The translations under genes and the position numbers were made by a program. This document shows, in pieces, positions 1-64,000 of a stretch of DNA of 64,000 nucleotides. This DNA is from Rugalucina vietnamica (taxonomy: Eukaryota > Mollusca > Bivalvia > Lucinida > Lucinidae): the NCBI GenBank assembly GCA_964017185.1, contig OZ024874.1, positions 55,159,356-55,223,355 of the forward strand. The letters are read 5' to 3'. The notes below the pieces were generated by a model. The model made no database searches. It worked only from the letters and a program-made list of their open reading frames with translations, and was not told where the DNA came from. Every line of letters begins with the position of its first letter. The first letter of the stretch is position 1.

Positions 1-295
1 GCAATCATTCTTATATATTTCCTTCTCTCGTTTCAATATGTCAGAGATGTTCCGGGATATCAAAAAGTTGAGGCATCCAGACGCAGGAAGCATAAATTTA
101 AATTGGTTCACCGGTACCAGCTCCATTCCAATAACATGTTGATGCTCTCGACATGGATGATAGCCTTGCTGAACCGTTTTTTTTTAATTTCACATTTGTA
201 TAAAAATAGGTACCAACAAGGCACATTTTGGAAGTGTGACATTTGTGTATGTTAAATTTCGATGGCGGGGTGGAGGCGGTGAAATTAATACTAAA
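1..295. other. Unassigned AT-rich DNA
   Basis: No coding exon, hairpin or recognisable repeat was seen here. The short frames overlapping it have no coding character. Confidence 0.4.
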
Positions 296-600
296 ACTTC
301 AAATGTCTTCAGTATCGTTCCAAGGCAATACTTCTGTTGTGGTTCTAGTTGTTTTGTGTTTTGGAGTCGAATTTTTGTGCTGTTTGAGCCTTATGTGCGT
401 TTTCATATTTTTAGTTCAGTTCGGGTAACTGAGTGGCCGCCTGTTGGGGAATAGCTGCTCACTCGCCTTACGACATATTTTCATGGTATAAGTACCTAAG
501 TGTCATTTTAGTTTTTCCCACCCCTCGGTTTATGGAGTGGGAATTTCTTTCTGATTGTCCCATTTCCTGATCATTGCCTTTTCGTATTTTTTTCTGTTTC
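296..600 (+). repeat. Naiad-like retroelement 3' end fragment
   Basis: This stretch matches the 3' untranslated region of the Naiad-like element at 49891-50520. Shared landmarks, in the same order, are the 'cgttccaag...tacttctg' block, 'gtaactgagtggcc', 'tagctgctcac' and the 'tggagtgggaat...ttctgatt' block ending near 'cctgatc.ttgcct'. No reverse-transcriptase coding sequence precedes it, so it is a strongly 5'-truncated copy. Confidence 0.7.
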
Positions 601-1160
601 TGACGGTACGAATTTCTATAACGTCTGTGAAGAACTAGTATGATTTTTTTCCAGATGTGTAGAATTGACACAAATCGGTACTAAATCTTCTAACACGAAA
701 ACACGTTCTTGAACCACAATTGTCACATTTCGCAAAGTTCTTATGTGAATTATTAGTACCAAATCCTCCCAGCCGGCGAAGAATTGGTAACAAACTGGTA
801 TGTAACGAATTTCATCCCATTTCACACGCATGTGAGATAGGCGCATGTAATCAAATTTCATGTACGTATTCTTCGCACTCACGAAAACCACCCATGTGAA
901 GTGGTTTTGCCTTTAATTCCACTGATTCTTCAATATTTATAGCATTATATGTGAACATTAAGTACCAAGCTTTCACATCTGAGTAAACTTGATACCAGTT
1001 CTTCAAAGATGTGATGAATCCAAACCAATTCTTCACACGTCAAAACACTGACTCGTCCCGCATGTGAAAATTTGGTACAAATTTTTCACATATGAAAATA
1101 ATACCAGATATTCACAGATTTTATGATTAAGTGCCGCCGATTTCACACGTGTGGAATCTG
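601..1160. repeat. Degenerate short tandem repeat region
   Basis: Related short words recur every 25-45 bases on both strands: 'ttcacatgtgaa'-like half palindromes alternate with 'ggtacca'/'ggtacaa' and 'attcttc'. The units are too diverged for a fixed period. No coding sequence is supported; the overlapping short reading frames are by-products of the repeats. Confidence 0.45.
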
Positions 1161-1590
1161 CGATTCAACAACGCTTTGAAAACGTAGATAAAAGGAGCAA
1201 AACATAAAACAAGTAGGACTACAACAGAAGTACCGCATCGGAGCGGTCAGTAATATAAATTTACTGGGTGGTACAAACAGTTTTATATATTTTCCACTAT
1301 CTTTGTTGAACTAGAGCCACAAGTTAAGCTTTTCTTCTCGGTCTGATACAAATGCATGATTTTGCAAGCAGCGGGCGGTCTCGGGAGATACAACGTTATA
1401 ATTTATAAATCCGTGGTTTCCTGCAGATAGAACATAAGCGTATAACCCAAACGCGCCCCGGGTGTATGAAAATTCTCAACACGCTGAAGATTTTGGACGT
1501 ATAAAAATAATTTGTTTCTTAAACTCGTTTTAGCAGTCACACATTAGCGCGTGACTAAAGCGTCTGCCAGACGTATGAACAAGAAAATCT
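1161..1590. other. Unassigned DNA
   Basis: Nothing recognisable was seen between the degenerate repeat and the poly(A)/AAATA tract. Confidence 0.3.
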
Positions 1591-1597
1591 CAAAACT

Positions 1598-1654
1598 CAA
1601 AAAAAAAAAAAAAAAAAATAAATAAATAAATAAAATAAAATAAAATAAAATAAA
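1598..1654. repeat. Poly(A) and (AAATA)n microsatellite
   Basis: An A homopolymer runs into AAAT and then AAAAT units. It may be the tail of an old retroposed copy, although no body was recognised before it. Confidence 0.85.
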
Positions 1655-1689
1655 GTACGTTTTGTGTTACGTCGCAGACACACTAAGCA

Positions 1690-1997
1690 GGAAGACCCCG
1701 CCCATTGGGACTTAAAGAAATAGATGGGCTGCTTGGGCCTCCAGGCAAAGCTTGTTCCACCTGATTACTGGTTAACCGCTCAGGTCTTAGCTTTCCCAGG
1801 AAAAGTGGTTACAAGTCAAACCGTCCACACATATAAGCATGTGTGGCTTTGTTGGATGGTTATATTTTAAGCACTTGTTGAATGTCTTGACATCCTCATT
1901 TTGGTTAAAAGTCCCATAAAGTGGAGGCAACGTCCCGACATGACCTTAGCTGTTGACTGGGACGTAAAGCATCAATTCAAACAAACAAACAAACACT
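1690..1997 (+). repeat. SINE family A copy, with (AAAC)n tail
   Basis: The body runs from 'cccattggga' through 'aaatagatgggctgc' and 'ctggttaaccgctcaggtc' to the 3' words 'cccgacatgacc' and 'gactgggacgt', ending in (CAAA)n. The same order of words is seen at 2755-3035 (+) and, in reverse, at 3390-3625 and 37266-37580. The tail and lack of coding support a SINE. Part of the 3' end is shared with SINE family B at 26881. Confidence 0.7.
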
Positions 1998-1999
1998 AA

Positions 2000-2750
2000 G
2001 CAGGTGCTATAGGCGCGCAGCAAACGTTAAACGCGCGTCTCATACACGCTTGGGGCACGTTACTGAACAAATATTTGTTAAAAATATGCGCCAAACGCGT
2101 TCAAAGCGTATTCAACGCGCCTGTAACGCGCGTGGAACTTATTCGCTGGCTAATCTGTTGTAGATGGTACTAACCGAGTGACGGTGATTTCCAGCTTAGA
2201 CACACGACCGATTCACGCCGAGATTCGAGAAAATTTTTAAGCATGCTTAAAAAGCCTATTGAGCCCTTCCCGCGTGGAATGCGCACCGACCTACAGCGAC
2301 GTCCCAGCAGGCACATGACGTCAAGTTGACGTCACATAAGGGTTACATTATGGTGGTCACGTCGTACGATGTTATAACTACGTCAGTGTGACGAAAATAT
2401 GATGACCTAAAGTGACGTCAGGCGTATAACCTTCATGCAACGTCAATATGACAAAAATATAATGACCTAATGTGATGTCATAATTATACCCTACATGTAA
2501 CGTATTTTCATGGTTGCATTTATGTCATGAGCAATCACCTGGCGTGTGAAATGCATATACTATATCAACGTACACCGAGGTGTACACCAAGCGTACAAAG
2601 CGCGCATGTAACGCGTTTCTAACGTGCCTCCGATGTGCTCCTGACGTATGTTGAATTTTACATTATTGTCAACACAACCGGCGCGCGTTTGGCTTATATG
2701 CTAATGTGTGTCAGCTATTTTCCTCGTTTCCTGTGTGTTAAGACCTCGTT
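2000..2750. other. CG-rich unassigned segment with CRE-like cluster
   Basis: The ends of the segment are rich in 'acgcg'/'gcgcg' words in both orientations. The middle (about 2315-2505) holds TGACGTCA-type sites and an imperfect direct repeat ('atgacctaa.gtga.gtca' followed by a second copy). It may be an unrecognised transposon. No coding frame was found. Confidence 0.35.
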
Positions 2751-2754
2751 TAGT

Positions 2755-3035
2755 GTCCTTCCATTGGGACCTAAAAGAAATAGATGGGCTGCCTGTGCCT
2801 CCAAGCAAAGCTTCTTCGCTACTGACTGATTACTGGTTAACCGCTCAGGTCTGAGCCTGCCCAGAAAAGTGGTTCGTTTGGTGGTTATATTCGAAGCCCT
2901 TATTGGATGTCATGACGTCCTAATTTTTGGTAAAAGTCCCACACAACTCGAGGCAGCGTCCCGACATGACCATTAGCTTTTGACTGGGACGTTAAACACC
3001 AATTCAAACAACCAACCAAACAAACAAACAAACAT
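2755..3035 (+). repeat. SINE family A copy
   Basis: Same word order as the copy at 1690, ending in (CAAA)n near 3035. A family B SINE begins about ten bases after this tail, suggesting insertion into or next to the tail. Confidence 0.7.
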
Positions 3036-3043
3036 AAAACAAA

Positions 3044-3260
3044 TAGGGAGCGTGGTGACGTAGTGGTAAAGCATGGGAATCCGAATCGAGAGGTCATGGG
3101 ATCGATCACCGTGGCACTGGCAGCACCGTGTTGTCCTTGAGCAAGGCATATTAACTCCCTGGAGGACGAGGAGCCATGCAAATAATGTACCCATCGCCAT
3201 TTAGCGTAACTGCAACCGAGTTTGACTGTCCCTTGCCGAGTTGCATCATGGTACAGCTCT
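3044..3260 (+). repeat. SINE family B copy, tRNA-like head
   Basis: The head 'gtggtgacgtagtggtaaagca' and the later 'gtcatgggatcgatcacc' resemble Pol III A and B boxes. The body words 'gtccttgagcaaggca' and 'attaactccct' match the fuller copy at 26881-27085. Confidence 0.65.
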
Positions 3261-3389
3261 GGCCAGTGTTGATTCGAGCCCCGCGCCGAGCATTTGTGAG
3301 ACGAGTGTGAATATGTTGTTTGATCCCGGGATTCGATCATATAGGTTTATTGTTTGAATGTGTTGCTTTACGTTCGAGTCAACATCTAT

Positions 3390-3625
3390 GGTCTTATTGG
3401 GATGTTGCTGCCTTTCAATGGGACTTCTACCCAACATTGTGATGTCGTGATATGCTTAAAAATACGTGCATATAACCACACAACAACTAAAGCTTATAAC
3501 TTTTCCTAGGCAGTTTCAGACCTAAGTGGTTAACCAGTTATCGTGTGGTCGATCACTCAGTTATAAGCTCTGTCTGGCAGCCCATCTATTTCTCACGGCC
3601 CCAACGGGCGGGGATGGGCAAAGTC
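3390..3625 (-). repeat. SINE family A fragment
   Basis: In reverse orientation it contains the family A words for 'gggctgc', 'ctggttaaccac' and 'cccattga'. It is diverged and lacks a clear tail. Confidence 0.5.
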
Positions 3626-3765
3626 GCATCGGTTTGCCGCCCTTATCCGTTTAGTTTAGTTAACATTGAGAGATTGCTGGTTTCATTTGCAGTCACGCTC
3701 TCATTGAACAGTCTGTTCATCGAGATAAATGCTTGTTGCCTGGCATTGTGGTAGAGTCACTCTTT

Positions 3766-3846
3766 GAAAGAAGAAGAAAAAGAAGAAGAAGTAGAAGAAG
3801 AAGAAGAAGAAGAAAAAGAAGAAGAAAAAGAAGAAGAAATAGAAGA
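3766..3846. repeat. (GAA)n microsatellite
   Basis: About 80 bases of GAA/AAGAAG triplets with a few interruptions. Confidence 0.95.
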
Positions 3847-4440
3847 ATGATTTATTTACGTACAGAGAGGTCCCCGGCGAGATCGTACGTTATCTTGTCG
3901 TGAAGAGCCATTGGGCAAAATTTTAAGCTCCCTTGACTTCTGGTTTACATACAGAAAGCGTTGGCTCCTTCCCAATATGACTGAAAAATTGCTGATATGG
4001 ACGTTAAGTCATATAATCTAACCAGTCCAAACATTTTAGATATAATTAACACTTCTTGGAGCTTCCTTAGTGCTTTATGTCGTTATGTTGAGCAAGTAAA
4101 ATAGTGTTGACTCATGTAAATCGGACGACGAGTATGTTCAAATCCAAACTGTACATAACTTCCCTGGTGAACTTTTCGATGACGCTGGATTTTTTGTTGG
4201 AAATTTGTTTCTGCACAAAATTCAAACCTTCGCGCTATGCGAAACTCGATGAGAGACTGCGCATTACGCAAAATGATCACGTGTTCAGATGAAGGAAAAA
4301 ATATATCTCGATCGAAATATATAATGATATTTAGATTGACATATTATATGTCAATTTAGATATATTATAATAGGGTATATTTCGTTCGAAATATATGGTA
4401 ATTAGGCATATCTCCTTCTAGATATAATATATCGATTTAA
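3847..4440. other. Unassigned DNA with AT-rich palindromes
   Basis: No gene was seen. From about 4290 to 4440 there are several short palindromes rich in 'atat', including 'tgacatattatatgtca', perhaps an old MITE or AT-rich satellite. Confidence 0.35.
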
Positions 4441-4566
4441 CGGTTGTGCCCTACTGTTATATGTGGAGGGGAAACAAAGGCGCTGATCAGCTGTTACTGC
4501 ACAGCTGATCTGCGCCTTTGTTGTCGCATATGCAATTGCTGGTTTTCTGATATAGAGGTGCATTTC
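4441..4566. mobile_element. Hairpin MITE family 1, partial copy
   Basis: The central palindrome of family 1 is present ('aaacaaaggcgctgatcagc' and its reverse 'gctgatctgcgcctttg'), followed by a diverged right end. The left end is missing. Confidence 0.7.
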
Positions 4567-4679
4567 AGAAACCTATCTTTTTGTTTTTAGAACTGTCTCT
4601 GGCAAAACCGTTGTTTCAGTATTAATTATAGTTCCGCTTTGGAAAAGTGGTCTGACCATACTGGATTCACCCTGACTTT

Positions 4680-4935
4680 CAATCTTTACGTGGTTCTGTG
4701 AACATTTTGTTTCCGCTCAGTATCTTGACATTGGAGTGACAGAATCTGACCAATTTTTGTATGCACATCAGCATTGACAACATCTAGCTTTTGATTATTA
4801 CCCAGCCTTTTTAGCAAAATTTCAACAGAGTCATGGCCCTTGATTGACATCAGAATTTGGTTTCTGCTCAATTTCTTGAGAATAATTTGACAGAATCTAA
4901 TCAGATTTTGTATGCACATCGATTGTTACCTGTCA
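4680..4935. repeat. Diverged tandem repeat, two units
   Basis: It contains 'cttgattgacatcagaatt', 'cttgagaataatttgacagaat' and 'tttgtatgcacatc' twice. The same words recur in a four-unit array at 54060-54660. Function unknown; the overlapping - strand frame is a repeat artefact. Confidence 0.6.
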
Positions 4936-4952
4936 TATATGGCACATTTTAG

Positions 4953-5464
4953 GTAGACCATCTGCAATTTCAGTTAGACCAACAAAGGGTAGACCTACAA
5001 AAATCCTTGGCTGAAACAGAGGCCATTATGAGAAGGAATAGAGAAGATTATGTTGAGAATCTGGAACTGAAAATTTTTATCTTCGAGCAAACATTCTTAA
5101 GATATTTTGTCTTTGTCACATTTTAGGTAGACCATCTGCAACTTCAGATAGACCAACAAAGGGTAGATCTTCAAAAATCCTTGGCTGACACTGAGGCCAT
5201 TATGAGAAGGAATAGAGAAGATTATGAGGAAAATCTGGAACTGAAAATTTTCAAACATATTCATATTAAGATATTTTACTTTTGTTACATTTTAGGTAGA
5301 CCATTTGCAACTTCAGTTAGACCAACAAAGGGTAGACCTACAAAAATCCCTGGCTGAAACTGAGGCCATTATGAGAAGGAATAGAGAAGGTTATGAGGAA
5401 AATCTGGAACTGAAAATTTTCAAACATATTCATATTAAGATATTTTACTTTTGTTACATTTTAG
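4953..5464 (+). repeat. Three tandem copies of a CEP162 exon 5' part
   Basis: Three units start at 4953, 5127 and 5296; the true exon starts at 5465, so spacings are 174, 169 and 169 bases. Each unit carries a 'cattttag' acceptor, then 'gtagaccat.tgcaa' and the start of the CEP162 exon (codons reading LDQQRVDLQKSLAETEAIMRR with a few changes) up to 'ctggaactgaaaatttt', and then AT-rich intron. The units lack the second half of the exon, and I see no usable GT donor in the last two. They look like an incomplete local duplication rather than working exons, but the coding part has stayed close to the true exon. Confidence 0.85.
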
Positions 5465-5689
5465 GTAGACCATTTGCAACTTCAGTTAGACCAACAAAGG
5501 GTAGACCTACAAAAATCCCTGGCTGAAACTGAGGCCATTATGAGAAGGAATAGAGAAGATTATGAGGAGAACCTGGAGTCATTGAGGGCTAATCACCAGA
5601 AAGAGGTCCAGAGAATACTAGCTCAACAGGCACTGGAACATTCAGCATCGAGACTGGCAGAGCTACAGAGTAAACTAGATACGCAAGAG
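5465..5689 (+). CDS. CEP162: CEP162 exon (third from end of coding sequence as read)
   Basis: The acceptor is 'acattttag' and the donor is 'gag|gttggt'. It encodes 75 residues, beginning VDHLQLQLDQQ and ending SKLDTQE, all predicted coiled coil. Three partial copies lie directly upstream. A family 1 MITE starts 25 bases after the donor. Confidence 0.85.
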
Positions 5690-7302
5690 GTTGGTGTAGC
5701 AGCTTACCATATAATGAGCCACGACGCGAGAAAACCGGTCTTCGGGGTTTCCGACCCGGTCTGACACAAACTGAGCTAGAGGCTGGAAATTCCGGATTAA
5801 GTAAATAGAGGAATCATACTATCCGTGTAGTAAAAACAAAAGCGCTGATCAACTTCGCAGTTTAATACTGCGAAGCTGATCTGCGCCTTTGTTTTCGCCT
5901 ATGTTTTCCCATGCGGCGGCTCATTTTTAATAAAGGAGCTCAAATTTTTTTTATTGTTGTAGAAAGAACTAAATTGTTGGATGCTAAACAGTAATAGTAG
6001 GAAGACAAATTGTTAATTTTATCATTGTCATAGGACAAAGCTGACTTAATACAAGGTAAAATAAGGCAGCTAGATCATCTATCATACGAGCAGAGTCATG
6101 AGAAAACCGGATATTTGCCTATGCGAAAACAAAGACGCAGATCAGCTTCGCGGTAACTGCGAAGCTGATCAGCGCCTTTGTTTTCACTACACGGATAGTT
6201 CAATTCCTTTTCTTCCTATATCCGAAATTTCAAGCTTCAAGCTATCTTCTATAGCTGCACATCAAGTATGGTCGGAAACCCCGAAGACCAGTTTTCTCGT
6301 GTCGCGGCTCATATAAAACATGCATCATAGACTTATTAGACTAAAATCCAGAATCAGTAAAGACAGATTTTCAGGTGAAATCTAGCATATGTCATTATGC
6401 CTTATATGAAATGCCCACAACAGAGCTAATGCTAAAAATTATAATCCTTTGTCGCTCAGTATTTCTTGAAGAGAAATCTTATATTTGTAGAAGCTTTCAT
6501 ATCTCATTTATGCTCCTTCGCAGGTGGTGATCAAGCATCTACGTGAGCAGCAGGCAAGGCTTGAGGTAGAAGCCGAGGCAGCGTCAGTTCTCAGAATTAA
6601 ACAGACACGACTAGAGGAAACTTTGAAATCTCTCAACCATGAGCTCAAAGAGGCCAAGAAATCTCACTCTCCTGTAAGATTGATATTTGAGCCGCCTCGT
6701 CAGAAAACCAGCATTGCTGTTCGACCTATGCATCATTGTTAAGACCTTAACTTGTTAAGTAAATGCCGACTATATAAGCAAATACACTATTATTTTCTGT
6801 TGATAAAATGTGAGAATCCTTTGCAATGCAATGCAAAGGATTCTCACATTTTATCCACAAAAATAATGGTATTTGTAATATTGCCATCAGAAATTTCAAC
6901 TAATCATTAAAAAATAACGACATCGACTGGCCCTTGTTTTTTTAATTGAAAGTTTGTTTAATTTTGCCTGCTATTTGAAACTTGATTAACGGTATGCTGA
7001 AACTGTGTGTTAAACTTAATTTTCAGGAGATGCGACATTTTGAAGCATTACAAGAGAAGATAACACAGATAGAAAACAAACATTCCCAGCGAGAACAAGA
7101 ACTACAACAAATTATCAGAAATACACGACAGAACACGAACATTGAAATAGAGAGAGAAGTCGCAAAGTGGAAAAATCTTGTAGAAACTAAAAATAATGAG
7201 ATCCAGAAATTCCGCATGGAGTTGGACTCCATTTTAGAAGTTTTACGGGTATTACAGAAACAAGGTGTTGTTATTCCAGTAGGATCAGTCGGCGTATCAT
7301 AG
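5465..7302 (+). CDS. CEP162: CEP162-like centrosomal protein, C-terminal exons
   Basis: This is the 3' end of a gene for a CEP162 (KIAA1009) homologue. CEP162 is a microtubule-binding coiled-coil protein of the distal centriole that helps assemble the ciliary transition zone. Three coding exons join in phase 0: 5465-5689, 6524-6673 and 7027-7302 (217 codons including the stop). Recognition rests on remembered vertebrate C-terminal motifs found here in order: a QQALEHS..VAEL-like block before the first splice, a KEAKKSHSP/EMRHF junction, then HSQREQELQQII, EVAKWKNL and FRMELDSILEVLR, ending in QGVVIPVG. The whole stretch is charged, heptad-rich coiled coil. Upstream exons lie outside the window or were not found. 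No strong AATAAA was seen between the stop and the MITE at 7356. Confidence 0.88.
5715..5922. mobile_element. Hairpin MITE family 1 copy in CEP162 intron
   Basis: The termini are GAGCC...GGCTC with GAGAAAACC next to the left end. The central palindrome contains 'cttcgcagtt' and 'actgcgaagc'. Full family description is given with the copy at 57597. Confidence 0.85.
6088..6310. mobile_element. Hairpin MITE family 1 copy in CEP162 intron
   Basis: Flanks ATAC and ATAT look like a decayed 4-bp target duplication. It follows a short open stretch (from 6034) that reads DKADLIQGKIRQLDHLSY after an 'atag' acceptor-like site. No donor follows it before the MITE. Confidence 0.85.
6524..6673 (+). CDS. 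CEP162: CEP162 exon (penultimate)
   Basis: The acceptor is 'ccttcgcag' and the donor 'cct|gtaaga'. It is exactly 150 bases, with 50 codons from VVIKHLREQQ to KKSHSP. Phase 0 at both ends fits the neighbouring exons. Confidence 0.88.
6775..6885. mobile_element. Perfect-core foldback in the last CEP162 intron
   Basis: Arms of about 24 bases with no mismatch (GATAAAATGTGAGAATCC... and its reverse) surround a tiny loop near 6825. They extend outward imperfectly through 'aatacactattatttt' and 'aaaataatggtattt'. This is likely a small palindromic MITE; a structured intronic RNA is possible. Confidence 0.7.
7027..7302 (+). CDS. CEP162: CEP162 terminal coding exon
   Basis: The acceptor is 'aattttcag'. 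It has 91 codons plus TAG at 7300-7302. The most conserved part of the family is here: QREQELQQII near residue 18, EREVAKWKNLVE near 40, then LDSILEVLR and QGVVIPVG close to the end. Confidence 0.9.
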   Translation, partial: EMRHFEALQEKITQIENKHSQREQELQQIIRNTRQNTNIEIEREVAKWKNLVETKNNEIQKFRMELDSILEVLRVLQKQGVVIPVGSVGVS

Positions 7303-7355
7303 CATAGGGATAGTTTATAGAATGATTATATAAATTTACATCCGAGAAGATATTA

Positions 7356-7590
7356 GAGCCGCCTCATGAGAAAACTAAACAATGTGGTTTCCAACCAGGT
7401 CTGACACAAACCAAGCTGTTCAAGCACAGAAGCAAGCTAGAAGCTTGAAATTTTGGCTATAAGTAGAAGAGGACTTGTACTCTCTGAGTAGCAAAAGGAA
7501 AGCCGCAGATCAGCTGTGCAGTTACTGAGAAGCTGATCTGCGCCTTTGTTTTCCCATATGCAAAATTCTGGTTTTCTCATGATGCAGCTC
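7356..7590. mobile_element. Hairpin MITE family 1 copy
   Basis: It starts GAGCCGCCTCATGAGAAAAC and ends in GCAGCTC. It begins 53 bases after the CEP162 stop codon, so it probably lies in or just past the 3' untranslated region. Confidence 0.9.
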
Positions 7591-7789
7591 ATATAAATTT
7601 ACATCCATCCAAGAAGATATTACATGTCTATCATTTTAAGCTGGTTGAATGAGGTCATTGAATATATGACTCAAGACAAGTTTTGTTTGTTAAAATAACA
7701 AAAGCGATGATGTTGATATCATCAAAAGGAATGTCTTGTGGAAGGAGATCATTCTACTCTATAATCCCGCCTTTGCAATAATACTATTT

Positions 7790-8012
7790 GAGTGGCGTCA
7801 CGTGAAAACTGGATTTTTGCCTATGCGAAAACAAAGGAGCAGATCAGCTGTGCAGCTGATCAGCGCCTTTGTTTTCGCTACACGGATAGTGCAAGTCCTC
7901 TTCTTCATAAATCTGAAATTTCAATGCTCTTGCCTCTTTCTGTGGCTGCACAGACCAGTTTGTGTCAGACTTGGTCGGAAACCTCAAAGACCTTTTTTTC
8001 GTATTGCGGCTC
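7790..8012. mobile_element. Hairpin MITE family 1 copy with ATTT duplication
   Basis: ATTT flanks both ends. The central arms are short because part of the palindrome is deleted ('agatcagctgtgcagctgat'). Confidence 0.9.
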
Positions 8013-8070
8013 ATTTATCCAAGATGTATGACAGATTTACATTGGTGGTTCAACTGTTTTCCAGATTTTT

Positions 8071-9591
8071 AGCTCACCTGAGCCGTCAGGCTCACAAGGT
8101 GAGCTTACAGGATGGCCATGATCCGGCGTCCGTCCTTCCGTCCGTCCGTCGTCCACCATTTTCAAAGATCTTCTTCTCTGAAACCGCTTGGCCAATCAAA
8201 GCCAAATTTTACATGAAGCATCTATGGGAAGGGGGAACCAATGTGTATATAAATAATCCAGGTCACATGACCAAGATGGCCGCCATGCCCATATATGGTA
8301 AAAACCCTTCAAAAATCTTCTTCTCCGGAACCACTGGACCGATTTCAACCAAACTTGGCATGAAGCATCGATGACTCAAGTACTACAATGTATATATAAA
8401 TCATGACCTTGCGGTGACCTTGACCTATTTTACGGCAAGGTCAACATAGGTCGCCTTTGCATTTGAATGGGAAAAATTGTTAAATTGTCATTTAAAGGAA
8501 AAATCTTGCAGAAAATGAGCAGTAGGACTGAATATTAATGATTCTGAAAAAAAATTGGGCACCAGGGGCTCATCCGCCCCCACCCCGGGGCAATATACAT
8601 GTATATTATCATAATATTCAAACATCTTCTTCTCTGAAACCGCTTGGCCAATCAAAGCCAAATTTTACATGAAGCATCTATGGGAAGGGGGAACCAATGT
8701 GTATATAAATAATCCAGGTCACATGACCAAGATGGCCGCCATGCCCATATATGGTAAAAACCCTTCAAAAATCTTCTTCTCCAGAACCGGTGGACCGATT
8801 TCAACAAAACTTGGCATGAAGCATCGATGGCTCAAGTACTACAATGTGTATATAATTCATGACCTTTTCATGACCTTGACCTATTTTACGGCAAGGTCAA
8901 CATAGGTCGCCAATGCATTTGAATGGGGAAAACTTTTAAAATGTAATTTAAAGTGAAAGTCTTGCAGGAAATGGGAAGTAGGACTGAAAATTAATGATTC
9001 TGAAAAAAATTGGACCCCAGGGGCTCATGTGCCCCCACCCCGGGGCAATATACATGTATATTTCCATAATATATATTCAAACCTCTTCTCCTCTGAAATC
9101 GCTTGGCCAATCAAAGCCAAATTTTATGTGAAGCATCTATAGAATTGAGGAATCAATGTGTATATAAATAATCTAGGTCACATGACAAAGATGGCCGCCA
9201 TGCCCATATATGGTAAAAACCCATCAAAAATCTTCTTCTCTGAAACCAATAGACTGATTTCAAGGAAACTTGGCGTGAAGCATCGATGGCTAAAGTACTC
9301 CAATGTATATATAAATCATGACCCTGTGATGACCTTGACCAAGTTTATGGCAAGGTCAACATGGGTTGCCTATGCATTTGAATTGGGAAAACTGTTAAAA
9401 TGTCATTTGAAGGGAAAAGCCAGCAGGAAATTGGCAAATGGACAGAATATTGAAGATTCTGAAAAAAGAAAATGGCCCAAGGGCTTCATCTGCCCCTGCA
9501 CTGGAGTCAAATACCATAATATTCAAACATGTTTATTGGTATATGCAGCAGATCTCAGGTGAGCGTTTACAGGACCATTGGTCCTCTGGTT
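8071..9591 (+). mobile_element. 1.5-kb Helitron-like non-autonomous element, copy 1
   Basis: The left end is 'agctcacctgagcc' with a hairpin against 'ggctcacaaggtgagct', followed by a (GTCC)n stretch. The right end is a short hairpin 'aggaccattggtcct' and then 'ctggtt'. Between them are three diverged direct repeats of about 450-490 bases, each with 'cttggccaatcaaagcc', 'ccaagatggccgccatg', 'gaccttgacc' and 'caaggtcaac'. There is no coding sequence. Other copies are at 15852-17356 (reverse) and 61818-63320. No target duplication is seen; Helitron-like is the best guess but not proven. Confidence 0.75.
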
Positions 9592-9817
9592 ACAGGGTGT
9601 TAAGACGTTTTACATTGATGAAATACCTTTTCATTTAAGGTAAAAAACCAAGCACTTGGAAGAGGAATCTGAGCAGTCACTTAGAAGTTGACCGTGTCAC
9701 TGTCTTCTTATCTTCGATCTGCAGTAATTTGGACTTATCAGTTTGCTTATCAGCCATCAAAATAGGAAATTGAAACTCCGAATAATTGGATGAAAATCTC
9801 AGTTCATGACTACATAC
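9592..9817. other. Unassigned DNA between elements
   Basis: No gene or repeat was recognised. Confidence 0.3.
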
Positions 9818-10019
9818 GAGCTGCGACAAGAGAAAAATGGTCTTCTGGTTTTCGGACCAGGTCTGACACAAACAGACCTGTACAGTCACAGAAGCAGGCT
9901 AGAAGCTTGAAATTTCGGATTTAAGAAGAAGAGAAATTGTACTATCAGCGTATCGACAAAGCTGCTCTGCGCCTTTGTTTTCTCAAAGGAAAAACTCCCA
10001 TTTTCTCACAATGCGGCTC
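9818..10019. mobile_element. Hairpin MITE family 1 copy, internally deleted
   Basis: Ends and arms match family 1, but most of the left arm of the central palindrome is missing. Flanks are ATAC and ATAT. Confidence 0.8.
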
Positions 10020-10593
10020 ATATGATGTACCTACAAGGTATGACTTGGGTGGAAATGAGGGGGGTAGAATTCAGGAAGCTGTCACATATTACAGGATAAC
10101 AAAAACAGATGTCGAACAGACAGAAAATGCATAAAATAACCATATCTTCTCCTAATCAGTAAGACGATAAAAAATATATATTTGTATGGTGAAGAAAGTT
10201 GACGCTCAAGTTCAAAGGAGCCGCCTATCCATTGCTCATCTGGTGACATCCATTCCAAGTTTTGAACAAAATAAAAATTGTCACTGGATAAAATGGATAT
10301 GGTTGAATAAGAAACGCATAAACTGAATAGGGGAAAAGAAACATGGAACAGATTAGAAACCCATTCAAACGTACAGCGATCGGACTGGAGACAATTATGT
10401 CCATTAGGCATCTGGTAGTGCTATCCGTTAATATGTGACAGACGCTTTAGTGTCTGTGATATTTATACATTATTTATTTACACATGCATATTTATTTCAT
10501 ATCATTTTGTAGAGGAAGTTGACAGTTATACACATATACTGTTTGATTACAACACAAACTCTGTGCTTGAAGTGCAGAGGCCTAGTAGTAGTA
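10020..10593. other. Unassigned DNA
   Basis: No convincing exon. A 109-codon - strand frame (10082-10411) lacks recognisable motifs or conserved-looking composition. Confidence 0.3.
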
Positions 10594-10777
10594 TTGTCCA
10601 AAAATATTCACCAGACGTTGACCTTTATGCTTTGCATAAATTAAATTGCTATGACGCTGTATAATAAATTATCGATATTATCGTATTTGATTCGTGCACC
10701 GTCGGTAAGACTCGATAAAGTACGCGAAGAATGTGTACCCAGTATATAAGCAGTTTGCAACATCGTGTATCGCAAGG

Positions 10778-10850
10778 ACCATAGCTCAGTGGTAAGGACA
10801 CCGGATTTGTAACATGGGGATCCCTGGTTCGAATCTCATAGAAGATGAAA
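10778..10850 (+). other. tRNA-like sequence (A and B box)
   Basis: 'tagctcagtggtaagga' and 'ggttcgaatc' are placed as in a tRNA, with TGT in the anticodon position. The acceptor and D stems do not pair properly, so this is a tRNA-derived relic rather than a working gene. Confidence 0.5.
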
Positions 10851-11009
10851 AATATATTTTCTTTTATTTTATTAAATAAAATGCACATCACGTTTTATCA
10901 AAATCGATCGTAAAATACACTGTATCAGAACATGATATTCTTGCTTTATTGAATTTTTCATGTGTCATATCGTGCAACATAAATGTTTTCATACAACCAC
11001 ATCGACAAT

Positions 11010-11207
11010 ATGTCGAAGCAGAAGTCAAACCATTTCTTATCTTCTAAAGCCAAAGAAACTATTTTCAACGTTTCTGACGCCTTCGAGAAGGCTCTGGGTC
11101 ATTCTTGGACAGAACAGCAAAAGTTACGGGTGTGAGCCGCAGCACAGTGGATCGAGTTCGACGGGAGAAGAAGGAAACGGGCATATTGCTGTCTCCCAGC
11201 CAATAGA
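11010..11207 (+). pseudogene. Transposase helix-turn-helix remnant
   Basis: An ATG at 11010 opens a frame reading SSKAKETIFNV..AFE, then stops. A shift to another frame at about 11124 continues as VTGVSRSTVDRVRREKK up to a TAG at 11205-11207. The 'GVSRSTVxRVRREK' block is typical of the helix-turn-helix of DDE transposases of the Tc1/IS630 group. The frame break and missing DDE domain make it a relic. Confidence 0.65.
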
Positions 11208-11364
11208 TGAAATTAATTAGAGTATGAAATATATATACATGTATATATAAAAATAGAGAAAAAACATACACAAAATTGACGAAAAAACATATTTTTTAAT
11301 ACGACAGAGAATGAATAGGGTACATAAGAAATAATAATAAAAAATGCGATCAATTGTGGGACTC

Positions 11365-11437
11365 GAACCGCTATCTGTAAAATGAAAAGTAATATCATCT
11401 TAATCTGTGTGCTCTACCACTTGAGCTATGCAGTCCT
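11365..11437 (-). other. tRNA-like sequence (A and B box), - strand
   Basis: On the - strand, 'tagctcaagtggtagagc' and 'ggttcgagtccc' are spaced somewhat wider than in a normal tRNA, so an intron or insertion in the anticodon arm would be needed. It mirrors the tRNA-like segment at 10778 inside the same element. Confidence 0.45.
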
Positions 11438-11679
11438 GAAAAATTTCTTGGCATAGCAACCTTATATACCGATACATTTACCTTGCTAACATTCACGAAG
11501 AGTCACGATGTTGTATGAGCAATCACGAGGCGTTCCGAAGATAAATTTAGAATTGCAACGAACTATAATTATATGCTAATAGAGTTCATCCCAACACCAG
11601 GTGAATATTTTTGGACAATATCATACTGCTGAGTGAAAGGTTGAGGGTTTGAAACATACCTGTGCCATTTAGTTCTGGC

Positions 11680-11930
11680 CCCGAGGTTTAAAACGTTTTT
11701 CATGCTCAGCTCAGCTGAGACTAAAATTTTTCCCGCTCATAAATGTTAAAATGCCAACAATTGTTGGCATTTTAACATTTATATACAGGATGAATTACAA
11801 GCTTTGTTATCTAAACCTGAAATTTCTATTAATTTGGGCTATTTTGGAATTTATGCACAGTTTAAATTTATGCTCAGCTTAGTTGAGCATGAAAAAAGTT
11901 TTTTAACCTAGAGACCAGGTTTAAGTACCT
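11680..11930. mobile_element. Hairpin MITE family 3 copy
   Basis: Inverted ends 'tttttcatgctcagct' face each other, and a central palindrome 'aatgccaacaattgttggca' sits within longer arms 'aaatgttaaa'. Related copies are at 19365-19560 and 59832-60070, with a decayed one at 14880-15045. Confidence 0.75.
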
Positions 11931-11944
11931 AGTAGGAAATTGAG

Positions 11945-12004
11945 GCTCAGTCACAGCATGACTGGAAAATTGTTGACTTGGACATTAAACAACAACACAA
12001 ACAG
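11945..12004 (+). repeat. SINE 3' tail fragment
   Basis: 'catgactg..aaattgttgactt' and 'ttaaacaacaacacaaac' match the 3' end shared by SINE families A and B. Confidence 0.55.
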
Positions 12005-12121
12005 ACTCAGATTGTCAACTAGCTATAGGACTTCTACATGGCAGATCTTGTAGTTCAGGCCTAAAGTGCTGAAAAATTTCAGGCACATCATGGTCTTGTC
12101 CCATTCTTCACTGTCTCAGTT

Positions 12122-12339
12122 GCGCCGCCGCATAAGAAAACCAACACTATGCATAGGCAAAAACAAAGGCGCAGATCAGCTGTGCAGTAACTGCACAGCT
12201 GATCAGCGCCTTTGTTTTTGCTACTCGGATAGTACAATTCCTCTTCTTCGTAAATGCGAAATTTGAAGCTTCTAGCCATCTTCTATAGCTGCACAGGCCA
12301 GTTTGTGTCAGGCTGGTCGGAAACCCCGAAAACAGGCTC
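12122..12339. mobile_element. Hairpin MITE family 1 copy, right end truncated
   Basis: Its central palindrome is very well kept ('gcagatcagctgtgcagtaa' mirrored). The right end stops at 'aacaggctc'. Confidence 0.85.
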
Positions 12340-12532
12340 AACTATCCAGTAGCTTCTGATGAGACAAAACAATTGTCCTGGCTGCTCTGAGTCTGTCTGT
12401 TGGCACGGAGCCTGAATTGTGTTTGTAAAGCAGTGGTTCTTTTGTCAGTACAAATAAAAGCTGTTAAGCCTTCGATAGGTTGTTGTACTTTCTGTCCAGA
12501 TATTCCAAACATAAGAATGAATCTTATAAAAT

Positions 12533-12742
12533 GAGCCGCGTCATGAGATAACCAACAATCTGCATATGTGAAAATAAAAGGGCAGATCAATCGCAGTAAC
12601 TGCGCAGCTGATCAGCTCCTTTGTTTTCGCTACACAGATAGTACAAATCTTCCAGCCTGTAGCCATATTATGTGCTTGTACAGCTCGGTTTATGTTGGAC
12701 CTGTTCGGAAATCACATTGTTGGTTTTCTCATGATGCAGCTC
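12533..12742. mobile_element. Hairpin MITE family 1 copy
   Basis: It starts GAGCCGCGTCATGAGATAACC and ends ATGCAGCTC. The central palindrome is partly decayed on the left arm. Confidence 0.85.
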
Positions 12743-12816
12743 TTATCATTAAGTTTTCCTGTTACATAATTTGGGAATGACTAATGGCATACATCTGATA
12801 TATGGCTAAATTTTGT

Positions 12817-13136
12817 CATAGAAGCCCATGTTGTAGTGGTTAAGCCACTCTTCTTGTAAACCAGGAGTCATGGGATAAATCCTGGGATTCTCCAGTCTTT
12901 TTAGAAGATACTTTAAACCAAGGTCTTTTTCATTACCACACTTAATCATTTGATCATCTCTTCGCTGTGTCTGGTGTGGGTTTGAGCCCCACACAGGGCA
13001 AGTGAGACAAGCCAAGTTCTGCTTGTGGGTGTGTCGGGTGGTTTTTCTCGGGGGTTCTTCCGTTTTCGGCCCTCCTACTGATTGGCCTGTCTCATATGAG
13101 CTGAAATAATCTTGAAAGGGATGTTAAACTGAATAA
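12817..13136 (+). repeat. SINE family C copy, tRNA-like head
   Basis: A 'gtagtggttaagcca' A-box-like word is followed by a long head and 'ggtttgagcccc'. The body has 'tgagacaagccaagttctgc' and 'tcttccgttttcggccctcc', ending in 'gttaaactgaataaaa'. The copy at 57088-57215 shares the body word. Confidence 0.6.
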
Positions 13137-13508
13137 AAAAATAAACCAAGGTCTTGTCTCTTTATGACCTTAGCTGTTGAGTAGGATGTCAAACACATTA
13201 TCAACCAACCAAGAACTTCTGATTTATAACATCACTGGAAGAGTATAAGGATCAGAATGGCTCATCCATTTCATAATTGCATAAGGTCAACCAAATAAAG
13301 AAAATGTAAATAGAATGATAACAACTTTAATTTTCATCACAAATGAAAACAACTTGGCATAAATAACTAGTCAACAAACTATGCCATCCTACAACATAGA
13401 TATGACTTTCATGGTATCTGTTGAAACGTTTTGGAATAATATACTGCACATTCACACCAGTTATCCAAGACAAGCAAGGCAATTGAGAACAACCAACACA
13501 GGTGATAT

Positions 13509-13743
13509 GAGCTGCGACGCGAGTAAACCGGTCCTTGAGATTTCCGACCAGGTCCGACACAAACCGAACTGTAAAGTCTCGGAAAAGGGGTAGAAGCTTG
13601 AAATTTCAGATTTACGACGGAGAGGGAATCTTCTATTGTTGTAGTGAGAACAAAGGCGCTGATCAGCTGTGCAGTTACTGCACAGCTGATCTGCACCTTT
13701 GTTTTCGCATAGGCAAAAATTAAGTTTTCTTGCATCGCGACTC
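13509..13743. mobile_element. Hairpin MITE family 1 copy with ATAT duplication
   Basis: ATAT lies directly before and after. The central arms 'gcgctgatcagctgtgcag' are almost perfect. A poly(T) tract begins seven bases downstream. Confidence 0.92.
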
Positions 13744-14880
13744 ATATCATTTTTTTTTTTTTTTTTTTTTTTTTAACTATTATTTCTATTATGTTTTAAC
13801 AGAATCCTTTTTGACTTACCAGCATTAAGCCGTTTAAAGACTTTTTGTATTGTATTTTCTCTTTTTTTATGCGTATAAATGCTTCTTAAGTTTTATTTGA
13901 TGCATTTTTGTAGTTCTTCTGCTTCTTATGTTTTATTTGATGTACATTTTGTAAATTTGTGATACTTGTATAATTGCAAAACTAAAGTGTCCCATAAGTC
14001 TATGTAGACTGGATATCAAATATGTTGTTGCATGTTTTAAACTTGTATATATTGTTTGTATTTGATATGTGACACTGAAATAAACTATTAAACTATCAAA
14101 AAGCAACAAATAAGTGTAAAAAACATGTTGGTAACAATTTGCGCATTGTTCCCAGCCAGGTTTTTGCGTCCTACAACCTTGTATCAATTTAGGTTTTCTC
14201 AGTCACGTTGGTTGTCTCTGGATAACTGGTGTGATTACTTTGTGCTTTGTTGAAGACCATGGCATTTGTAATGCATGCGAGTCATCCAAATTCTTTGTTT
14301 TATTTCAAACATTTTATTGTTTATCCACATCAAAAAAAAAAAAAAAAAAAAAAATATGTATTTAAAAAAGTTGACCCATTAAAGATTTTGTTGAATAAGG
14401 CTTTGATAAAACAGTTTCATTCAGATAATACTAGTCTTTGTATTGACTACACTCTTGAAAGTTGCGAATTTACAGTAATTCTTTTTGGCTCCATGTTGCC
14501 AAATCTAAAGGGTCACTCACTGAAGAGGCTTGAGTAGCCGAAACTGCGGTATGACCCACCCCTTTCTCATTTATATGTTCACTGCTCTTAAAGGATCTCA
14601 GTTTTAATTTCTATATCGAATAATCTTAATAGGACATGCAGTTTATACTAACATGTTTATTACTTTAAAAGTTTGATTCTATCAAATGTCACTTGAATAA
14701 AAATGATGATAAACATGATTTGTGATGAGTTTATGAAAACTGAATATCGCAGAACACAGAAAATACATTACAATACACACCAAAATAACATTAAATGATA
14801 TCACAGCTTTTTCTCAAAAACAGGCTTGGTCAGGAAAATAACCTGCTCTCTAGTTTGTATTTTATAGTTCTCATCTAAAC
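13744..14880. other. Unassigned AT-rich DNA with homopolymers
   Basis: It contains poly(T) at about 13750-13774 and poly(A) at 14331-14354. The frames across the homopolymers carry no recognisable motif. Confidence 0.4.
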
Positions 14881-15045
14881 TAAGCATGAAAACTAAACTT
14901 CTCATAAATATGAAAATGACCATGTTCAAAGTCTGTCATTTATCCTGCTAAAATGTTAAAAGACAACTATTGTTTGCATGTTGATATTACATGAGCATAA
15001 AAAACTATTCAGTCTCAGCTGAGCATGAAAAAGGTTAATAACATT
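14880..15045. mobile_element. Decayed family 3 MITE
   Basis: 'ttatcctgctaaaatgttaaa' and 'ctcagctgagcatgaaaaagg' are recognisable; the central palindrome is degraded. Confidence 0.5.
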
Positions 15046-15851
15046 GATGCCTTTTTATATATTATCTGATTTACAAAGATCAGCTTGAGTATTTAATAAT
15101 GGCAGACTTCTTGTTGTCTGCTGCTGTTTTGCAATTGTGGTTGCACATCATGTTCAAATCAACCCTGACCGAGCTGATCTGCTAGATTTTTTTCTAATTC
15201 CAACAGGTTTTTTTCACACTTTGGCATTATAATGCAAATATGTTTTGAGCATAATGCTTAAAAAGAAAAACAAAAAAGTTATAAACAGCAAAAAATTAGG
15301 AAGGCACTTGATTTACATCTTCTGTTTAAAATAAAATACATGTACATGTAGTAAATTCAAAGTCACTGCTTCATCTCCTTTAAGATTGATATCTCTATTT
15401 TTATCTATCGCGAAAATGGTCTAGCCCCAAAGTCTTTGAGATCATAAACATCTGACAACCAATGACAGACAAAATAACAACTTAGAAGTAACATCTATTA
15501 TAAACAATATTTGCAAGGAAGTTGAGGCTGGGTATTTACAAATTAAAACAAAGGACCAAATGTCTAAAGGCAGTGGGACACATGTTGAAAATGTAAGATA
15601 CATACAAGAAAATGTATAACAGACATTTCCAGAGATTCATAATATAGGCAGCATCTTGAGAAATCCTACATCTTGCATTAGTACTTAGAACCATCCCCTG
15701 ACTTCCAGTTTCAAGCACCTATCCATCATCAGATGTACAACACAACTTATACTGGACCTGAATGGAATACTTTAACTCGACTAATAGAATACTTTAGCTC
15801 AACTAATGGAATACTTTAGCTCAACTAATCTGATTAGTGTAATAGAATAAA
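15046..15851. other. Unassigned AT-rich intergenic DNA
   Basis: Nothing recognisable, apart from a short triplicated phrase 'aatggaatactttagctcaa' at about 15760-15830. Confidence 0.3.
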
Positions 15852-17356
15852 AACCAGAGGACCAATGGTCCTGTAAATGCTCACCTGAGATCTGCTGCAT
15901 ATACCAATAAACATGTTTGAATATTATGGTATTTAATCCCAGTGCAGGGGCAGATGAAGCCCTTGGGCCATTTTCTTTTTCAGAATAATCAATATTTTGT
16001 CCATTTGCCAATTTCCTGCTGGCTTTTTCCTTCAAATGACATTTTAACATTTATTCCCATTCAAATGCATTGGCAACCCATGTTGACCTTGCCATAAACT
16101 GGGTCAAGGTCATCACAGGGTCATGATTTATATACACATTGTAGTACTTGAGGCATCAATGCTTCAAGCCAAGTTTCTGTCTACTGGTTCCAGAGAGAAA
16201 GATTTTTGAAGGGTTTTTACCATATATGGGCATGGCGGCCATCTTGGTCATGTGACCTGGATTATTTATATACACATTAATTATCCCTTCCTATTGATGC
16301 TTTACATAAAATTTGGCTTTGATTGGTCAAGCGGTTTCAGAGGAGCAGACGTTTGAATATAGTGAAGATATACATGTATATTGCCCCGGGGTGGGGGCAC
16401 ATGAGCCCCTGGGGTCCATTTTTTTTCAGAATCATTAATATTCAGTCCTACTGCCCATTTCCTGCAAGACTTTCACTTTAAATGTCATTTTAAAAGTTTT
16501 CCCCATTCAAATGCATTGGCGACCTATGTAGACCTTGCCGTAAAATAGGTCAAGGTCATCACAGGGTCATGATTTATATATACATTGTAGTGCTTTAGCC
16601 ATCGATGCTTCATGCCAAGTTTCATTGAAATTGGTCCAACGGTTCCAGAGAAAAAGATTTTTGATGGGTTTTTACCATATATGGGCATGGCGGCCATCTT
16701 GGTCATGTGACCTGGATTATTTATATATACATTGGTTATCCCTTCCTATTGATGCTTCACATAAAATTTGGCTTTGATTGGTCAAGCGCTTTCAGAGGAG
16801 AAGACATTTGAATATAGTGAAGATATACATGTATATTGCCCCGGGGTGGGGGCACATGAGCCCCTGGGGTCCAATGTTTTTCAGAATCATTAATATTCAG
16901 TCCTACTGCCCATTTCCTGCAAGACTTTCACTTTAAATGACATTTTAAAAGTTTTCCCCATACAAATGCATTGGTGACCTATGTTGACCTTGCCGTAAAA
17001 TAGGTCAAGGTCATCACAGGGTCATGATTTATATATACATTGTAGTGCTTGAGCCATCAATGCTTCATGCCAAGTTTCGTTGAAATCGGTCCACCAGTTC
17101 TGGAGAAGAAGATTTTTGAAGGGTTTTTACCATATATGGGCATGGCGGCCATCTTGGTCATGTGACCTGGATTTCTTGTATACACATTGGTTCCCCCTTC
17201 CTATAGATGCTTCATATAAAATTTGGCTTTGGTTGGCCGAGCGGTTTCAGAGGAGAAGATCTTTGAAATTGTGGACGGACGGACGGACGACGGACGGACG
17301 CCGGATCATGGCCATCCTATAAGCTCACCTTGTGAGCCTAAAGGCTCAGGTGAGCT
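15852..17356 (-). mobile_element. 1.5-kb Helitron-like element, copy 2
   Basis: It lies in reverse orientation: it begins with the mirror of the 'ctctggtt' end and finishes with the 'ggctcaggtgagct' end. Three internal repeats are present, as in the copy at 8071. The (GGAC)n tract is at 17274-17300. Confidence 0.75.
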
Positions 17357-17680
17357 AATAATAATCATAGAATCATTTTGCTTTCATATATATCTCAATT
17401 CATTTAAATAATTTGTTTTCACTTTCACTTATGTTGAGATACCACTGTCAGAGCCACTTCCCTCTCTTATGGAGTACTATAGACAAAATTCAAATTCCTT
17501 TAAATCCAAACGAAACGTTTGGCTCTTTTATTTAAAAAGAAATGGTCATGAATGGGTATAAAACTGAAGTATAAAAATAAACAACATATAACATTTTTAT
17601 ATCACAGATTGTTTAGTCTTCAAGCATTAAATATAAACAATAGATCTTCCTTTATTGGTACAATGTACGTTTTTTCTATG
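17357..17680. other. Unassigned AT-rich DNA
   Basis: No exon, hairpin or known repeat was recognised between the Helitron-like copy and the family 2 MITE. Confidence 0.3.
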
Positions 17681-17980
17681 CATCAGGAAAACATGTCCGT
17701 ATAATATATACCCATTAAACCCCACTTCTATGTATAGTAAAACTGTGGTATACAGGGGTATACATATTTTTTTCTTTATTTATTTATTTTTTTCCCAAAA
17801 CATATATTGTGGGTACTTGTTAGAACCGCCTGGGCAAGGCGGTTCTAAGATGTACCCATAATCAATGTTTTGTGTGCAAAAATATTAAGAATACATGTAT
17901 CTAAATTTTCTTAGTGAAATTTTTAATTTTTATAGCTTTAAAAAATCCCTGTATATTTCATGGGCATGTTTTCGTAACGG
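17681..17980. mobile_element. Hairpin MITE family 2 copy
   Basis: Imperfect inverted ends (CATCAGGAAAACATGTCC and the mirror of CATTACGAAAACTTGCCC) bracket an inner palindrome built on 'gtgggtac.cgttagaaccgcc'. Here the palindrome is decayed. It ends 12 bases from the FAM228 stop codon, so the gene's 3' untranslated region must run into it. Confidence 0.85.
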
Positions 17981-17991
17981 ATAAGGAATCA

Positions 17992-18292
17992 TTATTCAGT
18001 TCCCACTCCAATGCTGACTTGTTGAAGTCCCTGATTTAGTTTCTGAACAGCAAGGGGTTCGAGCCCGGTGATCGGATTAACCTCGTCTAGGAAAGAAACC
18101 ATTCTTGCAGCAGATCTGGCCGCTGACCTGTGCGCCATGACTGGTCGATTAAAAGGAGGTTTCTGGTCATCCGGGTACATTCTCTTTTTCTGTATTTCTA
18201 GTTCTTTATCCACTGTAGCTCGGTCGTACGGAAACTTGGACCATTTGTCGAAGTCTACCTGACTGTTGTTGAAGACGCCTAACATACGTCTC
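17992..18292 (-). CDS. FAM228-like coding exon 8 (last)
   Basis: The - strand acceptor is 'aatatttcag'. The split codon from exon 7 completes RRRMLGVF, followed by DFDKWSKFPYDR and an SAARSAARMV stretch. TAA is at 17992-17994. Confidence 0.88.
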
Positions 18293-21200
18293 CTGAAATA
18301 TTGTTCAAACACATATATACTATGAAAAATTTTAGATATATGTATATCTTTTATTTCATACTAACCTGTGCAAAAATTATTTTAGCACTATTGGCATATT
18401 GCAACTCTTGATAGCTAGCTAGTATGGAAATTTGCATTGCTGCAATTTTTTGATGCTGTGTTTCCAAAAGATTCCCAATATAGTGGATCTTACACAAGAG
18501 CCATCATATGAAATTTATAAAATGAGCCTAAGGCAAGTGTAATAAATTTTATATGAAATGACCACTTGTGTAAGATTCTTTTTATCATATGACCTTTAAA
18601 ATGAGATTTATCGTCTTCAAAATGTATATATTTACTGAAAATTTTTATTGTTGTTACAGACGTCATCATATATCACATGCTCTCTCAAATGGAAATACAT
18701 GTATGTGTGGCCATGCCATTTTTTATCACGCGACATTATCCACTGAGTAACAGCAAAAATCATAAACAGACTATCAGAAACCCATGTTTATCAAGAATTA
18801 GCATGAAACCCACAATTGTTTTGATGTCATCTGAAACATTTCAATTTCTACTGCTTATCAAAAACCTCTGTAATGTCACCTTTTGCTACTCTTAGCATTT
18901 TCTACAGTTAGTTGACTACTGTGAAAAATCTAAACCTACTGGTCTAAATCTACACCATTACTTGCCCACAGTATAAATATCCCAAGAAGTGTTTACATTT
19001 TGTCATTGTGCAGGGAAATATTTGGCTAAAAAACATTGTAGCATCAGGAAAACATGTCCGTGCAATGAATACCCCCCATAACCCCACTTCTATATAGTAA
19101 AACTGCGTTTGCAGGGGTATACCTATTTTTCTTATTTTTGCTCCAAAACATAGATTGTGGGTACTCGTTAGAACCGCCTCGGTGAGGTTCTAACGAGTAT
19201 CCACAATCTATGTTTTGAGCAAAAATAAGAAAAATACCAACATTTTTCTGCTGAAAATTTTCGTTTTTACAACTAAAACATTTCTCTGTATTTTGCATGG
19301 GCAAGTTTTCGTAATGGATAGATAGTGACAGACCTACACACTATTGACTCCCTAGACCAGGATCCGAAGTTATAAAACTTTTTTCATGCTCAATTCAACT
19401 GAGCATAAAATTTTAACTGCTCATAGATACCAAAATAGTCCAAATATATTGAAATTGAAGATGTAGAATGCCAAAGCCTGTAATTTATCCTGCTTTTAAT
19501 GTCTCAGCTGAGCTGAACATGAAAAAGGTTTTATAACCTCGGGGCCATGTTGCTTGTGTGCTCTTCACATAAATATTTTCACCAAATTCCCAACTTCATA
19601 ATATTATAACCTTGTGAATAATCCTAGATCATCCACTAGACGTAAGAGATACACAAGAATAGACTTGCAAGAACAACATTGCAACAACATTACATGTACT
19701 TGGTGGTGGTATGTGCTCATTGATTAACTCTACAACATATTACAGGCACAAAGAAGCCACATTATTTAGCAACATTGGCATCTTGTTTTTAAAAAGTTCA
19801 AATGACCAATGGCACTGAAATTTCAAGATTATTGTACCTCCTATATATTGATCCGGTCGGCAAGCTACTCTTTCATGAGAAAAAGTCAATATTGGTTACC
19901 GTAACTGTTCCTTTCCCGCCGCTTTGCTCATTCGGTCATGGGTATAACTCGGTCATTATCGCTATGCTTTAATCATTTTTAGGTGCTTATAAAATCATAA
20001 TTTGCCAGACATATTACTGGGTTCATACCTTGAGTTGAAGTAATGATAAGCTTTTAAGAAAACAATAATTTTGTTTTCATATCTTCTGCTTTGAATTCAG
20101 TAAGACCATAGCGATACACACTGATTCATTCACCTCGTACAAATGACCGATGACGTCATTCTGACCGGATGTTAAAGTTTATGACTTAAGGCCTCGTCAC
20201 ACATAAGTGAAATCTCTCAATGTAGACTTGTGTCTGATTGCAAAAGACAGTTTTTATCTGTTTTATTCATTGTTTTATGCCCCAGTCAACAGCTATGGTC
20301 ATGTCGGGACATTTGGTGTTGAAAGGGGTGTAAAGCAATGAATCAAACAAACAATAATTCCTTTAGAAATAAAACGCAAGTCTGCGTCAAGGGATTTTCG
20401 CTTATGTGTGATGAAACCTTTAATGACTTGGTACTGGCAGTGAAGTATTATCCTAGAAACTTGGTGCCATAAACAAGATGCCAAATTGCAAACTGAAATG
20501 AATTTTCCTGGAAAGACTTCCACCACGGGCTATGTGGAGCTCCACTTTGTGTTACACTGCCCATACTTACCCATGTTTGTTTTGTGCCATGTTTTTTCTT
20601 TCTGATTATTAAATAACAAATCATGATGATATACTTAGGTAAGAAGCAAATGACAACTGTACAAATTAGGTATTTTAGAGACAGACAGCAATTGACGAAA
20701 CCTTGCCAAATTAAAGACTGATCACCTTTGAGCTATATGAGCCACCTCATGGGAAATTCAACAATCTGCATATGCGAAAACAAAGACGCAGATCAGCTTC
20801 GTGGTAACCGCGAAGCTGATCAGCGCCTTTGTTTTTGCTACATGGATAGTACACTTCCTCTTCTTCTTAAATCCAAAATTTCAAGTTTCTAACCATCTTC
20901 TGTGACCGTACAGGTTGGTTTGTGTCGGACCTGTTCAAAAACCACATTATTGGTTTTCTCACGGTTTTCTCACGGGATGGCTCATATATTACAACAAACC
21001 AGACTAAATGATACAGCAATGAATCACAACTCTGCAGTTATTTTTTTTAAACAAAACACTACTTATTGCCAAATGATCCCTCTTTACCATTATAAGCCAT
21101 AATTTTTAACAAAATAAAACCAAAATACTGCCTACTAAACCTAATGCAGCCAATAATGCAAAGTTCTAGCTTTGAAAATTAATACGAAAATGAAAAAAAA

Positions 21201-24200
21201 ATCTTGAGACTTTATTCCCTCACCTGCTAGCCACCCTGGGAGAGCTCTCTATATTACCCAGAGGCATTTCTAGCCATCTCACACTGTCTGTACCGTGGCG
21301 TCCAAGTGGCACCAAGGGCATGATGGGAAGTTTAACCTGAAATATAGTCATACAGAATCATACAATTAAACAGTAGGAATGTGCAGTTACTGTAGAGTTG
21401 ATCTGTGTCTTTGTTTTCGCTACACTGATAGTATAATCCCTCTTCTTGTAAAAATCCAGCATTCCCTGCTTCTAGCCTTATGGGACTGTATAAGCCGGAT
21501 TGTGTTGGACAAAGACCAATTTTTTTCTGTCATGGCTTATATTCGTTCACATGTTGTCAGTTCCTGGTAAAACAGTCATGTACTTTTAAATATTATCATT
21601 TGGGTGAGTCCACTACTCCACTTTCATTTAAGTGGAATCAAGGGTGATTTTGAATTTCACGTTTTTCATTGAAATTTCTCCAAGCAAACAGAATAACCCC
21701 AGGTCACAGGGACGCCATGTTTTGCTGTGTCACATTTGGGGCTATACTGTTTGTCTGATGCCAAGCTCATGTTTGTTAACTGTGGATGAGATTCCCAGCT
21801 CTGCTCTATTCCTTTCACAGTAGTAAATTCCTGTGAAAGCATGAGTACTAAGTAATGCCCAGAATTGGAATAACTAACAGGCCTGACATGACCTTAGCTT
21901 TTTACCATGGACAAATGAGCAAACTGGATTTCTGCATATGCGAAAACAAAGGCGCAGATCAGCTGTGCAGTTAGTTTGTTTTCGCAACTCTGATATTACA
22001 ATTCCTATTCTACCTATAACCAAAATTTCAAGCCTGTAGCCTGCTTCTGTGGCTGAACAGGCCGATTTGTGTCAGACCTGGTTGGAAACCCCGGAGACCG
22101 ATTTTTTTTTTCGAGTCGCGGCTCAAATAGTAAATAAATTAAAATAGTGTTTTCTGAAGCTAACTATGTCCCCCTAACCGTTTAGTAATTGAACTGTAGT
22201 TACCCTGTGATATGAAGTTATGAACTCGTGACCTTGAAAATTAAGCCAAGGTCACCAAAATCTAACCAACTCTTTTCCCCCTTCCAACCATGTATCTATG
22301 CAAGTTTGGTCAAACTAGAAAATGTGTTTATGAAACACTATGCCCCCAACTGGTAAGTCACTTTCAAGATGTAAAAATGTCCAAAAAATGACTAAGTTCA
22401 AATTGAGAAAAAAAGTGACAAAAATTAATCTGAGGAGTATATCCCAACTACATGCATATCTTCAAAGCATGGTCACAATGTCTGCAAAGTTTCAAAAGTA
22501 TCAGTATTAAATTGTAGGAGGAGTTGCGCACACAAGGTACCCTCTATCCATTCACTAAAATGCCCGAAAAAATGACTAAGTTCAAATTGTGAATAAAATG
22601 ACAAAAAATAATCCAAGGATTACATCCAAACCACATCCATATCTTCAGACCATGCCCATTACACATGTAAAGTTTTAAATGAATTGGCATGAAACTGTAG
22701 GAGGAGTTGCGCATACAAGGTCACCACTGCCCATTCATTTTCATTGTGAAAATGCCCGAAAAATGGTTAAGTTCAAATTGCGAAAAAAGTGACAAAAATT
22801 ATATCCAAACCACATGCATATCTTCAAAGCATGGTCACAACATCTGTAAAGTTTCAAGAGAATCAGAAAAAAACTGTAGGAGGAGTTGCGCACACAAGGT
22901 ACACACTATCTATTCACTTTATAATCAAGAATTAAAAAGGGAAATAACTCTCACAGAATGGGCCCCTAGCCCCTTGAATTTACCTGAAAGAAAAAATATG
23001 GGTCCTCTTAATTTTCATATACAAACTACATACCAAATTTCAAGATCCTAGCTCTAACGGTTCCTGACCGAGTGCTAAGTGTTACTCACGCATCACAGAC
23101 AGACTGGACTGGACTGGACTGGACTGGACGGACAGACCCAAACCAATATGCCCCCTAAGTTGGGGGCATAAAAACACCTGCTGAACTAAAAGATATCGCA
23201 TCGGAAAGACTAATTTCAACTGTTTTTATTGACTTGTGACCTTGATAATTAGGTCACGATCACCAAATTCTTATAAACTCTGAACCTCCTCACAACAATG
23301 CTACTGTGCAAGTTTGGTTAAAATCCATCCATTGGTTTACAAGTTATCGCATCCGAAAGACTTATTTCAACAGTTATGAACAAGTGACCTTGGAAATTAG
23401 GTCAAGGTCATCAAAATCTTATCAACTCTGAGCCACCTCCCAACAATGCTTCTGTGCAAGTTTGGTCAAAATCCATCAATTAGTTTACAAGATATCGTGT
23501 CAGAAAGACTAATTTCAACAGTTTTTGACTAGTGACCTTGGAAATTAGATCAAGATCACCAAAATCTTATCGACTCTGAGCCTCCTCCCAACAAAGCTTC
23601 TGTGCAAGTTTGTTCAAAATCCATCAATTAGTTTACAAGATATCGTATCGGAAAAACTAATTTCAACAGTTTTTATGGACTCGTGACCTTGAAAATTAGG
23701 TCAAGGTCATCAAAATCTAACCAACTCTGAGCCTCTTCCCAACAATGCTTCTGTGCAAGTTTGGTCAAAATCCATCAATTGGTTTACAAGATATTGCGTT
23801 GGAAATACTAATTTCAACAGTTTTTATGGACTCACAACCTTGAAAATTAGGTCAAGGTCACCAAAATCTAATCAACTCTGAGCCTTCTCTCAACAATGCT
23901 TCTGTGCAAGTTTGGTCAAAATCCATCAATTGGTTTACAAGATATTGCGTCAGAAAGACAAATTTCAACAGTTTTTATGGACTTGTGACCTTGAAAATTA
24001 GGTCAAGGTCACCAAAATCTAATCAACTCTGAGCCTCCTCCCAACAATGCTTTTGTGCAAGTTTGGTCAAAATCCATCAATTGGTTTACAAGATATTGCG
24101 TCAGAAAGACTAATTTCAACAGTTTTTATGGACTTGTGACCTTGAAAATTAGGTCAAGGTCACCAAAATCTAACCAACTCTGAGCCTCCTCCCAACAATG

Positions 24201-27200
24201 CTCTTGTGCAAGTTTGGTCAAAATCCATTCATTTGTTCAGAAGATATCGCGTCGGAAAACCTAATTTGATCAGTTTTCATGGGCTGGTGACCTTGAAAAT
24301 GAGGTCAAGGTCACCAAAATCTAATCAACTCTTTCCCCCCTCCCAACCATGAATCTATGCAAGTTTGGTCAAAATCCATTCACTGGTTCAAAGGATATCA
24401 TATCGGAAAGAAGCTACGCGGACGCGTGCGCCGACGCGGATGCCAACGGGATCCGCACCAAAAGCAATATGTCCCCCACCTTCGGTTGTGGGGATATAAC
24501 AAACAGACTGCAGAATTTTAAATGAAACAGAGTTTGTAATCACCTGTTCAATGTCTTTGTCAGAATATCTGTACCCTGTCATACATCGTAGAATAGTCCG
24601 ATCCTCTTCATTCCTCTCACGACCTTGAGACAAAAGTGGGTCATGCAAAGGTCGAGTCTCAACCTAAAAGTCAGAAATTATAATTAGGTTTTTACCTGGG
24701 GTCTTATGGTGTATAAAAAATACTGTGTTAAAAAGCTTTATCAAGATATTCAAATTCATATAAGTTCATAAAATGATTTAAAATTAATGGCATCATAACG
24801 AAAAGTACTTTCAAGTTTTGTTTTTGCTTCTTGAGACAAATCAATATGATTATGCACATTTTATGTTCTACTGATCTAGAATACCAAATTAATTTTACAT
24901 GTAATTAATTAACAAATATTAACATGATTAATACGCAAAGACATTTTATACGTTAATTTGCATGAAATGGCTAAAAAAAGAAAGATCAGCTATGTTATTT
25001 GCTAGCCTTAAGACAGAAATGGTAGTCAACAATGTGAATGACACTGTACCTATTTAAAAGCATTTGAAATTCATGAAAAGCTTAACAAAATTGCAACAAC
25101 AACTTATTCTGACCACCACCATTAATCCAAAACAACATCACTTTAACTGAGTTATAAAATTACATGTATACATAACTAAGCTTAATTTTTCAATTTTGGA
25201 GCTTTGGCTCATATTAAATGAATACATAAATTTGCAGCAATCTGTGAAAGCCCACCTTAATAGTTATTAAGGTTGGTTTCAAGATTGGTGCTAAATTGTA
25301 TTGCCTATTTTCCAGTGAATTCATTTATGAACAAACAGCTAGTGAATTTATGGTAACACGACAACTCAACAACAGACAACTGACCGAATAATAACTCGCT
25401 GATAAAAACTTATCGACAGAAAAAAACTCACAGACAAACCAACTCAACAACAATGACAAGTCACCGACACATCAACTCAACGACAAATGGCCATTATATT
25501 CCTATGCAACTACTGTTTGAAAATTATGTTATCTCATGTTTGAGTCAAGATATTAACTACTTTTCTCTCGAATATATTCCCTTCACATTAGAATTGGATT
25601 CTACAGCCATTGTAAGTTGCTTACATGTAGGTATACTTTCGTTTTTGTTTATTATTTACAACATAAAAGTGTCTACCTTTGCCGCATGCTTATGTGACAT
25701 TTGACTTTTAACACTCATGCTGCCGTAAATGAGTCAGTGATAAACATGTTATTTGCCTCCATATTACCTAAATGTTGACTAATAAAATGCTTTCAATCAT
25801 TAAATGTTCCGTTTCCTATTCCTTTTTATGACATCCTCTGTCAATCAGTGTTGGTGACTGTCGGCGCATGTCGGCAAATTTTCTCATTCTTAGTCGGTGA
25901 CTTGTTCGTAGTCGGTGACTTGTCCTGTCTGTCAGTAGTCGTGTCGGTGAGTTGGTTGTCGGTGGATATTTGCTGTCATTGAGTTGTCATGTCGGCCAGT
26001 TGTCTGTCGGTGAGTTGTCATACATTCGAATTTACAGAACAAAATACATATATGATTTCAGAAAGCTTCTATATACACTGTTAAAACAGACATTTTTAGC
26101 ATATTGAGATACCTTGGGACCAATTGCTGAACCCTCTATTCTAAGTATAACCTGTAAATAAGTGGTGTTACAGAAACAGAATGATTACAGATTTCTTTTT
26201 CTGGCTGGAAATTTATCATTCATAGATCCAAAATCACCCTTTATTAAAGATACAGACAAATTGTTTAAAATGTTTTCAGATACAAATGATACATGAGGAT
26301 ATGAAATATTGAACAAAAGGCAAGTTTCACGACAGAGTGATAAAAACAAAACAATTTTCTTTTCATTAAAAAAGATAAAAGAATAAAGTATAAAGTAATA
26401 AATCATATGTTCAAATCTGTTTAGATACCCTGAGAAACTGGCCTTTGGTTTTCAGATCTTTTCATATGTAACTTACAGAATATTTTGCCTTAAAAAGTTG
26501 AAATAAGAAATTGTACATGTATTACCAGTAATTTGTTTACAGAAACTGAACATACTTTGTACAAGGAAAATTATCACATGGTGTGTTTCTGCCCCCATAA
26601 ATCTCACACTAAGTTTAACAACACAACACACAAAATGTCTATAATACACAAAGAGTGACCAGAATCAGAAAGAAATGGACAGTTACGAGAATTTGATATG
26701 ATTCGTTTTGACTGTGTTGTTTATACAGAAAAAGCCCATTTTGAAATAAAAGAAAATTTTACAGCACAAACTAGCAGCACTCGTAATATTACTGAGTGAA
26801 ATAATGAACCGTAAAGCGTCTATGTATTGTCAAATAGACCTTCACTCTCTTAGAATCCTATAAATATCATATGATATCATAGGGAGCAAGGTGGCGTAGT
26901 GGTAGAGCATTGGACTCCAAATTGAGAGGTCATGGGTTCGATCCCCACAAGCGGCACTGTGTTGTGTCCTTGAGCAAGACACATTAACTCCCTACAGTAC
27001 TGGTTAAACCCAGGAAGCGTTGGCTCCATCCCGACATGACTGAAAAATTGTTGACTGGGATTTTAAGCCTCAAAACAAACAAATATGGTATCATAAAAAT
27101 GATCTAGCTCCACCAACCTTATAAAATTAACAAATATCTGAACCTCTTCATATTTAATTTTCTGCAACAGTCTTTCAGGGACTGGAAATTCTGAATGTTT

Positions 27201-30200
27201 ACTTTGGAATGTATTTCCATATAAAGAGGTTCAGGCACAACAACCCAAAAATACAATTATCCCAGCCGTGAAAACTTCAAACACTGTGCCCCCACCTTGT
27301 AAGACAGTGTATGTGCAGGTACAGGTACCGGCGGTTTGCCTGCCGTAGCTATCGGCGGCAATTCTATAGGCTGTGGGATACGTCTGTTGGCTTGCTGCTT
27401 TCTAACGGCACAAGTGACGCAACGCTAGATAATGGGACATAAAGAACAACAACAAATAACAACTCACATAGTTTTTACAACTGAAACAAGACAAGGAAGA
27501 GCTGTGGCCTATTGAGAGAGCAACAAACTCCTAATGAAAATTTCAGAGTTTGAAATATTAAATCCACATAATCTGGTCATCAGGAAAACATGTCCGTGAA
27601 ATACATACCCATTGAACCCCACTTTTATGTAAAACTGGGGTATGCAGGTGTATACCTATTTTTCTTATTTTTGAACCAAAACATAGATTTTGGGTACTCA
27701 GTGAGGTGGTTCTAACGTGTACCCACAATCAATGCTTTGAGCAAACTTATCAAAATTATCATTTTTTTTTCCTAAAGTAATTTTCAATTTTTACAGCTGA
27801 AAAAAATCTCTATATTACATGGGCAAGTTTTTGTAATGTATACACCCACAAAGGGCTTGCTCTGTCTTGACATGACTGAAACACTGTTGACTGGGATGTT
27901 TACCACAATACAAAGGAACAATACAAATTAACACTTAATGAGTGCAGCACTATAATGTAAAATGTATATTTAAGATTTTTACAAAAGAATTTTTAAGGAA
28001 TGATTCTTCTTTGGTGTTTGCTTAAATCTTTTAGAACATATATGCTTAAAACTTTTTGTTCACAAATTTTGAGAGTTGAAAACAAGGTTTTGATAATTTA
28101 TCATATCATAGTGATGCACTCTAACTCTACTCTTAGACAGACAGGTCTACACTAGTACAGTGCTGAGCATTCTGATAAGATCTACCATACTGTTAGCTGT
28201 TATGTTGACTTATCCACTATAACAATATGTTATTCTACAGTTCGTGTATAATAAAATTGCTTTCTTTTTTAAAATTTTAGAGAGGGACTTTTCTTTCTGA
28301 TTTCACATGTGTCTGGTTTCTAAATGGTACTTTCTATACCTTACAGCAGAGGAAGAATAAGTTTGGCCAGTGTAACACTTGAGTTCTTTGTAATGTTGTT
28401 AGAAATGAAGAAACATTCTATTTAAATTCATTGATAGACTGTTAAATTCTTGCAAAGTCATGATGATTGCCCAATCAACTTGCCAACAAAGATTAATCTT
28501 CATAGCCATCTTCATGAGGTGATCGGTTTATATTTATACACTGAAAAAAAGTTATAAGAGGCCACTTTTCAAACTCATTTTTTGTAACTAAGCCATGTTC
28601 AAAATTGCACGATTTTTAGTCTAAAGACGTGTCTTTCGAGTAAGTAAGGTTCCAAAGTGTTCAGAAATAATTTTCTTTCACTAAACGCGATTTTGGAGTA
28701 AAAATGCAAAAATCAATATTTTTGAATAAAAAAGTTGATAAAGCACAACATTAATTAAAATTATGAGCGGGTGTCATCAAAGGGGCCCTTCCGGCTTGGA
28801 AAAACATCAAACATTCGAATTTTCTCTACTGATAGACTTTCTGCGCATTTTTAAAAATCCCTAATTTTGAGATTTTTTGAAAAAATCATCAGTGTGCCTC
28901 TTAAACCTGTTAAAATCACTATTAAATTCACTTGATGAAGCCTGGAAATGAGAGATATAACCTGAGTGAGCTATTTTAGACTATTTTCGAGGACAAACAG
29001 GTCACGGCTGACGCACACTTCCGGTTTCAATGCCAATTTTTAACGAACAAAATAACGAAATTTATGGATGATTTTTTAAATTTTTAAAGTTTATCAGAGT
29101 CTAGTATTATACCTTAATACTCGCTGAAAATTTCAATTCCATACTGCTGATAATAATGCAACCAAAGATGAACAAAGTTTGTATGCAAATTGCATACAAA
29201 ACGCTGAATTCATGTTATTCATGTTGCTGTCTTCTTGCATGTACAAAACAGACACGAAGATTGTTATTGCAGCAACACATCTGACTTAATTTTATCTTGC
29301 ATCACGGTAGTCAGTAGCACTTTCAAATAAATTAAAATGTAAAACACAACGTCATAATATGACATTTAATTTGATGATAATAAAGTGTGATTTTCGAAAA
29401 GAGGGTACCTTTACTCATGCTTCGACTGTGTGAGACATATCACACATTTTGGAATGCAGACACTCTCAGAGCCACTGTTAGACATTGGTTTATTAATTTG
29501 ATCATGAATTTTAATTGATCGTAATTTACTTTCTGAACTAGAAGAAAAAATATGAGGTGGCCTCTTATAACTTTTTTTCAGTGTATAGCAAGTAAGATTG
29601 GTGCACCATTGAAATCAGCAGGTATTGCCACTTGTTGCTGGTTCTCTTCAGAGTTGACTAGAGCAATTGGCAACTGATTTGAATATGGAAGAGATGGAAG
29701 AATAAGTTTGGCCACACTGACCAATTTTAAGATTAAGAAGTACACAAAGAGCTTATTAGTCACTTTGGCCAAAGTCTGTCTTCTTTCCCTATAAGTAAAT
29801 TCTGATGATATGCATGCTTATTCAAGGGAAGAATGTACATTTCGACGAAGGAAATAAAAGCAAGGAAAAATAGAAGGAATTTGAACAATATGTAAAAAAG
29901 TTCTAAAAACAATAAATAAATTCTAACTCAATATTAATAGTATGAAGTAGAAGCATCAATACTAAATAAATTTGTGAACAAAATACCAACCATCACCAAT
30001 TCTGGCATGAAAATTGTTAACATGAATTTGATAACAAAAAAAAAAGTCTAAACAACTGGCCAATTAAGAATATACTTGTTCATTATGAAGTCTGAAATGA
30101 TCAGCTTTCCATTGTTTTTCAAGTCTCCTTGAAAACAAAACAGGCGGTGGTGATGCATTCTGGTTCTTTTGATTCTGACCCTTTAATAAAATTAAATAAA

Positions 30201-33200
30201 TTAATAATAATAATCTTACAAAATATTGTCCTGAAACTATAAGGTATGCTAAACTATCAACCAATTTAGTCACGAGTTACATGCTAAATTCTGCAACACA
30301 TGCATCAACTGAACATATGGACACATTTAAAGTGTAAAACTATGTATCTTTTCGAAATTCATGCAATATGGAAGACAATTAGTTTACCTGTATCAGTAGC
30401 TGTATATATCAATTCACTCACATTTAGACCATGTTATAATATACAACAGTGTTTCAGATGGATCAAACATGCCTTTCCATTATCATTCCTTATTCACTAG
30501 CATTGTCCAGAGAGAAATTGAAAAACAGGTCTAACTGAAGTCATATGGTTAAGTACTGCAACCATATTGATAAAGAAATGAAGGTTTCTGGACAAGTTTC
30601 TTAAACAAATAATTTTTATTGACAGAAATTACTATAGAACATATTTTCCCCTTACCAATGAATTTGAATTGTTCATCATTTATATATCTATATCATATTT
30701 ACTGCTTTGCTTTATATTCTACAATACAATGTATCACTATATAAATGGGTCTGGATACAACATGCACATAAAGTCTTTTATCTGATTAATAAGGTTAGAG
30801 GGTTCACTATAGGTAAAGCACACATTTTATTTTTATAGGTATACATACCTTTATTGGAGCTGGTCTATGGCCATTGAGAGCCATGGCATAGTATTCCTCA
30901 GGGTCCATGGTATCTAAGAAAACATGGCCCTGAAATTATAGGTTCAATGTTGAATAGATAAATACTCTAGCTGAGCAAATGGCATGCTCAGAGGGTTCAG
31001 TACCCGAAATTGTGCAATATGGCCAACACTACAGTACAGTCCAGGGGGATTTTCACCAGCCCGCCCACCCCCGCGGACGATTTCTCTGAGCCCCCCGCAA
31101 TCCCGCTCACCTGTCCGCTTATGATCCCACCGCGGAATATTTTAATCCCACCGCGGATTGCGGCGGATCCGCGGAGGATCCTCCCGTTACCTGTATAATT
31201 CCACCGCGGGTTTGCGGAGGATTTCCAATGAAAAGTAATGACGTCATAATGATTGACAGGTACAGTTATCTCACACATCTCGTGATTTGAAAACATCTAC
31301 GCACTCGTGAAAATTTGATGTTTTCAACTCACTCGATGAAATATATTTGGTATTCATCTCAAAAAAGTAAATTTCCTCTATCTCTTCTTTCATGCTTTCA
31401 GTCATGCTGTCATTCAAAAGAAGATACAAATTTGACAGTCAATAGCAAAATTGAAACATTCATTCGTTCATTCGTTCATTCTTGCTTTCGTAAATCAAAA
31501 TTTTAAATCAAAATATTTAGCATCTTTGCTTCTCTTTTTCTTTAGTTATTGTTTCCGCAAAATATATGAAGTTGGGCTTTGATGTGAAAAATTTTGTTTT
31601 CCATTCTAATATACACAAATGTACATGATTGCAAGTGAAGAAACTTTTTTATTGCTTGTCGTGTCCAATAATAACTCATTGCTGACCACACATTTGCCAC
31701 CTGCTAATTTAACAGGTAAAACTTATAAGGATATGCCAATTTATGGCTTCTCTGTCAATAAGCTATATAATGCACTTAATATTTTAGCATCATTTAAATA
31801 TTAATTTCTAGAATCAAAACCAGTTCGTTTAAAGTTAATTAGTCAAGATCACATTTCTCACCATGGAGCATACTGTCAAAAGACTTAACGCACAAATTGT
31901 GGGTACACGTGAGAACCGTCTCGCCGAGGCGGTTCTAAAGAGTACCAACAATCTGTTTTGGAGAAAAAAAAATGTAAACCCCTGTATACCCAAGTTTTGC
32001 TATAAAAGTGGGGTATACGGGGCAAACATTTAATGTGTATTTTTTCCTGGTGCAAGTATACATTTTTGACACAAACAGGGTAATACAGACACAAGCCTTA
32101 AAAGATATAAAATTTCGTAAATTGGTTAAACAAAATGTTTGCAATGTCGGAATTCGTCCCAAAATTTATGAAAATTTGTTGACTGTGACATTAAAATTTG
32201 AGCCGCCACATCAGAAAACTAACAATCTGCATAAGCGAAAACAAAGGCGCAGATCAGCGCAGGTGTTCAGAGCCTTTTTGTTTTCGCTACATGGATAGTA
32301 CAAAACTTCGACTATTCATGCTTCTAGTCTGTTTATGTGACTGTACAGGTTGGTTTTTGTCGGACCGGTTCGGATATATTGTTTGTTGGTTTTCTCATGT
32401 GCAGGCTCATTTCCTTTCTATTCTCTTCGTTTTATGCTTCAACTATTTCATCAACAATGTTATTTACAGGGGATTAGCAACTTACTGTACCTGAGCAATA
32501 AAACTTATCAATGAATGGTGTCATTATAACAGGTAATACCCCTAAGGTGTCAAACGTGTGCCTCTATGACAATATTACTGGACATGACTTGGCAAAAGAT
32601 CTACACCACAAGGATTTCTACACAAATGCAAACCGAGCTGTGCAGGCACAGACGATGACTGGAGGCTGTAAATTTTAGATTTAGAAAATAGAGAAATTGT
32701 ACTATCCGTGTAACGAAAACAAGGGCGATGATCGGCTTCGCAGTTACTGCGAACTGATCTGCGCCTTTGGTTTCGCATATGCAGATTGTTGGTTTTCTCA
32801 TAAGGCGGCCCATATTACTTTCTAAAATCTGAATACGGATTGTCCCAGCATAAGATGGCTGAAGAATTTGAGATATGCTAGGCCGCCAAATTGGATCAGA
32901 CTGTGCGCCTAACACATAGTTAGTAAATTAGTGTAGGGTAGAGGAGCAGAGAGAAAGCGAGAGAGACAGTGTAACCATACACTCTGTTGTCTAGCCGTCA
33001 TGTTTCAGATTCAACGATGATACATATTTTTCACAAATGTGTCTTTGTATGTTTCCTTTTGATTGTAAATGGTGATTTAAGAAGTGTTGTAAAATCTTTT
33101 TTTTGATTTTCATTTGACAGTAAACTCAAGCCTTCGAGCCACGTCATCAGAAAACCAACAATGTGGTTTCAGAACAGATTCGACAGAAACCGAGCTGTAC

Positions 33201-33490
33201 AGTCACAGAAGCACAGAAGCAGGCTAGAGACTGGAAATTTCGGATTTAGAAAGTAGAGGAATTGTACTATCTGTTAAGCGAAAACAAAGGGATTCATCAG
33301 CTTTGCAGTAACTGCGAAGCTGCCATGATCTGCGCCTTTGTTTTTGTATATGCACACTTTTGTTTTCTCATGACACGGCTCATATCAGTAGCTTCAGATA
33401 ACAATTAAAATCATCGGTTTATAAAAATAATATTTTTTTTTTTTTGTGTACCAGTATGAAGTATACTTTGTGTAAGAAAATGTTTCCATG

Positions 33491-33521
<31 letters not shown>

Positions 33522-33572
33522 TTCAACGTAAGCTTTTACCTATGTTAACCTTGTGTCTATTATTGTCACATG

Positions 33573-33625
<53 letters not shown>

Positions 33626-36600
33626 GCCTTTAGGTGTGTGTGCGTCGTACCATATCTTATATCTTTCACTGAAGTGATTCTACAACCATGCAGAATCTGG
33701 GATTTTCGTGATAGAAATGCATTTACACTTTATGATCGTAAAACATGTATTTTTAATTAAGATACATGAAACAAAAATAATAATCGAATTAGATTTAAAC
33801 TCGGGTCTAAGTACAAGTATGCATTACAATAAATTGGAAACAAGCCCCGCCCACTTTCCTTATTCATCCTCATTCCACCGCGGGTCCGCGGTGGAAAGTT
33901 AGAGACAAAAAATACAGGTAAGCGCGGACGATAAAATTTCTATTTCTTTACCCCGCCGCGGAAACTCCGCAATCCCGCCGACTAGGGCGTTTCCGCGGTG
34001 GATATTAAAATTTTAATCCTTTTTCTTGCAGCCCCCTCTCCGCGGGGGTGGGCGGGCTGGTGAAAATCCCCCTGGACTGTACTGTACCTCCCTTTGAATG
34101 TTTTCACTGATTCCAAAGGATCAAACTTTTATATTTCATTCTTGTAACCAAAGAATCAGTTAATTGTACGTCTAGTCTTTTTAGGAAAAATTAATTCAGG
34201 GAAATGTCCTCTAGATCTAATCATTTTGAGAATTTACTGAAGCAGCACTTTTCAATGATATATAATAGTTAGACATCAATATTGATGAATTTACTTTCAT
34301 AACAGCATTTTTTTCTTCTTTGCCATTATTTGGAGGTCATCTAAGAAAACAGCTGACATAAGTTCATCCATATTAAGTTCTTTCATTTATCTACCATTGT
34401 ATCAGTTCTGAAGCAGAATGATAAAGAAAGATGCAATGCTACGAAGCAGCAAACGCACACATACATTTTAGCCAAACCATTTATTATCTGGTAAATGACT
34501 CTAGCTTTAACATAAATGACTTACAAAAATACTTTACATTGAATTTAGGACTAACTTATTCAATACTTACCTTATCATTTGTGAACTCCAGATACTGTTT
34601 ATGTAATTCTCTTTTCCTTCTGTCAACATCAGTCCAGTCTTTCCCATCCATTGCCATTAAGATCTTTTTCCTCAGTGGTTTATACACTCTCTCATTCCAT
34701 TTCTTGTGAAGAACTTCCTTCTTTCTCAATTTCATTATCTCTTTGTGATGAATAAGATTCTCTACATCCTGTATTCAGTGAAATATTAGTATAAAAACTC
34801 ATGAGAAAATTATTTAAAATGTTTTGTATCTGTGAGTCATCATTTTAGATTCATCATGGTGGTTATCATGATTTATTTGTTTGTCCTTGATGATTCAATG
34901 ACAAGTTAGAGATTCACCGCGAGGACCGAACAACTAGCTAAATGTTGTGAACCCCTGCAGAAGCTTAAGGTAAGGTTAGGATCCTGTATAACTAGTTTAA
35001 ACCCGCCAGTAATTTTATATAACTGACTGTTCCAAGGCCATAATTTAGCGGTGGTTCTAATTGTTTTATGTTTTGTTTTTAATTTTTTGTGCTGTTTGCA
35101 CCTTCTGTAGGTTTTCATATTTTTAATTAAGTTTGGGTAACTGAGTGGCTGCCTATTCGGAAATAGCTGCTCACTCAACCTACAATATGTTTTCTTAGTA
35201 TAAATACCTAATTGTTAATTTAGTTTTTTCCCACCTCGGTTTCTGGAGTGGGAATTTCTTTCTGACTGCACCATTTCCTGATCATTGCCTACTTTTACCA
35301 AGCAATGATCAGGAAATGGCACAATCAGAAAGAAAAAAAAATCCCATTTTAAAAAAAGGGAGACAATCAGGTAATAATACAAAGAGAACATATCATAAGC
35401 GGAGTGAGAAATAGATGGCCACTCAGTTACCCAAACTTAACTTAATATATGAAAACATACTTAAGTTGCAAACAGCACAAAAATTCAACATCAATATACC
35501 ATTTATAGGAAGAAATCTACTTTGTGTATTTGGGATAGCAACAAGGATTGACATTCATCCCATTTAAGAACTATATTAACAAAATTTATAAAGATCCAAG
35601 AAAATGTACGAAAAGCAAATAAGCATCTATTTTAAATTTAATTCATAAATTTCATGCTGCTCTTAAAGGATCTACTAAGTTTATATTTTTATTTACATTA
35701 TTGTTGAGGTTATTATGAAACTGAAGTGTATTATGTTGCTAAATATTATATCTGATCCTAAGTTGGCAAGCACTACAAAAATACTTACCCTTACAAAAGT
35801 ATCTTCAGTCTCCAACAAAGGAGTGTAAAGTGTTTTTGCCGCCTTTGATTCAAGGTCTGATTTTTCCTGAAAACACATATGCATGTTTCCTTTCTAGAAG
35901 CGTAAGCAAGAACTTTCATCTTGGTGCCATATATTACACAAAACACTAAGTTTAGTGAAATTTAAAAAACAACAACATTCAGTAAGGCTGCAACAAGTTT
36001 TTTCTATCATCTGACATTTGGAATCTTTTGTGCAAAATGAGTTTTGTTTATTTTACTTACATCTTAGTCGACAACAGACACATTTATGAACTACATTCTT
36101 TCCCAAGTGTTTATACTAAATACCAATCACTTTGAATGATCTGTATCTTTGTGTAACTCATCAACTTTGCTAGTATGAACTGTATGGTTTACTGTTTACA
36201 CTCTTAACTTAGAATCAAAAGATGAAGTTTATCATGAAGTGAAACCCACAAATTTTTGGAAAAAAAAAATAGTGCTGTGTTATGTCCCATTGCACCACTC
36301 ATTCATTCGAGATTATCTATGACGCGTAGCTTCTATAAATAGCACAGCTATTCGATATTCGATACAATGTATCATATATGTACAATCTCTGACATACTGC
36401 GTCAGGGAGTCAACTCTTTGGCTCAGTGGTTAGAGCATTGGATTTCTACCCCGGCGGTCGGGGTTCGAATCCCATCTGGGACGCGGGATTTTTTCAAACT
36501 ATGCATCATTTCTTAGTTACGAATTTTCATATTCATAAGAGCGGATCCTGATCAAACTAGAAGCAGTTTTATCCAGATTGGTCTCTCCACTGCTTGGCTT

Positions 36601-39600
36601 GCCTGAAATCTTGTGATCATGATGGCAGTTCCAAACTCGTGATCATTACGAAAACTTGCCCATGCAATAAACAGATATTTTTGAGCTTTAAAAAATTGAA
36701 AATTTTTTTTTTTTTTATTTTTGCTCAAAACATAGATTGTGGGTACACGTTAGAACCGCCTGAAACGTGTACCCACAATCTATGTTTTGGGGCAAAAATA
36801 AGAAAAATAGGTATACCCCTTCATACCCCAGTTTTGCTATTTAAAAGTGGGGTTCAAGGGGGTAAGCATTACACGGGCATGTTTTCGTGACGCTGGCTTT
36901 CATATGTATTTACGTTGGATATACAAAAATTTACAGTGACTGGTTACAGTCCCACACCATATATAAGTACATGCAATGAATGATGCCACGGTCAGAAAGC
37001 AATATGAAGGACATAGTGCCTTCACAGAAAAACCTATGATTTCCTGTTTGAGCTGTTCTTAGCTTTCTTTACAGATAACACTTTAGCTTTTTAAGAAATT
37101 TCACACCTAAAATTGAATCATCTAAAAATCATTAGAAATCACAGGAAGAAGGCAAATTCTGTTCACAAAATGATTTTTCTTTCAAAAATGAGCCTAATCA
37201 TCATCCTGTCAAACTTTCAGCAATGCAATAATTGTACTGATACAATTTAGATACGTGTAACTGATTTTGTTTGTTTGTTTGTTTGAATTGATGCTTAACA
37301 TCCCAGTCCACAGCTTATGATCATGTCGGAACACTGCCTTTATTTTATAGGACTTTTACCCAAAATTAAGGATGTCATGACATCCAAAAAGTGGTTCGAA
37401 TATAGCCATCCAACTAAACCAACAGGGCTTATATGTATGGATAGTTTGACAAGAACCACTTTTCCTGGGCAGGCTCGACCTGAGTGGTTAACCAGTCATC
37501 AGATGTAGTCATGCAGTCAGTAGTGTAGAAGCTTTGCACAAGCAGCCCATCTATTTCTTTAGGCCCCAATGGGTAGGGGCCCTATACTGATTTTGATTTC
37601 TAGTGTTACAATGATTCTCAACAGCAAGCACTGACACAAAACTTTAAGCTGCATGCTCAAGTTTGCTCGAGTAATCCTGACAATACAACAAAAGGCATGC
37701 ATATTAAGCTTAAAAAAGATCAACAATTTAAACTCAAATAAAGAACAAACATTATGATATTCCACATGCACTCACATTAGCTCTAGACCAATTATTTGAA
37801 AAATGAATGAACTATATGCCAGAATGCATAGTGAATGGTTAGTTTTGATAATATATTGTAAGTGCATCTAGTCATCATGCATATTCCATTTTCTCATAAC
37901 ATGAGCATAATACATACCCTGTACTTTGTCTGTATACCAATAAACATATTAAATGAACTTTTTAAATGAATTTACCGTATTCATTCTAATTAGCACACAT
38001 CCACCAATAAGCGCACATCCTGGTCATTTCCGAAAATCATTGCTCGACTAACATATTGGTATTTTATACAAATTTTACACATAAATTTCGTATTAACTGC
38101 ATTAAAACTTAACACTAGCTGATCAAACACTATTGTGTAACAATGGGAACACTTAAATGACATCATCTTTGGTATTTTAGACATGGACATTTTAGCAGTT
38201 TGTGTGTTGTTTTCGTTCCTAGTGTGCGCTAATTAGAATGATATTTTGTTGCCTTAACTTTAAGTTATTTTGAAAAGTTAAGCGCTCTGTGCGCTAATTA
38301 GAATGAATACGGTATCTCATAAAAAAACGTGCAATACCAAAACTTAACATAATGTGAAACACTATACTTCATAAAATTTTTATAAATAAACAATTGATGA
38401 ATGCTATTATAAATATTCCATCCTCAAGAATTTCATTGACAAGATGAATACGTATAATAATAATGCTTGTAATTTAGTGTTATACAATTTCAGTACCTTG
38501 ATATGGTGAATTATCTTACACAACAACATACATGCATTATGAAAAGTGATTTATTTGTGTTCTTTCTGACCTGCATCTGTTCCATTCTATAGATATCATC
38601 ATAAAATGGTAAATATACAAAAAAGATAAAACAAGTCACCAATAAATAAATACTTGTTATAATTACAATTTTGAAGATTTCAAATTAAGACAGCTAATTT
38701 CTTTTTTGTAAATTATTAGACATCTACAAAAAGAAAAATGAAAGATAAATACCCAAGCCAACAGCTTTATAAAGAAAGGAAAAAGAGCTGAAGTCATCTA
38801 AATGTATAGATTCTCCTTTTTAAAAAGAACTCAAGGGTTTTAGCGGTCTCATACATAAACAGCAAAAAGAAAGAACAAAGCCAGAATTCCACAAAGCCAT
38901 GAAAAAATGGGATATTAATTAGAAATGCACAATGAGAGACAATATCAATGTAAACTGCTTTTTTTTTTTTTTTTTTTTTTTTTGTTGTTGTTGTTGTTGT
39001 TGTTGTTTTTTTTTAATTTGCTCAACTGTCAGTCAATAAAGATATATTCATCATTCCTAAGTAATGCTTTTTCTGTGTTTTCTTAACTCATCTGAAACAT
39101 GACTAAGAGATGCTTTGATATGACACTATGTTAAATGGCATGATTTAAGCCACAGAAATCACCTCAATCAAATGATATGTCTTTCAAAAGATGTAATAAT
39201 TAATAAATCAGTTCTAGATTTTATGACTAACACCACGGGGACCCAACTGTTAATCATGATTATTGATGCGATGTGGAATGTTAATGCATGCTATTATGAA
39301 AATTCGTATGCGTCGGCGAGATTGTTACGAATGCGACGTTCCACATCCTCTGCCCTTGGATGGTAAGTACCACATGTTTTGCTCTCGTGAAAATAAACAA
39401 AGCCGAGTTTACAAAATCGGCGTCCACTATGATCTGCAAAATTCTCCTATGTTCCCACTTGAAGTCAATTGGAATACTTACGGCACTTGTGTTTTTCAGC
39501 TAATGGTTTATAAAGTTGATAGGTAGATACAAGATTGCCACAGAAACCCATTACATTCTTAAAGTCCTTTTGTTTTTCTAATTATTCTCCGTAAACTAAG

Positions 39601-42600
39601 AAGTATAACACAGTCCTGTGGGTGTCTTTATTGAAATATGTATCCAAACGACTTTGTAAATGCACAAGTATTTACTGAGCGTAAAAAAACAGTAAGATAA
39701 GCATCTTTTGTATGCATCGAAGACTTTGTTAAAATTTAATATGTGACACAGAAATGCATCGTGGAAGAATGAGACCGATAAATCAGTAAAATAAAACAGC
39801 AAATGTTGCTATATGGAGACAGTGATGCATTTTCTTCAATTAATATTTTCTAGATACATGTTAAAGGGGTCAACCATGGTTTTTATACTGTATTAACATT
39901 TGCAGAGACTGGAGAAGGTTGTTTAAGCCCAAGGCCGAGGTTTCAAAGTGCTCCTTAAATGTTAATGCAATAAAATAACCATAGTTGATCGCTGTTCTTG
40001 TACAACACACCATTCCGATGGAAACCTGCCTCACAACCACACCTAAAAATCGCATAAACACCCCCCCCCCCTCCCCGCTTATCAAAAGTGCATGGAGCCA
40101 CCAATTTAATGATCAAATATTATTAGGTTTAGCCTTAGTGTTCATTTGATGTTAGGAATCATATTAGCCCTGTCACTGATATGTCCGAAAATGATTTGCT
40201 GTTTCGAGGCAAGAATAAATCAGAGTAAGTCACTCGAATGTTGACAAAGCAGTATCAGAAACTGTGACCTCATTCAAAATAAAAGTGGCATATGGTTTGA
40301 AGCTAGCTCAACGAAGTACATGTAATCCAAGATAAAAATACGACATGCAATATTGCGCTTGATAAAGGCGCTCGTTATGCTTCTGCATTGACGTAAATAA
40401 CTTTTGTAAGAGCACAACAAAATGGTAGTTCTTCCAAGACTCATTCTAGTAGTACGTACCTTCGTCTTCGATGCATACAAAGATACTTATCTTACTGTTT
40501 TTCACGCTCAGTAGATAAATGTGCATTTACAAAGCCATTTGGATACATATGTGAACTAGAAAATGTGTTTATGAAACACTATGCCCCCAACTGGTAAGCC
40601 ACTTTCAACATGTAAAAATGTCCAAAAAATGACTAAGTTCAAATTGTAAAAAAAGTGACAAAAATTAATCTGAGGAGTATATCCCAACCACATGCATATC
40701 TTCAAAGCATGGTCACAATGTCTGCAAAGTTTCAAAAGTATCGGTATTAAATTGTAGGAGAAGTTGCACACACAAGGTACCCTCTATCCATCCACTAAAA
40801 TTCCCGAAAAAATGACTAAGTTCAAATTGTGAAAAAAAATAACAAAAAATAATCCAAGGATTATATCCAAACCACATGCATATCTTCAGACCAAGCCCAT
40901 AATACGTGTAAAGTTTTAAATGAATTGGCATGAAACTGTAGGAGGAGTTGCGCACACAAGGTACCCACTGCCCATTCACTTTCATTGTCAAAATGCCAGA
41001 AAAATGGCTAAGTTCAAATTGCGAAAAAAGTGACAAAAATTAATCTGAGGATTATATCCAAACCACATGCATATCTTAAAAGCACACAAGGTATCCACTA
41101 TCTATTCACTTTATAAAGAATTAAAAAGGGAAATAACTCTCACAGAACTAGCCCCTAGCCCCTTGAATTTACCTGAAAGAAAAAATAGGGGTCCTCTTAA
41201 TTTTCATATACAAACTACATACCAAATTTCAAGATCCTAGCTCTAATGGTTCCTGACCGAGTGCTCACGCATCACAGACTGACTGACTGACTGCACTCAC
41301 TCACCGCACTGCACGGACAGACCCAAACCAATATGCCCCCTCAACTTCTTCCGAAGTTGGGGGCATAATAAAGATACCCACAGGACTGTTAAATACTTCT
41401 TAGTTTACGACCAAGACAAAGACAAACAAAAGGATTTTAAGAATGTAATGGGTTTCCGTGGCAATCTTGTATCTACCTGTCAACTTTATAAACCATTAGG
41501 TGAAAAACACAAGTGCCGTAAGTATTCCAATTGACTTCAAGTGGGAACATAGAAGAATTTTGCAGATCATAGTTGACGCCAATTTTGTAAACTCGGCTTT
41601 GTTTATTTTCACGAGAGCAAAACATGTGGTACTTACCGTCCTAGGGCAGAGGATGTGGAACGTCACATTCGTAACGATCTCACCGACGCATATGAAACTT
41701 CATAATAGTATGCATTAACATTCCAAGTCACATCAATAATCACGATTAACTGTTGGGTCCCCTTGAACACTCTTTCTTATGACAGTTTACATATCATTAC
41801 ATTTACAATGCTTATCAATTTTATGTATAGCTCAACTTATCATTACCAGAAGACTCTGTGCATGTATCTGTAAATCTAAGCAATTAGATTGTTAAGTACA
41901 TACGAAGACTATATTCTCAATCAGGTTGACTGTTATATTTTTTTTTAATGTGCTGGTTTAATTTTTCTGGCACAAGTAATTTTTTTCCCCTTTTGTTATA
42001 GTCTGCTTTTAAATTATACTTAAGAAACCAGTGATCATTCAAGAAGGCAGAAAATGTAATGCTGACTATGGTGACTAAAACATCAGCATGGAACTAAGCT
42101 AAGCTACTCCAAAACCTGGGTCTAACCTGAAACTCAGATGCAACTGAGTATGGTACCATCACCTAAAATGATTTTATTCATTTGAAATAATGCTAGAACA
42201 GTTCCAAATTTTCAGATTTTAATTCTAAAATATTTTGGTGTTACGTAAAGCTCAAATGAATTGGCCAATTTTTATTTCAATTCATCATCCAATTGTCCAA
42301 ATGTAGAATAAAAACATGATACAGACAATATCACACTGGTTAATGTAGAATAATGGATTCATTTTAGCCTTTTTCTGCAAAGACATTAAACTCACTTTTA
42401 TTTCAAACTACCAAAGTATTATTTTACATAAAATAGACATTCTAATGCACTTGAGAATGTAACGTCAAAAATTTGTGACAGTATATTCTGCAATATACTG
42501 TCGGAGACCCATCGTCATGAGCAATGTCGCGTGTTATTGGTAAACGTCGTGGTTATATGTTGCTCATGATGCTCACGTTTCGTGCAAAAAGAAATACCCT

Positions 42601-45600
42601 GTATGCATTTTTGGTGTTTATAGTTAAAAAGTACATTAGAACCGAGATAACAATATTCAAAGTTTTCATTTGGGGTTGTATATTGTTGTGCAATGTATAT
42701 ACTGTTGGAAATCATGTTTTACAGCTCTACTGGCGCGTGGCTGTCAACAAAATTTCTGACGATATACCGCCAATAATGAAAAATTTGAATACAATTATCC
42801 CCTAATTTTATTCTTAATAAGAGACAAGTAAAACACATTAACAAATGTATACAGATAGTAAACTTCAAAATACTAATAAACTTGTTTAATATGAAAGCAA
42901 TCCCCCACTAGAACTCTAAAACTATACAAGTTGAGGAGTAAAATATCTTCCCCCACATATGTTCCTACTTTATCTGAAAGTGCTTGAACATGATGTGTCT
43001 TTGTTATTTCTGTTGCCAATTCCAGTTGTACAGCATTTAACTGGTGTGATAATTAAAGGGATTCATTATTCAAAATATGATCACAAAAAAAAAAAATACA
43101 AAAGTTATGTGATTGCAAATTATTTTGAGCCGCCGCATTGGAAAACCAACAATCGGCTTGTGTGAAAACAAAGGCGCAGATCAGCTGTGCAGTTACTGCA
43201 CAGCTGATCAGCACCTTTGTTTTCGCCATACAGATAGTACAATCCCTCTTCTACTTAAATCCGAAATTTCAAACTTCTAATATGCTTCTGTGATTGTACA
43301 GGCCAGTTAAGTGTCAGACCTAGTCGGAAACCCAAACTGTTGATTTTCTCATGCGAAGGCTCTTTCATAAAAGAAGTCATTTACATAACAATGACTATTT
43401 TTTTTTTATACATATCTTAACATTGGCTGCAGGTAAACCAACCAACTAGCTATAGCTTTTCAAAGATGTTGTAAAAAAGCCTCAGATTAGCTGTGAATAA
43501 TTCTCAACCAAATTCTTCTTTCAGAATCTTAAGACCATTTCTGGTGAATGCACAGCCCATTTTGTGTCTGACCTGGTCTGGAAACCTATAGACAGATTAA
43601 CTCAGGATGCAATGCATTACGAAAACTTGTCCATGTAATATAGAGATTTTTTTCAGCTATAAAAATTGACAATTTCTCAGAATTTTTTTTTATATTTTAC
43701 TGAATTTTTGCTCGAAACATAGATTGTGGATACACGTTAGAACCCCCTCGACTTAGAACCGCCTCGTCCAGGCAGTTCTAACAAGTACCCACAATCTATG
43801 TTTTGGACCAAAAATAAGTTTTCCTATATAATTGTTTGGCTTTTCATTGCCTGGACATGTTTTCCTGATGGCATAGTATATTGTGTATCTTGCCAAACTC
43901 AAACAAATCTTGCCTTGTCTTATATATTAAATCCAAAATTCATTCATACAGTGCAGTACAAACAAGTTGCATGTATTCAAAATCTATGTGGATCAAGAAT
44001 CAAAATTACTCAAATATTTTGAAAATAAAAGACATCTAAGTTTGAGCTCACCTGTAAATTCTTCAAAGTTTTATCACTGAGCCATTGTTGTACTTTCATG
44101 GTGTGTCCAATGAGACTCTGGGAGTCCATGTTTCTTGCAGGACTAGGTGTCGTGTTGGGGCGTTTTACTTTCCTCTTCATTTGGCTGTCCCGCGACATCA
44201 GCTGAAGAAAATACCTGTCTATCAACATTGGAAACATTATGAAACAAATCATAACCAAGAAGTGCAGAATTTTCTGATACTAAAAAATATTCAATGATAG
44301 GCCATACAGGCCCTTCTACTTCTTTAACTGAATTTATACCAGTCTACTTTTAAAGAACCGCATAACAGAAACATAGACCTCAATAAACATACGAAGGGTA
44401 GCCCAGTAAATCGTGGACTGTGCTTGCTGTATAAAACCTATTCAATGCACAAGCTTCTTATTTACAAGTATATTACGTACACATGTTCTGGGTGTGCATA
44501 CAAAGTTTCAGAAAAATACACCCAAGAATAAAATCTCAGTACACAATACAAAACTACAAGTAATGCAGACCCGGCGCACGCTGACGACGTCATCTACTGG
44601 TATGCGTCAATTTCATGTACTACATGTACTTACCGTTTACTCTTTATACAGGTACGCTCCCTTGTGTGCGATACACAAGCGATGGTTGTACCAATTTTTG
44701 AAACATATCACAGAACCGTAGACTATGTAATGACCTATTGAATTGCTTACATGAACCTCTCTCCGCCCTGAAAACGTTTACACTGAAGATGCGATTTCAT
44801 CTGCGGAATAGATTATGTTACGGATGTTCATGAATGGTTTCCTTCCATGCTGTGTACTTTCTGTCCACTAATCTCTAAATCGACAATGCCATTTAAAAAC
44901 AAGGCTCCTCGAAATACCACTGTATATGTTGGTGCTTTCATTTGCTTGAATGAATCATTTGATGTCATAATGGTCTGCACACGGAACTGGATTGCCGTTC
45001 CTCGAGATTTCTCTTCCTCTAACGTCGCCATTTTCATTAGGTTGTAAGTTTAACAGACAACATTTAAATGTGTGCCATTGTCAAACAGATGATATGTTAC
45101 CTTCAAAATTTTCTATGGTGATGTTAAAAGAATATTGCTATGAGCACACAGCTCGTTTTGGCGCTAAAAACACTGAAATGGCTGAAAAATATTACTTTAT
45201 TGAACACACAGAAGAGTATTTAAATGTGTTTGTTTGGGTTGCGCCGGGTTTGCATACACTGACCTATTCAACCATGCACATTTTACAAGTTGTAAATAAA
45301 CTTATAACTTTTATACATCTTTTTTGACTGAATTTGAATTGCGGAAGGTATTTGAAAAGTTTAATGGCAATAGGGCGTCAAATAATGAAAATATCAACAA
45401 AGTACATGATTTACCGGGCCACCCCTCGTACATGTAATGAGCCATTATCACATATGTGATGAGAAAGGCATATTAATTAGGTAGAGCTGGTAACACACAG
45501 CTTATATCAAGTTCTTCTGTTTTTCAAAATACTCTTCTGCATAAATGCAATGTTCATATGAAATTTCATGCTCTTGTGTAACATCCAAACAACAGTTCTA

Positions 45601-46093
45601 GTTTATAAGAGCTGCAACGCGAGAAAACCGGCCTTCAGGGTTTCTGACCAAGTCTGACACAAACCGACCTGTACAGTCACAGAAGCAGGCTAGAAGCTTG
45701 AAATTTCGGATTTAGGAAGATGAAAAATTGTACTATCCTTGTAGCGAAAACAAAGGCGCTGAGCGCCTTTGTTTTTGCATAAGCGAAAATCCGGGTTTCT
45801 CATGACGGTGCTCATAAAGAGACAAGACATCTGATTAAAGATCAAATCAATTGACTGGATGCATTAATCCAGTCATCTTCTGTAAGTGATGTAAGTGTAC
45901 AGCCCTCAATCCCAACAATAGGTTCTACCTCTCTGGCTAATAAGCAGCCTACTCTCATTTATCACTAGTTGAGAAGTTATACCTTTGTTGTAATGTGTCC
46001 CTGGTTATCAACGGCCAGAGCTTCCACCATCTCTCCATCATGGACCTGGACCTGACCCCCAGGCTGCTTCTGGCACAACATTGATGTCATCAT
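17992..46093 (-). CDS. FAM228-family protein, eight coding exons
   Basis: Eight - strand segments with good acceptors and donors join in frame: 45983-46093, 44052-44201, 35789-35866, 34571-34768, 30849-30929, 24544-24663, 21224-21336 and 17992-18292. They total 1152 bases, about 383 codons and a stop. All junctions are phase 0 except the last (phase 2), and each was checked by translation. The order of motifs matches the FAM228 family as I recall it from human FAM228B: a helix with RRKEMLYKRW-like sequence (here LRKKEVLHKKW), then a GxxFLDTxDPEEY block, an HDPL block, a CxTGYRYS block and an RRRMLGVF block near the C-terminus. The family's biochemical role is unknown. I cannot separate FAM228A from B. 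Introns reach 8.2 kb and are full of transposons. An acceptor-like site lies four bases before the first ATG, so a 5' untranslated exon further right is likely. Confidence 0.85.
18484..18585. mobile_element. Short inverted-repeat element
   Basis: 'gatcttacacaag..ccat' at the left and 'gaccacttgtgtaagattc' at the right form inverted ends with AT-rich middles. It is a small MITE-like foldback in the last FAM228 intron. Confidence 0.5.
18586..19041. other. Unassigned intron DNA
   Basis: No feature was seen apart from AT-rich composition. Confidence 0.3.
19042..19315. mobile_element. Hairpin MITE family 2 copy
   Basis: A well-kept copy: the inner palindrome 'gtgggtactcgttagaacc' and its mirror at 19180-19213, and ends CATCAGG...GTAATG. 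Confidence 0.9.
19365..19560. mobile_element. Hairpin MITE family 3 copy
   Basis: Ends 'ttttttcatgctcaa' and 'gctgaacatgaaaaagg' face each other. The central 'caacaattgttg' palindrome has been lost. Confidence 0.65.
19561..20738. other. Unassigned intron DNA with SINE fragment
   Basis: At about 20274-20365 the reverse of a SINE 3' end is visible ('cccagtcaacagctatggtc'). The rest is unrecognised. Confidence 0.35.
20739..20983. mobile_element. Hairpin MITE family 1 copy with ATAT duplication
   Basis: Both flanks are ATAT. The right end has a local duplication of 'ggttttctcacg'. Confidence 0.92.
21224..21336 (-). CDS. FAM228-like coding exon 7
   Basis: The acceptor is 'ctatatttcag' and the donor 'agcag|gtgagg'. 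It has 113 bases (phase 2 at its end) and reads VKLPIMPLVPLGRHGT to PRVAS. Confidence 0.85.
21378..21540. mobile_element. Hairpin MITE family 1, decayed partial copy
   Basis: Half of the central palindrome and the 'gttttcgctac.ctgatagt' right side are readable. It lies 42 bases from FAM228 exon 7. Confidence 0.6.
21541..21916. other. Unassigned intron DNA
   Basis: Nothing recognised except a possible SINE-tail word 'cctgacatgaccttagct' near 21882. Confidence 0.3.
21917..22124. mobile_element. Hairpin MITE family 1 copy with AAAT duplication
   Basis: AAAT flanks both ends. Part of the right arm of the palindrome is deleted. Confidence 0.88.
22315..23171. mobile_element. 'tatgccccc' inverted-end element, copy 1
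   Basis: 'tatgcccccaact' near the left end is mirrored by 'agttgggggcata' at the right end. Inside are three diverged repeats of about 180 bases with 'gactaagttcaaattg', 'aaaccacatgcatatcttc' and 'ctgtaggaggagttgcgc', and a (GGACT)n tract near the right end. The copy at 40555-41369 has the same layout. Confidence 0.7.
23172..24475. repeat. Minisatellite, about eight units of ~150 bp
   Basis: The phrase 'gcaagtttggt.aaaatcc' recurs at about 23308, 23456, 23604, 23755, 23906, 24057, 24208 and 24360. Periods are 148, 148 and then close to 151. Each unit carries 'gaccttg.aaattaggtcaaggtcacc', an inverted pair of TGACCT/AGGTCA half sites. The last unit runs into CG-rich sequence and ends about 70 bases from FAM228 exon 6. 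Confidence 0.92.
24544..24663 (-). CDS. FAM228-like coding exon 6
   Basis: The acceptor is 'gacttttag' and the donor 'gaacag|gtgatt'. It has 40 codons in phase 0. It includes HDPLLSQGRERNEEDRTI and CMTGYRYSDKDIEQ, which match the HDPL and CxTGxxYS blocks of the family. Confidence 0.9.
24664..25356. other. Unassigned intron DNA
   Basis: AT-rich, with no exon or repeat recognised. Confidence 0.35.
25357..26024. mobile_element. Element with inverted arrays of a 12-bp repeat
   Basis: The left 140 bases hold many 'caactca(c/a)cgac'-like words. The right 170 bases hold the mirror, 'gtcggtgagttgtc'-like, again many times. The ~350 bases between are AT-rich. Facing arrays of short subterminal repeats suggest a DNA transposon whose transposase binds them. 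No transposase is present. Confidence 0.6.
26025..26880. other. Unassigned intron DNA
   Basis: AT-rich with no recognised feature. Confidence 0.3.
26881..27086 (+). repeat. SINE family B copy, near complete
   Basis: The tRNA-like head 'gtggcgtagtggtagagca' and 'ggttcgatccccac' fit A and B boxes. The body is 'gtccttgagcaagacacatt' and the 3' end 'gacatgactgaaaaattg', followed by 'gactggga' and a CAAA tail. Confidence 0.8.
27087..27577. other. Unassigned intron DNA
   Basis: A short GC-richer patch at 27315-27380 shows no coding or repeat identity. Confidence 0.3.
27578..27838. mobile_element. Hairpin MITE family 2 copy
   Basis: Ends CATCAGGAAAAC and the mirror of CATTACAAAAAC. The inner palindrome has lost several bases of one arm. 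Confidence 0.85.
27839..28538. other. Unassigned intron DNA with SINE tail fragment
   Basis: A SINE 3' end ('gacatgactgaaacactg') is seen at about 27876-27905. The rest is AT-rich with no feature. Confidence 0.35.
28539..29583. mobile_element. TA-flanked 1.05-kb inverted-repeat element
   Basis: Ends CACTGAAAAAAAGTTATAAG, perfect over 27 bases in both copies, and TA on each side. No transposase frame inside. Confidence 0.85.
29584..30848. other. Unassigned intron DNA
   Basis: No exon or repeat recognised. The short - strand frames at 29578 and 30064 lack splice support and motifs. Confidence 0.35.
30849..30929 (-). CDS. FAM228-like coding exon 5
   Basis: The acceptor is 'ctataatttcag' and the donor 'ataaag|gtatgt'. 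It has 27 codons reading GHVFLDTMDPEEYY then HRPAPIK. This is the most recognisable block of the family (GxxFLDTxDPEEY). Confidence 0.9.
31880..32070. mobile_element. Hairpin MITE family 2, partial
   Basis: The inner palindrome ('tgagaaccgtctcgccgagg') and the 'gtatacccaagttttgctat' side are present; the left end is missing. Confidence 0.7.
32200..32408. mobile_element. Hairpin MITE family 1 copy with ATTT duplication
   Basis: ATTT flanks both ends. The central palindrome has a deletion ('cagatcagcgcaggtgttca'). Confidence 0.88.
32581..32812. mobile_element. Hairpin MITE family 1 copy, left end diverged
   Basis: The right end 'ggttttctcataaggcggcc' and the central palindrome are clear; the left end is decayed. 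Confidence 0.75.
32813..33135. other. Unassigned DNA inside the 3-kb element
   Basis: No feature recognised between two family 1 MITEs. Confidence 0.3.
33136..33381. mobile_element. Hairpin MITE family 1 copy
   Basis: It begins GAGCCACGTCATCAGAAAACC and ends ACGGCTC. A small duplication of 'gaagcacaga' lies near 33208. Confidence 0.88.
33431..33620. repeat. Poly(T), poly(A) and (CT)n tracts
   Basis: Poly(T) at 33431-33445, poly(A) at 33489-33519 and about 21 CT repeats at 33578-33620, all inside the 3-kb element. Confidence 0.95.
34571..34768 (-). CDS. FAM228-like coding exon 4
   Basis: The acceptor is 'ctgaatacag' and the donor 'gataag|gtaagt'. It has 66 codons in phase 0, a basic helical segment from DVENLIHHKE through LRKKEVLHKKW and PLRKKILMAM to QYLEFTNDK. 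The largest internal exon. Confidence 0.9.
34833..35300 (+). repeat. Naiad-like retroelement 3' end fragment
   Basis: Nearly collinear with 50055-50520: 'tttatttgtttgt', 'gttagagattcacc.cgagga', 'aaatgttgtgaacc', 'gtaactgagtgg' and 'tggagtgggaat'. It starts 64 bases from FAM228 exon 4. Confidence 0.75.
35300..35485 (-). repeat. Inverted Naiad-like 3' end fragment
   Basis: The mirror of the preceding fragment begins immediately ('aatgatcaggaaatgg', 'ccactcagttacccaaac', 'aacagcacaaaaatt'). This tail-to-tail arrangement matches the complex tandem/inverted insertions known for Penelope-like elements. Confidence 0.7.
35789..35866 (-). CDS. FAM228-like coding exon 3
   Basis: The acceptor is 'tgttttcag' and the donor 'agg|gtaagt'. 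It has 26 codons, EKSDLESKAAKTLY to ETEDTFVR, phase 0. Confidence 0.85.
35867..36410. other. Unassigned intron DNA
   Basis: AT-rich with no recognised feature. Confidence 0.3.
36420..36485 (+). other. tRNA-like sequence
   Basis: 'tggctcagtggttagagca' and 'ggggttcgaatccc' fit A and B boxes at tRNA spacing. The anticodon stem and acceptor stem do not pair well, so it is probably a pseudogene or SINE head. Confidence 0.5.
36644..36892. mobile_element. Hairpin MITE family 2 copy
   Basis: It begins CATTACGAAAACTTGCCC. The inner palindrome 'gtgggtacacgtt' is mirrored after a shortened loop. Confidence 0.9.
36893..37265. other. Unassigned intron DNA
   Basis: Nothing recognised. Confidence 0.3.
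37266..37580 (-). repeat. SINE family A copy
   Basis: It starts with the mirrored tail (TTTG)n, then 'aattgatgcttaacatccca', and ends at 'aggccccaatggg'. A complete reverse copy of the element at 1690. Confidence 0.75.
37581..37974. other. Unassigned intron DNA
   Basis: No feature recognised. Confidence 0.3.
37975..38312. mobile_element. TA-flanked 338-bp inverted-repeat MITE
   Basis: Ends CCGTATTCATTCTAATTAGC face each other over about 25 bases with a TA on each side. No coding content. Confidence 0.85.
38313..39230. other. Unassigned intron DNA with T/GTT tract
   Basis: A poly(T) run followed by (GTT)n lies at 38960-39012. Otherwise AT-rich with nothing recognised. Confidence 0.4.
39237..41764. 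mobile_element. 2.5-kb element with ~390-bp inverted arms
   Basis: The left arm 39237-39640 and the right arm 41372-41764 are inverted copies of each other with scattered mismatches. Both end in GGGGACCCAACxGTTAATC at the outer edge. The arms hold an exon-like open stretch flanked by 'gtaagt'- and 'tttttcag'-like words. The middle contains a 'tatgccccc' element (40555-41369). Long arms suggest a Mutator- or foldback-type transposon; a clear target duplication was not found. Confidence 0.8.
40555..41369. mobile_element. 'tatgccccc' inverted-end element, copy 2
   Basis: Same order of internal repeats as the copy at 22315, with one shortened repeat. A (GACT)n tract lies at 41278-41295. It touches the right arm of the surrounding long-arm element. 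Confidence 0.75.
41765..43126. other. Unassigned intron DNA
   Basis: AT-rich. A short palindrome 'cagtatattctgcaatatactg' sits at 42479-42500, next to an imperfect inverted 'gtcatgagca' pair at 42513-42572. No exon found. Confidence 0.35.
43127..43362. mobile_element. Hairpin MITE family 1 copy
   Basis: One of the best palindromes: 'gcagatcagctgtgcagtta' mirrored without loss. The right end is 'ctcatgcgaaggctc'. Confidence 0.9.
43615..43870. mobile_element. Hairpin MITE family 2 copy
   Basis: It starts CATTACGAAAACTTGTCC and ends CCTGATG. The inner palindrome has an extra 'cctcgacttagaaccg' duplication. Confidence 0.88.
44052..44201 (-). CDS. FAM228-like coding exon 2
   Basis: The acceptor is 'tattttcttcag' and the donor 'ttacag|gtgagc'. 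It has 50 codons from LMSRDSQMKRKVKRP to LSDKTLKNLQ, phase 0 on both sides. The basic N-terminal half looks disordered. Confidence 0.82.
44392..45428. mobile_element. TA-flanked 1.04-kb inverted-repeat element
   Basis: The ends CGAAGGGTAGCCCAGTAAATC (left) and the mirror of CGAGGGGTGGCCCGGTAAATC (right) lie next to TA on both sides. It sits in FAM228 intron 1 and contains the open frame 44828-45037. Confidence 0.75.
44828..45037 (-). CDS. Hypothetical small ORF inside a TIR element
   Basis: A 69-codon frame starts at an ATG, with a second ATG two codons on in good context (aaaATGGCG). It reads KMATLEEEKSRG...YTVVFRGALFLNG. No family was recognised, and no downstream exon or poly(A) signal was identified. 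It may be a captured host first exon, a transposon-encoded peptide, or chance; it is listed because start context and composition are better than surrounding frames. Confidence 0.3.
   Translation of the reverse strand: MKMATLEEEKSRGTAIQFRVQTIMTSNDSFKQMKAPTYTVVFRGALFLNGIVDLEISGQKVHSMEGNHS
45609..45813. mobile_element. Hairpin MITE family 1 copy with ATAA duplication
   Basis: ATAA flanks both ends. The central palindrome is reduced to 'aaaggcgctgagcgccttt'. Confidence 0.9.
45983..46093 (-). CDS. FAM228-like coding exon 1 (first ATG)
   Basis: The first ATG at 46091-46093 is followed by a second ATG. It reads MMTSMLCQKQPGGQVQVHDG to NQGHITTK, and the donor is 'aaag|gtataa'. The start lies four bases after a 'ttgctgtag' acceptor-like site, so translation starting in an earlier exon cannot be excluded. 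Confidence 0.65.
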
Positions 46094-46204
46094 CACTCTA
46101 CAGCAACACAGATATTGTCCTAAGTCTTGTGCTTCACATCATACCAAGCTCTACCTAAAAATATAGTGGAAATTCTAACACACAATATAGGCCATAGACC
46201 ATAA

Positions 46205-46441
46205 GAGCCACGTCGCAAGAAAACCGGTCTTCAGGGTTTCCGACCAGGTCCGACACAAACAGGCCTGTACAGTTTCAGAAAAGGGCTAGAAACTTGAAAA
46301 TATCACATAGAAGAAGAATAGGGATTGTACTATCAATGAAGTGAAAACAAAGACGCTGATCAGCTGTGCAGTTACTGCACAGCTGATCTGCGACTTTGTT
46401 TTCGTATATGCAAAAAATCTGGTTTTCTCATGACGCGGCTC
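46205..46441. mobile_element. Hairpin MITE family 1 copy with ATAA duplication
   Basis: ATAA flanks both ends. It lies just upstream of FAM228 coding exon 1, in the likely promoter or 5' untranslated region. Confidence 0.92.
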
Positions 46442-46489
46442 ATAAGATGATGTAATAAGCCAAACTACTGCCCTCTGTCTCCATGGCTG

Positions 46490-47060
46490 CATCAGGGTTC
46501 CCATTTACCCTCTATAACTATGGAGGCTTTTTCACCCCAAAAATTTGCCATATACCCCCCAAATTTGCAAAACCTCTTATACAGGTCTATACATAGAGGG
46601 TATAAAATAGTGTTTCCCCCAGCTCTAAAAAGGCATGGTAAATTACTCAAGAAAAGGGAACTATGAGCGTGCGGGGACATGCCAAAAGGGCACTTTCAGT
46701 GCGTGGCAACAAGCAAAAAGGGCACTTTAAATGGCCCATGACATGTTAGGAGGGGCTGGGCACATTTAAACACAGTAGTCAATCTAGTCATTAATCTTAA
46801 GCTTATCACAGTTGTTATATTTTCTCGGTTTCTTTTCGTAATTCATCCTTTTGCTTTCTTCAATTTCCATATCATTTCAAGATTCTATTTTACCTGAGAC
46901 AACTGAGAAAATTTCTAACACACCACCAAAATGTAGGACACAATGTATATTCAGAAAAGGGGTATGGCACTGGGAAGAAGGGCATGGCGCTGAAGAAAAA
47001 GGGCATGGCACAGCACCATTGATGTAGTAAAAGTGGCTAGGGGAAACACTATACAACTGA
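46490..47060. repeat. Low-complexity repeat related to 'gggcatggc' words
   Basis: Repeated 'aaaagggcatggc'/'aaaagggcact' words and 'accccccaaatttgc' occur. It begins 'atcagggttccc', similar in kind to the element at 58262. Boundaries are unclear. Confidence 0.4.
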
Positions 47061-47111
47061 GAAAATTAAGCCAGTGTACCCACAATTTCAAAATTCAGTG
47101 GGTACCTGCAT

Positions 47112-47457
47112 GGCAAGCTACCACAGGGATTTTTTTCGGGTGTCTCAGGGGCCGAAATAAGGCCCCATTCCCTATGCAATTTTGGTGACTTTTTTCCCAA
47201 TCTGATGAAAAAAATTCCCAAAATAATTTTGAGATGCATTGTGAAATTCAAACTTTGCTGTTTGAAATGGTGCTTAACTTATTATAAGTTACTATTTATT
47301 GATTCTAAAAGAAATACCTTAAGAAGCTAGGTCATATTTGAAAGTATAACCAACTGAATGTTTTGAAAATTTCCCAAATTCAGGAGTTACATCGCTAAAT
47401 TTCCCAATCAGAAAGGCCCTAGGGCCCCTTCCCAAAATTGCAAAAAAAAATCCCTGT
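47112..47457. mobile_element. CAGGG-ended MITE with TACCA duplication
   Basis: Ends CAGGGATTTTTTT and AAAAAAATCCCTG are flanked by TACCA on both sides. The body 'ggggccgaaataaggccc' and 'aaaggccctagggcccctt' matches the element at 55514-55884. Confidence 0.82.
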
Positions 47458-47598
47458 ACCACACAAGTAATTAAGATCCGAAATTAGAGGGAGTTTACAA
47501 ATGATTTATCAAAAATGACTACTCTCTTTCTCTTCAGGATTGTCTCTTTAGGATTCACAGTTGACAGGCTTGATTGTAATGACAAAGTCCTTTTTTAG

Positions 47599-49890
47599 AA
47601 GTTTTCTAGGTTACGTTCCCTGGACACAGAGGCTACTAGATTTTACGATAGAAATCATCAAATGTATGACGCTGCACTGTTAACAAGATGTTATACTCAG
47701 CATGCTCTTCGTCCATTTATCGATTCCGAATCTAATCACATTAGAAGTTTTATTAAAATTCCTTTCATCAATAAAGGAATTGACTTTATTGATTTACCAA
47801 GCATATTCCAGGATAAATCAGTGATACAGTCTATACCTACCTACTTCCAAAATTCAGAACCTCCTATTATTTGTTACAAATATAACAAACCAATCAGAAA
47901 TACTATTTTTAATTTCAATAAACTTGTTTCTGATCTTGATATCCATGCTAATACTCCTAAGTCTTGAGATTGTAAAGATTCAAAATATGTTTATCAACCA
48001 GCTGGACATATAGTTACTGGAAATTTAAAAATAATTTCGGATTCTAGAATTCGCAAAATTGTTTCTAAAGGTCCGAAATATAGATTCCCTTCCTACATTA
48101 ATTTCGACAAATGTAGAGAGGAGATTGCATCTGCATTAAATGATTTCGGTAATCGATGGTGTAAACGAGAGGGTGTTGAGGATAATGCTCTTAAAGAATG
48201 GAAAAGAAGTATCTTCACTATCGTGGATAAACGTATTAAGTTTTATTCACAAAATACTAATCTTTTACCTCCTAAACCCAAATCGTCATTTAGGCATTTG
48301 AAGCAGGGTATCCAAGAATTTCATAGAAAGTATGTCTTGGTTCCGGCAGATAAAGCCGCAAACAATGTTGTTGTCGTTTGTAGACTTCACTACGTTAACA
48401 CCTTAAAACAGGAGCTTGATGGTACCAGGGCTTATCTGGAGACAGATACTGATGAGGTGTCTGTAGTAAATGCCCACTTAAACGATTTACCTGTTAAGTT
48501 TTCTGTTTGTGTCAATGAAGGCCAAGACAAACTTCCTACGATGTATTGGTTACCTAAGCTTCACAAAAGACCATACAAAGCTAGATTTATTGCAAATTCT
48601 AGCTCTTGTACTACCACTGAACTTTCTAAATTATTAACTTCTTGTCTTACTGCTATCAAATCTCATGTTATAAGATACTGTGAGACAGTGTATGAAACTT
48701 CAAATAAAAATTGGTTTTGGTCAATAAAAAATTCTGGTGAGGTGCTCAGTAAATTGAAGTGTAGAGGGTTCCGTGCGACAAGCTTGTCCACATATGATTT
48801 TTCTACTCTGTATACAACATTACCACATAATCTAATTAAAGAAAAACTTCTGGATTTGATAGAGTGGACCTTCAAAAGGGCATTAAAAAACTATGGTTCA
48901 CTTTATTTGGCATGTAATGACAGAAAGGCTTTTTTCACTTCCTCTGACCAAAGTCGGTATACCCTTTGGTCATGTCAGAATGTGTGCGACGCCTTATCCT
49001 ATCTCCTTGATAATATTTATATTAGATTTGGGACCAAGTTATACAGACAAATTGTTGGAATTCCGATGGGTACAAATTGCGCACCTCTCGTAGCTGATTT
49101 ATTTTTATACTGCTACGAAAGAGATTTCATGGATTCTCTTAACCATGATAATCAAGCTGATGTTATCGAGGCTTTTAATTCCACATCTAGGTACCTCGAT
49201 GACCTTTTGAACATTGACAACCCTTATTTTGAAGGTATGGTCAATCAAATTTATCCACCTGAACTTCAGTTGAACAAAGCTAATATCTCAGATACCGAAG
49301 CCCCCTTTTTAGATCTACATCTTTCTGTTGCAAATGGATTTGTTTCTTCTAAAATTTATGATAAGCGCGATGACTTTGATTTTGATATAGTAAATTTTCC
49401 TTTTTTGGATGGTGACGTTCCTCGTCGTGCTTCTTATGGTGTATACATTTCGCAACTTATTAGGTTTGCTAGAGTCTGCAATCATGTTACAGACTTCAAC
49501 GCTCGAAATAAATGTTTAACGGCAAAACTTCTCCAACAGGGCTATCGGTATCATAAACTTCGAAAAACCTTTTCTAAATTTTATCGTAGACACTATGAAT
49601 TGATTTCCAAATATAATGTTGGGTTAAAGACACTTTTAAGTGAGGGCCTTTCGGAACCTGAATTTTATGGTGACTTGGTTTACAAATTAAAGAAACTTAA
49701 AGGAATAAATGATTTTTCTCTTCAGTTCGGAAAAATCATAACACGTTACAGACGTATAGGTTATAACTTGAATGTTATGCGACAGTCTGCATGCTTAGTT
49801 TTTAACCCAATCATGGTTGATAACTATGCTGCCTTCTTTAATTGCACGCCGGTGGGTCGGGCGTCAGACTCTATGATGGCCCCGACTTAA
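47599..49890 (+). CDS. Naiad-like Penelope reverse transcriptase, one in-frame TGA
   Basis: One frame stays open from 47599 to the TAA at 49888-49890 (764 codons), apart from a TGA at 47965-47967. Seen in the part after 48223: LVPADKAANN near residue 40, YWLPKLHKRPYKARF near 108, motif A YDFSTLYT (Asp192), motif B GIPMGTNCAP near 279, and catalytic YLDD at 324-327. A region between motifs 2 and A could be the insertion-in-fingers domain. Upstream, the TGA replaces the first Cys of an S-C-x-C-K motif followed by YQPAGH. Known for the family: Naiads carry an N-terminal GIY-YIG nuclease, a CxC linker and a C-terminal RT, and clam Naiads encode selenocysteine. The nuclease is absent here because a TAG precedes 47599, so this copy is 5' truncated (or an upstream exon is missing). 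Confidence 0.82.
47965..47967 (+). other. Candidate selenocysteine TGA codon
   Basis: The only stop-type codon in 764 codons. It lies at the first position of the CxC motif (Ser-TGA-Asp-Cys-Lys) and is one base away from TGT. Its chemistry (Cys to Sec) fits recoding. A point nonsense mutation is the alternative. Confidence 0.6.
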
Positions 49891-49948
49891 AGCTATTCAT
49901 TTTAGTTGGTTGGGGCCGGAGCTTCTTGTCTGTTGCTTGGCCCACCGG
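49849..49948 (+). promoter_or_regulatory. SECIS-like hairpin over the stop codon
   Basis: Lower stem: 49849-49858 with 49939-49948 (nine Watson-Crick pairs and one G-U) and 49863-49869 with 49928-49932 onward. After an internal loop, ATGA (49873-49876) faces GGAG (49918-49921), giving the tandem G.A core. The upper stem 49878-49887 pairs with 49908-49917 over ten pairs. The apical loop begins TAAA, the position of the conserved AA. The TAA stop is inside this loop. It was folded by hand only. Confidence 0.6.
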
Positions 49949-50535
49949 GGTCCAACTGGTGTTTTTCTTTTGCTCCGGAGTTAGTAGGTTATTCGGCGCC
50001 CAGGGATCTCCATCGTCGGGCAGCTTACTCAATCTGTGAGTCCTGGTTTTTGATTCATCAGGATGTTTATCATGATTTATTTGTTTGTTCTTGATGATTC
50101 ATTGACTAGTTAGAGATTCACCACGAGGACCGAAGAACTAACTAAATGTTGTGAACCACTGCAGAAGCTGAGGGTGAGGTTAGGTACCTGTAAAACCGGT
50201 TTAAGCCCGCCAGTAACTTTGTGTTACTGATCGTTCCAAGTCGATACTTCTGTAGTGGTTCTTTTTGTTTTATGTCTTGGTGTTTAAAATTTTTTGTGCT
50301 GTTGGCGCCTTATGTATGTTTTCATATTTTTAGTTAAGTTAAGGTAACTGAGTGGCCACCTATTGGGAAGATAGCTGCTCATTCGGCTTACGATATGTTT
50401 CATGGTATAAGTACCTGATTGTTAGTTTGGTTTTTTCCCACCTCGGTTTTTGGAGTGGGAATCTTTTTCTGATTGCGCCTTTTCCTGATCTTTGCCTACT
50501 TGTACCTTTTTCTAGATTTACTCGTGCTGTATAAT
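49891..50535 (+). repeat. Naiad-like element 3' untranslated region
   Basis: No coding sequence. The last ~480 bases are also present at 296-600 and 34833-35300, which defines them as the element's own 3' region. The end is near 'tacttgtacctttttct' at about 50515. Confidence 0.75.
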
Positions 50536-50570
50536 TTTCCATGCTATATTTTTGGGCTGAGGCTATCCGC

Positions 50571-51300
50571 ACGACGGTCGTGCCGATAAGCGGCGTTATC
50601 CGCACGACGGTCGTGCCGATAAGCGGCGTTATCGGCCCGACTGTCGTGCGGATAGCCAATGCTACAGGTATTGGCTATCGGCACGACGGGAGTATAGGAT
50701 TTTCTATCAAGCTTACGTATGCATTAAACTTTTAATTTGTCATTAAATAAAATGATTATGTGTTTAGCTATTGAAATACATTCAAAATCAACATATTTGT
50801 TAATTATGAATAAGAAAACTAGTTGACTTGATTAATTTGGCTGATGTAAACTGAATCACAGTAGATTTGTAACAGCAGACAAATATAATCATTGCATTTT
50901 TTTAATTGTGTTACTGAAATGTTTCGATACTCCATTGTTAAAATCAAACTTTAAGGCTGTTTATTCTTTTTGATAACCACATTATTTTATTATTTAGGTA
51001 ACGATAATTACTTTCTCGTTACGCATACGCATGACTGATTTTTACAGGTAAATTTACAGGTAGGCCAATTTCAGCAAAATAACAATTTTGTTAATTAAAA
51101 AGTAAAAAATCCTGCATGTGTAATATTCTGTTTCAGTTTAGAAGCCAGTGTAATATATTTTTTCAACTTAGAATGTATCAATTTCTAAACACATTTAACA
51201 TTTGGATATCGATTTCCCTGTCGTGCGGATAACGCCGCTTATCCGCACGACGGTCGTGCCGATAAGCGGCGTTATCGGCACGACCGTCGTGCGGATAGCC
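50571..51300. mobile_element. 730-bp element with palindromic GC-rich ends
   Basis: Both ends begin GGCTATCCGCACGACGGTCG in opposite orientation, matching for 29 bases. Each end is itself a chain of palindromes ('cgcacgacggtcgtgc', 'ataagcggcgttat') repeated two to three times. The 500 bases between are AT-rich and empty. A 20-base phrase around 'atatttttg...ctga' occurs on both outer sides. Confidence 0.75.
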
Positions 51301-51854
51301 AGTGTCATATTTTTGTACTGAACTAGGTACGAAACTGATGGGGGCGAATCGTACGTTCAAATATAACCTTATTTACTGACATCTGCAGCAATAATGAGTT
51401 AAGACAAAACGTGTTTCTGATAATTAAATGATTTATTGATTACTTAAGCATAACTCCCGCGGTCTAATGGCTGGAAAAGTCATTAAATTGTTATGAAAAA
51501 TAGAAAATAACCTCCTCGTAAATTCAACGTTGCCGTGGCGAAGTGTCAACTTCCGGTCAAGGGAGCATACTCTTCAGACGAAAACTTCAAAACACATTTT
51601 GAGTGTAATTTCGCCATCAAAGTCTTCTTCTGGCACTCTACTTATTAAATTCTATGCTGAATTGTAAGGACAACAATTTGTAATTCAAAATGACCACACA
51701 CAACACTTCACTGTCATGATTGTTTCCATTTTTTTTTATTATTTTTTTATACCCAAATGAATTTTCAACCATGAAGTTCGGCCATGAACAGTTCACACCT
51801 TTTGCTCTACCAACACTTTCACTCCAAAATGTCTGGCAATATACCGGTCCTGAA
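51301..51854. other. Unassigned DNA
   Basis: Nothing recognised. A T-rich run lies near 51729. Confidence 0.3.
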
Positions 51855-52100
51855 AGCGTAATGGTTGGAGCGTCCACTTTGGAAGCGGGAGGACGTGGTT
51901 TTGATCCTGGGCCGCATCATACCAAAGACGTTAAAAATGCCAAGATACCAGTGGCTACCTTGCTTGGCACTCAGCATTATGAGCCAGAGGCAATTAAGCA
52001 CTGGCTTCTCTATTCCAAAAACAGTTGTAGATATGATAACCTCAATGATAGGAATACAGTAAATATGTTAGGTGATGGTTGGTGGTGGGCATTGAAGACC
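51855..52100 (+). repeat. SINE-like element, tRNA-related head (family D)
   Basis: 'taatggttggagcgtccac', 'gaagcgggaggacgtgg' and 'ttttgatcctgggccgc' resemble a tRNA head with A and B boxes. The reading frame over it (51720-52172) is a by-product. Confidence 0.5.
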
Positions 52101-52340
52101 ATTGAAGTTCTATCATTTGGGTCTGGTGATGGTAATACCCTTACTCAGGGTGAAAACGAGGTTTGCCGATAAGTCAAAGGCGGAATACTACTACATCGTA
52201 ACATGTACTACTATTACTACCATACCGTCTTCATCCCCTCTACGGAATAAACTCCATCTGAGTTGTTTCCCGTAAATTTACAAGTAAGATGCATATTACA
52301 ATAGGTTTTACTGTTTAGGCTTTAGCGAAATATTGCCATA

Positions 52341-53141
52341 GCGTAAAGGGACCAGTGATCGATCAAAAATAGCCATGCTTGATAAATTTGCGGATCAGAC
52401 ATTCATAGGAGAATGCATGTGTACATACCATATCCAAGCTTGAACCTTCGCCATGTTTTTCAATATGTCAATTTATGACGTCATCACGTCACATTCTTAG
52501 TGACGTCATTTTAACACACCCACCATCATACAGCCTTAATCAGGGTCAGGTGGACCAGTGATCGATCACCTTCATTTTCTCTCTGAACCGGCGGCTAACT
52601 TGGAAAGTGTGTACATTTTTAGAAAGAATAATTATTATTTACCTCTAGCCACGAAACACAGTTTGGAAATTTTCAGTGAGTTGAAAGAAATAAAGCAGCG
52701 AAATGAGATGGTCGAAAAGCATAAACGCCCATAGAAACAATGGAAAACTGTTGAAAAAATAGCTTGAAAATCACAGAAATTGTCCATTAATCGCAGCGTT
52801 ATCCTATACAATTTGGAATGTGGATCAGATTTGTTTAGTATGCAGTAAAGTTAAAACATTTAGCCAGTCGGAACGAATGCAGGTTGTTTCATCTTGAAGA
52901 ATTTATTTAACAATCGTTGCTTTTAAGCAGTAAAACTAAGACCCCCTCTTAGTAAAGTGCTAAAAAATGCAAGATAGAAAAGCTTTCCAAATAAATTTAA
53001 ATTAATGTTTGTAAGGTAATATAATGCGCTTTAAGTTGAGACTAGCATAGGATTTACTTCAGGTATCCTTTGAGAATTAATAGCGGATTATAACTAGTTG
53101 ATCGATCACTGGTCCCTGATCGATCACTGGTCGCCTTACGC
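52341..53141. mobile_element. TA-flanked 0.8-kb inverted-repeat element
   Basis: The left end GCGTAAAGGGACCAGTGATC mirrors the right end, where 'gatcgatcactggtc' is present twice in tandem. TA flanks both sides. No transposase. Confidence 0.75.
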
Positions 53142-53149
53142 TACAGTGC

Positions 53150-53985
53150 CAGAACAGTCAGTGATCGCTTAGGCAGTTGGGCTAGAAAATGGGGAATGAG
53201 ATTTCAACCCGTCAAATGCAACATGATGCAGCTGACAAATAAACGGTCTAGTAAGATACAAGCTAACTACACCATTGAGTGCACTTATCTGGAAAACGTT
53301 GAAAGCATAAAATACCTGGGTGTAACTATCACAAATGATTTGAAATGGAATACTCATATTTCCAATGTTTGTACAAAGGCTAACAGAACACTCGGATTCT
53401 TGAGGAGAAATTTGTATTCTTGTCCCCCAGATGTGAAAGAAGCAGCTTATAACTGGTGCTGCCGGTCTTGGAATATGGAAGCTCAGTTTGGGACCCTCAC
53501 ACTCATGGCCTCCAGGAAGAACTGGAAAAGGTTCAAAATCGTGCGGCAAGGTTTGTGACGGGAAATTATGTTTTTGAAACTGGGAGCATGACTGGCATTT
53601 TAGGTCAACTGAAATGGGAATCTCTTAAGAAAAGGAGGAAGGATAGTAGACTTATATTGCTCTACAAAGGTCTAAAGGGTAAAGCCAGAATACCCACAGA
53701 TGACCTTATCCCAAAGAATAGGCGTTGTAGAAATCAACACTCTTTGGCTTTTCAGATACCTTCAGCTAGCAAAGAAGCATACAAAAGTAGTTTCTTTCCA
53801 CAGACTATCAGGGACTGGAATGACCTCCCTGATTCACTTGTCTCCTCTGCTGAAATGTCTGATGACTGTGTGTCCAAGTTCGCTTCACTCGTGCGTTCAA
53901 GGGACTAATTTCTCCCCCATCCGATCCCCTGGTGAAATAATGTCATTTGGCGTGTCACCAGTAAACTATTCAGATTCAGATTCAG
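53150..53985 (+). pseudogene. CR1/L2-like LINE reverse transcriptase, C-terminal remnant
   Basis: Two overlapping frames make one protein with a break near 53450: KWGMRFQPVKCN, then SIKYLGVTITNDLKW, TLGFLRRNL and the shifted LPVLEYGSSVWDP, ending KLWN-type motif FFPQTIRDWNDLP and a TAA at 53906-53908. These are the thumb and C-terminal motifs of non-LTR ORF2. The 3' end carries ATTCAG repeats, as in CR1/L2 elements. The catalytic palm is missing through 5' truncation. Confidence 0.88.
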
Positions 53986-54059
53986 TGTGATCATATATCC
54001 TTCTTTAAGGCTTCACATTTGAAAGAAAAAAGGATTAAGTTCCTTGCAAAATCCACGCT

Positions 54060-54660
54060 ATGTCCACGTCCATTCCTCACCAAATTTTGTATGCACATCA
54101 ACATTGACAAGATCTACTAGCTTGGGATTGTTACCCATCTTTTTTTTTTTTTTTTTTTTTTTTTTCTTTTTTTTTAAATTTTGACAAGAGTTACAGTCTT
54201 TGATTGACTTCAGAATTTTTTACCGCTCAATATCTTGAGAGCTAATTGACAGAATCAGACCAAATTTTGTATGCACATCAACAGTGACAAGGTTTAGCTT
54301 GGGATTGTTACCTGTCTTTTTTTTTGCAAAGTTTTGCCTGAGTTAAAGGGCCCTTGATTGACATCAGAATTTCATTTCCGCTCAATAATTATCTTGAGAA
54401 CAAATTGACAGAATCTGACCATATTTTGTATGCATATCAACAGTGACAAGATTTAGCTTTGGATTATTACCTGTCCTTTTTTGCAAAATTTTGACTGAGT
54501 TAGGGCCCTTGATTGACGTCAGAATTTTGTTACGCTCAATATCTTGAGAACAAATTGACAGATTTTGTGTGTACATCAACATTGACAAGTTCTAGCATAG
54601 GATTGTGGCCCGTATTTTTTTTCTTGCAAAATTTTGACAGATATTATTAACACAGCCTTT
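54060..54660. repeat. Tandem repeat, four diverged units
   Basis: 'ttttgtatgcacatcaaca.tgacaag' recurs at about 54084, 54264, 54423 and 54562, with 'cttgattgac.tcagaattt' between. The first unit contains a 35-base poly(T). Related to 4680-4935. Confidence 0.8.
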
Positions 54661-55014
54661 GATTGACATGATGTTAGGTGCGTTACCAATAATGCATTTA
54701 CAGATATCACAGTGACCACACAAACAATCTACAAGGAGGAAAGACAAAATTATTAGGGATGTACTTATGAAAAAAAGAGTATGTGTAGATGTACTGGTAA
54801 ATGCTGTAAAATTTTATTCTATGTCAAACATTGGCAGGGTATGACGCAAGTTCCTCAAATTCATTTTTTGACTTTTGTTGCTATAATGGCACAATATTGA
54901 ATTACTTCAGCGATCAAATGCTGTTCAAATGTATTGCTAGTTTAATTTAGTTGCTGCTTACGTCCCATAGAATAGCTTAGATCATGTCGCTTTGTCACAT
55001 TGAAAAAAAAGAAA
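54661..55014. other. Unassigned DNA
   Basis: No feature recognised upstream of the MECR pseudogene. Confidence 0.3.
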
Positions 55015-55513
55015 AAAGAAACCATTGCTGTAAACCCATGCACTGCATATAGGATGCTGAAAGACTTCGTGTCATTGAGGCCTGGAGATTCAGTTATTCA
55101 AAATTCAGCCAACAGTGCTGTAGGACAAAGTGTTATCCAAATTGCAAATGCTTGGAATATTGATACCATCAATATTATCAGGGCAAGAGATGATACTGAA
55201 ACATTAATTAAGACACTGAAAGATCTAGGTGCTGCTGATGTGCTAACTGAAGACTTTGTTGCATGAAAGCTGGTATGACTTTGTTGCATGAAAGCTGGCA
55301 TGACAGCTGGTATGAAAGAATTTATGAAAAGTTTGAAGAAACCTCCATTTCTGGCATTTAATGGTGTAGGTGGCACTTCTTCGAAATCTTGGACAAAAAG
55401 GTGTAATGGTAACATATGGAGGCATGTCTAGAAAGCCAGTTACAGTTCCCACAGGTGTTTTCATCTTTAAAGAAGTGAAAGCAGTAGGCTACTGGAACTC
55501 TCAGTGGAATAAC

Positions 55514-55884
55514 AAGGATTTTTTGGGGGGGTGTCTTAGGGGCCAAAATAAGGTCCCACTCCCAATGCAATTTAGGTGACTTTTTTGCCAATTTGAAGAA
55601 AAAAATCCCAATCAAAGCTATTTTTTTTTCTTCAACAGTTCCATACATTGTGAAATTCCAACTTTGCTGTTTGAAGCAGTGTTTAGCTTTGATTATCATA
55701 CGTTATTATTTAATGATACTAAATGAAATACCTTAATAAGGTAGGTCACATTTTAAAATATTATCAATTGTGAATATTGTGAAAATTTCCCAAATTCAGT
55801 CTAGGGTTTACGTCGCTAAATTTCCCAATCAGAAAGGCCCTAGGGCCCCTTCCCAAAATTGCAAAAAAAAAAAAAATCCCTGAA
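55514..55884. mobile_element. CAGGG-ended MITE in MECR pseudogene, AATAA duplication
   Basis: AATAA stands on both sides. The left end is CAAGGATTTTTTG, the right end AAAATCCCTG. Same body as 47112-47457. Removing it rejoins the pseudogene's 'tggaataa|agacaac'. Confidence 0.85.
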
Positions 55885-55942
55885 TAAAGACAACTAATCC
55901 TGAGAAGGACAAGATGTTCAATGAAATTTGTGACTTGATTAA

Positions 55943-56605
55943 GGTCAGGGTGAAGTAAAACGTCGTTATGAGCGTTACGCGTGACGTTGCTTTGCGACAC
56001 CAGTGGAACAAGAATCGACGCTCTTATGTCGCGCCTTTTTGAACCGGAGAAAGCTGTAGCTTTTACGTCATTTAGTACGAATTTTACATTTTTCTTCCCT
56101 TAAAGACTGCAACAAATTTTTACCAAAACACAGAAAATGAGAATTTCTGCAGTAAAAGTCATTTATTGTAGTTCTTGCGTCAGTCGCACACTGAAATGCA
56201 ACGCGTGTTCGCGCCACGACGTTACGTTACGTCGCGCAAAATACCAAAAACGCACTACCATAGTATCAAAACCTCCAATAGCACGAAAATGAGCTTGGTT
56301 GTCAAGGACTTTTTTTCAAGCAACCTGTTCCAAACAGATTTACGCAGATAATATCAGTTTTTAAAAAAACTTCATCGTGGAATTTAGGAGAAAAATATGT
56401 TAATGTGCGAAATCCGACATCTATTTCCCTTTTCCCCATTGAGTTCAACGTCAAAAATGGTGTTTTTGGATAGCCTGACTGTAGCTCAAAAACTAATCCG
56501 GTAGTCAAGGAATATTTTTGCATATTCCTATGGGGGAGCATTAAATACATCAATATGCAAAAAATAAGAAAATTTCATCGTGGCGTTTTTTACTTCACCC
56601 TGACC
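55943..56605. mobile_element. piggyBac-type MITE with TTAA duplication
   Basis: Inverted ends GGTCAGGGTGAAGTAAAA are 18 bases and exact. TTAA flanks both sides (55939-55942 and 56606-56609). It is 663 bases with no transposase. One TTAA belongs to the host codons of the pseudogene (Leu-Ile-Lys), so excision would restore them exactly. Confidence 0.92.
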
Positions 56606-56730
56606 TTAAGCAAGGGAAGCTTCGTTAGTCCACCAGCAAGTGATATAATCCCATTTGAGAACTATGCTGAAGCTGTTGAAACATCAATGTCAGGATTCCA
56701 AGGAAAGAAGAAAGTACTGAAAATGTCTTA

Positions 56731-57087
56731 GCTTCTCTGAAATAGTAGATACATGCGAGAGTAGATATCATAAAAAAAATGTATAGTGTTGTTGGAATGA
56801 GCCTTTAATACAATGTATAGTTTTACAATGTATAGTTTTGCTGCAATGAACCATAAATTTTGAATGAGATTGTTAGTCAAATTTTGTAACATTGTTTCAT
56901 TGCTTTGTTCAATGTCTAGAATGCTGACACCATTGCTTGGGAGTGCATTTGTTTAGTGATAGTGCGACTCTGAAGCGATAGCTAAACCTAGCGCAACCCT
57001 GTCACATCCTTCTACAAGATTACCCTTCATGTTACTGGTATAAAATGCCAAGGAAGCGGTAGCTCTGTCAAAAGATGACTTAAGCGG
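56731..57087. other. Unassigned DNA
   Basis: A short repeated phrase 'caatgtatagtttt' lies at 56811-56840. Otherwise nothing was seen. Confidence 0.3.
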
Positions 57088-57215
57088 CCCCCGTAGCCGA
57101 GCGGTTAAGAGCGCTGTTTCTTAATCACTTGCTCATCTCACCGCTGGGTTCGAGCCCCGCACTGGCCACATGTGAGACAAGCCAAGTTCTGCATGCGGGT
57201 GTGCCAATTAAAAAA
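57088..57215 (+). repeat. SINE family C fragment, tRNA-like head
   Basis: 'cccgtagccgagcggttaag' and 'gggttcgagccccgc' match a Leu/Ser-type tRNA head. 'gtgagacaagccaagttctg' is the body shared with 12817. It ends in an AAATAAAT/A tract. Confidence 0.65.
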
Positions 57216-57596
57216 TAAATAAAAAAAAAAAAAACATTTATAATTTTATTAGGTTAAAATTTGATCAAATATGTTTCAAATTTTTGTAGCGAAAATCAGA
57301 AAAAAAATGTAGATAATATCAGAAGAAGTCCGTATCTAGCGTTTGGTTTTGATCAATTTACAACCTAAATAGGCATTTACAGCCTAACAGCATTCCCCAC
57401 GTCATAAGAATGCCTGACATATAACAACGAATCTCAGTCTGAACATCCACGCAGTCTGATCAGGATTTTTTTTCTTTTAGATAAATGATTGACTACCCGG
57501 TAAGCCAAATTTGGTCACATGAACCCGATCCAAATCTAATGCCACCTGTTTGAACTGATCCAACAGTTATAGTAATGTTTCCACCCTAAACAAAAT
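57216..57596. other. Unassigned DNA
   Basis: No feature recognised. Confidence 0.3.
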
Positions 57597-57832
57597 GAGC
57601 CGCGATGCGAGAAAACCGGTCTTCGGGGTTTCCGACCAGGTCCGACACAAACCGGCCTGTACAGTCTCAGAAGCAGGCTAGAAGCTTGAAATTTCGGATT
57701 TAAGAAGAAGAGAAATAGTACTATCCGTGTAGCGAAAACAAAGGCGCTGATCAGCTTCGCGGTTACCGCGAAGCTGATCTGCGCCTTTGTTTTTCGCATA
57801 GGCAAAAATCCCGTTTTCTCACGATGCGGCTC
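57597..57832. mobile_element. Hairpin MITE family 1, best-preserved copy
   Basis: AAAT flanks both sides. Inverted ends GAGCCGC.x.GAGAAAAC; then 'ccgaccaggtccgacacaaa' and 'gcttgaaatttcggattta'; then a central palindrome of about 65 bases built on 'gcgaaaacaaaggcgctgat'/'gatctgcgcctttgtttttc' with 'cttcgcggtt' at the tip. No coding capacity. The 4-bp A/T duplication recurs at 7790, 13509, 20739, 21917, 32200, 45609 and 46205. The superfamily is unresolved; 4-bp duplications occur in Sola1 and Ginger types among others. Confidence 0.93.
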
Positions 57833-58802
57833 AAATGATCGCTGAAATAATGAATCTCTGTTATTGACATGTTGACCCAGGTAGGCTATATGGCTGAGAG
57901 TTTTAGTTATTTTATTTTTTTAACAGGTATGGCCTTTAATAATCCAGTTCAGATTTTATAGCCTTAATCCTTTTTCTCCTTTCAACTGTAAATAGAAAAG
58001 ATTGGTTTAATCCTTTGCTTTAGGTATACTCAACATAAAAAGATATAGACCAACACTAATGTTCCTTCTACTGACATGAATATAATATTTTTTAATATGG
58101 TTTGTAACATCATTTTAGCCGACTTGTGTAGAGCTGGACGAAACTGCTCTATAAGAATACCTGATAACAATATTTATGGTTTTCCTTTCCATTTTGCATT
58201 AGGCTAATTTATTTTGATATTAACAGTATTTTTATTTTCATACATGTGATACCTCCCTCATCATCAGGGAGACTCCAGGAAATGAGCGATAAAATTGTCT
58301 AAAATACCCCCCTTTTTCAAGAAAATTTCAAAACCTCCCTGAAATGAACCAAGAATTTTCCTATATAATCTATACATTTTTCAAAAACCTCCCTGAAATG
58401 AAAGAAAAATCTCCCTGATGCCACTTTCAAACTCATCACATGTATGTATTTTCTATTTTAAAATTGAGATATTTCTTGGCAAACATTTTAGAAATGACTG
58501 GGTGATTCTACAGCATAGGGAAAAAAATATTTATACATACACATGAAAATTGGCTATATAATGTATTAAATAGTTTTGTTTTTTTTTCTTTCCAAATACT
58601 AGGAAACAGTGTAGACCTAGCAGAGAATGATTTACTTTTAACTTTTATTCATATCTATGGTACAGGGGAATCTAAGAGGTTCATTCTAGTCATTTAAATA
58701 AATTGAACTATTTATTTTAGCAATTATTAAAATTTGTTTTCTTATACTTTTTTTTCTTTTCGTAGGTTTGAAATTTTGTTGCTAGTTTACAGTGCTTTAC
58801 TT
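57833..58802. other. Unassigned DNA with CAGGGAG-ended small element
   Basis: At about 58262-58422, 'catcagggag' and 'ctccctgatg' face each other with 'aacctccctgaaatga' repeated inside, a probable MITE. The remainder is AT-rich with nothing recognised. Confidence 0.45.
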
Positions 58803-59080
58803 CATTACGAAAACTTGCCCATATGATATACAGATTTTTCCAAAGTTGTAAAAATTGAAAATTATCGATAGAAAAATGTTGATATTTTTCTTATTTTTGC
58901 TCAAAACATAGATTGTGGGTACACGTTAGAACCGCCTCGCCGAGGCGGTTCTAACGAGTACCCACAATGTATGTTTTGGAGCAAAAATAAGAAAAATAGG
59001 TATACCCCTGCGTACCCCAGTTTTGCTGTATAAAGTGGGGTATGAGAGGGTATACATTACACGGACATGTTTTCCTGATG
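58803..59080. mobile_element. Hairpin MITE family 2, best-preserved copy
   Basis: The inner palindrome is almost perfect for about 60 bases ('gtgggtacacgttagaaccg' and mirror 'cggttctaacgagtaccca'). Ends are CATTACGAAAACTTGCCC and GGACATGTTTTCCTGATG. Confidence 0.93.
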
Positions 59081-59544
59081 TATTATAATGATTACTAGTG
59101 TTGTTTAGTATACTAATCTGAAGATGTAATATTGAATCTTTAATTCTACCTGATATTTATTGAAAGTTAATGTTTACATTTACAAGTAAATCAAATTGAA
59201 TGTTTTAATATTTCCTGAATGGCAAATATATTTAAACAAGTTTGTGTATAAATTTGGTTAGAGCATCCGAAAGTTATTTATTTTGAAATGAAGAGTTTCT
59301 TTTAGCACCAATGATTGTCGGATATATGTATATTCATTTGTAAAATTTGGTGTGATTTAAACAACAGATCTAAGGGATATCATATTATAATTAGTTGAAA
59401 AAATACATCAAATATTGAAAATTTTGCTGTGATTTCCTAGAATATATCAGTTAAGAACCTGTTATAGCATTTATAATAAGTTGCTTAATACCTTTAATTC
59501 TTGTAAGAGTAAGGATAAAAGAATATTTGAACTGTAAAAAAATA
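59081..59544. other. Unassigned AT-rich DNA
   Basis: No repeat recognised. If the exon at 59545 is real, this holds its promoter and 5' untranslated region. Confidence 0.3.
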
Positions 59545-59592
59545 ATGGCAGATTTAGACTTTGATACAAATCCTCGGTACCAGAAAAATGGT
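59545..59592 (+). CDS. Candidate first coding exon, unidentified gene
   Basis: An ATG in fair context (aataATGG) opens 16 codons, MADLDFDTNPRYQKNGLP-like, and ends exactly at a strong donor 'cca|gtaagtat'. No family was recognised and no continuing exon was found to the window end, though long introns are normal here. It could be chance. Coordinates are accurate to a few bases. Confidence 0.35.
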
Positions 59593-59831
59593 CTTCCAGT
59601 AAGTATATAAATTCCATTTCTTTTTCAGCAAATTTTCAGGCAGAATACATGTAGACAGAAATATTGAAATCATCATAAATGTGTTTTCAAGAAATTGTTT
59701 TTCAACTATTTCTGAACAAATAAGTAAATTATAAAATTATGAAAACCAAACTGGAATCTCCCAAAACATGATAGCATGGTTGTGACTTAGGACAGTGTAT
59801 ATTGCTGAATTAGTAAATGTTCAGGAGGAGA

Positions 59832-60070
59832 CATAAGGCCCTGAGGTTTCTTGCTCAACTCAGCTGAGCATGAAATTTAAATTCCCCATGATTACTGAAA
59901 TACCCCAAATAAATTGAAATTTCAGGTTAAGACCCCCAAAGCCTGTAATTTATCCTGCTAATAAATGTTAAAATGCCAACAATTGTTGGCATTTTAACAT
60001 TTATGAGCAGGATAAATTTTAGTCTCAGCTGAGTTGAGCATGAAAAAAGTTTTATAACCTCGGGACCTGG
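59832..60070. mobile_element. Hairpin MITE family 3, best-preserved copy
   Basis: Central arms 'aatgttaaaatgccaacaat' are mirrored perfectly. Outer ends 'ctcaactcagctgagcatga' and 'cagctgagttgagcatga' are mirrored. Flanking 'gaggttt' and 'aacctcg' extend the ends. Confidence 0.85.
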
Positions 60071-60850
60071 TCACCTACAGATTATAAATTTTCAGAATAA
60101 GGAAGGTGGTGATCACTGGTTGCCAATTGATTGAGGTTTAAATTCTCACCCTGTATATACTTAAGATGCAACCAAATTTGTAATGACGTCGATTTATGCA
60201 ACATCACGCAACATGTGACAAAGTAGAGAGGTAATTCACGCAGTCCAATCAATAACTGAGCGACGGAACGGAGGGGTTGGTTTAAAGCGTACTTCCGGAT
60301 AGGTGGGATGAATAAATTGTGTAAACAAACCATGGATAAATGAATCTGCCAGGTAAGATCATTGTTACTCATTTCTCTGTAGATAGTTGTTGTAATATGT
60401 GTATGCGCAGTATAAAGTGCATCTCATAAGCTTTAAACTGATATGAAAATGATCTTGCAACACTTCGTAGAAACAGCGTGATTGATGCGCCAAAATTTTA
60501 TTCGAAGCTTTGTGCCTTACCTGTTCTGTCATGCGACATCATGAAATGACAAGTTTCGAGCAATTCCATCTAACCTGTACACATTTTGATGATGTCTGAC
60601 CTTCACAGTAGCCGAATAATGATCTATACTATCCTAAATTAAGATGGGATGCCACATGGCTGATTTTTTCAGGTATACGTAGTTTCTTCGTAGGTGGCAT
60701 TTGTAATAGGTACCTTTCTTCCGGAGGGGATGGAAATCTTCAGTGAAGCTGTTTAAAGCATACAAAATACGTTTAACGTTTGTGCTATTGTAATGCACAA
60801 TGCATATACGAAGGTTACACACGTTGCTGACTAAAATGAAAAATGAAAAT
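60071..60850. other. Unassigned DNA
   Basis: The - strand frames at 60082 and 60634 have no motif or splice support. No repeat recognised. Confidence 0.3.
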
Positions 60851-60859
60851 TTAAACATG

Positions 60860-61505
60860 TTTAAAACCTTCGCGACCAGTTCGCGACCAGTTCGAGACTA
60901 GATTGCGACACTTGAAAATTCTCACGCCACTCGTGCGACACTCGCACGAATGTCGTGCGAATGTCCGCGACAAAATTCGCAAAACAGTCGCGAGAAATTC
61001 GCATGCCAGTGAGATACTAGCTTAAGACCCCTACCTCACTGGTATGCGACAACTGGAGACTAGTTCGCGAATAGTTCTTGACTATTTCGCGACAAAGATT
61101 AACGATAAGACAAACACAGCTTTTACGTTGCATTCTCATTAAATGGACTTTTATGCGACAAATTCACGAATTTCGGTCTAATCAAGTTTGAAAATATACC
61201 TCGCGACTGTCGCGCGACTGTCGCAAGACATTCGGGGGAGAGTGTCTCACGACTTTCCCGCGAATTAGGCTTATTTTCATTTTCATTATTACGACAGTCG
61301 CGCGACAGTCTTGCGAAATATTTTGACGAAAACGTTTGCATAAATGTTTTAAACCTGTTTAAAAACTTCGCGACCAGTTCGCGACTAGTTCGCGACACAT
61401 GAAAATTTTTAAGATACTTGTGCGACACTCGCACGAATGTCGTGCGAAAGCCCGCGACAAAATTGGCAAACAGTCGCTTGAAATTCGCATGCCAGTGAGA
61501 TTCTA
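60860..61505. repeat. CGCGAC-rich repeat cluster
   Basis: A ~150-base unit ('cgcgaccagttcgcgac', 'gcgacactcgcacgaatgt', 'gaaattcgcatgccagtgag') is present at 60866-61015 and again at 61360-61503. Between them are inverted relatives ('tcactggtatgcgacaact', 'gcgactgtcgcgcgactgtc'). It is probably one or more inverted-repeat transposons. The 103-codon - strand frame is a by-product. Confidence 0.6.
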
Positions 61506-61619
61506 TGATTTTTTTTTATTTCATTTTGTCGATTTCACCTACAGTCAGTGTATATTTCATGGCCCATGCCGAAAATATAAGGGCATATTTTAATGATTTA
61601 TGGTTATAACTTCAAACGC

Positions 61620-61817
61620 ATGTGCGAAAACTTGCCCATGCAATACGCAGACATTTTTTGACATGTAAAAATTGAAAAATTCACCAGGAAAAATTGATAT
61701 TTTTAATACTTTCCCTAAAACAAAGATCGTCTCTGGGGCTGTTCTAACGAGTACCCACAATCTATGTTTTCGACAAAACATTAGAAAAATAGGTTAACCC
61801 CTGCATACCCCATTTTT
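61620..61817. mobile_element. Hairpin MITE family 2, left part, split
   Basis: 'gcgaaaacttgcccatgcaa' to 'taacccctgcataccccatt'. Its right part reappears at about 63321-63379 after the Helitron-like insertion. Confidence 0.85.
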
Positions 61818-63320
61818 AGCTCACCTGAGCCGAAGGCTCACAAGGTGAGCTTATAGGATGGCGATGCTCCGTCGTCCGTCCGTCGTCGTCGTCCGTCCAC
61901 AATTTCAAAGATCTTCTCCTCTGAAACCACTTGGCCAATCAAAGCCAAACTTCATGTGGAGCATCCTTAGGAAGGGGGAATGAAAGTTTATATAAATGGT
62001 CCGGGTCACATGACCAAGATGGCCGCCATGGCTATAAATAGCAAAAACATTTAAACATCTTCTTCTTCAGAACCAGTGGACCGATTTCCACGAAACTTGA
62101 TGTGTAGCATTGGGGACGCAGGTCCATCATAGTTTACATAAATCATGACCCTAGGATGACCTTGACCTATTTTACGGCAAGGTCAACTTAGGTCGCCATT
62201 GCATTTGAATGGGAAAAATGGTAAAATGCTATTTAATGGGTAAAACTTACTGGGAATAGGCAAATGGACAGAAAATTAATGTTAATGGAAAATTTTAGCC
62301 CCTGGGGGTTGTCTGTCCCTGCCCCGGGGCTATATACATGTATATTTCCATAATAATGAAACATCTTCTCCCCTCAAACCGCTTGGCTAATCAAAGCCAA
62401 ATTTCATATGAAGCATCCTTGGGAAGGGAGAAAGAAAGTTTATATAAATGGTCAAGGTCACATGACCAAGATGGCTGCCATGGCTATAAATAGAAAAAAA
62501 AAACTTTAAAAATCTTCTTCTCCAAAACCAGAAGGCCAATGATTTTGAAACTTGGTGTGAAGCATCAGTGACTGGAGCTCTACAAAGTTTATATAAATCA
62601 TGACCCTGGGATGACCTTGACCTATTTTACGGCAAGGTCAACATAGGTCGCTCATGCATTTGAATGGGGAAAAGTGTTAAAATGTCATTTGTAGGGAAAA
62701 AACTTGCAGGAAATGGGCAAATGGACTTAAGATTGATGAATCTGAAAAATTTTGGACCCCAGGGGTCTGTCTGCCCCCACCCCGGTGCAATATACATGTA
62801 TATTACAGTGATATTCAAAGATCTTCTTCTCTGAAACTGCTTGGCCAATGAAAGCCAAACTTTATGAGGAACATTGTCAGGAAGTGGGAATGAAAGTGTA
62901 TATAAAATGGTCAAGGTCACATGACCAAGATGGCCACCATGGCTATAAATACAAAAAAACTCCAAAAATCCTCTTCTTTAGAACCAGAGGGTCTATGATT
63001 TTGAAACTAGGCAATAGATCTCTATAAAGTTTGTATAAATCATGACCCTGGGATGACCTTGACCTTTTTTACGGCAAGGTCAACTCAGGTTGCCCACGCA
63101 TTTGAATGGGGAAAATTGTTACAATGTCATTTCAAGGGCAAAACTTGCAGTAAATTGGCAAATGGACTGAATCTTTATGATTTAAAAAAGAAATTGACTC
63201 CAGAGGTTGCTCTATGTCCTGGGGTTATATACATGTATATTACCATTTTAGTCAAGTTAGTTTATTGGTATATATCTCAGGTCTCAGGTGAGCGTTTACA
63301 GGACCATTGGTCCTCTGGTT
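61818..63320 (+). mobile_element. 1.5-kb Helitron-like element, copy 3, inside MITE family 2
   Basis: Same ends as at 8071 ('agctcacctgagcc' and 'aggaccattggtcctctggtt') and three internal repeats. Its position inside a family 2 MITE reveals the pre-insertion sequence: ...catttt(t)|actatata..., so no duplication beyond an ambiguous T was made. Confidence 0.82.
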
Positions 63321-63379
63321 ACTATATACAAGCGAGAAACAATGTGTTATTCATATTACGGACATGTTTTCCTGATGAA
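63321..63379. mobile_element. Hairpin MITE family 2, right part, split
   Basis: 'actatata' followed by 'attacggacatgttttcctgatg' completes the MITE begun at 61620. Confidence 0.8.
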
Positions 63380-63863
63380 TTATGTATATTTATGGCATTG
63401 GTATAAAAGAACACACATTGCTGAACTTAAAACAGACTATTACAGCTCAAAATACACATTTACCTATTTTTGCAGTAATTTGTTCCGCACTAGTCATTTA
63501 TATCTACCGGGGAAAACGAGGCCTACGTGCCAGGATTTAACTTCTGATGTGCCGGGGATGTGCCGTGGGCTTACTTTAGTGCACGTACATGCAAATTACT
63601 AAGCCTCTCTCGAATATATCTTTTGGCATAAGAACAACTTTCAGATGTTGATTCTCATTATTGTCATCGTTCAGGTCTGTGCCTTGGGATATAACCACAA
63701 ATTTGACCCACATTGCCTGGATTTTATGTGGATTTCAAAACATTTAAAGTGTATACAGACTCTGTTGTCTGAACGTTTTGCTCAATGACAGAAATCTTCA
63801 TGCACATCCTTTTAAGTGATTGACGTAAATTGTCACGTGATCGATCTCAAAGCAACAGTCAAG
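63380..63863. other. Unassigned DNA
   Basis: No feature recognised. Confidence 0.3.
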
Positions 63864-64000
63864 CCATCAGGAAAACATGTCTATGAATTGTATACCCCAT
63901 TGAACCCCAATTTTATACAGTAAAATTGGGGACTACAGTGGCATACCTATTATTCTTACATTTGATCCAAAACATAGATTGTGGGTACTCGTAAATTGGG
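63864..64000. mobile_element. Hairpin MITE family 2, cut by window end
   Basis: It begins CATCAGGAAAACATGTC and runs to the first arm of the inner palindrome ('gattgtgggtactcgt'). The rest lies outside. Confidence 0.88.

Follow-up and report, generated by a model that had tools for sequence, protein, structure and literature searches.

Known Penelope-like elements nick their target and are copied into it by target-primed reverse transcription. One of their clades, Naiad, was reportedly described by Craig and colleagues in 2021, and it is said to include elements in clams and spiders that encode selenocysteine (Sec). Those Naiads reportedly combine an N-terminal GIY-YIG endonuclease, a CxC linker and a C-terminal reverse transcriptase (RT) with pseudo-LTRs, tandem copies, a high copy number in an invertebrate host, no Rfam hammerhead match and several in-frame UGAs with Sec, and they would have all of these in common with the element described here. 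Naiads are also reported to have an insertion-in-fingers domain and to insert preferentially at microsatellites. Nothing that we examined separates this element from the Sec-encoding Naiads as reported, and the element fits this recently described kind rather than a new one.

Two further systems are close in part. According to the passages of PMC11167929 that concern them, canonical Penelope/Poseidon elements have a single ORF with RT and GIY-YIG, pseudo-LTRs and a tandem organisation, all of which likens them to the present element; however, their GIY-YIG domain is C-terminal, whereas it is N-terminal in the family studied here. The glutathione peroxidase 4 gene of fowlpox virus, as presented in the relevant part of PMC8310308, has a SECIS inside its coding sequence, and the likeness is that of a eukaryotic-type SECIS overlapping coding sequence. 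In the virus this SECIS lies within the ORF of a cell-derived enzyme, whereas in the present retroelement it straddles the stop codon, downstream of three predicted Sec codons; since a SECIS in coding sequence is on this account known, the overlap with the stop would be no obstacle. Our literature search, to whose scope the study of Craig and colleagues did not belong, returned no report on Sec in Penelope-like elements, nothing on Naiad Penelope-like elements in bivalves and no SECIS straddling a retroelement stop codon.

We hypothesise that the locus in the window (by which we mean the whole 64,000-nucleotide stretch of DNA that was analysed) is a young, truncated copy of a Naiad-type element whose full-length form very probably would encode a 1077-residue selenoprotein, with three UGAs read as Sec by means of a SECIS. 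The less expected parts are the overlap between SECIS and stop codon and the covarying palindromes of the pseudo-LTR. Coordinates are collected in Table 1.

Table 1. Features of the element in the window (all positions are those of the window).
Feature	Position	Strand	Basis or remark
5'-truncated Naiad-type Penelope-like copy (window element)	47611..50511	+	alignment to 29 further loci of the genome
Retained part of the single ORF (CxC linker, reverse transcriptase, C-terminal part; ends in TAA)	47611..49890	+
In-frame TGA, first position of CxC; third predicted Sec codon of the full-length ORF	47965..47967	+
Extended SECIS hairpin; 5' arm encodes the C-terminus GRASDSMMAPT	49855..49945	+	fold
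SECIS element; ORF stop TAA (49888-49890) inside its unpaired AAA stretch	49865..49932	+	Rfam SECIS_1
3' pseudo-LTR of 374 bp; full-length copies have it a second time, 5' of the ORF	50138..50511	+	L051 repeats
Structured RNA at 5' end of pseudo-LTR, multibranched, 15-bp closing stem	50153..50261	+	fold
Palindrome 1, GGTACC	50183..50188	+	varies, mostly stays self-complementary in diverged copies
Palindrome 2, AACCGGTT; other forms AATCGATT, AACTAGTT	50194..50201	+	alignment

The window copy and its genomic relatives

The frame at 47599-49890 on the + strand consists of 763 codons followed by the TAA, with a sole in-frame TGA. Each of the other five frames has 36-101 stops over the same positions, and the next longest one-stop run in the window, setting aside a run that overlaps this frame, is 251 codons. 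When the window stretch was compared with 29 other genomic loci, the earliest start of the main alignments was 47611 and most ended at or shortly after 50511, at 99.1-99.9% identity. Homology to other copies therefore begins within the frame, and its codons 1-4 (47599-47610) are flanking DNA. An earlier note, made from the letters alone, had described 764 codons open but for one TGA; the single TGA and the otherwise open frame stand, but that figure counts the stop codon and the flanking codons. Its view of the copy as recent also stands. Past the ORF, the element continues to about 50511 with a 3' UTR and the pseudo-LTR.

Both the start codon and the endonuclease part, which are present in full-length copies, are missing from the window copy, so that the further claim of an otherwise undamaged frame applies inside the retained part and not to the element as a whole. 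No Pfam match to GIY-YIG was obtained upstream, at 38001-47599 in the three + strand frames, a weak negative because, when long pieces of a full-length copy were scanned, the same profile library failed to detect the domain there too; with this result, and with the truncation seen in the alignment, the idea of an upstream GIY-YIG exon in the window was dropped. Judged on its sequence, the window copy is young and 5'-truncated, and given the missing start codon and endonuclease it is best seen as a product rather than a source; it is itself probably not expressed. Elsewhere in the window the family is represented by older fragments of its 3' part, at 34828-35299 (84% identical) and 314-593 (83%).

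Searching the genome (1.09 Gb, 47 contigs) with the RT protein gave 34,314 first-look candidates, of which 78 were scored, so that the family has at least 78 copies. All 78 are 99-100% identical and have no stop inside the RT query; their open frames run to 559-655 codons, and 63 of the 78 have a frame of exactly 640 codons, as expected with a stop codon before Asp. For closer comparison we used 30 loci from this search (L005 being the window copy) and 20 with longer flanks, four of which duplicate loci among the first 30. Part of the unit's 5' end or the ORF start is lacking in 12 of the 20 long loci, and adjoining units in a tandem arrangement are present in three loci (L037, L042 and L043).

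Several long copies reach further 5' than the start of the window copy. The full-length form is represented by one of them, L051, where the ORF at 2935-6168 comprises 1077 residues and its three internal stops are all in-frame TGAs, TAA and TAG being absent until the end, which predicts a 1077-residue protein with three Sec codons. The unit is flanked by identical 374-bp direct repeats (2188-2561 and 6416-6789). With TGA read as Cys, the stretch 3286-3750 of L051 matches Pfam PF01541 (GIY-YIG) at 26.9 bits against a cut-off of 22.6; the earlier note had proposed a search for copies with this domain intact. Neither a longer piece (3199-3840) nor the whole ORF gave a GIY-YIG match, so that detection of this domain depends on the boundaries of the piece. 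The match lies N-terminal to the CxC and RT motifs, an order that, together with the pseudo-LTRs, bears out the earlier description of the element as Naiad-like.

The RT profile matches are weak (RVT_1, 12.8 bits, E 0.099; Drt2, E 0.036), and profile scans of whole ORFs detected neither RT nor GIY-YIG. The RT assignment rests on the motifs GIPMGTNCAP and YLDDL, both present in the ORF, which we recognised by eye and take to be reverse transcriptase motifs. AlphaFold run on the single sequence returned a mean pLDDT of 31.8, and the model was not used.

In-frame TGAs, the SECIS element and selection

The TGA of the window copy lies in the context S-TGA-D-C-K, i.e. UxC if TGA is taken as Sec, and replaces the first Cys of the CxC motif as had been proposed; the region around this motif is what we take to be the linker. 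Among the first 30 loci, the codon is TGA in all 25 readable copies, the remaining five being truncated before CxC. Over 45 loci (the 50 minus four duplicates and L018, whose own CxC codon is also TGA) all 37 readable copies have TGA at this codon, a count in which old copies without the TGA could be missed, as the copies were mostly picked by similarity to the RT of the window copy. The other two TGAs, in the endonuclease part, stand in the context D-TGA-KSMDLVYVLT-TGA-NTNNCRMQYVGQT; each is TGA in 23 of 23 readable copies, and the matched part of the GIY-YIG domain begins after TGA 1 and takes in TGA 2. In Penelope-like endonucleases Cys is presumably normal at TGA 1 and TGA 2, and we assume that it is the usual residue at all three sites in other elements.

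A stop could be created in the window frame by 350 different single-base changes, just one of which would turn any particular Cys codon into TGA. The earlier note had thought it unlikely that a random nonsense mutation would fall on exactly this Cys, and had envisaged the contrary case of a Cys codon in most copies with a TGA private to this one. In the copies compared the TGA is instead family-wide, and its presence in 37 copies excludes a private nonsense mutation at 47965.

Sec machinery is recruited to a UGA-containing message by a SECIS, and one is predicted at the 3' end of the frame. Rfam SECIS_1 (RF00031) scores 39.0 bits there against a cut-off of 35 (E-value 2.6e-5 for the 6.5 kb searched and 2.5e-4 for the whole window), and it is the only Rfam family that reaches its gathering cut-off in the 64 kb on either strand. 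The predicted RNA has the core AUGA and GA and a side on which AAA is unpaired, together with a 10-bp helix and a long lower one. It extends from the last codons across the stop into the start of the 3' UTR, and the codons for the C-terminus, the UAA and the SECIS share the same bases.

Folding of the 91-nt extended hairpin gave -43.4 kcal/mol (z -5.69, with none of 200 shuffles as good) and that of the 68-nt core a z of -4.40; when 141 nt (49860-50000) were folded instead, the upper helix was kept but the optimal structure lacked the lower one (z -2.13, with 7 of 200 shuffles as good). A home-made SECIS pattern matched one place on the + strand of the window, the same site, and two on the - strand; with 0.48 matches per shuffled 64-kb + strand this pattern is too permissive, and the SECIS claim accordingly rests on the Rfam score and the position.

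Eight further loci were scanned with the Rfam model, and four of them carry a SECIS above the cut-off, at five places in all; none above the cut-off was found in L038, L028 or the fragments L054 and L055. Among copies the SECIS sequence varies too little for covariation. In older copies its stretch has 14 mismatches in 455 positions vs 296 in 4997 elsewhere (Fisher p 0.011), counted over the five copies in which more than 60 SECIS bases are present and leaving out two partial ones (3/48 and 2/42). One copy, L007, has its ORF stop changed from TAA to GAA, and its frame runs on into the SECIS.

Selection downstream, the other matter on which the earlier note had suggested comparing copies, is seen in the older copies alone and, within them, in the RT part, where it was measured. 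In seven older fragments, 81-98% identical to the window copy that served as reference, the RT part 3' of all TGAs has 114 synonymous, 93 nonsynonymous and 2 nonsense changes, with 21 codons carrying several changes left out. These sums also leave out L002, which is from another species (10 synonymous, 5 nonsynonymous), and L032q, which has no coding part. Under a kappa of 2-4 one would expect 25-29% synonymous and about 7-9 nonsense changes, and omega comes to about 0.28-0.33. The synonymous excess has a p below 1e-14, a nominal value since the substitutions are not independent and the copies share history. Two of the seven fragments go the opposite way, namely x1 (4 synonymous, 12 nonsynonymous) and L049b (4 and 7).

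The young copies have private changes that look neutral, as would be the case for dead-on-arrival copies: in the endonuclease segment 42 are nonsynonymous, 18 synonymous and none nonsense. One nonsense change lies upstream of TGA 1, whereas the stretch from TGA 1 to TGA 3 is free of them in the young copies compared (indels not counted). Shared changes are too few for a selection test, and in the RT part the young set is biased because its members were picked by RT protein similarity.

The pseudo-LTR, related fragments and neighbouring sequences

The 5' end of the pseudo-LTR folds into a structured RNA (z -5.27, none of 200 shuffles as good) whose helices are largely kept in diverged copies. 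This stretch occurs in 26 distinct forms, 12 of which were aligned, being chosen to cover the diverged ones. Palindrome 1 has seven forms in the 12 sequences, five of them perfect palindromes, one with a G-U pair and one not self-complementary, and the old copy x1 has a further non-palindromic form; palindrome 2 has three forms, all palindromic. The helices around the palindromes have some two-sided changes (alignment columns 85-103, 89-99, 91-97 and 105-118) and some breaks. The pattern of the palindromes resembles that of a dimer or kissing signal, or of an unrecognised ribozyme.

Canonical Penelope/Poseidon elements carry hammerhead ribozymes, whereas in positions 46000-52500 of the window none of the 11 matches that Rfam gives up to E 10 is to a hammerhead family. 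A twister-P1 ribozyme at 50198-50261 was also considered and is not claimed, as it scores 20.2 bits against a cut-off of 67.2 and its core pairs are broken.

Outside the genome, no relative was found in viral contigs by protein query or two degenerate patterns, nor in plasmids and phages by tblastn. Three fragments of related elements (L001, L002 and L003) lie in prokaryote bins whose labels name bacterial symbionts or their relatives, one labelled Bathymodiolus, one Ctena and one Thioglobus; they reach neither the CxC motif nor the 3' end, and no SECIS match up to E 1 was found in them. Over 124 nt, the Ctena piece and the window element are 82% identical; several short dispersed repeats occur both in the Bathymodiolus contig and in the window. 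The bins that hold element fragments probably carry host DNA, and the window itself is probably bivalve DNA. L002 looks chimeric, with 124 nt of the element family joined to coding sequence that we judged by eye to be bacterial.

Two other features lie 3' of the element. One, at 50561-50657 and 51220-51304, is a set of inverted and direct repeats around TATCCGCACGACGGTCGTGCCGATAA whose arms (50561-50641 and 51220-51300) have 578 nt between them; it resembles the termini of a small DNA transposon. The other, at 53094-53905, is a second reverse transcriptase, decayed and of a different type (RVT_1, E 0.0024, 18 bits, under the cut-off).

Explanations and implications

We propose that the full-length form would give rise to one selenoprotein with the order GIY-YIG endonuclease, CxC linker and reverse transcriptase, and that three UGAs, just before the GIY-YIG match, inside it and at the first position of CxC, would be decoded as Sec after the SECIS, which covers the UAA with the codons just before it and the first part of the 3' UTR, had recruited the Sec machinery of the host. 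By analogy with known Penelope-like elements, the endonuclease would then nick the target and target-primed reverse transcription would copy the element RNA into new sites, with many of the new copies 5'-truncated, as is the window copy. That the UGAs are decoded as Sec in the animal, and that Sec is needed, we infer from the sequence. Since the window copy is truncated and probably not expressed, the Sec reading is a statement on the family: the earlier idea that this TGA is read as Sec is upheld there by the SECIS, by the TGA in all readable copies and by selection, but probably does not extend to the copy in which it was noticed.

Selection on the downstream frame would equally be maintained by a low level of ordinary read-through, and the UGAs might be passed without selenium by a near-cognate tRNA (Trp, Arg or Cys), with the 3' hairpin having another role. 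We think this very unlikely, as it would have to accommodate a SECIS that scores above its cut-off, on the right strand and at the 3' end of the frame, with no other in the 64 kb, as well as a full-length ORF in which all three stops ahead of the end are UGA rather than UAA or UAG. The truncation of many copies (12 of the 20 long loci) and the neutral look of private changes would suit a different case, in which the TGA lineage is non-autonomous, its proteins dead and its copies moved in trans by an undetected Cys-coding master. A lineage of this kind is, however, hard to square with the long open frames kept by all 78 scored copies or with an omega of about 0.3 downstream of the TGAs in older copies, and it would give the SECIS no reason to persist; it is in our estimation extremely improbable.

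Selection was measured in the RT part only, and would equally be seen there if this part were translated alone from an internal start and the third TGA were a plain stop. The first Met, however, lies 192 codons past that TGA, just before LPKLHK, young copies have no nonsense change across the TGA 1 to TGA 3 stretch, and the SECIS would be left unexplained, so that we give this possibility next to no credence. Our preferred explanation thus remains the three-Sec selenoprotein with its SECIS at the end of the frame.

A more speculative joint reading, which we offer tentatively and consider unlikely, concerns the less expected parts of the element. Here the dual coding at the 3' end would act as a brake on Sec decoding, in that the overlap between SECIS and stop would cause a terminating ribosome to disrupt the SECIS, and the palindromes of the pseudo-LTR would be dimer or kissing-like sites, possibly part of an unrecognised ribozyme. 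If the brake were real, each finishing ribosome would melt the very SECIS that had permitted its protein, and few full-length proteins would be made per RNA, which would favour action on the same RNA.

Whatever the function of the overlap, a gene caller that takes TGA as a stop would split elements such as this one and call them dead, which is a warning for annotation. The family would offer a natural system in which a single retroelement has three Sec codons and a SECIS that lies inside the end of its coding frame. If the selenoprotein reading is true, this selfish element depends on the selenium machinery of the host for its endonuclease as well as for its polymerase, has still reached many near-identical copies, and would link selenium supply to transposon activity.
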